Shown: one piece after another, positions 1-64,000 of the stretch
How positions within the stretch are numbered: the first letter of the stretch is position 1
Layout of the letters: the number at the start of each line of letters is the position of its first letter
Assembly (NCBI RefSeq): GCF_024347435.1
Contig: NZ_AP025481.1
Span: forward strand, 1,178,001 to 1,242,000
Direction of reading: 5' to 3'
DNA length: 64,000 nt
DNA from: Vibrio cyclitrophicus
GTDB lineage: Bacteria > Pseudomonadota > Gammaproteobacteria > Enterobacterales > Vibrionaceae
The notes under the pieces: generated by a model
What the model was told of the DNA's origin: nothing
Seen by the model: the letters and a program-made list of their open reading frames with translations, nothing else
The model's database searches: none
Made by a program: the position numbers and the translations under genes

Positions 1-2
1 CA

Positions 3-692
3 ACAGAAGTAGCAAACAACGCTCAAGGGGCGGCTGCAGCAGCTCGTGAAGCTGACGAAGCAACACTAGACGGTACTTCAGTAGTAAGTGACACCACGCA
101 AGCCATTGATAACCTCTCAGCTCGTATCGACCAAGCCGTTGCAGAAGTACAAGTACTTGAATCAGCAACAGCAAACATTGAAACGATTCTTAAAGTAATC
201 AACGACATTGCTGACCAAACTAACCTACTGGCATTGAACGCTGCGATTGAAGCCGCGCGTGCGGGTGAATCAGGTCGTGGTTTCGCAGTTGTAGCCGACG
301 AAGTTCGTACTCTGGCGCAACGTACTCAAGAGTCGACAACTGAAATCCGCAACATGATCGAGCAGCTCCAAGCTGGCGCAAGCTCAGTATCTAACGCGAT
401 GAACCAAAGTAAAGACACTGCGACTGACGCCGTTGAACGCGCGCAGCAAGCGAACTCTTCACTTGACCGTATCCGTGACGCGATTCAGCGTATCTCTGAT
501 ATGAATATTCAGATTGCTTCAGCAGCAGAAGAACAGAGCTTGGTAGCGGAAGAGATCAATAACAACACGGTTAAGATCAAAGACCTTTCAACACAAGTAT
601 CAAACTCAGCTCAAGAAGCGAATACGGCAATGCAAGTGCAAACTGATAATGTTCGTGCGCAGGATGAACTGTTGAATAAATTTACCGTGTAA
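3..692 (+). CDS. Methyl-accepting chemotaxis protein, C-terminal part (5' end outside window)
   Basis: This is the cytoplasmic signalling end of a chemotaxis receptor, which couples ligand sensing to the CheA/CheW complex. The frame is open from the left edge, so the sensor, membrane segments and HAMP region lie outside the window. The conserved hairpin tip is visible ([16 protein letters not shown] followed by [12 protein letters not shown]), and heptad-rich coiled coil continues to the stop. The last residues do not form a CheR/CheB-tethering pentapeptide of the NWETF type. A strong bidirectional terminator follows, so the gene ends its transcription unit. In V. cholerae a receptor gene also sits next to the hut cluster, which agrees with this context. 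The ligand cannot be inferred from what is present. Confidence 0.95.
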
Positions 693-718
693 GATTGCAT
701 CTAAGATGAAACCAACAA

Positions 719-760
719 AAAAGGCATGCTCAATCATTATTTGAGCATGCCTTTTCTTTT
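719..760. terminator. Bidirectional rho-independent terminator
   Basis: A 15-bp perfect stem (719-733 with 741-755) contains GGCATGCTCAA and its complement. A T-rich run follows on both strands. It lies between the receptor gene (+) and the end of the amylase gene (-) and can serve both. Confidence 0.9.
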
Positions 761-817
761 GCGAATCAGTAATTACAAACCTCTGATTTCCTAACTATTT
801 TAGCCTAAATGCAACCA

Positions 818-2206
818 TCAGCTATTAGTAATCAACATCATACATTGGTTAGGTTCAACCTTAATGGTTAAAGCCTTGTCTGCACATTCAAACACGTTAC
901 CGGACAATAAATCCGTCACATCACCCGTCCAAGTTAGTGATGCCGTTTTACATCGCTTAGATTTATTAATCACCACAATGCCTTTGTCTCCACGAACAAA
1001 CACCAACAAATCATCATTCGCTTCAACCACACGCATTGCTTCGCCATGAACATGATTATGAAATTGAATCATATTTTTCATGTAAGGCGCTTGCCAGTCG
1101 TTAAGCCATCGAGGCTGGCCGTTCTGATCCAGAATACCGCTTGTGCTCAACTCACTGTAAACAAGCGGTACACCGCCATCTCGACCCAGAATGAAAGCAT
1201 GTGCCAATCGTTCGTCCACTTCATCCATCACATGTTCCAAAAACACCTCGTTGTTTGGAATATCATGAGTCACAGCAAACGTAATGGCTCGCATGTTCGA
1301 TAGCGCCTGACCAAAACAGTACGGATTGATAAGAGACTTAAAGCTGCCCTGCTCTTCAAAGGCTTTGAAAATGGTATTGAACAGCGGGAAATCATAAGCG
1401 CCTAAGCGAGTGTGTTTGAGGTATGGCTCAAGGAACAACTCATACTCTTCTTCCGTCGCACCACCATCAGTAATGATCTCGCCAAAGATGTGCATTTCTT
1501 CGCAGATGTCATCAGTCCACACCTTACGCAGATGTGACAGTGTCATGTGCTTTGCGGCATCAATACGGAAACCTTTCACGCCAATAGCTTTCAAGGCTTT
1601 GAGATAAGCTCTTTGCTGCGCGACCACATTGTCATTATCTAATAGCGTTGGTAAGCCGGGATCGCTCGCTCCACCGGTAATACGTCCATTTTGTACTTCC
1701 CAAGTATCTTTCCAATTCTTAATACCAAACGCTTCTACAAAGTCGTTTTCATCAAACAGAGTTTCAGAAAGATCACCAAACAAACGTATGGATTCGTAAT
1801 ACTCAGAATCTTGCTGGTAGGATGCCATATCTTGTTGATTGGGATACGTTAAATCACCTCGGATGCCAGATTCGTTGGCCATGTGATTGAACACGACGTC
1901 CACATAGGTACGAAGCCCATGTTGTTTTAACGTGTTCACCATCGTGATGAAATCTTGCGTGTCGCCAAGTTGATTATCAATCACACGATAGTCTTGTGGC
2001 TGATAACGTTGCCACCATTCGGTACCAGACTCTCGGTCACAACCTTTGGGGCCGCGTAACGACTTCATTGCTGGTGAAACTAAAACCGATTTATAACCCA
2101 ACTCTTGAATCAGTGGGGCGTTCTTCATTACGTCAGCGTAACACCAGTCAAAGGCATGCAATATGACATCTGTCGCTGGGTTGCTTAACATAGCTGAACT
2201 CTCCAT
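818..2206 (-). CDS. Alpha-amylase family protein (GH13), cytoplasmic
   Basis: Predicted glycoside hydrolase of family GH13, acting on alpha-1,4-glucans. The four classic GH13 regions are visible: DVVFNH at about residues 103-108, GFRIDAAKH with the nucleophile Asp at about 216, GEIITDGG with the acid/base Glu at about 243, and THDIPNN with the transition-state-stabilising Asp at about 315. There is no signal peptide, so it probably acts on internal glycogen or imported maltodextrin. At 462 residues it is of ordinary length for a single-domain amylase. The ATG at 2206 has a good ribosome site (AGGAGA, 6-7 bases upstream). The upstream region (about 2320-2335) carries a GGAGGA-rich run on the gene's strand that resembles a MalT core, but this is weak evidence. 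Confidence 0.9.
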   Translation of the reverse strand: MESSAMLSNPATDVILHAFDWCYADVMKNAPLIQELGYKSVLVSPAMKSLRGPKGCDRESGTEWWQRYQPQDYRVIDNQLGDTQDFITMVNTLKQHGLRTYVDVVFNHMANESGIRGDLTYPNQQDMASYQQDSEYYESIRLFGDLSETLFDENDFVEAFGIKNWKDTWEVQNGRITGGASDPGLPTLLDNDNVVAQQRAYLKALKAIGVKGFRIDAAKHMTLSHLRKVWTDDICEEMHIFGEIITDGGATEEEYELFLEPYLKHTRLGAYDFPLFNTIFKAFEEQGSFKSLINPYCFGQALSNMRAITFAVTHDIPNNEVFLEHVMDEVDERLAHAFILGRDGGVPLVYSELSTSGILDQNGQPRWLNDWQAPYMKNMIQFHNHVHGEAMRVVEANDDLLVFVRGDKGIVVINKSKRCKTASLTWTGDVTDLLSGNVFECADKALTIKVEPNQCMMLITNS

Positions 2207-2434
2207 GTTGTTCTCCTACCAAACTTGTTTACAGCTTTCTAGATAAAGACAAGGCTAAAAGGCAAAGCTGCATAAATTTCCTTAAGAATGGCATTTATTA
2301 TATGACTTACTCATTAAAACCCCTCCTCCTCCTATCAATTAGTCACGGCGGATAGTTGAGGGCGTAGCACCAATTATCGCATAACGTCTGGGATGAACAC
2401 TCAGCCATCATGCTTTTAAATACGCCAAAAAGTG

Positions 2435-2466
2435 ACAAAAAAGGAGCGTACATACGCTCCTTTTAT
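2435..2466 (-). terminator. Rho-independent terminator after ppiC
   Basis: The stem AAGGAGCGTA/TACGCTCCTT has a two-base loop. On the minus strand it is followed by six T residues. It lies 23 bases past the ppiC stop. Confidence 0.85.
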
Positions 2467-2488
2467 TCCATTGCACACATATCTTACA

Positions 2489-2767
2489 CTAGGTTCTGTA
2501 AAGAACCTTAACCACGTGCCAACCAAATTTTGTTTTTACCAGATGTGGTACCAACGTCTCACCAGAGAAACAAACCTTATCGAACTGAGGCACCATTTGA
2601 CCTTTTTGGAACTCGCCTAAGTCACCTCCCTTTTTACCCGATGGGCAAGTAGAGTGCTTCTTCGCTAGTGTTTGAAACTTAGCGCCTTTCTTAAGCTGTT
2701 TAATGATGTCTTCTGCTTGTTCTTTATGCTTCACTAAAATGTGAAGCGCTGCTGCTTTTCTTGCCAT
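2489..2767 (-). CDS. ppiC: Peptidyl-prolyl cis-trans isomerase C (parvulin)
   Basis: A 92-residue single-domain parvulin that would catalyse cis-trans isomerisation of prolyl bonds in the cytoplasm. It begins [15 protein letters not shown], the usual parvulin start with the first catalytic His. It continues with the conserved blocks [22 protein letters not shown] and the terminal [11 protein letters not shown] with the second His. There is no signal peptide and no extra domain, matching the E. coli PpiC type. The gene stands alone between its own terminator and the divergent cheV promoter region (2768-3036, where nothing else was recognised). Confidence 0.95.
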
Positions 2768-3036
2768 GATAATTCTCAGTTTGTTTCTGTCAGTTCGTTA
2801 CTGCTAGTTCTAACGATCAGTTTATCGCGATTTGCCCGTCGACTAGCTTCATCGACAGAAATTGTTCAGCAACTCGCATTTAGCGTGATTTTAACCCAAG
2901 AACCACTATTCTTCACTCTATAACCGAAAACAACCCTCTTAAAGGCCCTTAAAAACGGGTTAGTCACTTGCCCCTGCTTCCATTTCCCTTTAAATTAATC
3001 CTTATAAGTTAAGCGCGTATTAAGTAGGAGCCACAT

Positions 3037-3951
3037 ATGGCTAAAACAATCAGTAAAGCGAGTCAGTCACAGGGAATGTTGATGTTCAAGTTATCCCTCA
3101 CTCAAAGTTTTGCGATTGGCACGCTTAAAGTTAGAGAAATCGTTCCTTTCCAACCAATGACCCAAATCCCCTACTCTCATCACCACGTCATTGGCACCGT
3201 CACTATCCGTGATCTTACGGTTCCTGTCATTGATATGTCTGCGGCGATTGGCTTTCGTCCTATCACCCCTTCTGAATACCAAAGCTGTGTACTCATCGTC
3301 ACCGATTGTTTAAGAACCGTTGTTGCATTCTTGGTTCGTTCGATTGATAAGATCATTGAGTGTGACTGGAAGAGCATTGAATCGCCGCCCACCAGCGTTG
3401 GTCGCAATGTATTTGTTACGGGTATTACACGTTTTGAAGATCGTATCGTGCAGATGCTCGATGTGGAGTTATTGCTTTCTAAAATCTACCCACATTACGA
3501 AAATGCGCATATTCCGATGCTTACCGATGTCGAGAGAGAGCGCCTCAAAGCGCTGAATATCTTGTTGGTTGATGATTCTTTGATCGCGCGAAAGCAGCTG
3601 TCTGATGCCTTAGACAGTATCAACATCCCATATAGCATTTGTAACAACGGGTTAGACGCAATCGATCTGATGCGACGAGAGGCTAGCAAAGGTAATGCGA
3701 TTGATCTTCTTGTAAGCGATATCGAAATGCCGGGGCTCGATGGTTATGAGCTTGCGTTTGAAGTACAAAACGACAACGCACTGAGGCATGCTTACTGTAT
3801 TTTGCACACTTCACTATCGAGTGAGATCTGTGTCGACCGTGCCAATCAGGTAGGGGCTCATGAAGCACTTGAGAAGTTCAATGCAGGTGAATTAATCGAA
3901 GCCATGCTACGCGGTGCAAAAGTTTTAAACGAAGCATCTTCGGCTGCTTAG
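3037..3951 (+). CDS. cheV: Chemotaxis protein CheV (CheW-receiver fusion)
   Basis: A chemotaxis coupling protein. An N-terminal CheW-like domain (about residues 15-155) docks to receptors and CheA, and a C-terminal receiver domain (about 173-300) can be phosphorylated. The receiver has the acidic pair in LLVDDS (about 179-180), the phospho-acceptor Asp at about 228 in SDIEMPGLDGYE, a Thr/Ser switch in LHTSLS and a Lys in ALEKF. The length of 304 residues is typical. The ATG at 3037 follows a TAGGAG ribosome site. It stands alone, and Vibrio genomes usually carry several cheV copies, so which paralogue this is remains unknown. Confidence 0.93.
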   Translation: MAKTISKASQSQGMLMFKLSLTQSFAIGTLKVREIVPFQPMTQIPYSHHHVIGTVTIRDLTVPVIDMSAAIGFRPITPSEYQSCVLIVTDCLRTVVAFLVRSIDKIIECDWKSIESPPTSVGRNVFVTGITRFEDRIVQMLDVELLLSKIYPHYENAHIPMLTDVERERLKALNILLVDDSLIARKQLSDALDSINIPYSICNNGLDAIDLMRREASKGNAIDLLVSDIEMPGLDGYELAFEVQNDNALRHAYCILHTSLSSEICVDRANQVGAHEALEKFNAGELIEAMLRGAKVLNEASSAA

Positions 3952-3961
3952 ACGCTATTTT

Positions 3962-4003
3962 AGAAGCTAAACCTAGCATCATGCTTAATGGTTTAGCTTC
4001 TTA
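3962..4003 (+). terminator. Hairpin after cheV, probable terminator
   Basis: An 11-12 bp stem (GAAGCTAAACC with GGTTTAGCTTC) lies just after the cheV stop. The T-run is short, so efficiency is uncertain. Confidence 0.55.
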
Positions 4004-4036
4004 AGCATCAGAGATAAATCAGTGTAGAACTCTTCC

Positions 4037-4579
4037 TTAAGATTTCTTTGGCATAGAATAGCTCTTACTCACAAATTCCACGTCTTCAACTTCATTGACA
4101 TGATTGGTAAAAGACGCCAATGCATAGAGTGTGTTCGCGACTAAGTTAGCGTATTTAAAAAGAATCGGATCTGGCGATTTTTTACTTTCATGATGCTCAA
4201 TACTCACTAAGGCTCGCACGACTTTTTTAGCCTGACAACGACATAAGTGAAGCTCGCTGGACACTCGGTGCCCGCCCGGTAAGACAAACCCTTTGAAACC
4301 ACCTTCTAGCTGATCGCGAATGTGATGATAATCTTGCTTGAGATCGACCAATTCAGATTCGGTGATGGCGAGCTTACCGCGCACAGAACCATTCAAGTGA
4401 TAAATGTTCGGCTGCAAGCGTTGCAAGATCTCACGAACCTGAGGCTCTAGGTCTAAAGACAGTACTAATCCAATACGACAACAAAGTTCATCCGACAAAA
4501 TTTCAAAATCACAGATAGGACTGTCTTCATAAATAAATGGGTAACAGAACTCATCCCAATCTCGACTTACTGGTTTCAC
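4037..4579 (-). CDS. PduO-like ATP:cob(I)alamin adenosyltransferase-family protein, divergent
   Basis: The C-terminal two thirds match the PduO family of corrinoid adenosyltransferases. Visible are FVLPGGHRVSSELHLCRC (family pattern FVLPGG..A..LH.AR) and a later helix with ANLVANTLYAL. Upstream, EILSDELCCRIGLVLS matches the usual DEL..F.G helix. The family's N-terminal ATP-binding motif (YTRTGD.G.T) is missing and replaced by an aromatic, acidic segment, so adenosyltransferase activity is doubtful. The start chosen is GTG at 4579, which has AAGGA seven bases upstream; an in-frame GTG six codons earlier has no ribosome site. The gene stands alone upstream of the hutZ terminator. Confidence 0.7.
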   Translation of the reverse strand: MKPVSRDWDEFCYPFIYEDSPICDFEILSDELCCRIGLVLSLDLEPQVREILQRLQPNIYHLNGSVRGKLAITESELVDLKQDYHHIRDQLEGGFKGFVLPGGHRVSSELHLCRCQAKKVVRALVSIEHHESKKSPDPILFKYANLVANTLYALASFTNHVNEVEDVEFVSKSYSMPKKS

Positions 4580-4642
4580 GTATCGATCCTTACACACAAA
4601 ATATTAATCAGATGCCAATATAGCAAACTCTTTGATTTAGAC

Positions 4643-4677
4643 ATAAAAAAGCCCTCACATTAGAGGGCTCTTAAAAC
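4643..4677 (-). terminator. Rho-independent terminator of the hutWXZ operon
   Basis: On the minus strand the stem GAGCCCTC/GAGGGCTC is followed by six T residues. It lies just past the hutZ stop. Confidence 0.9.
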
Positions 4678-4693
4678 AATAGCTTAAGCTAAG

Positions 4694-5224
4694 TTACTCG
4701 TTAGACACTTTTTTGTGGCCTTCTTGTAGGTGAACGAAATCCACCAGATCGTCACCTGACACTTGGTATGCCTGACCAAAGCCTTTAACGAACAGACCGT
4801 TCTCTGCTTTAAGGTTGAACAGAGAGAAATCTTGAAGCTGGCTCAGACCATCGATGATCTCGCCGAAACGCTCTTGCATCTGGCAGATCACTTGAGTCCA
4901 AAGCTCCGTTTCACGCTCTACAACACTTGCCTGAGCATCAAACGTTAAACGCTTACGTGCGTAAAGCTGCTTCGAGCTCTCTTCGTCTTCAATCATCATC
5001 AAAGAGACTTGAGGGTTTGCTTTCAAGTTACGAGCATGACGAGCAATATCAGAAATTAGAATAAAGTAACCTTCTTGGTTCTGAACGAAAGGCGCGTAAC
5101 TTACGTTCGGGCGACCTTCTTCATCAACCGTTGCAAGTTGAAGGGTACGGCGCTCTTGGCGAAATTCTTTAATTTCTGGACCTAGGCGACCTTGTAGACG
5201 TTCTTGTTTTACTTGCTGTTCCAT
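4694..5224 (-). CDS. hutZ: Heme utilization protein HutZ (HugZ-family heme oxygenase)
   Basis: A cytoplasmic heme-degrading or heme-storing enzyme with the split-barrel, pyridoxamine-phosphate-oxidase-like fold. The 176-residue length and the C-terminal LQEGHKK place a His exactly at residue 170, the known axial heme ligand of V. cholerae HutZ. The barrel core is seen in RRTLQLATVDEEGRPNVSYAP and FVKGFGQAY. It is the last gene of the hutW-hutX-hutZ operon, 140 bases after hutX, and is followed by a strong terminator. Upstream Fur-like sequence at about 7420-7446 suggests iron repression of the whole operon. Confidence 0.95.
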   Translation of the reverse strand: MEQQVKQERLQGRLGPEIKEFRQERRTLQLATVDEEGRPNVSYAPFVQNQEGYFILISDIARHARNLKANPQVSLMMIEDEESSKQLYARKRLTFDAQASVVERETELWTQVICQMQERFGEIIDGLSQLQDFSLFNLKAENGLFVKGFGQAYQVSGDDLVDFVHLQEGHKKVSNE

Positions 5225-5364
5225 GGGTAATTCCTTTATTCACTTTCTCTGATTTATTATTTTTCTCGAGGTTGAGCGATCATTAGCGAACTAAACGATC
5301 CTCGAGCATTGATGTTCTGTTTAAACGAGTTGGCAACCTTATTTAAGCTTGCCGTTAAGTCTGC

Positions 5365-5886
5365 TTAAGCTTGTTCTTTTAGTGCTTTGAAGCGTTCTAC
5401 TTGGTCGGCAATAAGCTCACGCTTTTCATTGCGACCTAGGTAGATCTTAAAAATGTTCTCGCCCGTTTCACTGAAGAAACCGAAGTAATGACTTTCACGA
5501 CCCATGAACGCTTTGCTCACCAAACCAACATGTTTGATGTTGTCGAGTTTCAGGTGGCCATGAAGCTCGCCCTCTTTGCCCATCAAGTTGTAGTAACCAC
5601 GCGCGACTTTACCTTTAGGGAAAGGCGCTTTTACTTCGAAGATTGAACCGAATGAATGCATAATTGTGGTCACAGGGCCCCAACCAACCAAACCTTCTAG
5701 AATCTCTTGAGCACGGCTGCCATCTAGCATTACCGCCATGTCGTTTGGAAAAGCAGCAACCACTTCAACTTCTGAAACACCTAGCTTCTCAGCAATCGCA
5801 GTAGGAAGCAGTTTTGGTTCTTCTTCTAGAATACGTGCGACACGTTGTTCTAGGGTTTGTGTCATTTCTAATGTTGTATCTGTCAT
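5365..5886 (-). CDS. hutX: Heme utilization carrier protein HutX
   Basis: A cytoplasmic heme carrier that hands heme to HutZ. The 173-residue protein has the N-terminal segment of the family (LEQRVARILEEEPKLLPTAI) and the body with ILEGLVGWGPVTTIMHSFGS and KGKVARGYYNLMGKEGELHGH. The latter contains the His/Tyr/Gly-rich region typical of HutX/HuvX proteins. It sits between hutW and hutZ on the same strand, 49 bases after hutW. No strong ribosome site was seen before the ATG at 5886, and an in-frame ATG eight codons later (MTQTLEQR) is a possible alternative. Confidence 0.93.
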   Translation of the reverse strand: MTDTTLEMTQTLEQRVARILEEEPKLLPTAIAEKLGVSEVEVVAAFPNDMAVMLDGSRAQEILEGLVGWGPVTTIMHSFGSIFEVKAPFPKGKVARGYYNLMGKEGELHGHLKLDNIKHVGLVSKAFMGRESHYFGFFSETGENIFKIYLGRNEKRELIADQVERFKALKEQA

Positions 5887-5935
5887 TGAATATGTGTCCG
5901 TATAAACGAGTAAGTTATAAACTAAAAATTCGATA

Positions 5936-7345
5936 TTAAGCGTGCTTCAAACTTGCATGCGGGTGAACGCCTGAACCTGATGCTTTCGGTGCAGGGTGCA
6001 TCGCTTGATATTCAGCGTTAAGCACTTGAATCACACTCTGAGCTAGGCTTACTGCCCAGAAGCTACCAGCAATAGTCAGGCTCAGGTAATTCTCTGAAAG
6101 TTCAACCAAACCATTCTTCTCCCAATGTGAGAACAGAGGCTTCAAGTAATCGAAAGTGTCTTGTCCCATAAAGGTCGGCAACGTACTTCTTCTAACAACA
6201 CCAGAATCAAAACCGGCCTTTAATGTCGAGAAGATTGGCTCTAGTGAGCTTTGCTTCGTCATCATGGCAATAGGTAATTGACCTTGCTTTATAGACTCCA
6301 TGTAGCTGTCTAAAGTTCGATGTTGCATCACTCCATGACCACCGATGTTGCCACCAGCACCACAACCAATCGGCAGAACTTCGGCATAAGTTTTCGCTAA
6401 GCTGTTGTAAATGCTGCGTTCTCGGTTATCACGAGTCCAGTGATTCACGCTCAGTTGCTTGACCTTATTTTTTGCCATGAACTCGACGCCCGCCAAGTAC
6501 ATGCTCGCTTTATCTGGCGTATTCGCTGGTGGTGGAATTTTTCCTTTCTCAACGAGATTAAGCATAGGTGCATTACCCCCAACAATCAGTTGGTAGAGGT
6601 CAATGCCGTGCGCGCCAGTAGACATGTAATCTTCTAAGTCTTGTTGGAACACGTCCATAGACTGGTATGGCAGTCCGTACAGCAAATCCAGAACGATGGG
6701 AGCTTGCTCGGTGCGGCTCAAAGCACTGATACGTTCCAACACCACTTCACGGTCATCTAAGCGCTTGGCACTGCGTCTAACTTGAGTGTTGAAACTTTGA
6801 ATACCGAATGAGAAGCGATTGAAACCACCTTCAAGCGCACGATCAAACATCTCGTCGCCAAAGCGATTGATGCGCCCTTCTAAAGTCATTTCCACATCGT
6901 TTGCTAGTGGGAAATATTGGCGAATAGCCTTGCCTAACTGCTCTACCTGTTTAGGAGACAAATCGGTAGGTGTTCCGCCACCAATGTAGACGGCGTGAAA
7001 TAATCCAGACTGAGCCCAAGGCGTTTTGGCTTTTTGCTTCAACTCAACCATCAGCGCATCAAAATACTCATCGACTAATTTGCGACTTGCGGCATTTTGG
7101 AAGAAGTTACAGAACGTACAGCGCACACGGCAGAAAGGAATATGGATATACAAGCAACGCTTATCCTGTTTTTTCCCTTCGCTTAGCATCAGTTCATCAA
7201 AAAGCTCCAACTTCTTACTCGGGTCGACCGGAATTGTACTTCCTCCGGCGTGTGCAGAATGCTTTTTAGCAAACGCAAAACGAAGCGGATCTGGGGTAGA
7301 AACCCCCACAATTGATTCGTCAAATTTATAAATATCAAGACTCAT
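5936..7345 (-). CDS. hutW: Radical SAM heme protein HutW (ChuW family)
   Basis: A radical S-adenosylmethionine enzyme of the HemN-like ChuW/HutW family. In enteric homologues these proteins open the heme ring without oxygen, releasing iron. The cluster motif is C72-X3-C76-X2-C79 in HIPFCRVRCTFCNFF. It is followed by the SAM-binding region VYIGGGTPTDL and the HemN-like FSFGIQSFN. Length is 469 residues. It leads the operon hutW-hutX-hutZ and is transcribed away from tonB. The ATG at 7345 has AGAGAG a few bases upstream. Oxygen-independent heme breakdown would complement HutZ. Confidence 0.93.
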   Translation of the reverse strand: MSLDIYKFDESIVGVSTPDPLRFAFAKKHSAHAGGSTIPVDPSKKLELFDELMLSEGKKQDKRCLYIHIPFCRVRCTFCNFFQNAASRKLVDEYFDALMVELKQKAKTPWAQSGLFHAVYIGGGTPTDLSPKQVEQLGKAIRQYFPLANDVEMTLEGRINRFGDEMFDRALEGGFNRFSFGIQSFNTQVRRSAKRLDDREVVLERISALSRTEQAPIVLDLLYGLPYQSMDVFQQDLEDYMSTGAHGIDLYQLIVGGNAPMLNLVEKGKIPPPANTPDKASMYLAGVEFMAKNKVKQLSVNHWTRDNRERSIYNSLAKTYAEVLPIGCGAGGNIGGHGVMQHRTLDSYMESIKQGQLPIAMMTKQSSLEPIFSTLKAGFDSGVVRRSTLPTFMGQDTFDYLKPLFSHWEKNGLVELSENYLSLTIAGSFWAVSLAQSVIQVLNAEYQAMHPAPKASGSGVHPHASLKHA

Positions 7346-7418
7346 ATAATCTCTCTAAACACTTACATAGCAAAGTCTGAAAGACTATTCGCTAAAACTG
7401 AAAGAATCATAAATAGAC

Positions 7419-7447
7419 GCAAATGATAATGCAATTGATAATTGATC
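7419..7447. promoter_or_regulatory. Putative Fur box(es) between hutW and tonB
   Basis: Two GATAAT hexamers in an AT-rich stretch (AAATGATAATGCAATTGATA at 7421-7440, continuing AATTGATC) resemble the tandem NATAAT form of Fur sites. The site lies between two divergent iron-uptake operons, where iron repression is expected. The match was judged by eye only. Confidence 0.6.
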
Positions 7448-7505
7448 TTATTTAGATTCTGAGCGATAATCCGGTACAGATTTTAGATTTGGTAAAGGAT
7501 TGAAA

Positions 7506-8321
7506 GTGAACGTTCCTAGATATGTTATTGCAGGCGGTGCATCGTTAGTGATTCATGCAGCGCTATTGTTTGTCGCTCAAGAATCCAAAGTATTCGCGAT
7601 GCCTGCAGGTAGCCAATCGAACACGGTATCGATCAACTTCACGCCTAAGAGCACGCCTTCTCAAGCTCAACAAAAAACCATCACAGAGCCGGTTGAACCA
7701 GAACCAATCAAAGAAACAGTCTCACAAGCTGAACCTAAACCTGTCGAACCCAAGGCCGTTGAGCCAAAACAAGCCAAACCGACGCCAAAGAAAAAAGCGA
7801 TCACCAATAAGCCTCAACCCAAGAAAGTAGAGAAAAAGGTTGTTGAAAAGAGAGTCGAAAAGAAGCCGATTCAAAAGAAACCAGTGACTCAGAAAAAGGT
7901 CGTTAAGAAAGAACGCCCAGAACCAAAGTCCAAACCAACGCCTCAACCAGAAAAACTGGCCGACAAGAAAATCGATAGAAATCTGGCCGAGTCTGCCAAC
8001 CAACCTCAGGAAGTAAACCAAGGCGTATCAAACCAAGAGCCCGTATTAGTGACTAAGCCCTCTTTTTCTTCACGCCCGACACCACCGAATTACCCACGCC
8101 AAGCGAGACGTCGTGGGGTTGAAGGTGTCGCAACTTATGAGGTCTGGTTAGACGCTGAAGGCAAACAGATTAAACAAGCATTAGTAAATTCATCAGGCGC
8201 ACTAATGCTCGACAACGCCGCTTTAGACGCCATTAAACAATGGAAATTCTCACCTCACACTGTCAATGGTCGAGCGATTGCTCACCGTGTACAAATACCT
8301 GTTCGTTTTAGGTTGGATTAA
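7506..8321 (+). CDS. tonB: Energy transducer TonB (TonB1 of the heme system)
   Basis: A periplasm-spanning protein that passes the proton motive force to outer-membrane heme receptors. An N-terminal membrane anchor (IAGGASLVIHAALLFVA) is followed by a long Pro/Lys/Glu-rich spacer (about residues 50-170). The C-terminal TonB domain carries PPNYPRQARRRGVEG and LDNAALDAIKQWKFSP. The start chosen is GTG at 7506, giving MNVPRYVIAGG. AAGGA ends seven bases before it, whereas the TTG at 7500 lies directly against that same site. It heads tonB-exbB-exbD-hutBCD, 2 bases before exbB. Confidence 0.93.
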   Translation: MNVPRYVIAGGASLVIHAALLFVAQESKVFAMPAGSQSNTVSINFTPKSTPSQAQQKTITEPVEPEPIKETVSQAEPKPVEPKAVEPKQAKPTPKKKAITNKPQPKKVEKKVVEKRVEKKPIQKKPVTQKKVVKKERPEPKSKPTPQPEKLADKKIDRNLAESANQPQEVNQGVSNQEPVLVTKPSFSSRPTPPNYPRQARRRGVEGVATYEVWLDAEGKQIKQALVNSSGALMLDNAALDAIKQWKFSPHTVNGRAIAHRVQIPVRFRLD

Positions 8322-8323
8322 TC

Positions 8324-9025
8324 ATGCAACAAATCAGTTACTTACAAGATCAACTTGGCTTAATGACTTGGCCTCTTCTTATATGTTCAGCATTAACCGC
8401 AATGATCATCGCTGAACGAGTCTTCCAAGTGATGTTAAGCATTGGTGTTGGCAAGCGCGCCATTCGTCGCGAGCTCAATCAAATATCACCAACCAACAAC
8501 AAAGAGATTGAAGCGCTTGCTCAGTCTATTTCAGGGAAAAGACCGCTGCTGTACAAGGGCGTCTCGATGTTGCTTGCTCACCACTCTTTTTCGAAAGGAC
8601 TACGTGAAGATGCAGCAGGCATCTGGCTACAAGAAAAACGCCACCAGCTTCATGCAGGTTTAAGGTTGCTTGGTTTAATCGGCGTGATCAGTCCACTAAT
8701 TGGCTTGCTTGGTACGGTGCTTGGTCTTATTGAGATGTTCAAAGGTGTAGCTGCTACCACCGGAAGTATTACACCAAATGATCTAGCTGACGGCCTTGGC
8801 TTAGCAATGAGAACCACAGCTGCAGGTTTGATGATTGCACTGCCTGCAATTTCAGGCGCACAGCTATTAGGCCTTTGGGCTGACCGAGTACTCGCTCAGC
8901 TAGAACATACCCTGAACTATGTGAATGTGTGGCTAGAAGGTATGTCGATTCAAACCAATCAATCTGATGATAATCAAGGTAAGCCAGTCAACAAAGCCTC
9001 TATCGGTGATGTGAGCCAAGCATGA
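8324..9025 (+). CDS. exbB: Biopolymer transport protein ExbB
   Basis: Inner-membrane proton channel component (MotA/TolQ/ExbB family) that powers TonB. It has three hydrophobic segments, at about residues 13-33, 113-137 and 161-180. The family signature is LLGTVLGLIEMFKGVAATTGS, followed by ADGLGLAMRTTAAGLMIALPA. Length 233 residues. The ATG lies two bases after the tonB stop and the stop overlaps the exbD start (ATGA), so translation is coupled across all three genes. Confidence 0.95.
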   Translation: MQQISYLQDQLGLMTWPLLICSALTAMIIAERVFQVMLSIGVGKRAIRRELNQISPTNNKEIEALAQSISGKRPLLYKGVSMLLAHHSFSKGLREDAAGIWLQEKRHQLHAGLRLLGLIGVISPLIGLLGTVLGLIEMFKGVAATTGSITPNDLADGLGLAMRTTAAGLMIALPAISGAQLLGLWADRVLAQLEHTLNYVNVWLEGMSIQTNQSDDNQGKPVNKASIGDVSQA

Positions 9026-9435
9026 TTAAGACGCCCCACTCATCTCACACACAGAGCCTAGCGCCGGACTTAACACCGCTGCTCGACATCATTTTTATCG
9101 TGATGGTTTTTCTATTGCTTACGGCATCAGTAAAGCTGGAGTCACTGGAAGTTGAACTGCCTAGTTCTGACGTTAAAAACGTTTCTGAAGTCCACAAAGA
9201 CTCGATTAGCGTCAACATTCTAGACCATGAACCCTACTGGGCGATTAACGGCCAAGAGTACATCGACTGGGAAAACTTCAAGATTGCCTTGTTAGAAGAG
9301 ACAGGTTCAACAGATAAAAAGCCGATCATCATTGGCGCGGATAAAGCCGCCAACGTTGAAAACTTAGTGAAGCTGCTTTCATTTCTTCAAGAAAACGGAA
9401 TACCAGCGACTCAATTGCTCACTGACGATGGCTAA
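9022..9435 (+). CDS. exbD: Biopolymer transport protein ExbD
   Basis: Partner of ExbB in the TonB motor. A short cytoplasmic N-terminus is followed by one membrane helix carrying the essential Asp (LTPLLDIIFIVMVFLLL) and a periplasmic domain ending in NVENLVKLLSFLQENGI. The 137-residue length is typical. The start codon overlaps the exbB stop (ATGA). The next gene, hutB, begins 149 bases later, possibly with its own ribosome loading but in the same transcription unit. Confidence 0.95.
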   Translation: MIKTPHSSHTQSLAPDLTPLLDIIFIVMVFLLLTASVKLESLEVELPSSDVKNVSEVHKDSISVNILDHEPYWAINGQEYIDWENFKIALLEETGSTDKKPIIIGADKAANVENLVKLLSFLQENGIPATQLLTDDG

Positions 9436-9584
9436 AACAAGACTCAATTTTCACGAGGTTTGGCTTCTGACCGATAAGACTAAACAATCAGAGCTAAGCC
9501 TCTCTATCGACTCGAACTCACAATGCGAACGGACTGCTCACTGAGTATCTTCGCGATACAAAAAGAAAATATAAAGAACTTATT

Positions 9585-10475
9585 ATGAACAACTTAAACG
9601 TGCTCAATAAATTAAAGACCAACAAGCATTTACTATCAATCGCTGCGATGAGCTTGGCTCTGACCGCGCCAGCAGCAATGGCCAACGATACAGAACAACC
9701 TCGAATCATCAGCGCGGGCAGTGCTGTTACCGAATTAGTTTTAGCGCTGGGTGCTCAAGATCAGTTAGTGGCGATTGATGTAACAAGCCATTTCCCTCAA
9801 GCAGAGAACCTGCCGAAAATTGGTTATCACCGAAACCTGTCAGCAGAAGGCTTGATAGCATTACAGCCAACAACACTGGTTGGCTCAGATGAAATGGGGC
9901 CAGATAACGCAATATCTCAATTGAAATCTGCGGGCGTCGATGTAGAGATCGTCAATACCGAAGCGAATGTTGAAGGGCTATTACAGCGAATAGACCAAAT
10001 CGCCAAGATTACCCATACCGAAGCACACTCACAGAAAGTTAAAGCCGAAGTCAATCAGAAGGTTGCAGCACTGAAAGCAAACCAAGTACCAAGCAACGAA
10101 GCGAAGAAGGTGCTTTTCCTGTTGTTGCATGAAGGTCGCCCTGCGAACGTTGCCGGTGGTGAGACTTCACCAAACGCGATCATTGAATTGGCTGGCGGTG
10201 TTAACCCTGCAGCTCAAAGCCTAACGTCTTACAAGCCATTGTCGATGGAATCTCTGATAGAAATGCAGCCAGATGTCATCTTAGTGAGCGGACGTAGCTA
10301 CCAGAAAATTGGCGGCGCTGATGCCATTCTTAAATCGTTACCTATGCTAGCGGCGACGCCAGCAGGCATGAACAAGCAAATTATTACTGTGAAGGGCAGC
10401 GCTTTAGTTGGAGGGCTTGGCCTTGAAAGCCTTTCTGAAGCGAAGCGATTAAACGCACTTATCTATCCGTTATAA
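9585..10475 (+). CDS. hutB: Heme ABC transporter, periplasmic heme-binding protein HutB
   Basis: Captures heme in the periplasm and delivers it to the HutC/HutD importer. The N-terminal signal peptide ends near APAAMA. The TroA-like fold is visible in PRIISAGSAVTELVLALGAQD, VAIDVTSHFP, PKIGYHRNLSAEGLIALQP and GGETSPNAIIELAGGVN. The 296-residue length fits the heme-binding class of cluster A-8 binding proteins. It is followed by hutC and hutD in the V. cholerae order. Confidence 0.93.
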   Translation: MNNLNVLNKLKTNKHLLSIAAMSLALTAPAAMANDTEQPRIISAGSAVTELVLALGAQDQLVAIDVTSHFPQAENLPKIGYHRNLSAEGLIALQPTTLVGSDEMGPDNAISQLKSAGVDVEIVNTEANVEGLLQRIDQIAKITHTEAHSQKVKAEVNQKVAALKANQVPSNEAKKVLFLLLHEGRPANVAGGETSPNAIIELAGGVNPAAQSLTSYKPLSMESLIEMQPDVILVSGRSYQKIGGADAILKSLPMLAATPAGMNKQIITVKGSALVGGLGLESLSEAKRLNALIYPL

Positions 10476-10600
10476 CTTATCTACCCGCTATAACTAGACT
10501 ACCCTATTTCTACTGTTGCTTGCTTAATGCTCATCACCGTCTCGCTTTTTGCGAAGTCGGTGATCAGTATTGAAGCTAGTGATAGACATTGAGGCCCTTT

Positions 10601-11638
10601 ATGTTGCTACGATCCGTCCCACTGAAAACATCGATGTTAGGCCTAGGAACTGCCTTAGTCTTCGTCGCGCTGTACTCGATCACTGTTGGGCCAATGAACA
10701 TTAGCTTGGCTGACAGCGCAGCCAGCCTGCTCCAACTAAACAATGACTTAGCACCTCACATCAATTTGGTGATTCAAGAAATTCGCTTACCCAGAACGAT
10801 ATTGTGCATGCTAATCGGCGCAATACTCGCTTTATGTGGCGCAGTCATGCAGGGCTTATTTCGAAACCCGCTTGCCGAGCCTGGAATCATTGGCGTGTCA
10901 GCCGGATCTGCATTGGGTGCCGCATTAGCTATTGTCCTTTTTTCAAAAATTTCCGTCCAATACCCAGCATTTATGAATTTTGCTGCGGTCCCTGTCTTCG
11001 CCTTTCTTGGTGGCGCATTAACTACGCTATTGGTGTATAAGCTGGGTACAGGCAAATTTGGCACTTCAGTCACCATCATGCTGTTAGCGGGTGTAGCGAT
11101 CAGTGCACTATCTGGCGCAGGTATTGGCTTTTTGAATTTCATTGCTGATGACCAAATGCTGCGTGATCTTTCATTATGGTCAATGGGTTCATTAGCGGGT
11201 GCTAAGTGGTCTGGCATTTTACTTGCTGCTGTCACGCTCGTTGGATTGTTTATTATTTTCTACCGCCAAGCGATGTCACTGAACGCCCTGCTCTTAGGTG
11301 AGTCAGAAGCGCAACACCTTGGTATCCCAGTACAAAAACTTAAACGAAAGTTGATTCTACTGACCGCCGCAGGCGTAGGAATCACGGTTAGTTTGTCTGG
11401 GATGATCGGTTTTATCGGGCTTGTGATCCCTCATTTAGGTCGCATGTTAGCGGGCCCGGATCATCGAGTTCTACTTCCCTTATCTGCCGTTTTAGGTGCA
11501 TTGCTGTTAACCGCCGCAGACATGTTCTCACGCGTGATACTTGCTCCAGCAGAGCTACCTGTAGGTATTGTCACCGCAATAATCGGCGCACCGTTCTTCC
11601 TGTACCTACTATTTCAACAGAAAGGGAGAATCCTTTAA
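10601..11638 (+). CDS. hutC: Heme ABC transporter permease HutC
   Basis: An inner-membrane FecCD-type permease with about ten hydrophobic segments. The family blocks are LCGAVMQGLFRNPLAEPGIIG (near residues 75-95), SGMIGFIGLVIPHLGRML and the terminal ELPVGIVTAIIGAPFFLYLL. The start chosen is ATG at 10601, which has TGAGG seven bases upstream; the in-frame TTG at 10589 lies on that ribosome site. The stop overlaps the hutD start as TAATG, indicating coupled translation. Confidence 0.93.
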   Translation: MLLRSVPLKTSMLGLGTALVFVALYSITVGPMNISLADSAASLLQLNNDLAPHINLVIQEIRLPRTILCMLIGAILALCGAVMQGLFRNPLAEPGIIGVSAGSALGAALAIVLFSKISVQYPAFMNFAAVPVFAFLGGALTTLLVYKLGTGKFGTSVTIMLLAGVAISALSGAGIGFLNFIADDQMLRDLSLWSMGSLAGAKWSGILLAAVTLVGLFIIFYRQAMSLNALLLGESEAQHLGIPVQKLKRKLILLTAAGVGITVSLSGMIGFIGLVIPHLGRMLAGPDHRVLLPLSAVLGALLLTAADMFSRVILAPAELPVGIVTAIIGAPFFLYLLFQQKGRIL

Positions 11639-12420
11639 TGTTTCCTTCAGCGTTAAAAGCGACCGATATCGAAGTGAAGTTCGGCAATAAAGTGATATTA
11701 GATGGCGTTTCTATTGAGGTTGAAGCGGGAAAGGTAACCACACTGCTTGGGCCAAATGGCGCGGGTAAAAGCACACTACTCAAAGCCTTGTGCCAAGAAA
11801 TATCAAGCAACGGTGATATCCAATATTTTGGACACACTAAAGACAAGTGGCCTTCTCATAAGCTTGCAAAGCATCTGGCTATGCTTCCTCAACACAGTAC
11901 GTTAACCTTCCCCTTCCTAGCACATGAAGTTGTTGAACTTGGTGGAATCCCTCTGCAAGAATCCCACAAAAACCTCAAAAGCATTGCTAGCAAAAAAATG
12001 GATGTTGCCGATGTGACTCACTTAAGTGAAAGGCTCTACCCTTCTCTATCTGGCGGTGAAAAACAACGAGTTCACTTGGCTCGAGTGTTAACTCAGCTTC
12101 ACTATTCTGGTGATCAATGCATATTAATGCTGGATGAGCCTACGTCTGCACTGGATCTCGCCCACCAGCACAACACCTTAAAGATCGCGAGAGAGTTAGC
12201 CGACAATCACAATGCTGCTGTTATCGTCGTGCTACATGATCTTAACTTAGCCGCACAATACTCAGATAGATTGGTAGTCTTAAAAAACGGGAACTTGATT
12301 TGCGATGGTAGTCCTTGGGAGGCACTTAGACCTTCGATGATTGAGGATGTATATGGCTATAAGAGTATCGTAGAAAAGCACCCAACCATGAGTTTTCCTC
12401 AAGTTCACCCCGCTCAATAA
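11638..12420 (+). CDS. hutD: Heme ABC transporter ATP-binding protein HutD (HmuV family)
   Basis: The ATPase that drives heme import through HutC. Walker A is GPNGAGKS at residues 38-45, the ABC signature is LSGGEKQR, Walker B is CILMLDEPTSALD, and the switch His is in VVLHDLNLAAQYSD. The 260-residue length and the HmuV-like insertion before the signature fit the heme subfamily. It is the last gene of the operon and is followed by a terminator. Confidence 0.94.
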   Translation: MFPSALKATDIEVKFGNKVILDGVSIEVEAGKVTTLLGPNGAGKSTLLKALCQEISSNGDIQYFGHTKDKWPSHKLAKHLAMLPQHSTLTFPFLAHEVVELGGIPLQESHKNLKSIASKKMDVADVTHLSERLYPSLSGGEKQRVHLARVLTQLHYSGDQCILMLDEPTSALDLAHQHNTLKIARELADNHNAAVIVVLHDLNLAAQYSDRLVVLKNGNLICDGSPWEALRPSMIEDVYGYKSIVEKHPTMSFPQVHPAQ

Positions 12421-12479
12421 GCTCGGTTTAAGGCCTACTCATTTCAAGCATTCGTTCTTAATAACAACTAAGTCATACT

Positions 12480-12509
12480 AAGCCTCGATTTTTTCGAGGC
12501 TTTTTTATT
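12480..12509 (+). terminator. Rho-independent terminator of the tonB-hutD operon
   Basis: The stem AAGCCTCGA/TCGAGGCTT has an all-T loop and is followed by a T-run on the plus strand, 60 bases past hutD. Confidence 0.9.
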
Positions 12510-12749
12510 GGCTCATAGCCTCTCTCGCGTCTCAAACTCAACTTTATTAGCAACCATAGCAATAAAGTCCAAACGTCTCATCCTAAGCGTTTGAGGCTCT
12601 AAATATGAACCATAGCCGTTGGTGGTACGGAGATTTGACCATTATTAGTAAAGGCATGGAAAACGTAAGCATATAAAAAGAAAAGAAATAAACGCTATCA
12701 AGACGGAAGTAAACCGACGAAAACAAGACCAATACATTAGAGGAGAGTA

Positions 12750-12812
12750 ATGAAAAGTGAAATTACAGCCATAAAAAAAGCCCCCTCAGGAGCTTTTTTT
12801 ATGGCGTGTTGA
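12750..12812 (+). CDS. Possible 20-residue peptide overlapping a terminator
   Basis: An ATG at 12750 with AGGAGAG directly upstream opens a 20-codon frame reading MKSEITAIKKAPSGAFFMAC. The frame ends one base before the stop of the convergent TetR gene, and the TetR terminator hairpin lies inside it. The good ribosome site is the only evidence for expression. The rest of the 392-base gap (12421-12812) holds the hutD terminator and no other recognised feature. Confidence 0.25.
   Translation: MKSEITAIKKAPSGAFFMAC
12771..12804 (-). terminator. Rho-independent terminator of the TetR gene
   Basis: On the minus strand the stem AGCTCC/GGGGGCT has a three-base loop and is followed by seven T residues. 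It lies just past the TetR stop. Confidence 0.8.
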
Positions 12813-13274
12813 TTATTGGCTCATACGAATTAATGACTTGCCAATCAACCACTCTAGTTCTTTACCGCTAGTCTCACCAAACTGAGTTTCCGTCAGTTTG
12901 TATAGACGATCAATACCGTTTGCAGCAAATTCGTGCGCGCTTTCAGCTGTAACGATATGATGGAAAAGTAGACGTAAGATAGCCAGGAATTCAGCGTCTT
13001 CAAGTGCGCTAACCCAGCTAGCCGAAAATGCGTCAAGACCATTTTCAAAGTCAATGTGTTCCATGAACATCTTAAAAATACGACCGTCTAGTGCAGCTGT
13101 AAAGTCAGTTTTCTTTGGAAAATGGTGGCTTATACCTGTACGAGAAACGCCCGTTTGCTGACTCAACGTCGTGTATGACATCTTGTCGTAACCCAACCTT
13201 AGCAACTGGTCTACAACGGCATCCATGATCTTCTGGATAGTGATTTCTGTATCTTCTTTACTACGCTTTGGCAT
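12813..13274 (-). CDS. TetR-family transcriptional regulator, short
   Basis: A DNA-binding repressor-type protein. The N-terminal helix-turn-helix (about residues 12-56) is clear: QKIMDAVVDQLLRLGYDKMSY, then TTLSQQTGVSRTGISHHFPKK. The C-terminal part is only about 95 residues, so the 153-residue protein is shorter than the usual 190-220 of TetR proteins; the ligand pocket may be reduced. V. cholerae also has a TetR gene just beyond hutD. Its targets are unknown. The 531-base upstream gap contains inverted GAATAAT/ATTATTC motifs that could be its operator. Confidence 0.85.
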   Translation of the reverse strand: MPKRSKEDTEITIQKIMDAVVDQLLRLGYDKMSYTTLSQQTGVSRTGISHHFPKKTDFTAALDGRIFKMFMEHIDFENGLDAFSASWVSALEDAEFLAILRLLFHHIVTAESAHEFAANGIDRLYKLTETQFGETSGKELEWLIGKSLIRMSQ

Positions 13275-13407
13275 ATTCAGGCTCTTCTCTTTGTAAATCC
13301 ATCTAACTCAATCAAATGAAGTCAGAATGCAAATCGTTATCAGCATTATGTGAGCAAGGTATTTTTTCGCAAGTATTTATAACTAATTTCACACAAATAC
13401 TATGTAC

Positions 13408-13464
13408 GAATAATTCTACAGTGACGCCTCTCTGGACGCTTTGTCTAATTATTCTTCGAATAAT
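13408..13464. promoter_or_regulatory. Repeated GAATAAT motifs, possible operator
   Basis: GAATAATTC occurs at 13408-13416, and a perfect inverted repeat ATTATTC-TTC-GAATAAT lies at 13448-13464, upstream of the TetR gene. The rest of the gap (13275-13805) is AT-rich with nothing else recognised. Confidence 0.3.
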
Positions 13465-13805
13465 CACCTTACGATCCTAAGTCTGCAATTTTAAATAACT
13501 ACTTAGAATATGAAATACCCAACGAAAAATTCATTGTATAAATACCTATCAAGCGATAGATAGTCTTATAAAATCATTCCTGGTGCAACTAAGTGAATGA
13601 TATTCTGACAAATTAATAACATTAATCTTCGACAAAACATGATGGAGATCACATACATATTTTGCGTCGCGAATGTTGATATTCATTTCACCTCTAAACA
13701 AACAACATAGCATACCAGTATAAATTAGTTCAAAGATTTTAATTTTTGTAGATACCGTTCAAATTGCTCGTTAGAATAACCTCAGACTTTGTAAGAGGAT
13801 TATTT

Positions 13806-14105
13806 ATGAGCCAAGATAACGGTAACAATGATGTATGCGAAGCTTGCGGTTGTGCAGGTGAAATCGGCTTTATCATTAAAGAAGGCGACGAAGTTGCTGA
13901 AGTAAAGGTTTACGGTAGCTCTAAAGCCCTTATTGAAGCTGAGTTTGCTAAGTACGTTGAGTTAGCAAAACAAGTGTCTAGCAATGTTGAGTTTGAAGCG
14001 TCAGAGATGACAGAAGATAGCACTGAATTGCAAGCGCGCTTTAAATTTGAAGTCAGCGCTGAAAAAATTATTTTTGAACTTAAAACTCGCTCTTTAGCGC
14101 GTTAA
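13806..14105 (+). CDS. YfcZ/YiiS family protein (DUF406)
   Basis: A 99-residue cytoplasmic protein of the DUF406 family, whose E. coli members are YfcZ and YiiS; function unknown. It has a CEACGCAGEIGFIIKEGDE segment with three closely spaced Cys residues near the N-terminus and an acidic alpha/beta body. The start chosen is ATG at 13806, preceded by AAGAGG at good spacing; an in-frame start 14 codons earlier lacks a ribosome site. It is the only gene of its unit and is followed by a terminator shared with the convergent gene. Confidence 0.8.
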   Translation: MSQDNGNNDVCEACGCAGEIGFIIKEGDEVAEVKVYGSSKALIEAEFAKYVELAKQVSSNVEFEASEMTEDSTELQARFKFEVSAEKIIFELKTRSLAR

Positions 14106-14131
14106 TATAAGCATCAATATTCATACAAATA

Positions 14132-14163
14132 AAAAGGCGAGCTTACTGCTCGTCTTTTTTTAT
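14132..14163 (+). terminator. Terminator overlapping the end of the convergent gene
   Basis: The stem GGCGAGC/GCTCGTC is followed by a T-run on the plus strand. The last codons of the convergent DUF1496 gene lie inside the stem. Confidence 0.85.
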
Positions 14164-14445
14164 CATTTCAACCCAACCAAGTGCCCCATTAGTTTCAAAA
14201 TCATTTTCCGCTGTACATTTAATCACCACTCCTGAAACCTCAACGACAGCACCTATGCTATAAGCCTTATCATTGTAATAACAAACTCGTTGCTGTGAAC
14301 TACTCTGAGTGACGACCACAGCTGCTTTTGCGGGCGTTGATATTATTTTATTAGCATTCGCTGATATTGAACAACACATAGAAGTTAGAAGCATAAAAGC
14401 CTGTAAAGTTTGACGCTTTGTTCCAACCCAAAATTTACCTATCAT
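14143..14445 (-). CDS. DUF1496 (YnjH-like) secreted protein
   Basis: A 100-residue protein with an N-terminal signal peptide (cleavage expected near SISANA). It has a mature domain with VCYYNDKAYSIGAVVEVSGVVIKC, the short two-Cys pattern of the DUF1496/YnjH family. The two Cys residues probably form a disulphide in the periplasm. The function is not known. Its last codons (KKDEQ) form one arm of the terminator of the convergent YfcZ-like gene. Confidence 0.75.
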   Translation of the reverse strand: MIGKFWVGTKRQTLQAFMLLTSMCCSISANANKIISTPAKAAVVVTQSSSQQRVCYYNDKAYSIGAVVEVSGVVIKCTAENDFETNGALGWVEMIKKDEQ

Positions 14446-14549
14446 TGTCGTTCTATTCCTTTTTTACCTACCAATAAATGAGTAAAACACTAGGCGAGAA
14501 TAATTTTTTCATTATAGTGTTATCGTTTATCGTAATAAAGAAGCTTGTT

Positions 14550-15149
14550 ATGATCCGAATAATTGCACTTATTATTGGTTATTTAACCATAACAAATGTG
14601 GCAGCAGAACCCCTCGATCAGTATCAAATATTGAACCATTTGGATAATTACGGAAACTTATATTTACGTAATAAGCCGTACACATCACTTCCTAGCGGCC
14701 TGATTGTTGATGGTAATCTAAATATAGAGAACACCGCAATTACCCGTTTACCGAAAGGTTTAGAAGTGAACGGCAGTCTTAAAGCGTCTAACAGCCAACT
14801 GACAAGAGTTCCTACAGGCATTAAGATAAAGGGCTACGCCGACTTGATTGGCAGCCAAATCACCAGTTGGCCAAGAGGTGTGCGCGTCGGTGGATTTATT
14901 AATCTCACAGATACTCCACTACAGAGGCTTCCAAATGGCTTTAGAGTAAAAGGTGACTTAAGCGTCATTCGAACTCCTTTGACGGAACTTCCAAACGGTA
15001 TCGTCATTGACGGTGATTTGTATATTGGCGGCTCTGCCATTACCGAGTTTCCAGACACCATGACGGTCAAAGGCAATATCTATCTAGGTGGTAACGCCGT
15101 GACGACATGGCCAACCAATTTAGAACTCGGCGGTGCTGTTGCTCGCTAG
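14550..15149 (+). CDS. Secreted repeat protein with seven 20-residue LP.G-type repeats
   Basis: A secreted protein of unknown function. From the ATG at 14550 (AAAGAAG upstream at good spacing) it has a signal peptide ending near TNVAAE. About seven consecutive 20-residue repeats of the form LP.G..V.G.L.I..T.IT. follow. Examples are LPSGLIVDGNLNIENTAITR and LPKGLEVNGSLKASNSQLTR, and later copies begin VPTG, WPRG, LPNG, LPNG, FPDT and WPTN. The regular period predicts a beta-solenoid or leucine-rich-repeat-like rod. Repeats fill nearly the whole mature protein. The earlier in-frame ATG at 14478 has no ribosome site and would bury the signal peptide. Confidence 0.75.
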   Translation: MIRIIALIIGYLTITNVAAEPLDQYQILNHLDNYGNLYLRNKPYTSLPSGLIVDGNLNIENTAITRLPKGLEVNGSLKASNSQLTRVPTGIKIKGYADLIGSQITSWPRGVRVGGFINLTDTPLQRLPNGFRVKGDLSVIRTPLTELPNGIVIDGDLYIGGSAITEFPDTMTVKGNIYLGGNAVTTWPTNLELGGAVAR

Positions 15150-15202
15150 TTTAGACGAAGTTCGTTTTTTGTTCTTATGGGCAATAAAAGACCAAAACCA
15201 GA

Positions 15203-15234
15203 CACAAAAAAGGAGCCCAAGGCTCCTTTTTTTA
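15203..15234 (+). terminator. Rho-independent terminator
   Basis: The stem AAAAAGGAGCC/GGCTCCTTTTT has a three-base loop and a T-run. It ends the repeat-protein gene and, because A-runs flank both sides, could also serve the convergent gene at 15312. Confidence 0.9.
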
Positions 15235-15311
15235 ATTCATTCACTTGTTAGTTAGCTAATGCGCTCGTTCGCCTAATCATCATAAGCAAACTAGCCATAA
15301 GTGAACGCGAA

Positions 15312-16418
15312 CTAACCAATGTTCTTCACAGGGTTCGCATAGCTATCAATCAAGTACTGACGAGCACCTTGTGGCAAGATCGATAACTTTTCTTCAAACT
15401 CTTTTTTAACCGAATCTGTAATTGAGTCATCTTCTTTTTCGGCTGCTAATAAGTTTACTGGGAACAGTTTGTAGTTATCGTGTATTTGACGATCGATTTC
15501 TTCGGCAAGCGCTTCAGGCGTATCAAAGTCTTGGTCAATAACCTGACCAAAACCAACGTGCACGCGCCCTTTGTTACCGATAATGCCTTGAATGATACTT
15601 TCGATATCTTCAAATTCACCCTTTTCATAACTGCCGTTTACGTCTTTCTCAAAAAGTTCTATCGCTTTCGCGGTGTCACACGGATCGTTTTCGTATGAAA
15701 TAGCAACAGGCACGATCTTCAACGACTTCACATATTCAGGGAATGCGATTTTTTGCTTACGTCCTTCTACGTGGAACATTTTTAGAATTGCTGGCTCAGT
15801 GAAATCATTACCATCTTTAGCTCGGCCTTCTTTTTGAGCGATCCAGATAGAGTTACCCGTTTCTAAAGAGTGCTTAATGTAAGAAGAAAGCTGGCTTAAC
15901 GCTTTCATCATTTCACGCGGCCCTTTCAGAGAACGTTTTACGATGAAGCTCTTGTTTAGACGCATCAATTCAGTCGCACATGGCTTCTTCAATAGGTTGT
16001 CACCAATAGCAATACGACAAGTCTGATGGTTCTTTTGATGCAAAGCGTAATTAACTAGCGCAGGATCCATAGCAATGTCACGATGGTTTGATACAAACAG
16101 GTAAGCTTGATCAGTATCCAATGACTCTAAGCCAGTGTATGTCACACCATTGGTGGTTTTAGCTAGCGTGTCACGTAAGTATTTTTTCACTTCAATCTGA
16201 ATGGATTCGACGCTAGTCAGCTTGCTCCACTTCATTTTTAAGTAAACGCGTAGAATTGGACTCATTAACGTTTTGAACCAAGACGCATGGTTTGAAAAAC
16301 GGTAGTGCAAAATCGCACTGATAAATTCTTCATCATTAATAAGACGGTTTAGTGCCGCAGGAATTTCATCATCGCCGTAAGGACGAATATCAACATATGG
16401 ATCGCTTGGAGAGGTCAT
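15312..16418 (-). CDS. Glycerolipid acyltransferase-like protein (PlsC/PlsB superfamily)
   Basis: A predicted acyltransferase transferring fatty acyl groups to a glycerol-phosphate or related acceptor at the membrane. The catalytic block appears as NHRDIAMD at residues 111-118, followed by KEGRAKDGND near 196-205 in place of the usual PEGTR block. The His-to-Asp spacing is HX5D rather than the standard HX4D, although His-Arg-Asp lies inside it. Length 368 residues; only weak hydrophobicity near residues 45-62. It stands alone, so the substrate cannot be inferred. Confidence 0.75.
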   Translation of the reverse strand: MTSPSDPYVDIRPYGDDEIPAALNRLINDEEFISAILHYRFSNHASWFKTLMSPILRVYLKMKWSKLTSVESIQIEVKKYLRDTLAKTTNGVTYTGLESLDTDQAYLFVSNHRDIAMDPALVNYALHQKNHQTCRIAIGDNLLKKPCATELMRLNKSFIVKRSLKGPREMMKALSQLSSYIKHSLETGNSIWIAQKEGRAKDGNDFTEPAILKMFHVEGRKQKIAFPEYVKSLKIVPVAISYENDPCDTAKAIELFEKDVNGSYEKGEFEDIESIIQGIIGNKGRVHVGFGQVIDQDFDTPEALAEEIDRQIHDNYKLFPVNLLAAEKEDDSITDSVKKEFEEKLSILPQGARQYLIDSYANPVKNIG

Positions 16419-16593
16419 TTTTTAATTCATATAATAAAAAGCTGGCTCATTCTACGCGTTGTTTTGACTTCTCGCAGCTACAGAGCCCATACTTTTGACA
16501 AGGTCAGACCAGAAACATTGAAAATCCCCTGTTATTGTTGGCATTCTTACAGATTAACGGTAATCTTGACGCCCCAAAATTAAGGTACTATCT

Positions 16594-17220
16594 ATGAACT
16601 TCGCTATTGAATATACATCGGCTTACTTTTCACACTTGGTGATCACACCACGCAAGAAAGTACTTAAACATAGCCTTGTATCGGTTCAAAGTGGCTTGGT
16701 TTTGATAAAGCTAGGTAAACAAGAGTATGCCGTTGAGCCAGGTCAAAGTATCTGGATTCCCTATGACTGCTTAACGTCACTGACCTACTTTCCAAATACC
16801 CAAATTAATCGTGTCGATTTTTCTGTGCGTTTAACGGATTCTTTCCCAAGACAAGCGGGTTACATCACTCAAGCGAACCTGTCTTCGGCGCTATTAGAAA
16901 AACTAGAGATAACCAAAGCTCGCGCTTCAAATGCTAATAATACCGAGCAAGCATTCAAAGATATGCTTTCTGTGCTTAAACAAGAAGTGTTAGCGTTCAA
17001 ACCATTACTTTGCGAAAGCGCCCTGTCTCAGCGATTCAATCAATGGAATATTGATGACTCTAACCTGCCACAAGAACACACCTTGGTGATGGTAATGAGG
17101 GAAGCAAAGAAACGCATGCAATCAGGTCAAAAGCGTGCGTTGGTGATTGATGACTTGTTCTCAGGTAAGGAAGAGGAGTTTGAGCAACTGTGTATGCTAG
17201 TGTTCGGTGAAGAACTCTAG
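16594..17220 (+). CDS. AraC-like cupin domain protein lacking a clear helix-turn-helix
   Basis: The first 90 residues resemble the sensor domain of AraC-family regulators: SVQSGLVLIKLGKQEYAVEPGQSIWIP is the usual cupin barrel with a G..I.IP turn. The remaining 115 residues are helical and charged. They do not show the two AraC helix-turn-helix motifs or the conserved closing segment, and at 208 residues the protein is shorter than a full AraC regulator. It may bind a ligand and partner another protein, or be a degenerate regulator. It ends before a strong terminator and has no co-directional neighbour. Confidence 0.6.
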   Translation: MNFAIEYTSAYFSHLVITPRKKVLKHSLVSVQSGLVLIKLGKQEYAVEPGQSIWIPYDCLTSLTYFPNTQINRVDFSVRLTDSFPRQAGYITQANLSSALLEKLEITKARASNANNTEQAFKDMLSVLKQEVLAFKPLLCESALSQRFNQWNIDDSNLPQEHTLVMVMREAKKRMQSGQKRALVIDDLFSGKEEEFEQLCMLVFGEEL

Positions 17221-17314
17221 ACAAAAGAGTCCGGTCCCCGTTCTTTACTCACTAAATTCAGACGTAAACCAGTCTATGAGCTAACTATTAAACCAAGCCA
17301 AAAACACTAGATAC

Positions 17315-17354
17315 TAAAAAGCCGCAAAAACTCAGTTTTTGCGGCTTTTTTAAT
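17315..17354 (+). terminator. Rho-independent terminator
   Basis: A 15-bp stem (AAAAAGCCGC, then five A residues, with its complement) has a T-run on both strands. It can serve both the AraC-like gene and the convergent gene at 17413. Confidence 0.92.
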
Positions 17355-17412
17355 TCTTAACATTTCAACTTTGAATTCTTCGCATCTCAACATCGACTAA
17401 TGGCCTTTCGGT

Positions 17413-17904
17413 CTAGAATGGCAATTCAACCTGCATCATCAAGTCTGCGTCTCGTGAGTCATGCCAACGGTAATCAAAGCGCATACGAGGTTGCCCTTCT
17501 ACTTTCTCACCAAAACCGATACTCAACTGAAGACCATGGTTCATTAACCATTCTTCTGTAGACATGTCATATTGCTCGTCTTCCAGATCTTCAGGGAACC
17601 ACATCCCCAAGCCAACATAGTTTGATTCAAGGCTTTGTGTTAACAGAGGGGAATCTTTACTTTGGATAACCCAATCGGACCAATAGTCAGGTTTACTCTC
17701 TGAGTCTCCGCCTGAAAATCCACTGATTTCTAGCATACGCTGACCAAAAGATTCGATGCTAGTAGAAAAATTTAGACAACTATTTTCATCACCAGAAGTC
17801 AGCATGATCGAATCTAAACTAAAAAAATCACAATCAGCGTACGCAGGCATACTGCATGCAGCAATAATTAACGTCGCTGGTATCGCGCCCTTCAGCATAG
17901 TCAT
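17413..17904 (-). CDS. Secreted protein of unknown function
   Basis: A 163-residue protein with a clear signal peptide (hydrophobic run followed by MPAYADC). The mature part is acidic, has two Cys residues (CDFF and ENSCLNF), and ends FDYRWHDSRDADLMMQVELPF. The last segment alternates in a beta pattern and closes with Phe, as in outer-membrane or periplasmic beta proteins. No family was recognised. It lies just downstream of the nadD-like gene on the same strand with a 22-base gap, so it may be co-transcribed with it. Confidence 0.65.
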   Translation of the reverse strand: MTMLKGAIPATLIIAACSMPAYADCDFFSLDSIMLTSGDENSCLNFSTSIESFGQRMLEISGFSGGDSESKPDYWSDWVIQSKDSPLLTQSLESNYVGLGMWFPEDLEDEQYDMSTEEWLMNHGLQLSIGFGEKVEGQPRMRFDYRWHDSRDADLMMQVELPF

Positions 17905-17926
17905 CAGACCTCTTAAAATAGTGAAT

Positions 17927-18448
17927 CTATATTATTGTATACAGTTCACTGTCTTGCAATATTCTTGTAACTGACTTTGTACTCAGTTTTGCTACATTGC
18001 TCCCATTTTGCAAAGCGTGGCGAATATCAGTGCTTCGAATCTTTACTTTTTCGGGGCAAGCCATAACAGACCAGCGTTCTGTTATTTCATCTGATTTATA
18101 AAACGATGAAAACTTAAAGAAATTATCAGGCCCGATGACAAAGGTCAGTTCGGCCTCTGGATGCTGCTTTTGAAGCTGACTAAGGACGGCATAGGTCGTG
18201 ACACTTTCACCAGGAGTAAATAGTCCTTTCTCAACTAATGACAGTTCAACTTGATCCAGCAATAAATCAGAGATAAACGCCTCGACAAGCTGACATCTCG
18301 TATCAAAGTCTAGCATCTCTTTTCCCCAAGCATGGGCAATGCTTGGTACCAGTAGAATCTTGTCAAAGTGAGCCAACGAATCAATCACACTTTTATGCCC
18401 TAAGCTCGGTGGATTAAACGCACTACCGAAAATGGCTATTTTTTCCAT
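17927..18448 (-). CDS. Nicotinate-nucleotide adenylyltransferase-like protein (NadD family)
   Basis: A nucleotidyltransferase that would adenylate nicotinate (or nicotinamide) mononucleotide. The N-terminal nucleotide-binding block is AIFGSAFNPPSLGHKSVIDSL, and the C-terminal block is IRSTDIRHALQNG (family ISSTDIR). VIGPDNFFKF fits the central region. At 173 residues it is short for NadD (about 210), and it stands next to nadE in divergent orientation, so it is probably a second, accessory NadD-type enzyme of NAD biosynthesis or salvage. Confidence 0.85.
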   Translation of the reverse strand: MEKIAIFGSAFNPPSLGHKSVIDSLAHFDKILLVPSIAHAWGKEMLDFDTRCQLVEAFISDLLLDQVELSLVEKGLFTPGESVTTYAVLSQLQKQHPEAELTFVIGPDNFFKFSSFYKSDEITERWSVMACPEKVKIRSTDIRHALQNGSNVAKLSTKSVTRILQDSELYTII

Positions 18449-18557
18449 TATTAATTACTGCCTTCTCTTTCTAAGCTTGTGCAAAGAGGTTTTTAAATCG
18501 AATGATTTAGGTATGATAACACTAGATTTTTAATTTGCTTGCAGGAAAGGAATACGA

Positions 18558-19388
18558 ATGGAACAGTTAATTCGTGATGAAATGCGCGTACTACCTTCAA
18601 TTGACCCTCACTTCGAAGTGACTCGTCGTGTGGACTTTATTAAAACGAAACTACAACAGTCAGGCTGCAAGTCTCTGATCCTTGGTATCAGCGGCGGTGT
18701 AGACTCAACAACCTGTGGCCGTTTAGCACAAATGGCAATTGATAGCCTGAATGAAAGCTCTGGCAGTAACGACTATCAATTCATTGCTGTTCGCTTACCT
18801 TATGGCGAGCAAAAAGATGAAGATGAAGCACAGCTTGCTCTGTCTTTCATCCAGCCTTCTCAGTCCGTTTCTGTAAACATTAAGGCGGGCGTTGATGGGC
18901 TTCACGCAGCATCTCATGTTGCTTTAGAAAGCACAGGCTTATTACCAACAGATTCGGCGAAAATCGACTTTGTAAAAGGCAATGTGAAAGCTCGAGCTCG
19001 CATGATCGCACAATACGAAATCGCAGGTTACGTCGGTGGTCTTGTTATTGGTACCGATCACTCAGCAGAAAACATCACTGGTTTCTACACTAAGCACGGC
19101 GATGGCGCATGTGATTTGGCTCCTCTGTTCGGTTTGAACAAACGACAAGTTCGTGAACTGGCTGCAACATTAGGTGCCCCAGAATTGCTGGTGAAGAAAA
19201 CCCCAACCGCTGACCTAGAAGAACTGGACCCACAGAAAGCTGATGAAGCAGCATTGAACCTTTCTTACGATCAGATCGACGATTTCCTTGAAGGCAAAGA
19301 AGTGTCTCAAGATGTATCAGATCGCTTAGTTAGTATCTACAAAGCAACACAGCACAAGCGTCAACCTATCCCAACGATCTACGATTAA
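18558..19388 (+). CDS. nadE: NH3-dependent NAD+ synthetase
   Basis: Catalyses the last step of NAD+ synthesis, converting nicotinate adenine dinucleotide to NAD+ with ATP and ammonia. The N-type PP-loop is SGGVDS at residues 45-50, and further conserved blocks are [27 protein letters not shown] and KKTPTADL. No glutaminase domain is present, so ammonia is the nitrogen donor. The 276-residue length is standard. An AAGGAA ribosome site precedes the ATG. Confidence 0.96.
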
Positions 19389-19452
19389 TTTTAGTTAATT
19401 AGTGATAACGTAAAGCTAGTGGGATTATACAACTAGCAACGCAGTAAGAACC

Positions 19453-19494
19453 AAAAAGGCCGGAAGTTCATCTAGACGAACTTCAGGCCTTTTC
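19453..19494 (+). terminator. Rho-independent terminator after nadE
   Basis: The stem pairs AAAAGGCC and GAAGTTC with GAACTTC and GGCCTTTT, with one bulged base, and a T-rich tail follows. It lies between the convergent nadE and MOSC-reductase genes. Confidence 0.88.
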
Positions 19495-19528
19495 TACTTG
19501 AGGCACTTTTTTATGGTCTAACGAGTCG

Positions 19529-21385
19529 CTAATCCACAACTTCGATATCCGTTTGCGGAACACTGCAACACGCCAGTATCTGGCCCATGTTACGTTCATG
19601 CTCTTGCAGTGCTGGTACGTCAGGTTGGTGAACCTGCCCTGATTCAAGTGTCACTTTACACGCGCCACAAAAACCAGCACGACAGCTAGAAGCAATAGGC
19701 ACACCCGCCGACTCTGCCTGTTCTAGAAGCGTTGATTGGTTATTACCTTCAAACAAGTAGCCGTTTACACTCAACTGCAGTTGCTTCACAGTTTCATCAG
19801 TGGATTGGGCAACACCAAATGCTTCTTGATGGTAATGCTGAGGGTTAAGCCCCATTTGAATTAACAATTTTTTTGCGTTATCCATAAAACCATCAGGGCC
19901 ACACACAAACGCTTGGCGCTTGTGCAGTTCTTCAATTTTAGCGATATGCGACACACTCAAGCGCCCAGACAAACCATCCCATTCTTTGGTTGGCTGACTC
20001 AAAGAATAAATCACACGCAGACCGGTATGCTCGCTGGCAATCTTATCAATCTCAGCTTGATAAGGAATATCCTCTTCGCTGCTGCATTGGTGATAGAAAA
20101 CCACATCATCGATTTGACCATGATCAGCTAAATAACGAAGCATCGACAACATTGGGGTTACACCGCTACCGGCAGACAAAAGCAGTAACGGGTGCGTTGG
20201 ATTTTCTTCTAAATAAAATGCACCATCTGGATTTTTCGCGACTAAGGTATCGCCTACGTGAAAGTGATCATTGAGCCAGTTAGAAATTTGACCATCATCT
20301 ACACGCTTAACTGATATAGCTAAACGGCCCAATCGTGATGGGCTTGAAGACAGTGTGTAACGACGTGAAACCGTCTCGCCATCAATAACCATTTCAATCG
20401 GCAAATGCTGACCAGGTTGATAACTTGGTAATGCGTGATTCTCTTTCGCAGGCTCTAACCAAAAAGTTGTAAAATCACGTGCAATCTCTTCACGCTCAAC
20501 ACAGGTTAAATGTAACGACTCTATCCAAGTATCTTCGTAGTGCTCTTTCTCTTTAGTTTCTAATACTTCAACGACATCACCTGCTTTGACTAAACCTTCA
20601 TTTTTAGCAACTAGGTTTTGACCAAAGAAAACGCCACCACGCTCGTTGGCTCTAAATTTAGAAAAAGTGTTAAGCGGCTCTTTTGTTTCTCTAAACTCAC
20701 CACGTTCAACGTCAACCGTTGTGAGAATGCACCGTTCACAAGGCTTAACGGATTCAAATTCAACCTCACCAATTCGTATACGCTTCCAGCCGTCTTCAGC
20801 AAATGCTTCGGTATTAGAAACAACAAAGTTGGTGCGGAACTGATCCATCGAATGAGTTTCAGGACTACGACGATTGAGTTCATCAAGAGAGGCTTGGCTA
20901 ATCACTAACATTGGGTAACCGTCGGCAAAGCTCACATTGTGACCGAGCTTTTCACGAACACGATTCGATTGATCTCCAGAGAACAGAAGCTCAACTCGAA
21001 CCCCCAACACTTCACTGAACCAATCGTCAGCTTCGTCGTTGGTCGTATACGCCGTGAAACTGTCTTTCCAGACCGTTGCTGGCGCCTCTTGCATCTTAAA
21101 GCTTGTGTACTTTAAACGCAGCGGCTCTTTACCTTCATAAGTAAAAATCAAACCATCAGGCTGCAAACTTGAAGATACCTTGACCATTTTCGGATACTTA
21201 CGGGCCGTCACCATTGAACCGTCAGCTAGCGCTAACATAAAACGTCTGTCGAAGGTGAGACCTTGTTTTTCGACCCAAGCAGAAGAGAGTGAAATCCCAC
21301 CTACTGATTTAACCGGAAACACATTGATTTGAGATAGAGAAGGCACTTGCTCTGAAGCCTTTTGATCTGACGGTAGCTGCGACAT
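19529..21385 (-). CDS. MOSC domain / FAD-NAD(P)H reductase / [2Fe-2S] ferredoxin fusion protein
   Basis: A three-part redox protein of 618 residues. Residues about 15-280 are a YcbX-like MOSC N-terminal barrel plus MOSC domain (NVFPVKSVGGISL, FDRRFMLA, EDGWKRIRIGEVEFESVKPCERC), which in YcbX binds molybdenum cofactor. Residues about 285-520 form a ferredoxin-NADP reductase module with the FAD motif RRYTLSSSPS and the nucleotide site LLLSAGSGVTPMLSML. The C-terminal plant-type ferredoxin domain has SSCRAGFCGACKVTLESG and a final ACC. E. coli YcbX has only MOSC plus ferredoxin, so here the electron-supply module is built in. Reduction of N-hydroxylated bases or amines is the likely role by analogy. 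Confidence 0.88.
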   Translation of the reverse strand: MSQLPSDQKASEQVPSLSQINVFPVKSVGGISLSSAWVEKQGLTFDRRFMLALADGSMVTARKYPKMVKVSSSLQPDGLIFTYEGKEPLRLKYTSFKMQEAPATVWKDSFTAYTTNDEADDWFSEVLGVRVELLFSGDQSNRVREKLGHNVSFADGYPMLVISQASLDELNRRSPETHSMDQFRTNFVVSNTEAFAEDGWKRIRIGEVEFESVKPCERCILTTVDVERGEFRETKEPLNTFSKFRANERGGVFFGQNLVAKNEGLVKAGDVVEVLETKEKEHYEDTWIESLHLTCVEREEIARDFTTFWLEPAKENHALPSYQPGQHLPIEMVIDGETVSRRYTLSSSPSRLGRLAISVKRVDDGQISNWLNDHFHVGDTLVAKNPDGAFYLEENPTHPLLLLSAGSGVTPMLSMLRYLADHGQIDDVVFYHQCSSEEDIPYQAEIDKIASEHTGLRVIYSLSQPTKEWDGLSGRLSVSHIAKIEELHKRQAFVCGPDGFMDNAKKLLIQMGLNPQHYHQEAFGVAQSTDETVKQLQLSVNGYLFEGNNQSTLLEQAESAGVPIASSCRAGFCGACKVTLESGQVHQPDVPALQEHERNMGQILACCSVPQTDIEVVD

Positions 21386-21602
21386 AACGATTCCAATGTT
21401 TTGTTATTTGTCCTAATGCTAACAAATGGTTATAAATAGATAAACTGACAAGCACTAAACACTTGATACCAAGCTATTATCTTGAGATGTTTATCCTAGT
21501 ATCCCATATACATAAAAACAGCAATGTATTAACACTCTCCATACGTTCTATAATTTGAACACGGTATCGCATTAAACTTTCATTGAATAAAAAGGATTTA
21601 TC

Positions 21603-21761
21603 ATGAACAAACTCGTCATTATCATCTTATGTGTCCTGCTCCCGCCTGTTGGGGTGTTCTTCGCTCGCGGCGCAGGTAAAGATTTACTGATTAACATCGT
21701 CCTCACTTTCTTTTTCTGGGTGCCAGGAATGATTCACGGACTATGGGTCGCCACTCGCTAG
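21603..21761 (+). CDS. Pmp3/YqaE family small membrane protein (UPF0057)
   Basis: A 52-residue peptide with two hydrophobic helices. It starts MNKLVIIILCVLLPPVGVFF and ends with the family hallmark WVPGMIHGLWV. Proteins of this family sit in the inner membrane and are linked to membrane potential and salt stress in yeast and plants; the bacterial role is unclear. The ATG follows AAAGGA at good spacing. Confidence 0.88.
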   Translation: MNKLVIIILCVLLPPVGVFFARGAGKDLLINIVLTFFFWVPGMIHGLWVATR

Positions 21762-21874
21762 CCCTTCGACTAATCTAATACAGAATAAATACCTATAAAA
21801 ACAGGCTCCTAACCCTGAAGAGTTAAAAATAGGATGAAATGAAAGTGCTTTTCCACTATCATCCTGTCGCCTAA

Positions 21875-21890
21875 ACGTAAGCGATTGCTT
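21875..21890 (+). promoter_or_regulatory. Putative PurR operator upstream of pyrC
   Basis: ACGTAAGCGATTGCTT matches the PurR consensus ACGCAAACGTTTGCGT at 12 of 16 positions, including the central CG. In E. coli pyrC is a PurR target. Confidence 0.55.
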
Positions 21891-21910
21891 TCACAGATTT
21901 CGCCGAGTTT

Positions 21911-21948
21911 AGGCTCCAACTACATAACACTTCAATTGGTGGGAGCCT
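21911..21948 (+). promoter_or_regulatory. pyrC leader hairpin covering the ribosome site
   Basis: AGGCTCC (21911-21917) pairs perfectly with GGAGCCT (21942-21948), which overlaps the GGGAG ribosome site. This is the layout of the enteric pyrC leader, where the choice of transcription start decides whether the hairpin forms and blocks translation when pyrimidines are plentiful. Confidence 0.6.
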
Positions 21949-21951
21949 TCA

Positions 21952-22980
21952 ATGACACAACTTACGATTACTCGTCCTGACGACTGGCACGTTCATCTAC
22001 GCGATGGCGACGTATTAAAAGATACAGTGCGCGATATCAGCCGCTACAATGGTCGAGCGTTAATCATGCCAAACACCATCCCACCGGTAACCGATACCGA
22101 AATGGCTTTAGCTTACCGTGAACGCATCATGGCAGAGCAACCAAGTGAACAGTTCCAGCCTTTAATGGCACTTTACCTAACAGATAACACGACTCCTGAT
22201 GAAATTCGCAAAGCGAAAGAGTCTGGTGCAGTTGTTGCAGCGAAGCTTTACCCAGCAGGCGCGACGACAAACTCGGATTCAGGCGTAACTTCGGCTCAAA
22301 AGATTTACCACGTGTTAGAAGCAATGCAAGAAGTGGATATGTTGCTTCTGGTTCACGGCGAAGTAACCACTCACGATGTTGATATCTTCGACCGTGAGAA
22401 GCAGTTCCTAGACACAGTACTCGCTCCAATTGTAAACGACTTCCCTAACTTGAAGATTGTTCTAGAGCACATCACAACCGCTGATGCTGCAAACTTCGTG
22501 AAAAACGCAAACGACAACGTAGCCGCAACAATTACAGCTCACCACTTACTTTACAACCGCAACCACATGTTGGTTGGTGGCATTAAGCCACATTTCTACT
22601 GCCTACCTATCCTAAAGCGCAACACTCACCAATTAGCGCTAATCGAGGCTGCAACAAGTGGTAGCAAGAAGTTCTTCTTGGGTACAGACTCTGCACCACA
22701 CGCAAAAGGCGCAAAAGAGTCAGCATGTGGCTGTGCAGGTTCTTACACAGCGCACGCTGCCGTTGAACTGTACGCAGAAGTGTTCGACTTAGAAGGTAAA
22801 ATTGAGAACCTAGAAGCGTTTGCAAGCCACAACGGCCCTGACTTCTACGGTATGCCGCGTAACACAGACACCATCACTCTTGTTAAAGAAGAGTGGAACG
22901 TTGCTGAAACCATGCCTTTCGGTTCAGACATCGTAGTGCCAATCCGTGGAGGCGAGACGATTGCTTGGTCTGTAAAGTAA
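21952..22980 (+). CDS. pyrC: Dihydroorotase
   Basis: A zinc enzyme of pyrimidine synthesis that interconverts carbamoyl aspartate and dihydroorotate. Metal ligands H13 and H15 lie in WHVHLRDGD. The carbamylated Lys is K98 in [16 protein letters not shown]. Later ligands are in [15 protein letters not shown] and LGTDSAPH. The length of 342 residues marks the class II (E. coli-like) enzyme. Regulation probably combines the PurR-like site and the leader hairpin described above. A strong terminator follows. Confidence 0.97.
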
Positions 22981-23054
22981 ACACTTGGTCGTAAAAATAA
23001 GCGCTTATATTGAAAAATAAGAGCGTGGTGTTAATTAAACACGACCCATTAGAT

Positions 23055-23094
23055 TAAAAGGGGCACCATAATGATTATGGTGCCCCTTTTTGTT
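23055..23094 (+). terminator. Rho-independent terminator after pyrC
   Basis: A long stem (AAAAGGGGCACCATAAT and its complement, three-base loop) is followed by a T-run. Confidence 0.92.
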
Positions 23095-23133
23095 CTGATG
23101 ACAGGCATCCTTTCACCGAACACAATTTATCAC

Positions 23134-24039
23134 TTATTTACCACGAACTTTCTCTATTGCACCCCAAACGATTACGACAAACAATCCAGCAAGAACACCA
23201 ATCACGGCATTCAACAGAGTTGGAATAATCGCTGTCGCAATCGTATGACCACTAAAATCCATAATGATCGGTTCGATTAAATGGTGGATAACTGGCACGC
23301 TGTGTACCACAATACCGCCACCAACTAAGAACATCGCAGCCGTACCAACAACAGCAAGTAACTTCATTAGTTTTGGGGCAAATGCAACTAGCCCATTCCC
23401 CAACTTGGTTTTAATGGCATTACCACTCGATGTACGCTGGAGATAAAAACCTAAATCGTCTAGCTTCACGATTCCTGCAACCAAGCCATAAACACCCATC
23501 GTCATCACAACTGCAATTAAACTCACAACAAGAATTTGAGTCACAATACTTGTCCCCGTTACAGTACCCAGCGCAATCACTATGATCTCTGCAGACAAGA
23601 TGAAGTCGGTCCGAATCGCACCCGCTACCTTTCTCTTCTCATACTCTTCTAAGGATTCATTAGTGTCATTTTCTACACTTTTTTCTTCATGTGGATGAGC
23701 ATGAGGGAAGATCTTCTCTAATACTTTTTCTGCCCCTTCAAAACAAAGAAACAAGCCACCAATCAAGAGTAATGGCATGATCAGCCAAGGAATAAACGCG
23801 CTGATCAATAATGCTGCAGGCACTAAGATCAGCTTGTTTTTAAATGAGCCTTTTGCAACCGCCCATACCACTGGGATCTCTCTTTCAGCAGCAACACCTG
23901 ATACCTGTTGGGCATTCAGAGCTAAATCATCACCTAATACACCTGCGGTTTTTTTCGCCGCAACTTTAGACATTAGCGCGACATCGTCTAGCACTGTTGC
24001 TATGTCATCTAGCAATGTGAGTAAACTTGCTCCAGCCAT
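23134..24039 (-). CDS. DUF808 (YedI-like) inner-membrane protein
   Basis: A 301-residue membrane protein of the DUF808/YedI family, function unknown. The conserved family start is visible (GASLLTLLDDIATVLDDVAL), followed by KKTAGVLGDDLALNAQQVSG. About six to seven hydrophobic segments follow, and a charged, His-containing cytoplasmic loop near residues 112-135 (HAHPHEEKSVEND). It stands alone between the pyrC terminator and the divergent M14 peptidase. Confidence 0.88.
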   Translation of the reverse strand: MAGASLLTLLDDIATVLDDVALMSKVAAKKTAGVLGDDLALNAQQVSGVAAEREIPVVWAVAKGSFKNKLILVPAALLISAFIPWLIMPLLLIGGLFLCFEGAEKVLEKIFPHAHPHEEKSVENDTNESLEEYEKRKVAGAIRTDFILSAEIIVIALGTVTGTSIVTQILVVSLIAVVMTMGVYGLVAGIVKLDDLGFYLQRTSSGNAIKTKLGNGLVAFAPKLMKLLAVVGTAAMFLVGGGIVVHSVPVIHHLIEPIIMDFSGHTIATAIIPTLLNAVIGVLAGLFVVIVWGAIEKVRGK

Positions 24040-24213
24040 TTTTTATTCTCTTTCAAAGGATTGAACAACAAATGGAATGTAACACTATCAATCCACTCAT
24101 CAAAGTTATGAGTCTGTAATAAATAAAGTCACAAACTGTGTTTTCTATTGCTGTCGCAGTTAGACAGGACTAGTCTGTCTTCATCTTTCATGAACATAAA
24201 AGAAAAAGTATAG

Positions 24214-25140
24214 ATGAAAAGTGAATACTTCTACCCAATCGGTCAGCCAGGACAAAAGTGGCAACAAGCAGAACGTGAAGCGTGGTTCACTCAAAGAACG
24301 GTTAAGCGTGAATACCAACAAGAAGTTGTACCAAAGATTAAAGCGCTTGCAGACCGCCTCGACATCGAACAATACGGTGCATTGAGCTACGATGAAGCTC
24401 GCTTCCCGCTTTTCGCTATCAAAAGCAAAAACTGGGATGCATCAAAACCCACGGTTCTAGTAACAGGTGGTGTACACGGTTACGAAACCAGTGGTGTACA
24501 CGGTGCGATTAAGTTCGCGGCAACTCAAGCAGAACAATACTCAGCACACTTCAACATTGTTGTTGCTCCCTGTGTGAGCCCTTGGGGCTACGAAGTGATC
24601 AACCGTTGGAACCAAAATGCGGTCGATCCAAACCGCTCTTTCTACGACAGTACGCCAGCAGAAGAATCAGCAAACCTACGTGCGTTAGTGGCTTCTTTGC
24701 CAAAAGTACTGGTTCACGTTGACCTGCATGAGACGACAGATTCTGATGAAACTGAATTCCGACCAGCACTCGCGGCTCGTGATGGTATTGAGTACATCGA
24801 AGGTATGATTCCAGATGGTTTCTACACGGTTGGCGATACAGAAAACCCGCAACCAGAATTCCAAGCGGCAGTAATTGCTTCAGTAGAAAAAGTAACGCAC
24901 ATTGCGCCTGCGGATGACGAAGGCAAGATCATTGGTTCAGACGTCACTCAGCACGGTGTGATCAACTACCCAATGAAGAAGCTTGGCTTATGTGGCAGCG
25001 TTACTGATTGCAAATACGGCACAACCACAGAAGTTTACCCAGACAGCGACAAAGTGACAGACGAAGAGTGCAATGACGCTCAAGTGGCTGCGGTAACCGG
25101 TGCTTTGGATTACGTAATCCAACACGAATTAAACGCTTAA
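24214..25140 (+). CDS. M14-family metallopeptidase (zinc carboxypeptidase-like), cytoplasmic
   Basis: A predicted zinc peptidase or amidase of the M14 clan. Zinc ligands are H88 and E91 in GGVHGYETSG, with a later His in LVHVDLHETTDSDE and a probable catalytic Glu in TTEVYPDSD. N-RSFYD matches the usual substrate-binding block after the zinc site. There is no signal peptide, so the substrate is cytoplasmic. The 308-residue length suits a single catalytic domain. It ends at its own terminator. Confidence 0.85.
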   Translation: MKSEYFYPIGQPGQKWQQAEREAWFTQRTVKREYQQEVVPKIKALADRLDIEQYGALSYDEARFPLFAIKSKNWDASKPTVLVTGGVHGYETSGVHGAIKFAATQAEQYSAHFNIVVAPCVSPWGYEVINRWNQNAVDPNRSFYDSTPAEESANLRALVASLPKVLVHVDLHETTDSDETEFRPALAARDGIEYIEGMIPDGFYTVGDTENPQPEFQAAVIASVEKVTHIAPADDEGKIIGSDVTQHGVINYPMKKLGLCGSVTDCKYGTTTEVYPDSDKVTDEECNDAQVAAVTGALDYVIQHELNA

Positions 25141-25208
25141 GCGACTACTTAAGACCTCGCACCAAGCACTTAGTAGCGAGTTCCCTACCTAAAGCGAATC
25201 TCTAAAAC

Positions 25209-25254
25209 TAAAAAAGAGCCATAAGTGACGATTCACTTGTGGCTCTTTTATTAT
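25209..25254 (+). terminator. Rho-independent terminator after the M14 peptidase gene
   Basis: The stem AAAAGAGCCA/TGGCTCTTTT with AAGTGA/TCACTT has a small bulge and a T-run. Confidence 0.88.
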
Positions 25255-25288
25255 GTCTTTTCTGCTTATCTTTGATTTCTTCTTAGAC

Positions 25289-25328
25289 ATAAAAAAGCTC
25301 CCTTGCACAGTACAAGAGAGCTTTTAAA
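25289..25328 (-). terminator. Rho-independent terminator of the BCCT gene
   Basis: On the minus strand AAGCTCTCTTG pairs with CAAGGGAGCTT and is followed by six T residues, about 60 bases past the transporter stop. Confidence 0.88.
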
Positions 25329-25389
25329 TAACGCTTCATCCGGAATAAGTAGTTATTTACCTAATTACTTACTCAGAGTCTTAGCTATT

Positions 25390-26997
25390 TTATTTCGCTG
25401 TTTCGCTAACGCTTGCTTGTCCTTTATCTACTTCAGTCAGTAGACCTTTCAACAAGCTGACACAGCCAATCAGAAGAATGATCGTAAACGGCAATGCTGC
25501 GATGATAGTGATCGATTGAAGTGCTTGGATAGATTGAGTGCCACCAATCCATAGCATCACCATTGCGATCGCGCCTGAGATAACCGCCCAAACCACTTTC
25601 TGTTTCACTGGCACTTCAAGCTTACCACCTGCCGTCATGCCATCGATAACGATAGAACCTGAGTCCAACGTGGTAACGAAGAACACGATGATCAACGCGA
25701 CTGCGATAACAGATAGAATGTTGCCAAACGGGTATGCATCTAGCATGTAGAACAAACTTAGAGAAACGTCTGTAATGCCTTGGTCAAGGCCAAGTTGCCC
25801 TACCTGATTAATTACTTGTTCGATAGCCACACCACCGAAGATAGACATCCAAGCTGAAGTTACTAATGTTGGGATAATCAGTACGCAAAGTAGGAATTCA
25901 CGAACCGTGCGACCTTTAGAAATACGCGCTACAAACATGCCGAAGAAAGGTGCATACGCAACCCACCATGCCCAGTAGAACACAGTCCAACCATGCAGCC
26001 ATGTTGTGTCTTCACGACCAGAACTTTGGCTTAAAGCTACGATATTTTTCACATAGCCCGTCACCGCTGTTGCCACGGAATCAAGTACAGTCGTGAAGTT
26101 CAATACTGCGATAAGACCAAGGAATACGAACGCGATAACCATGTTCAAGTTACTTAGGAACTTAACACCACCGTCCATACCACGTAGAACAGAAATGATC
26201 GCCAAACCCATGATTAGAACAATGATAGCTTGCTGAAGAAAAATGTTATTTTCCAAACCGAACACATGGCTAATACCACTTGCCGCTTGTGTACCCCCTA
26301 AGCCTAATGAAGTTGCTAGACCAAACAAAGTAACCAGTACGGTTAGTACGTCGATAACATCACCGGTTTTACCCCAAACACGTTCACCCAGAATTGGATA
26401 AAACACTGAGCGCATTGAAAGCGGCAAACCTTTGTTATAAACAAAGTACGCAAGACAGAGCGCCGTCATGCCATAGATAGCCCATGCATGAAAGCCCCAG
26501 TGGAATACGGTTGCACCTAGTGCGAGTTCACGGCCTGCTTCTGTAAAAGGTTCTGCATTAAGTGGGGTTCCGAACCAGTTAGTGAAGAACGCGGTTGGCT
26601 CTGCCACACCCCAGAAAATAAGCCCGATACCCATGCCTGCTGCGAATAACATCGCAATCCAAGATGACATTGAATAGTCTGCTGTCGCATCTTCGCCACC
26701 TAAACGAACTTTACCCAATGGTGAGAAAGCAAGAACAACAGCAAATGCTAGCATGATGTTAGCTCCCCACATAAACAGGAAGTCAAACTTTGATAGAACA
26801 GCACCCTTAATAGAATCAATAGCAGCTTTAGCATCTGCTGGAGGAAGAGCAAGAAGAGTGATGATAAAGAGAAGAGATAAGCCTACTGAGGCTAGAAAAA
26901 CTGTGTTGTGGACATCCATGCCCCATTTACTGACGTTATCTTGACCAACTTGATAGTCAGTAGAATCGATACTGTATTTTTTTGATTTAAAACTCAT
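25390..26997 (-). CDS. BCCT-family transporter (betaine/choline/carnitine type)
   Basis: A sodium- or proton-driven importer for quaternary ammonium compounds, usually compatible solutes in marine bacteria. The 535-residue protein has twelve hydrophobic segments. The BCCT signature is present: AAGMGIGLIFWGVAEPTAFF, then FHWGFHAWAIYG and the aromatic box WTVFYWAWWVAYAPFFGMF. The glycine-rich AAGMGIG suggests Na+ coupling, as in BetP. Substrate specificity cannot be read from sequence. It stands alone; the 483-base upstream gap (26998-27480) holds its promoter and the terminator of the next gene and nothing else recognised. Confidence 0.93.
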   Translation of the reverse strand: MSFKSKKYSIDSTDYQVGQDNVSKWGMDVHNTVFLASVGLSLLFIITLLALPPADAKAAIDSIKGAVLSKFDFLFMWGANIMLAFAVVLAFSPLGKVRLGGEDATADYSMSSWIAMLFAAGMGIGLIFWGVAEPTAFFTNWFGTPLNAEPFTEAGRELALGATVFHWGFHAWAIYGMTALCLAYFVYNKGLPLSMRSVFYPILGERVWGKTGDVIDVLTVLVTLFGLATSLGLGGTQAASGISHVFGLENNIFLQQAIIVLIMGLAIISVLRGMDGGVKFLSNLNMVIAFVFLGLIAVLNFTTVLDSVATAVTGYVKNIVALSQSSGREDTTWLHGWTVFYWAWWVAYAPFFGMFVARISKGRTVREFLLCVLIIPTLVTSAWMSIFGGVAIEQVINQVGQLGLDQGITDVSLSLFYMLDAYPFGNILSVIAVALIIVFFVTTLDSGSIVIDGMTAGGKLEVPVKQKVVWAVISGAIAMVMLWIGGTQSIQALQSITIIAALPFTIILLIGCVSLLKGLLTEVDKGQASVSETAK

Positions 26998-27368
26998 AAA
27001 TTATGATGTTCGCATATCCGAATCAACGAATATAAGGACGCTCTCCATATCCAATTACTACTTGATTGACTTGCCGAGCCACGTAAATAAAACGTGATAA
27101 AAATCACCGAAATAGATGATGATTGGACTTACTTGCTCAATCCCAAGGCGCGCATTATAGCACAGCACGAAGCATTTTGACGGAGTTTCAGCTTAAAAGT
27201 TACCCGAACCACCGTTGATAGTGACAGTTACGCCAATAAAATCAGAATAAAATAAAGAAATAAAAACCTTTAAAGACAGCATCTTAAATCAAAGTTGCAC
27301 ACCGTAAAATCTAAACTAAACTTTCGACAGATAGTATTAACAACAGCCCAATTTATTTATAGCTCTAA

Positions 27369-27398
27369 CAAAAAAGCCCCGCTATAGGGGCGGGGAAA
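27369..27398 (-). terminator. Rho-independent terminator of the malate-synthase-domain gene
   Basis: On the minus strand CCCCGC pairs with GCGGGG and is followed by CTTTTTTG. Confidence 0.85.
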
Positions 27399-27480
27399 TT
27401 ACCAAAGGTAAAAGAGAAATCAATAATGAAATTTTAGCGCCACGTATCGCAGCGCTCAGATACGAAATCGCTACAGAGTA

Positions 27481-28053
27481 TTAGAGCGCGTAGCAAAAAC
27501 CTAAGTTATAGTCTTCGCCATTCTTCGCCGTGAACTCTTTGTCTTCGCTCGATGCGTTCGAGCGACCGCTTTCATCGCCTTTCACCAGGCTCACCCAGTG
27601 ACGGATTCCTGAAGAGCGGCTAACCTCTGTTTGGCCAAATGTAGTACATGTTTCTAGCTGGATATCTTGAATATCAACCAATTCCAAGTGGCCAGTACCT
27701 TTACGAGCACCGATTGTCACTTCAACGTGTGTACCGCTTTCGTCACGGAATAATATTGCTGAAGGCTTAGATTTATCACCTGTGTAAGCCACAAAGTGTT
27801 TAGCGCGTTTCAGGCCTGTGTGTTCACCGTTTTTGAAGTAAACCTGAACATGTCGATAATCAATCTCGTAGCTCACCACGTCTTCGTGTGAACCCGCCTC
27901 AAGAGGAAATAGAGTATCAAGCAACTGTTTCGCCATTCTCTGCTTTTCGAGTTGCTTGTCTGCTTTCACCATTTCAACGGCAAAGACAGCTTCAGCAATA
28001 AATGTTGAATGGTTTCTGTGAAGTTCTGTTTTGTCTAGTGTCAGCATATTCAT
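27481..28053 (-). CDS. Orphan protein homologous to an internal domain of malate synthase G
   Basis: A 190-residue protein of unknown function. By eye, residues about 40-185 align along their whole length with residues about 170-335 of the full malate synthase G encoded at 45334-47517. Matched pairs include PLEAGSHEDVVSYEI with [31 protein letters not shown] with [16 protein letters not shown], and HWVSLVKGD with NWLGLMKGD. The catalytic Arg/Glu/Asp residues of the enzyme lie outside this block, so it cannot be a malate synthase. No signal peptide. It has its own terminator and an upstream GGTCAA-N9-TTGACC palindrome. It could be a ligand-binding or regulatory relic of the non-catalytic domain. 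Confidence 0.7.
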   Translation of the reverse strand: MNMLTLDKTELHRNHSTFIAEAVFAVEMVKADKQLEKQRMAKQLLDTLFPLEAGSHEDVVSYEIDYRHVQVYFKNGEHTGLKRAKHFVAYTGDKSKPSAILFRDESGTHVEVTIGARKGTGHLELVDIQDIQLETCTTFGQTEVSRSSGIRHWVSLVKGDESGRSNASSEDKEFTAKNGEDYNLGFCYAL

Positions 28054-28087
28054 AGTTTTTCCCTCTTACGGCTTTGAATTTCATGTA

Positions 28088-28108
28088 GGTCAAAAATCCT
28101 GATTGACC
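28088..28108. promoter_or_regulatory. Operator-like palindrome upstream of the malate-synthase-domain gene
   Basis: A perfect inverted repeat GGTCAA-N9-TTGACC lies 35 bases before the start codon at 28053. Its position suits repressor or activator control; no regulator can be named. Confidence 0.35.
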
Positions 28109-28288
28109 CTTTTCAAAATTGTTCTTTACTGTGTTGCTTCCATGTATTTCATACTACTTGTATTTTCTAAACAATTTCACAACAAAAATTTCACAGTGTG
28201 AATTTTACTAAATTGCTTTTTTACACAAACCGGTATTTCGAGTCCTCAGCCTTTAACTGATGGGGTTGAGGGCTCAGTAGAAACACTT

Positions 28289-29209
28289 TTACGTGCTGTT
28301 TGAATTAGTGTAGTAACCAACACCAACCAGCTTATTGTCGATCACTCGATAGTAAGTGTGTTTGGTTTCCACTTTTCTCGACAGCGGGTTTAACCATTGA
28401 TAGGTGTAAACGCCACGACCATTTTCTTTAGCGAGATTCAGCATCTCAGTAAGAATTGGCTTATTGTCAGGGCTTAGAATTTCATTGTGTGACCGTCCGA
28501 CAAGCTCAGGAGACACGCCATGAGCGAGCAGTTTCCCGGAGTTCATGTCTATCACAAACACATACAGGTCTCCTTCAACAAAGCTGCCTTCACTATTATT
28601 GAACTCGGCAATGCTGTCTAGCTCAGACTCTACCATCGCGGTCATGGCTCTTGCCAATAACCGCTTAGCTTCTGTTGCACTGGAGCGTTCTGGGTAATAC
28701 CCCACGGCAACAATCACGTCACCGACACGCTCAAAGAAGGTCGTTTTAGGTTCGCCCATGCGATCAGTAGGGTTAGTCCAATGGTACTGAACTTCGCCAA
28801 ACCCGTTGTGCACAGCTTTAGTGATCATTTCTCTAAAAAAAGGATTACCGTAGACGTCTTGGGTATCCAAAACACTGTCGCCCACCAACACCATTGAAGA
28901 GCCACCACTGGCAAGGAATTGACCATCAATACCAAGCGCAAATACATAGAGCTCACCGTCTATATATTCGGCGCTACTCATAAAGTCTTTTACGCTCTCA
29001 TCGCCTTCTTTTTGTACATGGACAACCGCTTTAGCAAGCAGGGTTTTGGCTCTTCTTTCAGCGTCACTGACCACATGTGGCTCTGAAATTTCGAGCACAT
29101 TGACTGGCTCATTTTCTTTCGCTGTTTCTGAATGTTCGGCACGTAATCCAATACCACTGATCACTGCAAATACGGCACAACCAATAAGGATAATTCTTGA
29201 TATATTCAT
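28289..29209 (-). CDS. Periplasmic protein with two tandem Cache domains
   Basis: An exported small-molecule-binding protein. From the ATG at 29209 (GAGAAG upstream) there is an N-terminal hydrophobic segment, signal peptide or anchor, then two homologous Cache-type repeats. Each begins with a helix (KTLLAKAVVHVQKEG and KRLLARAMTAMVESE) and continues with GELYVFALGIDGQFLASG or GDLYVFVIDMNSGKLLAHG. Each ends in a YHWTNP or YQWLNP motif and VGYY. There is no kinase, HAMP or methyl-accepting domain. The gene start overlaps the end of the TRAP large permease gene by 11 bases, so it is the last gene of the transporter operon and may sense or bind the same substrate, presumably taurine. Confidence 0.8.
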   Translation of the reverse strand: MNISRIILIGCAVFAVISGIGLRAEHSETAKENEPVNVLEISEPHVVSDAERRAKTLLAKAVVHVQKEGDESVKDFMSSAEYIDGELYVFALGIDGQFLASGGSSMVLVGDSVLDTQDVYGNPFFREMITKAVHNGFGEVQYHWTNPTDRMGEPKTTFFERVGDVIVAVGYYPERSSATEAKRLLARAMTAMVESELDSIAEFNNSEGSFVEGDLYVFVIDMNSGKLLAHGVSPELVGRSHNEILSPDNKPILTEMLNLAKENGRGVYTYQWLNPLSRKVETKHTYYRVIDNKLVGVGYYTNSNST

Positions 29210-29220
29210 AGTGACTTCTC

Positions 29221-30561
29221 CTAATAGCCCACTAAGGACGGTAGCCAAAGCGTAATTTGTGGGAAGAAAGCGATAACGAACACGCCCACTACGGATGCAA
29301 GAACAAAGGGGTGGATCTTCGCGGTGATCTGCTCGACCGTGGCCCCGCCTATCCCCGAGGCGACAAAGATATTTTCACCGAGCGGAGGCGTAGCAAAACC
29401 TATCGACAACGTACACACCACCACAATACCTACGTGGGTTGGATCCGCGCCTAGCATATACATAATTGGCAACAGCACTGGCACGATAATCATGATCGCG
29501 GCTAACGTTTCCATGAACATGCCGACGAAAAGCAATAGCACAATAGTCAGTGCCCACACCATATACATATTGTCAGTGAAACCTAGTAATGACTCAGCCA
29601 CCACGACCGGAATTTTTTGTTCGATTAACAAGCGACCAAATACCGTTGCAGCGAATAGAATCAGCAACACACGCCCGGTAATCCATGTGGTTGTCGATAA
29701 TGATTTGATGGTGCTTTTAAACGATAACTCTCGGTGAATAAACACACCGACAAACAGCGAATAGAAAATTGCCACAACCGCTGACTCTGTTGGTGTGAAC
29801 ATACCGCTGTAGATACCTCCGAGAATCAAAAATGGAGCCAGTATCGACCATATGCCACGGCGTAAAGCATGTCTTACTTCGCCAAATGACCAATTCTCAG
29901 ACAGCCCTTTATAGCCTTCTCGCTTGGCAATGAAGTAGTTAGTGACAACGAGTGTAGATGCCATGATGAAGCCAGGAACAACGCCTGCAACAAACAATTT
30001 AGGAATAGATAAAGAAGCAAATTGCCCGTGTTGAGCGATGGCTTCAGGCGGTGCCATTAATCCCATTGCTGAGATGCCGAAAATAACTAACGGGATGGAT
30101 GGCGGAATAATGATCCCCAAGCCCCCTGATGCAGCCGTTACTGCCGATGCGTAACTCTTATCGTAATCTCGCTTAACCATTGCAGGCACCATTAGCATGC
30201 CTACCGCTGCTGTGGTTGCAGGGCCTGAACCTGAGATAGCACCAAAAAACAAACACGCCATCACGGTTGCAGCGCCAAGGCCACCCGTCACGGGTCCGGC
30301 TAAGCTCTCTGCAATATCCACCAGACGTTTGGAGATACCCGCCGCCTCCATTAATGCGCCAGCAAGAACAAAGGCTGGCAGCGCCATTAATGGGAAGTTA
30401 CCCACCGAAGTGAACGCGATTTGTACTAAAGCGATGGGGTTTTTGTCGAGCAACATATAGGCCGCCATTGAAGCGCCGGCCAGTGATACTGTGATTGGTG
30501 CACCCAGAATTAACAGGGTTAAGAAACCACCAAATAAAATTAGAGTTAAATAGGATTCCAT
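29221..30561 (-). CDS. tauM: TRAP transporter large permease (DctM/TauM type)
   Basis: The ion-coupled permease of a tripartite TRAP importer. It has 446 residues with about twelve hydrophobic segments and the DctM signature blocks PLMALPAFVLAGALMEAAGIS, GSGPATTAAVG and GGLGIIIPPSIPLVIFG. It follows the small permease by 37 bases and the binding protein further upstream. The tau naming rests on neighbourhood with taurine dehydrogenase and xsc, as in Rhodobacter tauKLM; the sequence alone only shows DctM. Confidence 0.88.
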   Translation of the reverse strand: MESYLTLILFGGFLTLLILGAPITVSLAGASMAAYMLLDKNPIALVQIAFTSVGNFPLMALPAFVLAGALMEAAGISKRLVDIAESLAGPVTGGLGAATVMACLFFGAISGSGPATTAAVGMLMVPAMVKRDYDKSYASAVTAASGGLGIIIPPSIPLVIFGISAMGLMAPPEAIAQHGQFASLSIPKLFVAGVVPGFIMASTLVVTNYFIAKREGYKGLSENWSFGEVRHALRRGIWSILAPFLILGGIYSGMFTPTESAVVAIFYSLFVGVFIHRELSFKSTIKSLSTTTWITGRVLLILFAATVFGRLLIEQKIPVVVAESLLGFTDNMYMVWALTIVLLLFVGMFMETLAAIMIIVPVLLPIMYMLGADPTHVGIVVVCTLSIGFATPPLGENIFVASGIGGATVEQITAKIHPFVLASVVGVFVIAFFPQITLWLPSLVGY

Positions 30562-30598
30562 TATTACATCTCTCTATTACGGCTATTCTCTGTGACGA

Positions 30599-31141
30599 CT
30601 ACTGTGATGACTTTTGTGCCGTCATTTTGCGCAGTTCTTTGACTTCAGGATCTTCGTTCTTAGCGCCCTTAAATAAGCGCTCGTAGTTGTTCCAGATAAT
30701 GCGCAGCATCATTAGAGAAAATGCGATTGGCAAAATCATATAGAAGTATTTCATTGGGATGCCTGTCGTCTGAGACTTCCAGAACAAATTCATTTTGTTG
30801 AACACGAAATCGTAGCTGAGATAAACAAAGTAGCCGTTAAACAGCAGCCATAAGAAGTCAGCAATGGTTTCACAGACGGTCTGAACAATCGGGGGGAAGA
30901 ACTTGAAGTGAAAACTGACTCGGTTATGCGCCGACATCTTGGCCGCAACAACAGCCCCTAGATAGGCAAACCAAACAAACATGTAAGTAGCGACTTCATC
31001 ACCCCAAGGTATGGAGTAATCGAAAAGCTGACGAGTAAGGATTTGTGTGAACAGCAATAGGACAAAGCTTGCTAGCAACAAACAACATGTATATTCCTCA
31101 ATGTTGTTAAGGTGCTTTTTTATTGTTTTAGCGACTGACAT
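30599..31141 (-). CDS. tauL: TRAP transporter small permease (DctQ/TauL type)
   Basis: A four-helix membrane subunit that joins the binding protein to the large permease. Family features are the opening helix with CCLLLASFVLLLFTQILTRQLFD, SIPWGDEVATYMFVWFAYLGA, and a last helix before a charged tail. The start chosen is ATG at 31141 with GGAGG five bases upstream; an in-frame ATG eight codons earlier lies on the far side of that ribosome site. The 164-base gap before it, after the binding-protein gene, shows no clear terminator. Confidence 0.88.
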   Translation of the reverse strand: MSVAKTIKKHLNNIEEYTCCLLLASFVLLLFTQILTRQLFDYSIPWGDEVATYMFVWFAYLGAVVAAKMSAHNRVSFHFKFFPPIVQTVCETIADFLWLLFNGYFVYLSYDFVFNKMNLFWKSQTTGIPMKYFYMILPIAFSLMMLRIIWNNYERLFKGAKNEDPEVKELRKMTAQKSSQ

Positions 31142-31305
31142 ATAACCTCCAATGTTGATTTCCACATGACAACCAGTCGCTCGCGGTACTAAAAAGATCA
31201 GGTACTGGACAGATCAACGAGTAAAGCCATGTAAATGCCCTACCTAACCGTTCTATCGCTAGGTGATTAAGTCGCGAAGAACAGCAGATAGGGCGAATCT
31301 AATCG

Positions 31306-32307
31306 TTACTTTCTACCTAGTAACTCAAGAACGTCGTCTAGCTTGTCTTTGCCTCCAATGCTTGAATAGAACTTAGGCCAAACTGACTTAGTGACTTTGC
31401 TGATCCACTCTTGCTCGTTGTCTGCAGGGTCAGTGAAGACCATGCCTTTTGCTTGCAGTTCTTCACGGATCTTGTTTTCAGTATTTTCTAAGTATGCAAA
31501 GCTGTGCTCTGTCGCTTCCTGACCCGCTTCAAGAATGATTTTTTGCATTTCAGGCGTCTGTTGTTGGAAGACTGTTTCACTGACGATTAGCGGCTCAAGA
31601 GAGAAGATATAACGAAGGTTTGTGACGTACTTTTGTACTTCATTGAACTTCATCGCATGCACAGTGATGTATGGGTTGTCTTGTCCATCAACCACACCTT
31701 GCTGCAGGCCAGTAAATGTTTCTGACCATGCCATTGGTGTTGGGTTTACGCCCCATGCTTGGTAGGAAGCAATCATGATTTCGTTACGAGGAACACGAAT
31801 CACTAGTCCTTTTAGATCCGCTGGTGAAGCCACTGATTTTTTAGAGTTAGTCAGAACCCTAAAACCAGAATAAGCCCAGCCAACGATACGAACGCCAGCA
31901 TCACGAATGGTGTTATCGACAAGGTCTTGACCCACTTGGCCTTGAGTTAATAGCACCGCTTCTTCTGCACTTTGAATGACATAAGGCATGGTCAATAGAC
32001 CAACCGTTGGAGAGAAAGGCGTCACGTTGTTGATCGCCAATACTGAGAAGTCGAGAAGGCCGATTGCCGCGTCGTTAACGGTGTCTTGCTCGTTGCCCAA
32101 TTGACCATTCGGGAACAGGTCGATTTTGACTTTGCCGTCTGTTTTTTGCTCCATCAATTCAGAAAATGAGGTCGCTAATTCCCACTGAGTACCACCAGCA
32201 GCATCTCCGATAGCCATTTTAAAATTTGCTGCTGCCGCGGTATGAGATAGCATCGCTGTTGCTACAATTGTGACGCCAGCAATAATTTTATTTTTAATCA
32301 ATTTCAT
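31306..32307 (-). CDS. tauK: TRAP transporter substrate-binding protein (DctP/TauK type)
   Basis: A periplasmic solute receptor that delivers substrate to the TRAP permease. The signal peptide ends near SHTAAAA. The DctP fold is recognised from FKMAIGDAAGGTQWELA, LGNEQDTVNDAAIGLLDF, LKGLVIRVPRNEIMIASYQAWG and GVVDGQDNPYITVHAMKF; the conserved Arg in VIRVPRN binds acid groups of the ligand. Position directly after tauY suggests taurine or a related sulfonate as ligand. Confidence 0.9.
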   Translation of the reverse strand: MKLIKNKIIAGVTIVATAMLSHTAAAANFKMAIGDAAGGTQWELATSFSELMEQKTDGKVKIDLFPNGQLGNEQDTVNDAAIGLLDFSVLAINNVTPFSPTVGLLTMPYVIQSAEEAVLLTQGQVGQDLVDNTIRDAGVRIVGWAYSGFRVLTNSKKSVASPADLKGLVIRVPRNEIMIASYQAWGVNPTPMAWSETFTGLQQGVVDGQDNPYITVHAMKFNEVQKYVTNLRYIFSLEPLIVSETVFQQQTPEMQKIILEAGQEATEHSFAYLENTENKIREELQAKGMVFTDPADNEQEWISKVTKSVWPKFYSSIGGKDKLDDVLELLGRK

Positions 32308-32423
32308 AGTCTTAACCTTTCATATCATACAGACTTCCTGCCTGTACTTTGCTCACAAGGTGACCTGGTACAACTTTCCTGGTCGTAGTTCTATTTCCCT
32401 ATTTTGGAAACAATGTTCGAGTA

Positions 32424-33890
32424 CTAAAGCACTTCATCTTTTAGCGAATACCACTGATAAAGGAACTGTTGCCCTACTCTTCGAAATGGTGCAAACATCT
32501 CAGATTCCACCACTTCCCTCACGTTGGGGAACGGAAGTTTTGATTCAAATATTGGCAAGTCAAGCTTATGACCTTCACCTGCGATCCACTGAGCGAGGCG
32601 CTTGCCTGCTTGAGCGGAGTACATCACACCATTGCCGCCATACCCTAGTGCGTAGAATATGGATTGCTTTGGATTCGGCTGATAGATTCTTGGCATCATG
32701 TCGTGGCTAACATCTACCCACCCCCACCATGAATAATCGATTTTGATCTGATCGAGAGAAGGGAATTTTCGAGTTAAATCCGCTCTCAACATGTCTTCGT
32801 ATTTCTTGTCAGGTGCATTCTTGCCACTGATGGCACTGCGTGTACCGATCTGCACTCGGTTATCGGGTAACAAACGGTAGTAATGACGCAAAATTCTGGT
32901 ATCAGTAATCACCTGATTAGTTTTGAAGTTACACGCAGCGATTTCGTCTTGAGTTAACGGACGCGTCACCATCGAGTTAGAAAGTACGGGTAATAAGCGA
33001 TTCTTAAGCTCTGAATGCAAACCTTGGCTGGTGTATCCACCGGTACAAACACCGACAGAACGAGCCTTAACCACACCACCAGGCGTTTTCAGGTAATGCA
33101 CACCGTTGCGAGTTTCCCATCCCATCACAGGGCTTGCTGGGTGAACTTTTACGCCGAGTGCTCGCGCCTTTCTTAGATAACCAAACGCCAGTTTCCCTGC
33201 ATGGATGCCAATACCTTCTGGCTCATGCATTGCGCCTGCTGCTTCTTGGTCGCCGACGTAATCACGCTTTACGGTTTCCGCATCTAAGATCTGCGCATCG
33301 TAATCAAACGTGTCACGCAGCAACTTGGCTTCTTTCTCGAGTGTTGCCATCACTTTTGGACGGTGAGCAACATATAAGTGGCCACCCGGCTGCGGGTCAC
33401 AATCAATGTCTTTGATTAGAGACTTAAATGTGTTCATGCCATCGACGCATTCGCGGTGCATTTTTAGCGCGGTTTCTAATCCCCAGCGTTCAATCCACTG
33501 AGAACGCTTCAAACGTCCTGACGCACACTGAGCCTGACCACCATTTCGGGTACTGCAGCCCCAACTCATACGGTTAGCTTCAATCACAATCGCTTTAATG
33601 CCGTACATTTCAGCAAGGTGTATCGCAGTACTTAGGCCTGTGTAGCCTGAACCGATTATCGCCACATCGACATCCATATCCGATGTAATTGGGCCATCAT
33701 CTTCAGGTGGCACGCCTGCGGTATCTACCCAATAAGTCGGGGCGTATTCCTTGCCGTGACCTGGGCTCTTGTCTTTAAGTGGGTCGTATTTTGGATCGTA
33801 TCTTTCTTTTGCTTGGGTACTTTCTTGTGCTCGGGTGCTTTTCACCTTTGGTGGCACATCGGCTGCCGGTTGTTCCATTACTAAACTCAT
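32424..33890 (-). CDS. tauY: Taurine dehydrogenase large subunit-like FAD oxidoreductase
   Basis: Predicted to oxidise taurine to sulfoacetaldehyde and ammonia, passing electrons to the respiratory chain. The sequence is a D-amino-acid-oxidase-type flavoprotein of 488 residues. The FAD-binding motif is GSGYTGLSTAIHL starting at residue 80, followed by VIEANRMSWGCSTRNGG. An atypical 70-residue N-terminal extension, hydrophilic and charged, precedes the Rossmann fold. The assignment to TauY rests on context: an NTF2-like partner immediately upstream, a TRAP transporter immediately downstream, and xsc and pta nearby. Alternatives from the same fold are other amine or amino-acid oxidases. Confidence 0.8.
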   Translation of the reverse strand: MSLVMEQPAADVPPKVKSTRAQESTQAKERYDPKYDPLKDKSPGHGKEYAPTYWVDTAGVPPEDDGPITSDMDVDVAIIGSGYTGLSTAIHLAEMYGIKAIVIEANRMSWGCSTRNGGQAQCASGRLKRSQWIERWGLETALKMHRECVDGMNTFKSLIKDIDCDPQPGGHLYVAHRPKVMATLEKEAKLLRDTFDYDAQILDAETVKRDYVGDQEAAGAMHEPEGIGIHAGKLAFGYLRKARALGVKVHPASPVMGWETRNGVHYLKTPGGVVKARSVGVCTGGYTSQGLHSELKNRLLPVLSNSMVTRPLTQDEIAACNFKTNQVITDTRILRHYYRLLPDNRVQIGTRSAISGKNAPDKKYEDMLRADLTRKFPSLDQIKIDYSWWGWVDVSHDMMPRIYQPNPKQSIFYALGYGGNGVMYSAQAGKRLAQWIAGEGHKLDLPIFESKLPFPNVREVVESEMFAPFRRVGQQFLYQWYSLKDEVL

Positions 33891-33938
33891 AATTCGACTC
33901 TCCTAGTCATAACACGTGAACGGGTTGTGGTTTCGTGT

Positions 33939-34376
33939 CTAGCTCTTGGGAGTGTTGTTAGGAGTCAAAAGAGGTCGTGTTTTACGGAAGGCATTTTTTA
34001 CGCTGATTTTTCCCTCTTTCAGGGTAAACACATCAACCATACGAGCTTCGATGACGGTGCCATCAGGGTTAGTCGCAGAGAACGTTGATTCGCTTACCGC
34101 GCGGTCGCCACACACAAAGTGGACAGGGTCGCTCCAGGCTGCATCTGGAAAGTTCTGCCAAACCAATTCAAAGCTATTACGAACGGCTTCGTACCCTTCG
34201 ATAGTGTTTCCAAGTTCGCCTTCTCCTGCCACGGTGTGGAAGACACAGTCTTCGGTCATAAACGACATTAGCGCTTCAATATCATGGTTATTCCATGCAT
34301 CACTAAAAGACTGTAAAAAGGCGGTGTCGACTTGGTTTTCCAGCACGAATGTCGCTGCATTGGTTTGCATATTCAT
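33939..34376 (-). CDS. tauX: Taurine dehydrogenase small subunit-like protein (SnoaL/NTF2 fold)
   Basis: A 145-residue SnoaL-like, NTF2-fold protein: FLQSFSDAWNNHDIEALMSFMTEDCVFHTV is the usual cone-shaped opening, followed by GYEAVRNSFELVW and ARMVDVFTLKEGKI. Proteins of this type are annotated as the small subunit (TauX) of taurine dehydrogenase, encoded next to TauY. Here it ends 48 bases before tauY, in the same orientation. The AT-rich gap upstream (34377-34640) contains one copy of the ATTAG-TGTT-CTGAT palindrome described separately. Confidence 0.75.
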   Translation of the reverse strand: MNMQTNAATFVLENQVDTAFLQSFSDAWNNHDIEALMSFMTEDCVFHTVAGEGELGNTIEGYEAVRNSFELVWQNFPDAAWSDPVHFVCGDRAVSESTFSATNPDGTVIEARMVDVFTLKEGKISVKNAFRKTRPLLTPNNTPKS

Positions 34377-34558
34377 ATTCCAGAATCCTTTATGTTTTCG
34401 TTATTGGTTTAAATTTCAGTAGCTTTGCGCCACTTTTTTATTAGAGTGTTTAAACTAGATCTGTGAAAATTTAACAACTTGATAACAAGATTCGCCACTC
34501 TAACTTCGAGTTACTTTATAAACAATCTTTAAGCTCACAGATTTCATCTTTTTATAAA

Positions 34559-34575
34559 TTAATTAGTGTTCTGAT
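34559..34575. repeat. Copy 1 of the TTAATTAGTGTTCTRAT repeat
   Basis: TTAATTAGTGTTCTGAT, with a second copy at 35681-35697 that differs at one position. The core ATTAG-TGTT-CTRAT is an inverted repeat. The two copies bracket the FRG-domain gene. Confidence 0.6.
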
Positions 34576-34640
34576 TTTATTTATCTCGTAATCACTAGAT
34601 TTATATTAGGTCTAAATAAAATCATTAGAAATATTAGACT

Positions 34641-35468
34641 TTAGTCGAAATCAAAATCTTGATGGTACTTTCGGCCATACTGCTCAAGCTGGCGATCATG
34701 AGTATTAACTTGTAACTCGATATTACCCTCGCCTTTATTCATTGCTTGATTGCTGTCTATATGGGCTTCATTTTTCAAATCAGCCAGTTTCTCTTCAATA
34801 TATTCTGTCGGTTCATTTAAAACATTCATGGAGATTAATTCCTTTATCAGGTTTACTTTCGCTGATGGAAGAATATGAACGGATACTAGACCGTTTGAAT
34901 ATTCTTTTTCATCGTACAAAGGCTGAATGGCATCATTGCCACCTTCCTTAAATGGGTGAATGGAATACCACTTATCTTTTCGTTGCTCTTGCTGATCACA
35001 ATCAGCCACATTGAATATCTGAGTCCTATTGAGGTCACATGGTGAGTTGAAAACACTAACTTTATGATAATCAATGGCTTTAATAATATTGATACAGTCT
35101 TTACTTTGGCTATGACATACAGACCACAGCGCATTAATCAGGTTATCTGTCCATTCAAGTAAACGGGTTGGAAACCCCTGTTTCTTGGCTAAACACATCA
35201 GTAACCAATCGTTTATCTCGTGTGCACTCAACGAATGCCCACCATAAACTCTCACGCTCGAGAGAAGCTCTTGTTCGAAACGGCGAATATTCTTTCGATT
35301 TGATCGGCCTAAGCTCGGCATCAAGTTATTATTTTCATAATCACACACGTTATAAATCAAATCACGATGTCCACTACACTCAGCAATGAGTGAATCGATT
35401 ATTTCATACAGCTCTTCGAGTGAGCTTATATAACGTTTATTTTTCACAACATTCATACAATAAGTCAT
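34641..35468 (-). CDS. FRG-domain protein
   Basis: A 275-residue protein with an FRG domain, named for a Phe-Arg-Gly motif and often found in mobile or defence-related genes. The diagnostic second block is clear: AKKQGFPTRLLEWTDNLINALW (family pattern A.HHG.PTRLLDWT.NPL.AL). The first block reads NLMPSLGRSNRKN and lacks a preceding Phe-Arg-Gly. The C-terminal half contains HILPSAKVNLIKEL and an acidic tail. It lies between xsc and tauX on their strand but is flanked by AT-rich gaps and a repeated palindrome, and has no evident role in taurine use, so it looks like an inserted gene. No ribosome site is visible at the ATG. Confidence 0.75.
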   Translation of the reverse strand: MTYCMNVVKNKRYISSLEELYEIIDSLIAECSGHRDLIYNVCDYENNNLMPSLGRSNRKNIRRFEQELLSSVRVYGGHSLSAHEINDWLLMCLAKKQGFPTRLLEWTDNLINALWSVCHSQSKDCINIIKAIDYHKVSVFNSPCDLNRTQIFNVADCDQQEQRKDKWYSIHPFKEGGNDAIQPLYDEKEYSNGLVSVHILPSAKVNLIKELISMNVLNEPTEYIEEKLADLKNEAHIDSNQAMNKGEGNIELQVNTHDRQLEQYGRKYHQDFDFD

Positions 35469-35680
35469 TTAATTTATATTCGGTAAAGTTAAAGTATTAA
35501 TAATCACGTTAATCAATTGTTCAATTGTTCAATTGGTATAGTTGTAATTATTGAAAAATGATAATAGGTATATATCTTCGTCAAAGATGACCATTTATGG
35601 ATCCATTAGTTAAGGATCGAACAATAATAATGAGTGACAAAATTTATATAGCTAGAACCACTTATGTACCGATGGAACAT

Positions 35681-35697
35681 TTAATTAGTGTTCTAAT
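35681..35697. repeat. Copy 2 of the TTAATTAGTGTTCTRAT repeat
   Basis: TTAATTAGTGTTCTAAT, containing the perfect inverted repeat ATTAG-TGTT-CTAAT. It sits in the 350-base AT-rich gap 35469-35818. That gap also holds three tandem TCAATTGT-like units near 35516-35537 and no recognised gene. Confidence 0.6.
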
Positions 35698-35818
35698 GTT
35701 TAAGTAGAAATTATTGAACTAAGCGTTTACGTTCTTCACTTAAGCACTTTGCCAATACCCGTTAATATTGCCCGACCACGTTCTTTATAATGCGGTGGCC
35801 GGACAAACTTCCTATGAC

Positions 35819-37630
35819 TTATACGTAGTCTTTATATTTATCTAGGAAACGAACCGGTGTTGATAGTGCATCTCGGCGGAACGGGTCGCCCAATTCCTGA
35901 GTACACATGATTTCAATGATGGTTGTTTTGCCTTCGTTCATTTGCATGTCGATAGCTTTTTGCAGAGTTGGGCCTACATCTTCTAGCTTATCAACTGTGA
36001 TACCTTCAGCGCCCATTGCTCGTGCGATCTCTGCAAAGCTTTGGTTCTCAAGTTCACCAGCAACAAAGCGTCGGTTGTAGAAGTCGACTTGGTTCTTCTT
36101 CTCAGCACCCCATTGACGGTTGTGGAATACCACGGCTGTCACTGGAATGTTATGGCGAACACATGTCATGGTTTCCATCAAGCTCATGCCCCACGCACCA
36201 TCGCCAGCATAAGAAATAGCGGGACGATGAGGTGCCGCTGCTTTCGCACCAATGATGGTCGGGAACGCATAACCACAGTTACCGAAACTCATTGCAGCAA
36301 AGAAGCTACGTGGTTTTTCAAAGCGTAAGTAGCTGTTTGCCACTGAGTTGATGTTACCGATGTCCGTCGAGACCATTACGTCTTCAGGCATCGCTTTTTC
36401 TAGCTCACGCAATACTTGGCGTGGGTGTAGATATTCGCCACCAGAGAACGGAGTCTCGTGTGAGTTTTCTTCAATCATATCTAAGCTGAACGAGTCACGT
36501 TCGTGTGTCCACTCATCAAGCTCTTTTTCCCACAGTGCTTTCTCTGTTGCGACTGTATCTTGACGAGCGCCTTTGTTGTCATCACACAACAGTGCGCGGC
36601 CTTCCAATCTTTCAGATAAAGCAACCGCAGCTGCTTTCGCATCGCCACAGATACCAACAGAAATCTTCTTAACCAAACCTAGCATCTTGTTGTCTGCATC
36701 AATCTGAATGATTTTCGCGTTCTTCGGCCAGTAGTCCATGCCATGTTGAGGCAAGGTACCAAATGGACCAAGACGTGTACCCAACGCGATAACCACATCC
36801 GCTTGAGCCATCAATTTCATTGCTGCTTTCGAACCTTGGTAGCCTAGAGGGCCACACCATAATGGGTGACTCGCAGGGAAAGAGTCATTGTGCAGGTAGC
36901 TGTTCACTACAGGTGCACCTAGTCTTTCTGCTAATGCTGCACACTCTTGAACTGCATCTGCCATTACCACACCGCCACCAGAAATGATGACTGGGAATTT
37001 TGCTTCAGCAATCAGGTCTGCTGCTTCATTCAGAGACTTCTCGCCACCTGGACCACGATCTAAACGCGCGGGTTTCGGGATCTCGGTTTGAGTTTCACCG
37101 TAGAAATAGTCACGTGGAATATTCAGTTGAGTTGGACCCATCTCGCTCATTGCGCGGTCAAAACATCGGCCTGTGTATTCTGCCATACGGTCTGGGTGCG
37201 TTACGTGTCCTTGATACTTAGTAAACTCTTGGAACATTGGAAGCTGGTTACACTCTTGGAAACCACCTAAGCCCATTGTTTTTGTACCTGTCTCTGGCGT
37301 CACAATGACGACCGGGCTATGTGCCCAGAACGCCGCTGCAATCGCAGTCACACAGTTACTAATACCCGGGCCGTTTTGCCCGATTACTACGCCGTGGCGA
37401 CCAGATACACGAGAGTAACCATCTGCCATGTGAGCAGCACCTTGCTCGTGTACCACTGGGACCAATCGAATGCCAGCAGGAGCAAAGATATCCATTGCGT
37501 CCATAAATGCTGACCCCATGATGCCGAACATGTCGGTAACATCATTAGCAACCATAGTTTCAACGAACGCTTCTGATGGTGTCATTGTTACTGTGCCGGA
37601 AACAACCGTACGTTTTTCTTGCTCGCTCAT
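35819..37630 (-). CDS. xsc: Sulfoacetaldehyde acetyltransferase
   Basis: A thiamine-diphosphate enzyme that splits sulfoacetaldehyde with phosphate into acetyl phosphate and sulfite, the key desulfonation step of taurine catabolism. The 603-residue length and the opening MTPSEAFVETMVANDVTDMFG are characteristic. The ThDP-binding motif is YAGDGAWGMSLMETMT through VVFHN, and the family-specific region NGPGISNCVTAIAAAFWAHSPVV is present. It is transcribed away from the CobS/CobT-like pair. The 265-base divergent region holds GAATGAATTG inverted repeats that may bind the local regulator. Confidence 0.95.
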   Translation of the reverse strand: MSEQEKRTVVSGTVTMTPSEAFVETMVANDVTDMFGIMGSAFMDAMDIFAPAGIRLVPVVHEQGAAHMADGYSRVSGRHGVVIGQNGPGISNCVTAIAAAFWAHSPVVIVTPETGTKTMGLGGFQECNQLPMFQEFTKYQGHVTHPDRMAEYTGRCFDRAMSEMGPTQLNIPRDYFYGETQTEIPKPARLDRGPGGEKSLNEAADLIAEAKFPVIISGGGVVMADAVQECAALAERLGAPVVNSYLHNDSFPASHPLWCGPLGYQGSKAAMKLMAQADVVIALGTRLGPFGTLPQHGMDYWPKNAKIIQIDADNKMLGLVKKISVGICGDAKAAAVALSERLEGRALLCDDNKGARQDTVATEKALWEKELDEWTHERDSFSLDMIEENSHETPFSGGEYLHPRQVLRELEKAMPEDVMVSTDIGNINSVANSYLRFEKPRSFFAAMSFGNCGYAFPTIIGAKAAAPHRPAISYAGDGAWGMSLMETMTCVRHNIPVTAVVFHNRQWGAEKKNQVDFYNRRFVAGELENQSFAEIARAMGAEGITVDKLEDVGPTLQKAIDMQMNEGKTTIIEIMCTQELGDPFRRDALSTPVRFLDKYKDYV

Positions 37631-37670
37631 TCTTCCATTCTCCTTGAGTTAACCAAAATTTCATTTTTCG

Positions 37671-37761
37671 GAATGAATTGTCTCTTTTTCGAATTCATTT
37701 TCACCTTAGTAGTAGAATTTTTGCACGTCAACTTTTTATATTAAATTGGAACAATTCATTC
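37671..37761. promoter_or_regulatory. Inverted GAATGAATTG repeats between xsc and cobS-like gene
   Basis: GAATGAATTG (37671-37680) and its exact inverse CAATTCATTC (37752-37761) flank a third related site GAATTCATTT (37691-37700). The right-hand copy is part of TTGGAACAATTCATTC, whose TGGAACAATT core recurs upstream of pta/iclR. This suggests shared operators for the IclR protein encoded at 42760. Confidence 0.5.
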
Positions 37762-37895
37762 TAATTAATAAAACTGGATCACATTATTGGTAGTTTTTCG
37801 TACAAAAAGTGCCATTAACTTAAGAGGAGCTGTTAATAATCGATGTCATATCGCGATAGCAGCGACAAGTGATGAGCTATATAGAGGGGAATATA

Positions 37896-38876
37896 ATGAA
37901 AGAGGCGGAATTGATACCAACGCAACCAGTAAGTGTGAGAGAACGCTTTGGGATCGACAGCAATCTAACCGTGATGGCATTTGAACATGCGGGCGAATAT
38001 GTGCCGAAAGTCGACCCTAATTACTGTTTTGACCCTGAAGTGACGCTGGCTATATTGGCGGGGTTCACCTCCAATCGTCGCACACTGATTCAAGGCACAC
38101 ATGGGACGGGCAAGTCGTCTCACATTGAGCAAATTGCCGCGAGATTGAACTGGCCATGCTTGAGGATCAACCTAGACGGACACCTAAGTCGCTTGGATTT
38201 CATAGGTAAAGACAGCATCGCCATTAAAGACGGAATGCAGGTGACTGAGTTTAAAGAAGGCATTCTTCCTCAGAGCATTCAACAACCCATCGCACTGGTG
38301 TTAGATGAGTACGACGCTGGTCGTCCTGACGTGATGTTTGTGATTCAACAACTATTAGAGCAGGACGGGAAATACACCTCTTTAGAACAAAATCGAGTGA
38401 TCACGCCTCACCCTTCTTTTCGCTTGTTTGCTACCTGCAACACGCTTGGCTTAGGTAACTTCTCCGGTTTGTATTCGGGCACTCAAGTGCTTAACCACAG
38501 TCAATTAGATAGATGGAACATCATCGCTACGCTCAACTATTTAGACCCACAACATGAAACCAAGATCGTGTTATCCAAGCTTCCAAATCTGAATGATGAA
38601 AGTGGCCGCCAACTGGTTGAGAAAATGATCGCCACCGCAGGATTAACGCGTAACGGGTTTCGGGCTGGCGACCTTTCAACGGTGATGTCTCCGCGAACGG
38701 TGCTCACTTGGGCTGAAAATATCCAAATATTCGACGATGTTGCGACGGCATTTAGGCTTTCATTCTTAAATCGCTGCGAAGACGAAGAAAAAGAACTGGT
38801 TAGCGAATACTATTTCCGTTGCTTTGGTGAAGATTTAGAAACGCCTACTCAAAACTATTCCCACTCGGAGTCGTAA
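37896..38876 (+). CDS. CobS-like AAA+ ATPase (MoxR type)
   Basis: A AAA+ ATPase very like the CobS subunit of aerobic cobaltochelatase: VSVRERFGIDSN, then FDPEVTLAILAGFTSNRR. Walker A is GTHGTGKS at residues 67-74, Walker B is ALVLDEYDAGRPDVMFVIQ with D137/E138, and sensor 1 is FATCNT. The start chosen is ATG at 37896, preceded by GAGGGG at good spacing. It is followed after three bases by a CobT-like VWA gene. No CobN subunit or other cobalamin gene is present nearby, and the pair sits among taurine genes, so a chaperone or insertion role for a taurine enzyme is possible. The biochemical target is unknown. Confidence 0.85.
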   Translation: MKEAELIPTQPVSVRERFGIDSNLTVMAFEHAGEYVPKVDPNYCFDPEVTLAILAGFTSNRRTLIQGTHGTGKSSHIEQIAARLNWPCLRINLDGHLSRLDFIGKDSIAIKDGMQVTEFKEGILPQSIQQPIALVLDEYDAGRPDVMFVIQQLLEQDGKYTSLEQNRVITPHPSFRLFATCNTLGLGNFSGLYSGTQVLNHSQLDRWNIIATLNYLDPQHETKIVLSKLPNLNDESGRQLVEKMIATAGLTRNGFRAGDLSTVMSPRTVLTWAENIQIFDDVATAFRLSFLNRCEDEEKELVSEYYFRCFGEDLETPTQNYSHSES

Positions 38877-38879
38877 ACC

Positions 38880-40598
38880 ATGGCCAATGTTTCTTCCCAG
38901 CAGAAAAAGATCCTCGATCTTGGCGTGTCTGTCGCCAGAGCGATCAGCGGTGAGTTGAGTCTGAATTATCGGGGAGAACGTCTCTATAAAGGCAATAGCC
39001 CCTGTTATTATCAGTCTGCACATACTAACGATCTCACCTTTGTGTCTCGCCATGAGTTGAAAAACAGCAAACTTTCGATGCAAGGCAAGATCGATTCATC
39101 AGCATTACGACTCTTACTTTCAGATGCTGATCTTCACTATTCATTACGACCGAAAAACGAAGTCGAACGTCTGTTATATGATTTCTGCGAACAAGTACGA
39201 ATTGAATCGCAAGTTCCATCTTATTTAAGAGGTGTAACCACCAGTATTCAGTTCAATTTTGCGTATTGGAGCGACCAATATCATCAGAATGGCTTCACCG
39301 AATCACGAATCGGCATGTTGCTGTTTACACTGATGCAAGTCATCCACACCCGCTTAACCGGTGTTCCAGTTTCGGAGCCGATTGCTGAAACCATTGAATC
39401 GACTCGCGCCGGCATCGTGCCTACTTTTGGGCACAGCCTGAAGCGCTTAAAGCAACATAGAACCGACCAACAACAGTTTGCTCACTGCGCCAATGAGCTT
39501 GCAGCCCTTGCACAAGAGCTAATAACCCAAGAACAAGAGAGCGATAACTCGCCCACGCCAACAGTTGAAGAAGACATTAAGATCCTTGCACAACTTGCCT
39601 TAATTGTGGATGGTGACATTCAAGATGAAGACGTCGATACCGACATCACAGGCAGTAGCAAGGTATTCGAGCTGTCGGGCGCCAATTATCAGGTCTTTAA
39701 TTCAGAATTGGATCAAGTCATCGCGGCAGACAAACTCGTCAGGCGCGCCCTATTACTCGAACTGAGACAAAAGCTCACCGATGACATCATGGCGAGACAA
39801 GTCAACACTCGCCGTTTAGCCGCGATGCTCACTCGCTTTGTTGCCACTCCTCAAACGAACCGACGTCAGGGTCATTTAGAAGAAGGCATTGTTAACGCCA
39901 CTACCATCACCAAGCTCATCACATCGCCATTAGATCGCACTGTCTTTTATCAACCAGACATTGGCGCATCTCATCAATGTGCCATCACGTTTTTGATGGA
40001 CTGCTCAGGCTCAATGCAAAAGCACAGTCACAAGCTAAGCCTACTGATGGATACAATTCTCAAATCCGTTGGGCTGGCCAGCATTCCTTTTGAGATTATT
40101 GGCTTCACCACCAATAACTGGAACGGTGGCAAGGTTTATCGACAGTGGCTCAAGCAAGGTCAACCGAAACACCCAGGCCGCTTGAACGAAGTTCGACATA
40201 TCGTATTTAAGGATTTTGATACCCATTGGAGACGCTCTCGCCTTGGCATTGCCAGCCTTCGTAAAGCAGACATCTTTAAAGAAGGGATTGATAGCGAAGC
40301 GGTGCAATTCGCTAGTCAGCGGTTGCAACAGCACAATGCACAAAGAAAGGTTTTAATCGTGTTCTCAGACGGCTGTCCGATGGATACCGCCACCAGCACC
40401 GCCAACGATCAGTTCTATTTAGATAACCATCTCAAACAAGTCATTGAACGTGAGTCGACCAAAAACGGTATCGAAATTCACGGTGTGGGGATGGGTGTCG
40501 ATTTAAGTCCGTATTACCGCAGTAACATCACTTTAGATGTGCAGGAGAGCTGTTTGTTTGGGTTATCTAGGAACATCTTCGAGATGCTAAAGCGTTAG
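38880..40598 (+). CDS. CobT-like VWA-domain protein
   Basis: Partner of the CobS-like ATPase. The 572-residue protein has a CobT-like N-terminal region, an acidic middle segment (EEDIKILAQLALIVDGDIQDEDVD) and a C-terminal von Willebrand A domain. The metal site is DCSGS at residues 374-378 and IVFSDGCPMDTAT later. The final HGVGMGVDLSPYYR resembles the CobT end. AAA/VWA pairs of this type remodel or activate large enzymes, for example cobaltochelatase, NorQ/NorD and CbbQ/CbbO. It follows cobS by three bases and converges with the TauE-type gene. Confidence 0.85.
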   Translation: MANVSSQQKKILDLGVSVARAISGELSLNYRGERLYKGNSPCYYQSAHTNDLTFVSRHELKNSKLSMQGKIDSSALRLLLSDADLHYSLRPKNEVERLLYDFCEQVRIESQVPSYLRGVTTSIQFNFAYWSDQYHQNGFTESRIGMLLFTLMQVIHTRLTGVPVSEPIAETIESTRAGIVPTFGHSLKRLKQHRTDQQQFAHCANELAALAQELITQEQESDNSPTPTVEEDIKILAQLALIVDGDIQDEDVDTDITGSSKVFELSGANYQVFNSELDQVIAADKLVRRALLLELRQKLTDDIMARQVNTRRLAAMLTRFVATPQTNRRQGHLEEGIVNATTITKLITSPLDRTVFYQPDIGASHQCAITFLMDCSGSMQKHSHKLSLLMDTILKSVGLASIPFEIIGFTTNNWNGGKVYRQWLKQGQPKHPGRLNEVRHIVFKDFDTHWRRSRLGIASLRKADIFKEGIDSEAVQFASQRLQQHNAQRKVLIVFSDGCPMDTATSTANDQFYLDNHLKQVIERESTKNGIEIHGVGMGVDLSPYYRSNITLDVQESCLFGLSRNIFEMLKR

Positions 40599-40698
40599 GA
40601 GATATAAGTCGTGAGCAGTGAAGTATCGGCTAGCAGACCGCTAGCCTTTTATCGGAATGTTCTTAATAGGTAGCAAGCAACTGATATATAAAAAGTAG

Positions 40699-41466
40699 CT
40701 AAGAGACAGCAAGCAACGACCATGCAGAGGCCGCCATCAAATATCCACCAATCAACATCAGCACAATAAACACCAGCTTTCTGAGTTGATCATTGGACAG
40801 CGGCGGTGGGAAGCGCCGAGCAAACATAGTAACAAGTGCCACCAAGGGGACAGCGATTGCGGATAGCCACAGTATGCTCGCTTCCATGTCACCAGCAGCG
40901 TAGACATTGACAGTACGGGACATCGACGTACAAGCGAACACCATCAGCAGTGTGCTTCGCACCAGATCGAGCGTAAAAGGTTGTCGATAGAGATGATAAA
41001 CAATCGGTGGACCTGCCATCCCAAACAACCCACCCGCTAACCCAGAGCTAAAGCCTGAGACAAGGAAAGATACGGTTGCCGAACGATCCTTTCTGGTTTT
41101 AGGTTTGAACATAAAACTCACACCTGCGAATAGCACCATCGCACCCAATAGTCCTCGGAGAATATGCGTTGCCGAATCGCTCAACTCGTCCAGCAAGAAC
41201 ACCCCCATCGATACGCCGGGAATAATACCGATCACTAACACCACCAGAATCTTGAGCTCCCCAAGTAATGGTTTACCCATCAAAGCAACCAAGCAATTGA
41301 ACAAGGTCACAATACTCACCACTGCGGCTATAACGGGTAAAGAAACCAGATTAAGGCTGACCGTCAAACCAATCACGATGATACCGAGGCCAAAACCCGT
41401 CACAGTTTGGAAGTAGGTACCCACCGCAATAGTGGCAAGAATGGCGAGTAAAACAGGTAACTCCAT
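40699..41466 (-). CDS. tauE: TauE/SafE-family sulfite exporter-like membrane protein
   Basis: A predicted anion exporter. The 255-residue protein has about eight hydrophobic segments and the TauE/SafE repeats: TGFGLGIIVIGLTVSLNLVSL in the first half and VSGFSSGLAGGLFGMAGPPIVYHLY in the second. Next to xsc and pta, its likely job is to export the toxic sulfite released by Xsc. It is 66 bases downstream of pta on the same strand, suggesting a pta-tauE operon. Confidence 0.85.
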   Translation of the reverse strand: MELPVLLAILATIAVGTYFQTVTGFGLGIIVIGLTVSLNLVSLPVIAAVVSIVTLFNCLVALMGKPLLGELKILVVLVIGIIPGVSMGVFLLDELSDSATHILRGLLGAMVLFAGVSFMFKPKTRKDRSATVSFLVSGFSSGLAGGLFGMAGPPIVYHLYRQPFTLDLVRSTLLMVFACTSMSRTVNVYAAGDMEASILWLSAIAVPLVALVTMFARRFPPPLSNDQLRKLVFIVLMLIGGYLMAASAWSLLAVS

Positions 41467-41532
41467 TAGCTATCCTAATTAGGTTGTTTTGGGTTTGATT
41501 TGAATGTGAGTACTAGATACTAGAGTGAGATG

Positions 41533-42606
41533 TTAATACCGGAACTCAAATGCCGACTCTTCTTTTTCTTCAACATCAGCTTCAGTATCAGCCTTAGAGC
41601 TAGACACTTTCTCTTGCTGCGCTTGTACGGCAGTCACCGCAATTACGTTAAAGATATCTTCCGCGCTACACCCTCTGGATAAGTCATTGGCAGGCTGATT
41701 CAATCCTTGTAGTAACGGGCCAATCGCGACCGCGCCACCTAACCTTTCTGCGAGCTTATAGCCTATGTTCCCCGCTTCTAAATTAGGGAATATCAATACG
41801 TTAGATTGGCCTTTTACTTCTGAATCGGGCAGCTTTTTTGCGGCAATTTCAGTCACAATCGCGGCATCGAGTTGAACATCCTGATCGACAGCTATTCCGG
41901 GACAGCGTTGCTTCACTAACTGAGCAGCATTGCGAACCTTATCGACCGATTCGTGTTTCGCACTGCCATTGGTCGAAAACGACAACATTGCCACTTTAGG
42001 TTCTTCCATCAGCAGCGTTTGAGCACTGTTTGATGCCGCCACTGCAATAGAGGCCAACTCCGTTTCATTGGGGTTAATCACCAAACCACAATCACTGAAA
42101 ATCATGCCGCCTTTAAGATTATGGAAAGGCTCACACAACATCATCAGAAAGAAGCTGGATACCAATTCACTGTCTGGCGCAGGCCCAATAATCTGCAGCG
42201 CCGCTCGTACTACATCAGACGTGGTATAAACCGCACCATTAACCGTACCGTCGACCAGTCCTTCCCTCACCATCAAATTGGCAAAAATCAGTGGGTCTTT
42301 GACCTTCTCCAATGCATCTTCATAAGTCATGCCTTTGGCTTTTCTTAGCTCATAGAGCCGTTCAGCCAACACAGCTTTGAGTGCTGATGTTTGTGGTGAC
42401 ACAATATGAATGCCGGCGAGATTAATGTGGTTCAACTGTGCCGCTTCGATAATCGCCTTTTCATCGCCGACTAGCGTGATGTAAGCAAGCTGTTTATCTA
42501 TCGCCAATCGCGCCGCTTTGAGTACACGAGGGTCTTCTGCTTCACTCAAAACCACTCGCTTACGATCTAAGTGAGCCTTATCAATAATCCGTTCAATCGC
42601 CTTCAT
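41533..42606 (-). CDS. pta: Phosphate acetyltransferase
   Basis: Converts acetyl phosphate from Xsc into acetyl-CoA. The short, single-domain Pta type is recognised from VVLSEAEDPRVLKAARL, DGTVNGAVYTTSDVVRAALQIIG, SSFFLMML, DCGLVINPNETELASIA and the terminal NVLIFPNLEAGNIGYKLAERLGG. A hydrophilic tail rich in Ser/Glu/Lys (about 25 residues, ending EFRY) follows the enzyme domain and is unusual. The start chosen is ATG at 42606 (MKAIER), with GGAA upstream; four codons earlier another ATG lacks a ribosome site. Transcribed divergently from the iclR gene. Confidence 0.92.
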   Translation of the reverse strand: MKAIERIIDKAHLDRKRVVLSEAEDPRVLKAARLAIDKQLAYITLVGDEKAIIEAAQLNHINLAGIHIVSPQTSALKAVLAERLYELRKAKGMTYEDALEKVKDPLIFANLMVREGLVDGTVNGAVYTTSDVVRAALQIIGPAPDSELVSSFFLMMLCEPFHNLKGGMIFSDCGLVINPNETELASIAVAASNSAQTLLMEEPKVAMLSFSTNGSAKHESVDKVRNAAQLVKQRCPGIAVDQDVQLDAAIVTEIAAKKLPDSEVKGQSNVLIFPNLEAGNIGYKLAERLGGAVAIGPLLQGLNQPANDLSRGCSAEDIFNVIAVTAVQAQQEKVSSSKADTEADVEEKEESAFEFRY

Positions 42607-42626
42607 CTTAAATTCCATTTATTGAG

Positions 42627-42644
42627 ATTAATTGTTCCATAATT
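42627..42644. promoter_or_regulatory. TGGAACAATT motif between pta and iclR
   Basis: Read on the minus strand this is TATGGAACAATTAAT. The ten-base core TGGAACAATT is identical to that at 37747-37756 upstream of xsc/cobS. Confidence 0.45.
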
Positions 42645-42759
42645 TATATTTATATTATTGAAATAATAAAAAAGGTCAAATTTTATTCAGATAATTGAAG
42701 ATTTTTAATTTGGTATGTACACTCTTATACATAGACATATCGCAAGGATGAATCACTGT

Positions 42760-43542
42760 ATGCAAACAGAAACACCACAAGTTCAAGGAGATACGCCCAC
42801 TCTCCGACTTTTTGCACTATTAGAGGTGATAGCGCAAAAAGATGAGTTTATTTCTCTTCAAGGGCTCGTCGAAGAAACCGGACTACCGAAACCAACTCTG
42901 CACCGTATGCTGCAACAATTGGAAGCCGCAGGCATTATTCAAAGAGATGGTGACGAAAAGCATTACAGCTCTGGCATTCGACTCAGAAAGCTTGCTGAAA
43001 ACCTGCTGTTCAATAGCACCATGCACAGCGCACGACGCACTATTCTTGAAAACCTTCGAGCAGAAGTCGGCGAAAGCTGCAACCTAACGGCACTGTCGAG
43101 CGGTGAGATCATCTATCTTGATCGAGCAGAAACCGAAGCCCCGCTGCGCTTCCATCTACAGCCAGGCTCTCGCGTGCCCGTACATTGCTCAGCCACAGGC
43201 AAATTGTTTTTGGCGCACATGTCGAAATCACAACGCAGAAGACTGATCGAAAGTGTGCCTCTCACTCAATACACAGTAAAAACCATCACCGACTACTCGA
43301 CGCTAGAGAAAGACATCGAAGAAGCGAAGATCCAAGGTTTTGCTATTGATGATGAAGAGTTCTTACCCGGTTTAGTCTGTATCGCTGTATTGATACCGTC
43401 TTCTACTGGCCAATCCAATCTTGGCTTAGCAATACAAGCACCAGTGATTCGAGTAAAACCAGACGAAGCGATCAAGTTTCTGCCAGCTCTTCAAAAAGCA
43501 GCCAAAGCGCTCGCGAAGATAGAGTCTGATAACTGGGGCTAG
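42760..43542 (+). CDS. IclR-family transcriptional regulator
   Basis: A winged-helix regulator with an IclR effector domain. The N-terminal HTH is LRLFALLEVIAQKDEFISLQGLV, then EETGLPKPTLHRMLQQLEAAG. The effector domain shows IYLDRAETEAPLRFHLQPGSRVPVHCSATGKLFLA and GFAIDDEEFLPGLVCIAVLI. It is divergent from pta and followed by an aldehyde dehydrogenase gene, so it probably controls the taurine/sulfoacetaldehyde genes, in place of the MocR-type TauR of Rhodobacter. Start choice is uncertain: ATG at 42760 has AAGGA 11 bases before it; in-frame ATGs at 42748 and 42715 have no better site. Confidence 0.85.
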   Translation: MQTETPQVQGDTPTLRLFALLEVIAQKDEFISLQGLVEETGLPKPTLHRMLQQLEAAGIIQRDGDEKHYSSGIRLRKLAENLLFNSTMHSARRTILENLRAEVGESCNLTALSSGEIIYLDRAETEAPLRFHLQPGSRVPVHCSATGKLFLAHMSKSQRRRLIESVPLTQYTVKTITDYSTLEKDIEEAKIQGFAIDDEEFLPGLVCIAVLIPSSTGQSNLGLAIQAPVIRVKPDEAIKFLPALQKAAKALAKIESDNWG

Positions 43543-43592
43543 TGAGAAGCTATCTCAGAGAATGACCAAGATTAGCGAATCAACATTAATGA

Positions 43593-43621
43593 ACTTCGAC
43601 CAATGAACATTTGGTCGAAGT
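43593..43621. promoter_or_regulatory. Perfect 11-bp inverted repeat before the aldehyde dehydrogenase gene
   Basis: ACTTCGACCAA and its inverse TTGGTCGAAGT are separated by seven bases, 67 bases before the start at 43688. No T-run follows, so it may be an operator or a weak terminator of iclR. Confidence 0.4.
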
Positions 43622-43687
43622 CATTTCAACACACGCCACCCCGCACATAAGCAACACGTCTAAAGTAATCACAACAAAGGAATCACG

Positions 43688-45109
43688 ATGCTAAACATTA
43701 AGAACCAGCACTTACTCTCTTTTATGGTGACAGAAGCGAACAACGCAGTTGCAGTCACAAACCCAGCAACGGGTGAGCTTATTGGGCATGCGCCAATCTC
43801 ATCCGAGGCGGAGTTAGAGAGCGCTATCGAACGCGCTCATGTTGCGCAGAAAGAGTGGGCAAAAATTCCCGCTAAATCCCGTGCTGCATTGCTAAGTGGT
43901 TGGCATCAACTGATCCTTGAAAACAAAGAAGATCTTGCTCGCCTAATGACCATTGAACAAGGTAAGCCTTTAGCAGAAGCAACGGGCGAAGTGGTGTATG
44001 GCGCGAGCTTTATTGAATGGTTTGCCGAAGAAGCGAAGCGAACTTATGGTGATTCCATTCCTAGCACCGCCACAGGCAAACGCTTGGTGACCATCAAGCA
44101 ACCTATCGGAGTCGCATGTGCCATTACGCCATGGAACTTTCCAATTGCGATGATCACTCGTAAGGCCGCTCCTGCCCTTGCTGCTGGCTGTAGTTTTATT
44201 GTGAAGCCCTCAGATGAAACGCCGCTTTCTGCATTTGCTGTGGTTGAACTGGCTTACCAAGCAGGCATTCCGAAAGATCTACTCCAAGTCGTACTTGGCG
44301 ACAGCCCCGAACAGATTGGTGAGCTTTTCACATCACACCCACTGATCAAAAAGATCTCTTTTACTGGATCGACTCGAGTCGGCAGTATCTTGATGGCTCA
44401 AGCGGCAAAAGGCATTAAGCGCACCTCAATGGAACTGGGTGGCAATGCACCGTTTATCGTGTTTGACGATGCGGATATCGACGCTGCAGTTCAAGGCGCA
44501 ATGGCTTCAAAATTCCGTAATGCAGGCCAAACCTGTGTTTGTGCAAACCGTTTCTACGTACACAGTAAAGTACACGATGAGTTTGTGGCTAAATTCGACC
44601 AAGCAGTACAGCTGCTTAAAATTGGAAACGGTTTGGACGAAGGCGTAACGGTTGGCCCTGTTATCAATGAAGGTGCTAAGCAAAACATCCAAGGATTGAT
44701 AAACCGAGCTATTGAACAAGGTGCTAAACCTGTGACGCCACTTCAACAACTTGATGGACTCTTCCTTCAACCCGTTGTTCTTAAAGATGTAAAACACAGC
44801 ATGGACATCGTTCAACAAGAGATTTTTGGCCCAGTCGCACCCGTGATGCAATTCGAGACAGACGAAGAGCTTATTGAGATGGCCAACGACACTATTTACG
44901 GTTTGGCGTCGTACTTCTACAGTCAGAACATTCATCGAGTATGGAACATCGCGGAAGCACTTGAGTACGGTATGGTTGGCATAAATGATGGCCTAATCTC
45001 AACCGAAGTCGCGCCTTTCGGTGGGGTTAAACAATCAGGTATTGGCCGTGAAGGCGCAAAGGAAGGCATCGATGAGTATATGGATATTAAGTATCTTTGC
45101 TTTGGTTGA
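43688..45109 (+). CDS. NAD(P)+-dependent semialdehyde dehydrogenase (GabD-like)
   Basis: An aldehyde dehydrogenase of 473 residues closest in motifs to succinate-semialdehyde dehydrogenase GabD. Present are NFPIAMITRKAAPALAAGCS, the coenzyme motif FTGSTRVGS, the Glu in MELGGNAPF, and the catalytic Cys at residue 283 in FRNAGQTCVCANR. Located beside the taurine regulator, it might instead oxidise a sulfonated or amine-derived aldehyde such as sulfoacetaldehyde. The ATG at 43688 has AAGGA seven bases upstream. It is co-directional with iclR and probably in the same unit. Confidence 0.85.
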   Translation: MLNIKNQHLLSFMVTEANNAVAVTNPATGELIGHAPISSEAELESAIERAHVAQKEWAKIPAKSRAALLSGWHQLILENKEDLARLMTIEQGKPLAEATGEVVYGASFIEWFAEEAKRTYGDSIPSTATGKRLVTIKQPIGVACAITPWNFPIAMITRKAAPALAAGCSFIVKPSDETPLSAFAVVELAYQAGIPKDLLQVVLGDSPEQIGELFTSHPLIKKISFTGSTRVGSILMAQAAKGIKRTSMELGGNAPFIVFDDADIDAAVQGAMASKFRNAGQTCVCANRFYVHSKVHDEFVAKFDQAVQLLKIGNGLDEGVTVGPVINEGAKQNIQGLINRAIEQGAKPVTPLQQLDGLFLQPVVLKDVKHSMDIVQQEIFGPVAPVMQFETDEELIEMANDTIYGLASYFYSQNIHRVWNIAEALEYGMVGINDGLISTEVAPFGGVKQSGIGREGAKEGIDEYMDIKYLCFG

Positions 45110-45169
45110 AAATAGGGTTGGTAGTCACTAAGTTTCCTCACTGACTCAGCTATTCTCTTTCTATAACCC

Positions 45170-45202
45170 CTCAAAAAAAGCCGCGCTATAAAGCGCGGCA
45201 CC
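45170..45202 (-). terminator. Rho-independent terminator of the malate synthase gene
   Basis: On the minus strand GCCGCGCTTTATAGCGCGGC forms a tight stem followed by seven T residues, about 130 bases past the stop at 45334. Confidence 0.88.
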
Positions 45203-45333
45203 TTGGGCTCGGTTTAAATGGGTGTTTCTTTTCTTAGTGGTTTTATTATTTAGTGACGTTGTTATTTAGCTACTCCGTAACACAGTTACGTTACTTTGCT
45301 ATTTTGTTCTGTGGCCTATTTAGCAACCTTGTT

Positions 45334-47517
45334 TTATGCAAGTGCTTTTAACTTCAATCGCATCGCATGTAGCACTGGCTCTGTGTAACCACTTGGTTGG
45401 GCGCAACCTTCGAATACCAACTGACAAGCTGCTGAAAATGCAATGCTGTTTTCAAAGTTAGGAGCCATATTACGGTAGCTAGGGTCGCCAGCGTTTTGCT
45501 CATCAACCACTGCTGCCATACGCTTCATAGTTTTCATTACTTGGGCTTCATCGCAAATACCGTGACGTAACCAGTTAGCGATGTGTTGGCTTGAAATACG
45601 CAATGTTGCGCGATCTTCCATCAAACCTACATCGTTAATATCAGGTACTTTAGAGCACCCTACGCCTTGGTCAATCCAACGAACCACGTAACCTAGAATA
45701 CCTTGCGTGTTGTTATCCAATTCGTTTTGGATATCTTGAGCTGTTAGCTTTTGATTACCTAATAGCGGAATAGTAAGGATATCGTCTACATTGGCTCTCA
45801 CTCGCTCACGAAGCTCTTTCTGGCGGCTTGGTACACTCACTTTGTGATAGTGCAGAGCATGCAAAGTCGCAGCAGTTGGAGAAGGTACCCAAGCCGTATT
45901 CGCGCCAGCTTGTGGGTGTCCGATTTTCGCGTCCATCATCTTCGCCATATTATCTGGCTCTGGCCACATACCTTTACCGATTTGAGCTTTACCTTGCAGG
46001 CCACAAGCTAGGCCAAGATCAACGTTTTGATCTTCGTATGCGCCAATCCAAGTCATGGTTTTCAGCTGTGTTTTAGGCGCAAATGGCCCAGCTTCCATAC
46101 TCGTGTGAATCTCATCACCCGTTCGGTCTAAGAAACCGGTATTAATGAACACAACACGATCTTTAGCCGCACGAATACATTCTTTCAGGTTGACCGAAGT
46201 ACGACGCTCTTCATCCATAATGCCAACTTTGATGGTGTAGCGGTCTAAACCTAAAGCATCTTCAATGCGACCAAACAACTCATTGGTAAACGCCACTTCT
46301 TCAGGGCCATGCATCTTAGGTTTTACAATGTTGATACTGTTTGCGGTCGAGTTTTGGTAAGCGCTATTGCCTTTTAAATCATGTATCGCGATTAGCGAGG
46401 TGATCATACCATCCATAATGCCTTCAGGTACTTCATTACCTTCGGCGTCAATGATCGCAGGGTTGGTCATTAGGTGACCCACGTTACGTATAAATAACAT
46501 GCTGCGGCCTTTGAGCGAGATCTCACCGCCAGTGACACTGGTGTATTGGCGATCTGGATTCAAACTACGAACGATGGTTTTGCCGTTTTTCTCTAGCGAC
46601 TCTTTCAGGTCACCTTTCATCAAACCTAACCAGTTGCTATAGGCAAGCGCTTTATCTTCACCATCAACCGCAGCAACCGAGTCTTCACAATCCATAATGG
46701 TCGTCAAGGCAGCTTCGACTAATACATCTTTAATACCAGCAACATCAACGCTACCAATCGGTGCGCTCGGGTCAATTTGAATTTCGATATGCAGATTATT
46801 GTGTTTAAGCAGAATGCACGAAGGGGAACTTGCGTCACCTTGATAGCCAATGAACTGGTCGCTATCAATTAGAGTGACTTCCTCACCGTTATCCAGTGTC
46901 GCTATCAACTTATTACCGATACTAGCGTTACTGATGCTGTATTTGGTTACGTCTTTATGAGAAACGCCATTTAGTGGCGCAGCATCATCAAGGAACTCAC
47001 GAGCATAAGTCACGACTTTAGCGCCACGCACAGGGTTAAAGCTTCCACCTTTTTCCGCGCCGTCACTTTCGCTGATCACATCGGTGCCGTAGAGCGCATC
47101 ATATAAGCTGCCCCAACGCGCGTTGGCTGCGTTAAGTGCAAAACGTGCGTTCATAATTGGCACTACAAGCTGTGGCCCTGCCTGGGTGGCGATTTCTGGT
47201 TCGACATTCGCTGTTGTCACTTGAAAATCATCGCCTTCAGGGACTAGGTAGCCAATCTGTTGTAAGAACTGTTTGTACTCTGCCGCATCTAGCGTTTGTC
47301 CAGCACGCTCTTGGTGCCAAACATCAATTTGGTGTTGAAGGTCTTCACGCTTAATAAGCAACGCGCGGTTTTTTGGAGCCAAGTCAGCAAGGATGGCTGC
47401 AAAAGATTGCCAAAAGTCCTCGGCGATAATGCCCGTTCCAGGAATGATCTGCTCATTAATTAATTGGTAGAGGGTGCTATCAATGTTCAAGCTTCCCTGT
47501 TGAATACGACTGCTCAT
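45334..47517 (-). CDS. glcB: Malate synthase G
   Basis: Condenses glyoxylate with acetyl-CoA to malate, the second step of the glyoxylate shunt. The 727-residue length is that of the monomeric G isoform. Domains in order: N-terminal helical clasp, TIM barrel with inserted alpha/beta domain (about residues 170-335), catalytic Arg in [13 protein letters not shown], Glu in [15 protein letters not shown], and C-terminal helical plug with [23 protein letters not shown]. It is transcribed toward the taurine cluster and separated from isocitrate lyase by a LysR gene, as in V. cholerae. Confidence 0.95.
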
Positions 47518-47691
47518 AAAATCTCTCTCAAATTAACTGATGACTACTCAATAGATTTACGTAACTGGCTTAAGTTTACTTTACTAGCTCACATTTATGT
47601 TACTAACTTAAACTTACTTAACGGACATGAATTTAGCTAATTTATGCCACTTATACCGGATATTCATAAAAAAAATACCCTACAAGCTGTG

Positions 47692-48645
47692 TTATCCCGT
47701 CACTCCACTCTCTATCTCGTTGGCAACACTTTTAATTAAGCGGCGCATCCATTGGTGGTCGGGATTGGTTTGCAATAATGGACTCCACGCCATTTTTACC
47801 TCAAAGGGCTCAATCGCAAATGGCGCAGGTTTGATCAACAACCTAGGATTATTGCGCTGCAATTGTGCAGCTTTGGTTGGAATGGTAAGAATCAAATTTT
47901 TCTGTTGAGCGAACAAAATCGCCGACAAGTAGTGTCGAGTAAACACCGTAATATTTCGTGTTTTACCAATACGCATTAGTGCTTCATCTATCCAACCCAG
48001 CTTTTGTGCTTCACTCGGATTGATCCCGACTCCGGTTCCCATTCCGGTTTTACTCACCCAAATATGTTGTGCCTTTAAATAAGACAAAATATCAAAGTTG
48101 TCGGCTATTGGATTGTCACAGCTAAATAAGCAAGAAAACCCGTCGTGCCAAAGGCTCATCTGGTGAAACGACTGTGGAATATCGTCAAAACGATTGATAA
48201 TAATATCAACAGTTCCTTGCTCTACATCCTGATAACTCACGTCACTTGGCGTCATGATATCCAGTCGTATTTTCGGCGCGATCTCACTCAACTTTTTTAG
48301 CAATGGTTGAATGATGGTCGATTCAGCATAATCACTCGCCATAATACGAAACACACGTTCACTGTCTTCCGCACTAAACTCAGTGGTCGGTTGTAGCGTC
48401 TTCTCTACATTGGCCAGTATGTTGCGAATCAGCGGCTGTAATTTGTGCGCTCGCTCGGTAGGAACCATTCCTTCACTTGTTCTCACCAGCAGTGGGTCTT
48501 CAAATAAATCCCTCAGTCGGCGCAGTCCATTACTCATGGCTGGTTGAGTAATTCCTAGCTGATTTGCCGCACGAGTTACGTTTCTTTCACGTAACAACAT
48601 GTCTAAATACACAAGTAAATTAAGGTCTATACGAGCAATATTCAT
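47692..48645 (-). CDS. LysR-family transcriptional regulator
   Basis: A 317-residue LysR protein. The N-terminal HTH is LNLLVYLDMLLRERNVTRAANQLGI, then TQPAMSNGLRRLRDLFEDPLLVR, in the NodD/LeuO-like subgroup. The effector domain starts near residue 92. It lies between malate synthase (same strand, 174 bases downstream) and isocitrate lyase (divergent), so control of the glyoxylate shunt is the natural guess. The divergent 130-base gap 48646-48775 is AT-rich and could hold its operator. Confidence 0.9.
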   Translation of the reverse strand: MNIARIDLNLLVYLDMLLRERNVTRAANQLGITQPAMSNGLRRLRDLFEDPLLVRTSEGMVPTERAHKLQPLIRNILANVEKTLQPTTEFSAEDSERVFRIMASDYAESTIIQPLLKKLSEIAPKIRLDIMTPSDVSYQDVEQGTVDIIINRFDDIPQSFHQMSLWHDGFSCLFSCDNPIADNFDILSYLKAQHIWVSKTGMGTGVGINPSEAQKLGWIDEALMRIGKTRNITVFTRHYLSAILFAQQKNLILTIPTKAAQLQRNNPRLLIKPAPFAIEPFEVKMAWSPLLQTNPDHQWMRRLIKSVANEIESGVTG

Positions 48646-48775
48646 AAGAAAAATACCGAATATAATAACTATAAATTAACAAAATTATCACATGCATGGT
48701 TATTCTTTGTCCATAGCAAAGTTTTAATCCAAGCCAATTTGGCTACCATACCCCACGTGAAACTAAGGAATAGTT

Positions 48776-50374
48776 ATGTCGCAAATTACACAAGATATCG
48801 AAATGATAGAAGTTGCAAAAAGCGCTGCAGGTGCACCATGGGATGCAATTAACCCTGAATCTGCTGCTCGTATGCGAGCTCAAAACAAATTCAAAACAGG
48901 TCTGGATATCGCGCAATACACGGCAGATATCATGCGTGCGGATATGGCGGCTTACGACGAAGACAGCTCTCAATACACTCAGTCTTTGGGTTGCTGGCAT
49001 GGTTTCATCGGCCAACAGAAGCTGATCTCTATTAAGAAGCACTTTGATGGCAAGACAGACCGTCGTTACCTATACCTTTCAGGTTGGATGGTAGCAGCAC
49101 TTCGCTCTGACTTCGGTCCACTTCCTGACCAATCAATGCATGAGAAAACGTCGGTTGCAGGTCTAGTAGAAGAGCTATATACCTTCCTACGCCAAGCTGA
49201 TGCACGTGAGTTGGGCGGGTTATTCCGTCAACTAGACGCAGCACGTGAAGCCGGCGATGTTAATCAACAGGATCTTATCCAAGACAAAATCGACAACCAC
49301 GTGACACACGTAGTACCAATCATTGCCGATATCGATGCTGGTTTCGGTAACGCAGAAGCAACTTACCTAATGGCTAAGCAGATGATTGAAGCCGGTGCGT
49401 GTTGTCTACAAATCGAAAACCAAGTAGCTGATGAGAAACAGTGTGGACACCAAGACGGAAAAGTAACGGTTCCACACGCTGACTTCCACGCGAAACTTCG
49501 CGCACTTCGTTACGCATTCCTTGAGCTGGGTATCGACAACGGCATCATTGTTGCTCGTACCGATTCACAAGGTGCTGGTCTAACAAAAGAAATCGCAGTA
49601 GTGAAAGAGCCGGGCGACCAAGGTGACATCTACAACTCATATCTAGATGTTGAAGAGATTGATGTTGCTGATATGGCTGAAGGTGATGTTTGCTTCAACC
49701 GCGACGGCAAGCTGGTTCGTCCTAAGCGTCTGCCTTCAGGCTTATACCAATTCCGTGAAGGTACAGGTGAAGACCGTTGTGTATTTGACTGTATTGAAGC
49801 AATCAACGCGGGTGCTGACCTACTTTGGATTGAGACAGAGAAACCACACATTGGTCAAATCAAAGAGATGATGGATGGCGTACGTGAAGTGCATCCTAAC
49901 GCTAAACTGGTATACAACAACTCACCATCATTCAACTGGACGTTAAACTTCCGTCAGCAAGCGTACGATGCAATGGTAGCAGCAGGTAAAGATGTATCAG
50001 CTTACGACCGTGCAAACTTAATGAGTGCGGAATACGACGAAACGGAACTGTCTGCAAGCGCTGACGAGAAGATTCGTACATTCCAAGCGGACGCATCTCG
50101 CGAAGCGGGTATCTTCCACCACTTGATTACTCTGCCGACTTACCACACAGCTGCACTGTCTACCGACAACCTTGCAAAAGAGTACTTCGGTGACCAAGGC
50201 ATGTTGGGCTACGTTGCAAATGTTCAGCGTAAAGAGATTCGCCAAGGTATCGCATGTGTTAAGCACCAAAATATGTCTGGTTCAGATATGGGCGATGACC
50301 ACAAAGAATACTTTGCTGGTGAAAATGCATTGAAAGCAGCAGGTGAAGCGAATACATCAAATCAATTTGATTAA
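48776..50374 (+). CDS. aceA: Isocitrate lyase
   Basis: Cleaves isocitrate to glyoxylate and succinate, the first step of the glyoxylate shunt. The protein is the long, 532-residue form. The catalytic loop is EKQCGHQDGKVTVPHADF with Cys and His as in the family's KKCGH, and the metal site is seen in IIADIDAGFGNAEATYLMAKQMIEAGACCLQIENQ. Together with malate synthase it lets acetyl-CoA, including that formed by Xsc and Pta, serve as carbon source. A hairpin follows the stop. Confidence 0.96.
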   Translation: MSQITQDIEMIEVAKSAAGAPWDAINPESAARMRAQNKFKTGLDIAQYTADIMRADMAAYDEDSSQYTQSLGCWHGFIGQQKLISIKKHFDGKTDRRYLYLSGWMVAALRSDFGPLPDQSMHEKTSVAGLVEELYTFLRQADARELGGLFRQLDAAREAGDVNQQDLIQDKIDNHVTHVVPIIADIDAGFGNAEATYLMAKQMIEAGACCLQIENQVADEKQCGHQDGKVTVPHADFHAKLRALRYAFLELGIDNGIIVARTDSQGAGLTKEIAVVKEPGDQGDIYNSYLDVEEIDVADMAEGDVCFNRDGKLVRPKRLPSGLYQFREGTGEDRCVFDCIEAINAGADLLWIETEKPHIGQIKEMMDGVREVHPNAKLVYNNSPSFNWTLNFRQQAYDAMVAAGKDVSAYDRANLMSAEYDETELSASADEKIRTFQADASREAGIFHHLITLPTYHTAALSTDNLAKEYFGDQGMLGYVANVQRKEIRQGIACVKHQNMSGSDMGDDHKEYFAGENALKAAGEANTSNQFD

Positions 50375-50399
50375 TCGCTAACCGTTTTCCCCAATAAAA

Positions 50400-50447
50400 T
50401 CTCCTCCTTCCCCATTCCCTGTTAGGTTTTCGGAGGGAGGAGGTTTT
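50400..50447 (+). terminator. Hairpin after aceA, possible terminator
   Basis: TCTCCTCCTTCCC (50400-50412) pairs with the GGAGGGAGGAGG run near 50432-50443 with slippage. Only four T residues follow. Confidence 0.5.
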
Positions 50448-50583
50448 GAAATGAAGATTGTATTTATTATAAGCTTCATCTCAAAGCCTCAGATTTGTGT
50501 TCCACACCACGGTTAACTGAACAACTTCTGTTTAAGCTAATTACATTCCCGTTCGTTGACTTTCCTATTTATTGAGAGTGCCT

Positions 50584-51162
50584 ATGACTTCAATTCCTAC
50601 ACACTTACAAGATGCAAAAACACTGCTATCAGAAAATGGTTTCGCGACGGGGGATACTTGGTATCACGGTACATCTTCAGCCTTACTTGCTTCAATCCAA
50701 GGTCAAGGGCTAAAACGCTCTGGCGATAAATCACTCACCGAAGCCGCCTTAAAAACCATGGCGACTATTGGAAACGACTACACAGAATCCGTTCAACCTA
50801 TCTTTCTTACTCAGAGTAAAGAACTCGCGTATTACTGGGCTCAGCAAACGGTTCGAGAACGCACGGTTCGTTTTGCAGGCACAGAACTCCCTGTCGTTTT
50901 AGCAGTGAACCTACCAGAAAAACAACGTCAAAAAGTAAGGCCTGACGTTGGTGCAATGAGCCTACTAATGATGAGTGCTGGAGAGCAGTTCATGGAACAC
51001 TTGGCTCAGATCTATCAAGAGAACAACATTGAAGGCCCAAACATAGAACTACGTAATGCCGATCGTATGGACTACCTCAACAAACTTGGGATGGCATACA
51101 TTGATGAAGACATAAGTCGCGCTTGCGTGAAAGAGTTATCGGAACCCGAACTGGCTAACTAA
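50584..51162 (+). CDS. Protein with ADP-ribosyltransferase-like HGTS motif
   Basis: A 192-residue cytoplasmic protein. The N-terminal half reads TWYHGTSSALLASIQGQGLKR, then PIFLTQSKELAYYWAQQTV. This order (His-Gly-Thr, short helix, GL, then a strand with LT followed by A.YWA) is that of the NAD-binding core of ADP-ribosyltransferase and KptA-like folds. No clear catalytic Glu could be assigned, so activity is uncertain. V. cholerae also has a hypothetical gene after aceA. The ATG at 50584 has GAGAG upstream. A palindrome and a terminator follow. Confidence 0.6.
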   Translation: MTSIPTHLQDAKTLLSENGFATGDTWYHGTSSALLASIQGQGLKRSGDKSLTEAALKTMATIGNDYTESVQPIFLTQSKELAYYWAQQTVRERTVRFAGTELPVVLAVNLPEKQRQKVRPDVGAMSLLMMSAGEQFMEHLAQIYQENNIEGPNIELRNADRMDYLNKLGMAYIDEDISRACVKELSEPELAN

Positions 51163-51183
51163 TATAGCTAGCTAATAACAGCT

Positions 51184-51212
51184 AACTATTAACTACTAGC
51201 TAGTTAATAGTT
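51184..51212. repeat. Perfect 12-bp inverted repeat
   Basis: AACTATTAACTA, a five-base loop CTAGC, then TAGTTAATAGTT, just after the stop at 51162 and before the terminator. Neighbouring AGCTAGCTAA sequence extends the self-complementary region. Confidence 0.6.
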
Positions 51213-51242
51213 AATAACGTTTAAACCGCTCCTACTGACATT

Positions 51243-51273
51243 AAAAATGGCTCCGTTGAGAGCCATTTTTTTA
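51243..51273 (+). terminator. Rho-independent terminator
   Basis: The stem AAAAATGGCTC/GAGCCATTTTT has a six-base loop and a T-run. It lies 80 bases past the ADP-ribosyltransferase-like gene. Confidence 0.9.
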
Positions 51274-51326
51274 ACCACTTGTTGAGCTGTGCAACCCAAC
51301 TTAACAGCCGAATTTGTTAAACTTGT

Positions 51327-51701
51327 TTATTGGCACAAACGGCCTTGTTGCGCGACTTCCATCATCTCGATATCACCTTGTAACGAACGATAGACGATAG
51401 TATTCCATACCTCACCATTATCCATTTCAAACTCAATAGCATAGTTCAAGCCAGCAACGACCTGAGTACGAACACTCAGAATTTGTTTGAGCTCAGCTGC
51501 AGTGTTCATTTGACCAAGAACTGCGTCTAAAGCTTGCTCTGCCTGAGGCGTGATATCACTTTTCGACCAACCACCGGTAAGGTTTTGAGTGCTACAGATT
51601 GGATTCGTATTCTCTTGTGATTGGTTCATAGCTTCTCCCTTCTGACTGCACCCAGCCAAAACCACAACGCCTACCAAAGTAACCAGTAATGTTTTTTTCA
51701 T
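51327..51701 (-). CDS. Cystatin-like lipoprotein
   Basis: A 124-residue lipoprotein: the signal ends in the lipobox LAGC with C18 as the lipidated residue. The mature part contains QVVAG at residues 80-84, identical to the papain-binding loop of cystatins, preceded by a helix (EQALDAVLGQMNT) and a Gly-Gly near residue 43, as in the cystatin fold. The strand NYAIEFEMDNGEVW follows. It may inhibit cysteine proteases or simply share the fold. It is on the same strand as the collagenase, 297 bases downstream of it and past the collagenase terminator. Confidence 0.7.
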   Translation of the reverse strand: MKKTLLVTLVGVVVLAGCSQKGEAMNQSQENTNPICSTQNLTGGWSKSDITPQAEQALDAVLGQMNTAAELKQILSVRTQVVAGLNYAIEFEMDNGEVWNTIVYRSLQGDIEMMEVAQQGRLCQ

Positions 51702-51839
51702 AAACCCTCTCTAATAGGTCAAGCCTCTAGTAACAAGCAATTACTCGCAACAATGTTTCATATGCTGTCAAGATTAAACCTCAAATGTCATCACTTCATC
51801 AGAAATTACGGTGTACCAAACCCATAATCACAGAGCAGT

Positions 51840-51882
51840 GTCAAAAAACAAAGCCGGACATTTATGCCCGACTTTTTGTTCT
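51840..51882 (-). terminator. Rho-independent terminator of the collagenase gene
   Basis: On the minus strand GTCGGGCAT pairs with ATGTCCGGC around a two-base loop. TTTGTTTTTTG follows. Confidence 0.8.
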
Positions 51883-51998
51883 GCTATTGAGCTTATATTT
51901 AGACCATTTAGGTAGGGGGACGTTTTCGTCATTTCTAGTTGGGCTGATGCCCTTTTATTAATACTATTGACTTAATGCGTCTTATTGGTGCTCTCTAC

Positions 51999-54440
51999 TT
52001 AGTGAACGTACACCAACATCTCAACATCATCCCCTTCTAAGTCTGCGCTGAGTAAGAAATGCAAATAACCCACCTCGCTCACCGGAATTTGCAGATATTC
52101 ATTACTACCTGTGTAGTTCGACGTATACTCGTATTTCCCTGCGGTTGGCCAATATGAGCGACTAGCAAACAGATCGACATTACCGGTATCTGATTGAGTC
52201 GCTTTTTTATCCGTTAACCACACTCGCACCTCCTGCACACCTCCAGGAACATACACCGCAGCATAGCGGCGTTGATGAACAGTAATTATTTGTGGCTGAC
52301 CTGACTCGAAGATTATTGGTGTTAAATCATCTTGTTCTTGGGCTGGTGGTGGTAGCGTTTCTGTTTCTAACGATGCCAACAGTTTCACGTCATTGAAATC
52401 GGTGCGCCCTGCGATACTCATGTAGTAACGACCTGTTTGGATGTAACCCGACGCTTCTGGCTCAAACGTCACAACTTCATTACTGCCGTTACCGTATTGG
52501 CTGAACTCGAAATCATAATAATGCGCCTCTTTGTTGTAACTCATATAAAGGTCTGCATCACTTTGACCCAGAGCACTACCTTCAATCGAAACCTCAAAAT
52601 GCGTGGTGTTCTCTGGTACATCGACGTAGAACAACTGCTCACTGTACGCCTCGCCGCTCAACACCACACCTTGGTTTGCTGCAAGCACTATGGCTTGGTC
52701 TGTTGGATTTGTAGGATCAGTCGGTTCTGTGGGATCAGTCGGCTTTGTTGGTTCACTTGAAACAGTGTCTAGCCAACGCTCAAACTCACCATTGTATTGC
52801 AGCCCAAGCACTTTCACTTGTTGTGCCCATTCTGAAAATTTGCCAGCACGAGACAGTGCCAATAAGCTTTGTACCTCTTGAGGATGTTCTTCTATCATAA
52901 AGCGCACCGCCAAGTAGCCCCATCGGTAGATACGGTTAGAATCATGGGAGTAAGTGGTCGCAAGCACATCCGACAAACTCATCTTCCCGCTACGAATCAA
53001 ACCAACAGCGGCATCGTAACCTTGCTTGTAATGCATGAACTCAGCAAAACCTTCTAGCCACCACACAACGTAACCATGTGCCAAGTTGTCGTTAAACGAC
53101 CCGTATTGGTTAAAGCGCGCATCGAGATAGTGAGTGTACTCATGCTCTAAATTGAAAATTGAAAGGTCATCGCCGTTAGCGTAACGGTAAGCTACAAAGC
53201 GAGCGACGTTACCCACTTCTGATGGGTTTCCTTCTAAGTACTGACCACCGTTGTCTGTGGTGTTTCCAAACAAGAATGCAGAGTAATCAGTGTAGCTACC
53301 TTTACTGCCAAACACCGCGACTTCAACTCGCTCGTTATTATCGTCGGCGACAGGTTGTTGACCTGTGTTCGCTATTTGATGGAAGTCCGCCTCTTTCCCC
53401 GCGAGTACATCACACGCTTCTTGTGATTGTGCTTGCGTTAAATCTTGAGAACGAATAATCGCAGGTCCTTGGCACTCATGACGATTGGGAAGTACACGCA
53501 TTGATAAATCACGCTTTGCTTGCTCTAAATCCAATCCATTCAAGCCGTCTGGCGCGTAATACCCCATCATCTCAACCGCCGCTAACCAAAGCTTGTCATG
53601 CTCACTACCAAGTGGGTTTTGTACCATCACTTGCTGCATAAAACGCAGCGCTTTGTCTTTCGTTGATTTATCTGGGCTTGCCAGCAAACGACCGGTTTCA
53701 CGCACGGCGTTATAAACAAGGAAGCTCGCATCAGTATCTAAAGCCCACGTGTTATCACGAGCGAATACCGCCAACGTATCGATGTGCTGGGTATGGCTCG
53801 CCATGTAATCGTAGAAGTCATCTCTAGCTGCGTGCCCTGCCATTGCTCGAAACAGGTTGTTTAACCCGTCGACCCATTGTGAGTCTTGCGCCGTTTCTTG
53901 ATTAAAGTGACGTAATGCCGCAAGTTGAGCATCCATTGTTAGTGGCAATTGCTTAACGTTATCGACCATTAACGTCAGGCTCTTCATTGCCCCGACTTGT
54001 TCGCGACCTTGGTCTAATGCATTTGTATTCGCAAGAAAAGCATTGGTCGATTGAGCAAAACGTTGACTCAAGGCTTTAGAGAAATCTTCAGCTTGCGCGT
54101 TATAGCGAACGTAATAAGCGGCACGAACAAACTCACCAAGGTTTTCGATTTTACGGGCTTGTTGTTCTTCCCCTCGATAGCCGGCAACTTCCAAGCTCAG
54201 CGCGATTTGAATGCGGCTAAGACTCGCTTCACTATAAATATTATTTAATGCATTTTCCGGTGCAGAGAACCAAGATCCATAGCACCTATTATTTGCAGCA
54301 GAGACAGAAAGAGCAAGATCAGCGGCCTGTTGAAGATCAATGACATCACATTGATGTTCGGCAAAAGAGAAGCTGGAAACACTGGCAAGGATGCAAGCGA
54401 TCGCCAAACGATGACGCGGGAATAAACGGGTATGAGACAT
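51999..54440 (-). CDS. Secreted collagenase, peptidase family M9 (Vibrio type)
   Basis: A secreted zinc protease that would degrade collagen outside the cell. Domains: signal peptide (about 1-27, ending FSFAEH), helical activator region (about 30-350), and a catalytic domain with HEYTH at residues 433-437 and the third ligand Glu in [13 protein letters not shown] Pro/Thr linker (about 561-582, repeated PTDPTEP units) leads to two pre-peptidase C-terminal-like beta domains (about 585-690 and 705-813). The 813-residue length fits Vibrio M9A enzymes with extra C-terminal domains. It is divergent from luxM, with which it shares a 439-base intergenic region. Confidence 0.93.
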
Positions 54441-54696
54441 ACTACACTCATTAGTTAATTATATATTTTGGCTCGCCGTTATATTCCTTGCGATTATCAA
54501 GGTGAATCTAGTTGCTTATGATTTATGAGATTGGTTCAAAAAATAGATATTTTTCATAATTTTATAAATTTAAAAGCTTATGCTCACCTGATTAGATCAT
54601 ATTAAAACTACAACTAACACATACAAACTGTTGATAGTAAGACAGTCTATTTTCATGTTAATTAAATCAGATATGATAAAGCTATATTGTTAAGGA

Positions 54697-54817
54697 CGAG
54701 CACAAGTAGTAAACTTGCGCCCAATTGTGCAACATGTTTTATACAGTGCGAGCACAGGTAAAGTCACTATTACCCTGTTAGTGGCGTACCACATATCAAT
54801 ACTAAAATTAGTGCTCG
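54697..54817. promoter_or_regulatory. Three CGAGCAC motifs upstream of luxM
   Basis: CGAGCAC occurs at 54697-54703 and 54749-54755, and inverted (GTGCTCG) at 54811-54817. GCACAA and its inverse TTGTGC also form an inverted repeat across 54700-54730. The 439-base gap (54441-54879) is otherwise AT-rich and shows nothing else recognised. Confidence 0.4.
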
Positions 54818-54879
54818 TAAATCATGACTCGTGCAGACCAAATAATAACTATTATATAAACCTAGGCTAAGTTAACTCC

Positions 54880-56115
54880 ATGAAATTAAAGTTGTCTTTA
54901 GACTCACTGTTGGCTAGCAGTCTGCCTATCGAAAAGAAACAGCGAACGCTGATCGAGATCATGCTCAACGCCTATCTGCCTCAAGAACGTACTGTGCTTT
55001 TCCAAACCATTACAGACTATCGCAGAAGCCAATTAGAATCGCTCTTCCCTAAACATCAAAACAAAAGCTTATCTGTATTATTTGAATTGATGAGCTACCG
55101 CGATCTCCTACAACGATATCCAAACACTTTGTCGATAGAAATGGCTTCGCTGGAAGCCATCGTTGGCCACTGTTATAAGCATTGGTTAGATTTTTGGTGT
55201 GAATGTGAAATTGCCTGGATAAAAGCAAAGGCACCCATCGATGTGAACGAGACACTTCATGTAGAACTACCTATCAAAGACAGTGCTTATTACGGTGCAA
55301 TTATTGAACAGATAGAAGCTTCTTCACTTGTGGTACAAATACCCAGCCACCCTCAAGCCATGCCAATCTGTGATGCCATTGCTTTATGCAACCTTGAGGT
55401 TTTCATCAAAGGTGAGAAATGGTTTGAAATGTTACCTTTACTGCACCTATCACAAACAGGTAAACACTTTGTCTTACTCAAACATCCAACTGGTGAAGTA
55501 CACACTACGCTGGTCTCATCTGCCTTAATTCAAGATTGGTCGAAGAATGAAACATGGCTAAGTTACGCGCCACCATTTAGCAATGAACAATGGCAATACT
55601 GTTTACCTAAGCAGGGTTACGATGATTTAGCAGGATTACAACTTTTCACACCACCAAAACTGCCGAAATGTCATTCTCTCGTAGAATTTGATAATCACTT
55701 CCAGTTACAATTGTCTGACAAAAACGCTGTGTGTGAAGTGTTGCGCTTGACAGTAAGTGGCAATACTCAACAAAAACTCTATTTTCTCTACCTTGCTCAG
55801 AAAGAATTGATGAATGCCTTACATCAAATAGAGTACAAAGTCGGCTTCACTATTATCGAGCAACCTTTCATGCTCCAATTTTATCAAGCTACCGATCCCA
55901 AAGCGTATTTCCATTCTGGATATTGCGAGTTGAATGACGACGGTACAACCATTTATCGTGGGTTCTGGAATTTCGAAGTGATGACCAAAGTATTCAATAA
56001 CACCGATTTTCGTCGCTACAAGCGCACAGTGCGGGACAATAGAAAGCTCAGTTCTATAGAAAAAGTAAGCTCAGTAGATAAATCCAGTTCAGTAAAAAGA
56101 GATGAACATGTTTGA
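54880..56115 (+). CDS. luxM: Acyl-homoserine-lactone synthase, LuxM/AinS family
   Basis: Predicted to make an N-acyl homoserine lactone autoinducer from SAM and an acyl donor. The 411-residue length, lack of signal peptide and lack of resemblance to LuxI fit the Vibrio LuxM/AinS/VanM family. Its stop overlaps the start of a LuxN-type receptor kinase by 14 bases, the arrangement of luxMN, ainSR and vanMN. A Ser/Lys/Asp-rich tail of about 20 residues closes the protein. Family assignment leans on length and this linkage as much as on recalled sequence. No good ribosome site was seen at 54880. Confidence 0.82.
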
Positions 56116-58717
56116 TTTCGGCCTAGAGGCGATCGCTTATGCCAAAGCAATAACGCTCCTAATGACGGCAGCAATCGTCGTAATGTGGTTGCTCTACTAT
56201 TGCTATCGCCTTAAACAAAAAAGAGAAGTAATCGCAGGCACGCATCATGTACCTTACATTGCTTATTCCGTCTGCATCATTGCTTGGATTGGTAGCAATG
56301 CTTATTTCCATACTGAGTTGTTACCGGAACTTGGCGATTCGGCCGCTGTGTTTGCGGCAAAATTTGCCAACCTTGCATCTTTCTTTGCGTTTGCCTTCGC
56401 CTACTACTTCTCGTGTCAGCTCGCAGCCGAGCAACGCAATGGCAAAGTACACTTATGGCAACAAGCCATTTTCGTCAGCTCATCTGTCTATTCCCTGTTT
56501 ATTAATTTAAGTCCAGGATTAACCGTTGAACACGTCGATATTACCGGCCCAAGCCAATTCGTTATTGAGTTTGGTCCTCATACGCCATACTTCTTTATCG
56601 GACTGGTGAGCTTTGTTGTCCTAACCTTAACCAACCTTGTCGCTATGCGAACCAATAGCAGCAAACTCATACTCGCCAAGACAAATTACATGATTGCGGG
56701 CATCTTAGTTTTCATGCTTTCAACTGCGACCATTCACCTTGGCATGACCTACTTCATGCGTGATTTCTCACTGACCTGGCTACCACCTGCTTTATCGATT
56801 AGTGAGATGATGTTCGTTGGTTATGCCCTGCTTACTTCACGCTTTTACAGTGTGAAATACCTCGCTTATATGAGTCTCAACGCGCTGTTAGTCTGCGCGA
56901 TTCTAGTGATACCTTTCGGTGCAATCTTCATCCCACTGACCGATGACAATCAGTGGCTAGTAGCCATTCCTATCTGTGCGCTGATAGGCATTACTTGGCA
57001 TGTACTCTACAAACGCGTGAGCCACTACGCCTCCCTCTTGGTTTACAGAAACAAGAAAACGCCAGTACAACAAATCCTTGCTTTGGAAGACGATTTCAAA
57101 CTTTCGATTGATGATGCGATGCGTCGTTTAGGTAACCTGCTGCAGATACCAGAAGACAAACTGCGCCTCGTCAATAGCAACTACAACGAGACTTTTTACG
57201 AAGAGTACCTTTCAACCAATAAGTCCGTATTGTTATTCGATGAACTTTCTGAAGAACTCGATTACTCAGAGCCTACGAAAAGCTCTATCAAGGCGCTTTA
57301 TGACAAAATGAGCTCGAATAACACCGCCTTGGTTATGCCTCTATTCGGCAAAGGCCAGTCTGTTTCGCACTTATTGATATCGTCACACAAGAATAACGAC
57401 CAGATGTTCTCTAATGAAGAGATCCTAGCACTGCAAACCTTATTAACTCGTGTGCAAAGTACCATCGAAGCCGATCGTCGTATTCGCCAAAGCCGAGCAC
57501 TAGCTAACTCGATTGCTCATGAAATGCGTAATCCTCTCGCTCAAGTACAATTACATTTTGAAGTGCTAAAGCAGCATATTGATAACCAAGCACCGGCTAA
57601 ACAGATATTACTCGATATCGAGAATGGCCAAGCGGCTATTCAGCGTGGGCGTCAGCTGATTGATATCATCTTACGCGAAGTCAGTGACAGTTCTCCGGAG
57701 CACGGTCCCGTTACCATGACTTCTATTCACAAAGCGGTGGATCAGGCGGTAAGCCAATACGGTTTCGAGAATGAGAAGATTATTGAGCGAATTCGTTTAC
57801 CACAACATGCTGATTTTGTAGTAAAACTCAATGAAACCTTGTTCAATTTTGTCATTTTCAACCTGATACGGAATGCGATCTATTACTTTGATTCTTATCC
57901 AGAAAGCCAAATAGAGATCAGCACTAAAGCCGGATCATACGAGAACGTTCTGATCTTCCGAGATACAGGCCCGGGCATTGACGAAACCATAGCTCACAAG
58001 ATCTTTGATGACTTCTTCTCTTATCAAAAAAGTGGAGGTAGTGGACTAGGATTAGGTTATTGCCAACGCGTGATGCGTTCATTTGGCGGCAAAGTTGAAT
58101 GCCACTCTAAACTTGGTGAGTTTACAGAATTCCACCTTTACTTCCCTGTGGTGCCAAATGCACCCAAAGCAGATGCGCTTCGTACGCCTTACTTCAATGA
58201 TTGGAAAAGTAATCAAACCGCAACTGAAAACAAAACCAACGCCAAGGTTAAGCCAGATAACCAAGCGGAAACGCAACATTCAGAACCAACAAGTACAGTA
58301 ACCCCAGAAAACCATTTGGCTCCAACCGTGCTTATCGTCGATGATAAAGAAGTACAACGCACGCTTGTTCAGATGTACCTGAGTCGACTTGGTGTAAATA
58401 GCTTACAAGCCAAAAACGGTGAGAACGCCGTTGAGCTGTTCAAAACACACAAGATCGATTTGATCTTAATGGACGTACAAATGCCGATAATGAATGGTTT
58501 TGACGCAAGCCAAATCATCAAGGCACGCTCTCCTCAAACGCCAATCATTGCTTTGTCCGGCGAATCAGGACAGAACGAGTTAGATATGATCAGCCAGTTG
58601 ATGGATGGTCGCCTAGAGAAACCAACCTCTTTGAATGCACTGCAACACGTGCTCAATAACTGGCTTGATAAAGGCTGGGCGTCAAATGCTTCCAAAGAAG
58701 CCGAAGGTGGAGAGTAG
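56102..58717 (+). CDS. luxN: Hybrid sensor kinase LuxN (autoinducer receptor)
   Basis: A membrane receptor for the LuxM product, feeding the Vibrio phosphorelay (LuxU-LuxO-LuxR/HapR). Nine or so hydrophobic segments fill residues 1-310. The histidine kinase follows with the phospho-accepting His at residue 473 in [19 protein letters not shown] (V. harveyi LuxN: His471). ATPase motifs are [16 protein letters not shown] and GGSGLGLGY. The C-terminal receiver has the acidic pair in IVDDKEV and the phospho-acceptor Asp at residue 791 in [13 protein letters not shown]. The 871-residue length is close to the 849 of V. harveyi. Co-translated with luxM. Confidence 0.93.
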
Positions 58718-58720
58718 ATG

Positions 58721-58755
58721 GCTAATGACTAATGGCTAATGGCTAATGGCTAACA
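58721..58755. repeat. Tandem 7-bp repeat (GCTAATG)n after luxN
   Basis: GCTAATG, ACTAATG, GCTAATG, GCTAATG and a degenerate GCTAACA follow one another from three bases after the luxN stop. The last unit begins the 28-bp repeat listed next. Confidence 0.85.
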
Positions 58756-58776
58756 AGTTAATCAACGACTGATAAA
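58749..58776. repeat. 28-bp imperfect direct repeat, left copy
   Basis: Begins GCTAACAAGTTAATCA and is matched at about 24 of 28 positions by 63023-63050, which spans the end of the heparinase-like gene. The two copies bracket a 4.3-kb module. Confidence 0.7.
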
Positions 58777-58813
58777 AAATCCCCTCAAGAAAGGTTCTTG
58801 AGGGGATTTTTAT
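58774..58813 (+). terminator. Rho-independent terminator after luxN
   Basis: The stem AAAAATCCCCTCAAGAA/TTCTTGAGGGGATTTTT has a three-base loop and T-rich ends on both strands, so it can also end the remnant gene at 58844. Confidence 0.92.
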
Positions 58814-58843
58814 TTGGGGATATTTCAGGAATTAGAAGAAATA

Positions 58844-59140
58844 CTAAAGCTCTTTAATCTCGATCTGACGCAGCGTTTCCATGTACTCCAAAGTTTCATC
58901 CACATCGACTGGCTCATATAAGTGCAACACTCCCGCCCAGCCTTCAAAATCATAAGCTTCACCTGAGCCACAGTTAAATGTCACTGACACCGTGCCATCA
59001 CCGTTATCACGCATGGACTCGCCCGACGCATAGAAATGCTCAGAATCAATCCAACCGTCCGCACCATAGGTTGTCAAAGAGTAATAACCACCACGCCCTA
59101 CAAAGTCCAAGTTTGGTGTTGGAATCCTCCATTCTTGGCA
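58844..59140 (-). pseudogene. Remnant of a DUF1254/DUF1214 gene, 3' part only
   Basis: The frame encodes the C-terminal beta domain of a DUF1214-type protein: GGYYSLTTYGADGWIDSEHF, then RDNGDGTVSVTFNCG, and GWAGVLHLYEPVDVDE. The frame stays open upstream to a TAG near 59155 but has no credible start (the only candidate near 59110 is TTG without a ribosome site). An intact protein of this group is about 500 residues, and one is encoded at 61340-62851, so about four fifths of this gene is missing. Its broken end meets the broken end of a LysR remnant on the other strand. Confidence 0.7.
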
Positions 59141-59352
59141 GCTTATTGTCTATAGTGAAACAGAGCGACGTATTATTCCCATGCTCAAAGCTACTGGCCA
59201 ATTCGCTTTCAAATGAATTTTCCTTTGTGCAGTTTCCTCACATGCCCAACATGCCAAATGGCGACATAGGCATGACTATCGGGCGTAAACATCGCAATCA
59301 ACCGAAAATGCGCTGGTTGGAATCATGTATCGAAGAGGTATTCAGAGGCTAG
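59116..59352 (+). pseudogene. Remnant of a LysR regulator gene, 3' part only
   Basis: The plus-strand frame to the TAG at 59350-59352 reads LESSILGSLLSIVKQSDVLF, then a PCSKLLANSL segment, and GRKHRNQPKMRWLESCIEEV near the end. This is the C-terminal third of a LysR effector domain and parallels the end of the intact LysR at 59385-60311 (IVGLIETIKHSNIIAPC and KYKWLLDLIETAM). No HTH precedes it. The gene is cut at the same point as the minus-strand DUF1214 remnant, as expected if a divergent LysR/DUF1254 pair lost its middle. The exact 5' limit is approximate. Confidence 0.6.
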
Positions 59353-59384
59353 GGCCTCTAAAAAGTAGAAAACAAAGCTCGCCC

Positions 59385-60311
59385 TTACTGGTGATTAGCC
59401 TCTGCCATCGCCGTTTCAATCAAATCCAGCAGCCATTTGTATTTAGCTGAATGTTGGTTTTTCTTATGAAGATAGGCGAACACCTCCATCTCCTCGGTTC
59501 CCTCTTCCAATCCCTCAATCGCGATTGAGCGCAATACACCTTTATGTTGTTCAATCACAGGAGGCATACAAGGGGCGATAATATTAGAGTGCTTGATCGT
59601 TTCAATTAACCCAACGATAGAAGTCGTCCGAAGCGCCATGTTAATCGATTTACCTTGGCTTATGACTTCCTCTTCCAATCGCGAGTGCTTGTTTTGGTCG
59701 AAGTAAGCGAGGTCAACATGAGCGAAAGGAAACGCCAACAAATCATCAATCGTTGCGATGGACGCCTTGAAAGGATGACCTTCTCTTACTGCCAATACAA
59801 ATTTTAAGTTTACGAGAGGTACGGCAATGATCTCGGCAGGCAAATTCTCAGCTTCGAAATGAACGACAAAATCAATCTCGTCACTCTTAAGTCTTTCTAA
59901 GGAATTTTGGGAGCTAGTATGACTTATCAGTCTTGAAGATGGACTTTCTACTGATAGCTGATGAAACAGAGCGGGAGTCAACCAAGGCAGAACATGAGGA
60001 TTCGCATCAATTTTAAAATCTTCACTGAGGTCCACGGGATTAAACTGTTTTCCTTCTTCTATCGCCGTAACCAATCCATCCAATAACGGAAAAACGCGAC
60101 GATACAGGTCGTCCGAATAAGGCGTGGGTAAAAACTGCTGATGGGACAGCACAAACAATTCTTCACCTAAGGATTCTTTGAGTTTCTTGATGCTTTGGCT
60201 AACTGCAGGTGTCGAGACAAACAACTTCTCAGCCGCTTTTCTCAAGCTCTTCTCCTGATACACCACCACAAACACTTTCAATAAGTTCAGATCGACATTG
60301 TTCAGTTTCAT
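59385..60311 (-). CDS. LysR-family transcriptional regulator
   Basis: A complete 308-residue LysR protein: HTH in LNLLKVFVVVYQEKSLRKAAEKLFV, then STPAVSQSIKKLKESLGEELFV, and a full effector domain. It is divergent from the beta-barrel and DUF1254 genes (130-base gap), the usual layout for a LysR protein and its target operon. It ends 32 bases after a LysR remnant on the opposite strand. Confidence 0.92.
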   Translation of the reverse strand: MKLNNVDLNLLKVFVVVYQEKSLRKAAEKLFVSTPAVSQSIKKLKESLGEELFVLSHQQFLPTPYSDDLYRRVFPLLDGLVTAIEEGKQFNPVDLSEDFKIDANPHVLPWLTPALFHQLSVESPSSRLISHTSSQNSLERLKSDEIDFVVHFEAENLPAEIIAVPLVNLKFVLAVREGHPFKASIATIDDLLAFPFAHVDLAYFDQNKHSRLEEEVISQGKSINMALRTTSIVGLIETIKHSNIIAPCMPPVIEQHKGVLRSIAIEGLEEGTEEMEVFAYLHKKNQHSAKYKWLLDLIETAMAEANHQ

Positions 60312-60440
60312 GAGACACCATAAAGCATTGCTTAACGAATGATTAAGTTTATATGAATTAACTTAACAAAGTCCACTTTGTATAGTTATCCCACCTTCAC
60401 GAAGTACACGGATGTAGTGAAATAACTCTATGAGGCAGCT

Positions 60441-61229
60441 ATGTTATTACAACGTTCGATCCTTTCTCTAACCCCTCTTTTGTTGGCTAGCGGTGCTATC
60501 GCTGAAGAGACAGAAGTTCAAGATATGTCAGACCCATTGGCGGTCTACACACAAGCCGGCTTCGGCTACACCGACAAGGGCTTAAACCTAAAAGTTGGAC
60601 AAACCTACGACACTGGTAGTGATACAACCATGGGCATGAATGTGTTCGAAATCAAAGGTATCGCTGGTGAGGCTATTGGTTGGAACGGTCGAGATGCAGA
60701 CGACAGTATTGATTCCATCCGCTTTAGAAACTTTGGTGTAGACCTAACTAACGGCCGAGGCACTCAGGTTGATATGTCTTGGGATTTCGATAGCAACCAA
60801 GGCAGTGCGTCTTACAGCTTTATTCAAGCATTACCACAAATGGGCATGTTTAACTTCTACCCGCTTGCGGGTGTCGGTGTTGCTGCAGGTGAAGAATTGG
60901 TTGAAGGCACTGGAGGCAATCTCGACGCCGATCAGCTTCGCGACCGCTACAACATGCACGGTACTTTCTACGTCGCAGGTATGTACGCCAAGATGCAACT
61001 AACTGACAAGATTTGGCTGAACTATAACCCAATGTATTTAGGCACAATGTCGGGGTCTTCAACATTCAAAGATTTTGGCTTTGAGGGCAGTGATTCAGTA
61101 TTCGCACATGAATTTGCAGCGAGCTATCAGATCTCTCCAAGAGCCAACGTTCGTTATTTTGCAAACTGGACTGAAAACACCAGTATCGAAGACGGTGATC
61201 ACCGCATCGAATTTAACTATCAGTTTTAA
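60441..61229 (+). CDS. Predicted outer-membrane beta-barrel protein
   Basis: A 262-residue exported protein of no recognised family. The signal peptide ends at SGAIAEE. The mature chain alternates polar and hydrophobic residues in about eight to ten strands (for example QVDMSWDFDSNQGSASYSFIQA and ANVRYFANWTEN) and ends in YQF, the terminal-Phe signal of outer-membrane barrels. It precedes the DUF1254 gene by 110 bases on the same strand and is divergent from LysR, so it may be a channel or partner for that protein. Confidence 0.7.
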   Translation: MLLQRSILSLTPLLLASGAIAEETEVQDMSDPLAVYTQAGFGYTDKGLNLKVGQTYDTGSDTTMGMNVFEIKGIAGEAIGWNGRDADDSIDSIRFRNFGVDLTNGRGTQVDMSWDFDSNQGSASYSFIQALPQMGMFNFYPLAGVGVAAGEELVEGTGGNLDADQLRDRYNMHGTFYVAGMYAKMQLTDKIWLNYNPMYLGTMSGSSTFKDFGFEGSDSVFAHEFAASYQISPRANVRYFANWTENTSIEDGDHRIEFNYQF

Positions 61230-61276
61230 CTAAGCATTTCTAACAAAGCAGTTTTAACTGAGCATTTCTAACGAAC
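61221..61276. repeat. Tandem 28-bp duplication across the barrel gene stop codon
   Basis: Two adjacent units, 61221-61248 and 61249-61276, match at 25 of 28 positions. The first contains the final codons and stop of the barrel gene (CAGTTTTAAC). Confidence 0.8.
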
Positions 61277-61293
61277 GGTTTTAAATTCAGCGA

Positions 61294-61327
61294 GAAGCTT
61301 CAAATTAAAAAATAAGCTTCGAATTTT
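61294..61327 (+). terminator. Hairpin between the barrel and DUF1254 genes
   Basis: GAAGCTT (61294-61300) pairs with AAGCTTC (61314-61320) and is followed by GAATTTTT. It could be a partial terminator or an mRNA-stabilising hairpin; the DUF1254 ribosome site follows at once. Confidence 0.45.
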
Positions 61328-61339
61328 TGAGGACACAAC

Positions 61340-62851
61340 ATGAACATTTTATCTAAAGCAATAGCCGGCACTCTCACTTGCCCACTACGATCGACAGCGA
61401 TGCTCATTTCCGTAACGGCCTTGTTTTCAGCAACAGCGATTGCAGGAAACGATAACCCAACAGAAACTCTTCAAACACGCGCGGGAGACTTCACTTTCGA
61501 AACCGACTTTCTTCATGGTATTCCAACACAAGAAAGCTCAGCAAAGTTGTTTGAACTGATGGACTATCAACGTGCGTCACAAGCTTACATTTGGTCGGTA
61601 CCTTTAGTTTCAAACTACGCATGGAAACAAGCCTATGCTGATATGGGTGCTGAGGACGGCCAAATTACTTATGTTGAGTCTCACGAATCTAAGCTAGGAG
61701 GCTTAACTTACAACACATCTACACCTTACGCGATTACTTGGTTTAACGTCGAGAAAGAGCCCGTTGTTATAGAAATTCCCACAGATGAATTGCGCGGCGC
61801 AGTACACACCATGTGGCAAATCGGTATTTCTCAGATGACCGAACCGGGCGTCTACGTGGTAAAAGCCAAAGGAGCAGAAACACCGAGTAATCTGCCAAAA
61901 GGCGCTAAGGTTTTTGAGTCGGACACCAACTATGTTTTCTTCGGTGTTCGCTTAATGGCAGAGTCAGATAAGCAACGTATGAAAGACTTAGAGGCTCTCA
62001 AAATTACAGACCTCAACGGTAAGCCACTGAGTGATAACGGCGTAAACTTCCCTGAGCGTGGTGAAGACGCCAAGCACCCAAGAGGCATGGCATTTTGGAA
62101 TACGTTGAATGAAGCCATTCAAGCTGAGCCAGTAGCAGAGCGCGATCGTATGATGCACGACATGCTACGTCCATTAGGTATTGAAAAAGGTAAAGCGTTT
62201 ACGCCATCAGTTCAGCAGCGTGACATCTTAGAGCAAGCTGTCGTCATGGGTGAAGCTATGGTTAAGAACATCGACTTCAACAAAACGGAACGCTTGCCAC
62301 ACGCAGCTTACGGTAATGAAGGTAATTCGTGGGAAATAGCAACAGCTTCGACTCCGAACCAAGATCGTGACTACGGTATGGATCTCGATGGACGTGCGGC
62401 TTGGTTTTATGAAGCGGTGACCAACGATATTGCGATGCACGGTTTCGAAAACGGCGGTTGGGGTCAGATCTACCTAGACAACTACCGTGATGACAATGCA
62501 AATGGGCTTAATGGCAGCAATCACTATACTTTGACGTTGGATGGCGATGTTAATTTCGCCGATTTGTTCTGGACAATCACTGTTTATAACGTTGAGAACC
62601 GCGCCATCATCGACAACGACATTGAGCGTGCCGATGTAGGTTCAAACATCGAAGGAACGGTCAAAGACGCACAAGGTAATTACACCTTCCACTTCTCGCC
62701 AACTAAACCAGCAGGTGTGAATGAGGCTAACTGGGTGCAAACCCGAGAAGACGAAAACTGGTTTGTTTACTTCCGTGCCTACTCACCAAGTAAAGCGTTT
62801 GTAACGCAGCAGCCAGAAACCTTATTGCCTAACTTCAAGCGTGTGAACTGA
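61340..62851 (+). CDS. DUF1254/DUF1214 domain protein, exported
   Basis: A 503-residue exported protein of unknown function. The signal peptide ends near ATAIAGND. The DUF1254 domain covers about residues 60-190 (MDYQRASQAYIWSVPLVSNYAW, WFNVEKEPVVIEIP). The C-terminal DUF1214 beta domain covers about 375-500 (LFWTITVYNVENRAIIDN, NWFVYFRAYSPSKAF). The GAGGA ribosome site is six bases before the ATG. Such proteins occur in many marine bacteria beside regulators and porin-like genes, as here. The upstream beta-barrel gene is probably in the same operon. Confidence 0.88.
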   Translation: MNILSKAIAGTLTCPLRSTAMLISVTALFSATAIAGNDNPTETLQTRAGDFTFETDFLHGIPTQESSAKLFELMDYQRASQAYIWSVPLVSNYAWKQAYADMGAEDGQITYVESHESKLGGLTYNTSTPYAITWFNVEKEPVVIEIPTDELRGAVHTMWQIGISQMTEPGVYVVKAKGAETPSNLPKGAKVFESDTNYVFFGVRLMAESDKQRMKDLEALKITDLNGKPLSDNGVNFPERGEDAKHPRGMAFWNTLNEAIQAEPVAERDRMMHDMLRPLGIEKGKAFTPSVQQRDILEQAVVMGEAMVKNIDFNKTERLPHAAYGNEGNSWEIATASTPNQDRDYGMDLDGRAAWFYEAVTNDIAMHGFENGGWGQIYLDNYRDDNANGLNGSNHYTLTLDGDVNFADLFWTITVYNVENRAIIDNDIERADVGSNIEGTVKDAQGNYTFHFSPTKPAGVNEANWVQTREDENWFVYFRAYSPSKAFVTQQPETLLPNFKRVN

Positions 62852-62917
62852 TCATCAAAAGCAAGTCACATATGATCTGTTCACGCCACAAATAACTATC
62901 AGGCTTACAGATCAAAA

Positions 62918-62952
62918 CAAAAGAGGAGCCTCAGGGTTCCTCTTTTTTACTT
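62918..62952 (+). terminator. Rho-independent terminator after the DUF1254 gene
   Basis: AAGAGGAGCC pairs with GGGTTCCTCTT with one mismatch, a three-base loop and a T-run. Confidence 0.8.
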
Positions 62953-63022
62953 TGGCTAAATAGTAAAAACTAAGGGAATCGTCTTAGGAACCTAACCCAA
63001 GGTGAAGAGTCGATGGAAAGTA

Positions 63023-63050
63023 GCTAACAAGTTAATCAGCGACGAATAAA
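63023..63050. repeat. 28-bp imperfect direct repeat, right copy
   Basis: Begins GCTAACAAGTTAATCA, with the left copy at 58749. It covers the last codons and stop (63032-63034) of the heparinase-like gene. Confidence 0.7.
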
Positions 63051-64000
63051 GTAACACCCGTTTCTTGGTTAATTGAAATGGATTGCGCTACTCCATTTCT
63101 TATCAACCTTAGACTGATAACATCCGAGCACCACTCGATATCAGAAACTCGAACCTCATCGTTTTGCGTCAAATTATGTACCGTGGCAACTTTAAGAACC
63201 GCTTCTTGGCTACGCAAAATCGTGTAAGCTAAATCACTGGTTGCAGGGTTGTCTGGCGCATACCCCAACAACAGAGTCGCTGAACTATCCGTTATCAGCT
63301 GCTGATTAAATTCGGTTTGTCCATCAATCGAATAACGTAAATTAGTGGACGCTTTAAGAGGCATCTCATGGCAACTCGTCATTCTTGCTAAAGGCCCATC
63401 TAGTGGATTGTCGCAACCTTGTGCCTCTGCCAAAGCACAGTGTTGTCCTCTGATATGCCAGACCAAATCCAACTGTTGTTGGTGAGGATTTTCCGCGGTA
63501 TTGAATTCAATCGCCACATCCCCTAACCACAGAATTTGACGACGAAACACAACGTCTTTGTACGCGGCTAAATCCCACTGAACAATAGTATGGCTATCGA
63601 CCGTCGGTAACTCACCACACCAATCTGTTTGTGTGTCTAACCATTCGTAGGACTGTTCTTTTACAAACGTATTCACCTGAGGGTTGGCTGGCGGTTGATT
63701 CTTCTGATTCACCGCCAAGGTGTTGTGCGTCACCGTATTTTTATAATACCCATAATGCAGTTCAGCACCGTACCCTGTTGTTCCCAAGTCAGGCAAAATT
63801 TCTTTACCATTTCGAGTAACGATCATCCCTAGTCGATCATAGTGATCATGCTCACCACCATACGGAGAGTGCTTAATTAATAGCATGTTATCGTGCTCTC
63901 GATCGTGCATGATCGTGACGCCTGATTGTTCTGCATGAATAGACTGGCACATGAGCAGCTCTGCCACAGGTAATGCATCAACACCGTACAACAGTGCGTC
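63032..64000 (-). CDS. Heparinase II/III-like polysaccharide lyase, 3' part (5' end outside window)
   Basis: The frame is open to the right edge, so this is the C-terminal 323 or so residues of a larger protein. It shows the heparinase II/III barrel-to-beta region: SPYGGEHDHYDRLGMIVTRNG, then LPDLGTTGYGAELHYGYYKN and TVTHNTLAVNQKNQ. The His/Tyr-rich block is the catalytic and metal-binding region of PL15/PL17-type oligoalginate lyases. Splendidus-group vibrios use alginate, so an exo-oligoalginate lyase is the first guess; other uronate polymers are possible. Confidence 0.85.
   Translation of the reverse strand, partial: DALLYGVDALPVAELLMCQSIHAEQSGVTIMHDREHDNMLLIKHSPYGGEHDHYDRLGMIVTRNGKEILPDLGTTGYGAELHYGYYKNTVTHNTLAVNQKNQPPANPQVNTFVKEQSYEWLDTQTDWCGELPTVDSHTIVQWDLAAYKDVVFRRQILWLGDVAIEFNTAENPHQQQLDLVWHIRGQHCALAEAQGCDNPLDGPLARMTSCHEMPLKASTNLRYSIDGQTEFNQQLITDSSATLLLGYAPDNPATSDLAYTILRSQEAVLKVATVHNLTQNDEVRVSDIEWCSDVISLRLIRNGVAQSISINQETGVTLFVAD

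Follow-up and report, generated by a model that had tools for sequence, protein, structure and literature searches.

Why does a Vibrio genome keep a free-standing piece of malate synthase G (MSG) that lacks the means of catalysis? The 64,000-nucleotide stretch of Vibrio cyclitrophicus DNA analysed here (hereafter the window, to which all coordinates refer) contains a 190-residue open reading frame at 27481..28053 (- strand), which a first-pass annotation took to be an internal, non-catalytic MSG domain standing by itself. The profile search and fold comparison that it proposed bear this out. The protein scores 265 bits against NF006511 / PRK08951 (curated cut-off 173) with residues 1–189 of 190 covered, and it has the fold of MSG domain III, the alpha/beta insertion domain (about residues 138–335 of MSG). 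In alignment it is a truncated MSG. The four motifs chosen, after E. coli MSG, as those of the catalytic residues (Arg, Glu, Asp and Asp) all lie outside the retained part and, like the TIM barrel, are absent from the frame; all four are present in the full-length MSG of the window and in 22 of 22 Vibrio MSGs linked to a DUF3612 gene (L129, L131–L151). The stand-alone frame is thus not that of the enzyme malate synthase.

The protein family is already catalogued, as NF006511 / PRK08951 ‘malate synthase’ and, for the domain, as Pfam PF20658 MSG_insertion. The window protein matches NF006511 along its full length and above the cut-off; however, the family name implies an enzyme, whereas the protein has no TIM barrel, no C-terminal domain and none of the tested catalytic motifs. 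It resembles domain III of E. coli MSG (1d8c) in fold and sequence, with the second segment running to about residue 335, but differs from it in being free-standing, in having a shortened barrel strand between the two segments, and in an N-terminal helix that is conserved in stand-alone proteins only. In M. tuberculosis GlcB, part of one published account places domain III at residues 135–265 (PMC5207166). A literature search for PRK08951, PF20658, PF12268 and MSG_insertion found no mention of any of them. The terminator that the annotation assigned to the gene corresponds to a hairpin with a T run resembling an intrinsic terminator at 27376..27395 (- strand), one of 3 such sites in the region against 1.0 expected.

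A free-standing copy is real but is not peculiar to the window. A protein search returned 125 homologues; among the 120 listed, those with a named organism are from Vibrio except for one from Gallaecimonas, and the homologues that have a name carry labels such as malate synthase, malate synthase G or hypothetical protein. The survey of Vibrio genomes that the annotation had called for finds NF006511 above its cut-off in 192 of 227. The genome of the window is the only one above the cut-off in a sample of 321 gammaproteobacterial genomes, and the 35 such genomes among 101 Vibrionaceae are confined to the genus of the window and one other. The genome of the window itself has two stand-alones (C2:261914 and the window copy) in addition to an MSG.

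The stand-alone is under strong purifying selection. Restricted to pairs with dS of 0.05–1.5, the median dN/dS is 0.032 in the clade of the window (106 pairs) and 0.025 (4 pairs), 0.06 (2 pairs) and 0.043 (11 pairs) in three further groups. The gene also appears in a published expression study: the V. vulnificus gene named glcB (VV2_1647) is a stand-alone, because its published primers encode LGCHKG and LETRTT, peptides that both occur in P0079, the 206-residue V. vulnificus protein. Excerpts of that study, the only report that a literature search for VV2_1647 returned, describe glcB as elevated in stationary phase together with aceA and aceB, and GlcB protein as lower in a stressosome mutant in which AceA and AceB are little changed (PMC10014275). 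That the gene is a functionless, decaying relic of MSG, as its truncated alignment might suggest, is therefore very improbable: dN/dS is low in all four groups, most Vibrio genomes retain the gene, extra copies keep the upstream site described below, and a protein level is reported in V. vulnificus.

The window contains an obvious candidate for the source of the domain. A full-length MSG gene (45334..47517, - strand) lies 17 kb away, downstream of a gene for a LysR-family regulator (47692..48645, - strand) and beside its divergent neighbour and pathway partner, a PRK06498-type isocitrate lyase (ICL; 48776..50374, + strand; 1025.6 bits). The first-pass annotation had implied this origin, to which proximity and 28% sequence similarity would point. 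We built a tree from 154 domain III columns, rooted with 10 other MSG rows. Forcing the stand-alones into a clade with LysR-linked MSGs of the window type lowers lnL by 43 and is rejected under this model by the AU test (p-AU 0.00036), so that the chance of the stand-alone being a fragment of the neighbouring MSG is close to nil; judged by its domain III sequence, that MSG is a distant relative and not the parent. In the same tree the stand-alones form a clade (support 100/97) with nine MSGs that are linked to DUF3612 and with a single MSG of G470, which shows them inside or beside the DUF3612-linked MSGs and groups them with that lineage.

Some side features of the surroundings are worth recording. 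What separates MSG from the stand-alone in the window and in closely related loci is a cluster that includes Xsc, Pta and a gene for a TRAP solute-binding protein; in L015 and L016 the stand-alone lies directly 3′ of MSG, and in L006, L010 and L013 a single gene intervenes. The window cluster (31306–42618) encodes the TRAP solute-binding protein, a DAO-family FAD oxidoreductase, Xsc (sulfoacetaldehyde acetyltransferase), a TauE-like exporter and Pta, and looks like a route for degrading taurine to acetyl-CoA; within it lies a gene for an FRG-domain protein (34641–35468; Pfam 3.9e-9). Beside the isocitrate lyase, a 196-residue frame (50572–51162) has relatives in six other compared loci and no Pfam or NCBIfam match.

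The window copy has moved. By identity it is nearest to copies in the splendidus-group loci L001–L013, most of which the descent tree leaves out (L077 is also absent from the trees), whereas the tree places it not with the canonical copy that the same genome carries but with those of V. fortis, V. tubiashii T33 and V. mediterranei, so that the move was an old duplication or a transfer. The V. mediterranei copy in this grouping lies beside a DUF3612 gene. The stand-alones of Pseudoalteromonas and Gallaecimonas join those of Vibrio (support 99/96). A 188-residue stand-alone in G393, on a long branch (2.3–2.4), groups instead with the MSG linked to DUF3612 in the same genome, which suggests that the stand-alone arose at least twice. 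For a 137-residue protein in G484, also on a long branch, a tree that places it outside the stand-alones and DUF3612-linked MSGs is retained (p-AU 0.264); because its position is unsure we do not count it as a further origin.

The constant neighbour of this lineage is a regulator gene. In the loci read, the canonical stand-alone is divergent to a gene for a protein with HTH_3, M78 (IrrE-like) and DUF3612 domains. An NF006511 match, whether stand-alone or MSG, is present in 217 of the 227 Vibrio genomes, DUF3612 is present in the identical 217, and the identical 10 have neither. For 25 of these 217 genomes the score stays below the cut-off: 22 of the matches are full-length MSG frames (725–776 residues) and three are divergent stand-alones. 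In the second Vibrionaceae genus, all 14 genomes with either match have NF006511 and DUF3612 within about 2 kb by coordinates. A 162-residue stand-alone labelled ‘malate synthase’ adjoins a DUF3612 gene in Pseudoalteromonas xiamenensis, Gallaecimonas mangrovi has both proteins, and DUF3612 is also found in some Shewanella.

We examined 51 divergent DUF3612 promoters, which are chosen fetched loci rather than a random draw (L088, where DUF3612 is near a contig end, was excluded, and L089 was dropped as a duplicate of L155). The gene facing DUF3612 is a stand-alone in 27, in the order DUF3612(-), stand-alone(+), and a full MSG in 22, in the order DUF3612(-), MSG(+), ICL(+); the other two, both beyond the Vibrionaceae, face ICL-MSG (G393) and malate synthase A-ICL (G243). 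Because stand-alone and MSG share the slot beside DUF3612, the catalytic part would have been lost in place. Replacement is not the sole course, since G115 has both a DUF3612-linked full MSG and a separate stand-alone with its own upstream site; the 195 Vibrio genomes that have DUF3612 and lie outside the set of 22 with a full MSG are therefore not all replacements. In G470 an MSG-ICL pair occurs with DUF3612 on a different contig. In G484, likewise beyond the Vibrionaceae, DUF3612 faces a run of three genes (L087 9797–14250) for the 137-residue stand-alone, an isocitrate lyase and a monomeric isocitrate dehydrogenase, so that both branches of the isocitrate node adjoin the stand-alone.

The nearest known counterparts of the DUF3612 protein are RamB and PrpR (ScfR), which, according to passages of two papers, control acetate and propionate metabolism (PMC10370305, PMC6765138). 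As far as those passages go, the likeness lies in the HTH and IrrE-like M78 domains, both present in the L042 protein, in conserved C-terminal cysteines and in a gene context that adjoins glyoxylate-shunt operons; the third domain differs, being DUF3612. The RamB model scores 16.9 bits on the DUF3612 protein, over the HTH part only, against a cut-off of 700. A DUF3612 profile search of PDB sequences returns HTH proteins only, and an AF2 model (mean pLDDT 54) is too poor for structural comparison. Literature searches found no mention of DUF3612, and nothing on VCA0148 together with malate synthase. Five other regulators, none DUF3612-like, are given for aceBA in the portion seen of a Shewanella regulon reconstruction (PMC3223726), although DUF3612 occurs in that genus, which counts against the proposed role of DUF3612 in the shunt.

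As the first-pass annotation had noted, the gene has an upstream site: a conserved three-repeat element, (A/T)GTRWAATT-N5-TGTRWAATT-N5-TGTGAAATT, at 28170..28212 (- strand), 116 bp before the start codon, which we predict to be the DUF3612 operator (position weight matrix score 60.5 bits, no mismatches to the pattern). The repeats TGTRWAATT-N5-TGTRWAATT-N5-TGTGAAATT, or close variants, occur at all 51 divergent DUF3612 promoters: 45 are found by the strict pattern, five by a matrix made from those 45 (52–71 bits), and the remaining one (G243) has only a weak two-unit form with two mismatches. The element also lies 5′ of the stand-alone in 42 of 42 loci (L001–L042, some of which also fed the site matrix) with a score of at least 44 bits, and this holds for tandem copies and for those remote from DUF3612. 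At the G393 stand-alone, apparently of separate origin, the element scores 56.5 bits, and at that of Pseudoalteromonas it shows no mismatch. Across the 227 Vibrio genomes a full site is present in 216, against 7 matches in total for the reversed-pattern control; the 11 exceptions are the ten without DUF3612 and G006, where a spacer is 1 bp shorter. A further paralogue group (L028–L034 and L041) also carries the site, and in 7 of these 8 loci the paralogue comes after a gene whose L034 representative has matches to radical SAM families.

Such sites also precede the MSG-ICL shunt operons of full-enzyme genomes. When up to 3 mismatches are allowed, the 5.28-Mb genome of the window has two full sites, each at a stand-alone, against 0 for the reversed pattern, and the ICL, LysR and MSG genes of the window have none; that genome thus gives no sign of co-regulation with the shunt. 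The link to acetyl-CoA/glyoxylate metabolism proposed by the first-pass annotation thus gains support from context, and what the evidence favours, rather than the suggested effector binding, is membership of the window stand-alone, by its upstream site, in a predicted DUF3612 regulon.

Which malate synthase accompanies the stand-alone varies. A high-scoring aceB (E < 1e-240) is found in none of the 22 DUF3612-MSG genomes and in 116 of the 195 other DUF3612 genomes. Of the remaining 79, 75 match NF006511 at least twice, with a full-length frame as the additional match in each of the 16 genomes for which individual matches are listed, and four (G002, G093, G095 and G099) have neither a high-scoring aceB nor a second match. 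The stand-alone occurs alongside both ICL types and alongside malate synthase A or G, so that no single enzyme is its constant partner.

A shorter form of the site occurs at aceB. A high-scoring aceB is present in 118 genomes; in the 30 best-scoring of these loci, not a random draw, a two-unit site lies upstream of the gene in 29 (17 with no mismatch, 2 with one and 10 with two, and differently positioned in L175), and the 30th locus is cut by a contig end; the 43-bp three-repeat matrix finds nothing above 14 bits in the same 30 loci, so that the aceB site is the shorter one. In the four loci read fully it lies about 385–435 bp before the likely start, with an isocitrate lyase-like frame (by eye) 3′ of aceB. 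The two-repeat pattern was chosen after stray sites had been seen. In 24 chosen genomes (matches placed by coordinates, or by fetched sequence for G029, G030 and G115; reversed-pattern control 1 match), all 33 matches with 0–1 mismatch are at stand-alones, DUF3612 promoters or aceB. The other 15 of the 48 have two mismatches: those of G054 and G091 are upstream of aceB, and those of G484 (two), G243, G594 (one) and G115 (two) are at a stand-alone or DUF3612 promoter. Seven are elsewhere. We judge two of them, overlapping the start of a small frame (G000) and inside one (G009), to be chance. That of G030 (L207) lies between a 311-residue frame and a CBS-domain frame, and strays with three mismatches in G052 (L211) and G114 (L212) share this CBS setting, after a LysR gene (LysR and CBS names assigned by eye); no aceB lies within the 3.5 kb fetched at these three loci, and the degenerate sites may be what remains of an aceBA locus since lost. 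The matches of G115 C2, G131 and G594 (two at one place), fetched and read, could be attributed to no setting. In the 227-genome scan, among the sites listed (to G116), the strays of G004, G020, G096, G104, G106 and G108 are upstream of aceB by coordinates, and one three-mismatch match in G050 is attributed to no gene. From these sites we predict that the stand-alone is co-regulated with the shunt, in agreement with one published qPCR study.

Conserved features of the protein hint at how it may work. Residues conserved in stand-alones only comprise F18, I19, A20, V23, A25, V26 and E27 of the N-terminal helix, together with Q38, L44, D65, Y66, Y72, G119, H152 and S155. With the barrel gone the helix would be exposed, which suggests protein contact. 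A partner might be the DUF3612 protein itself, with domain III, formerly within MSG and now by itself, reporting its own abundance or a bound metabolite in an autoregulatory loop on the shunt. Nothing accompanies the stand-alone more constantly than the DUF3612 gene and the site, which holds in P. xiamenensis too, and G. mangrovi has both proteins; however, DUF3612 may simply be needed to express the stand-alone, so that co-presence does not discriminate, and in the genome of the window, where full sites occur only at stand-alones, such a loop would have no other output. We consider this feedback role rather unlikely. The finding that no gene other than a stand-alone is a full target there suggests instead that the protein acts itself and does not only feed back on DUF3612, in which case we prefer, with modest confidence, contact with a shunt enzyme. 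Less likely still, with perhaps a slim chance, the free domain is a sensor or buffer for a shunt metabolite that it binds, such as glyoxylate or a CoA ester; the fold is kept and the predicted regulon is shunt-linked, but the four tested MSG catalytic motifs lie outside the retained part.

The reading that we prefer, and to which we give an even chance, is that the stand-alone is the domain III remnant of a DUF3612-linked MSG, switched by DUF3612 together with the shunt, and that it tunes the acetyl-CoA/isocitrate branch point by protein contact. A DUF3612-linked MSG gene would have shed its catalytic remainder in place and kept domain III. DUF3612 would bind the three-repeat site, as the position and conservation of the site suggest, and would switch the shunt genes and the stand-alone jointly when acetyl-CoA needs to be assimilated. 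Least certain are the last steps, in which the stand-alone would use the now exposed side that once faced the barrel, together with its N-terminal FIAEAVFAVE helix, to bind most likely a shunt enzyme and so adjust the branch point. More broadly, and with odds that we put somewhat short of even, domain III may be a regulatory module of the glyoxylate shunt that was set free at least twice together with its DUF3612 switch, the former enzyme now serving only as a dedicated regulator of its pathway.

The stand-alone offers a concrete handle on what domain III does inside MSG. For most of the genus, pathogens included, the analysis provides a likely regulator of the glyoxylate shunt, DUF3612, with a predicted binding site. 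It also corrects the misleading annotation ‘malate synthase’ or ‘glcB’, which has already been used in a published expression study (PMC10014275), and provides a clear example of an enzyme cut down to a non-catalytic domain and then retained.
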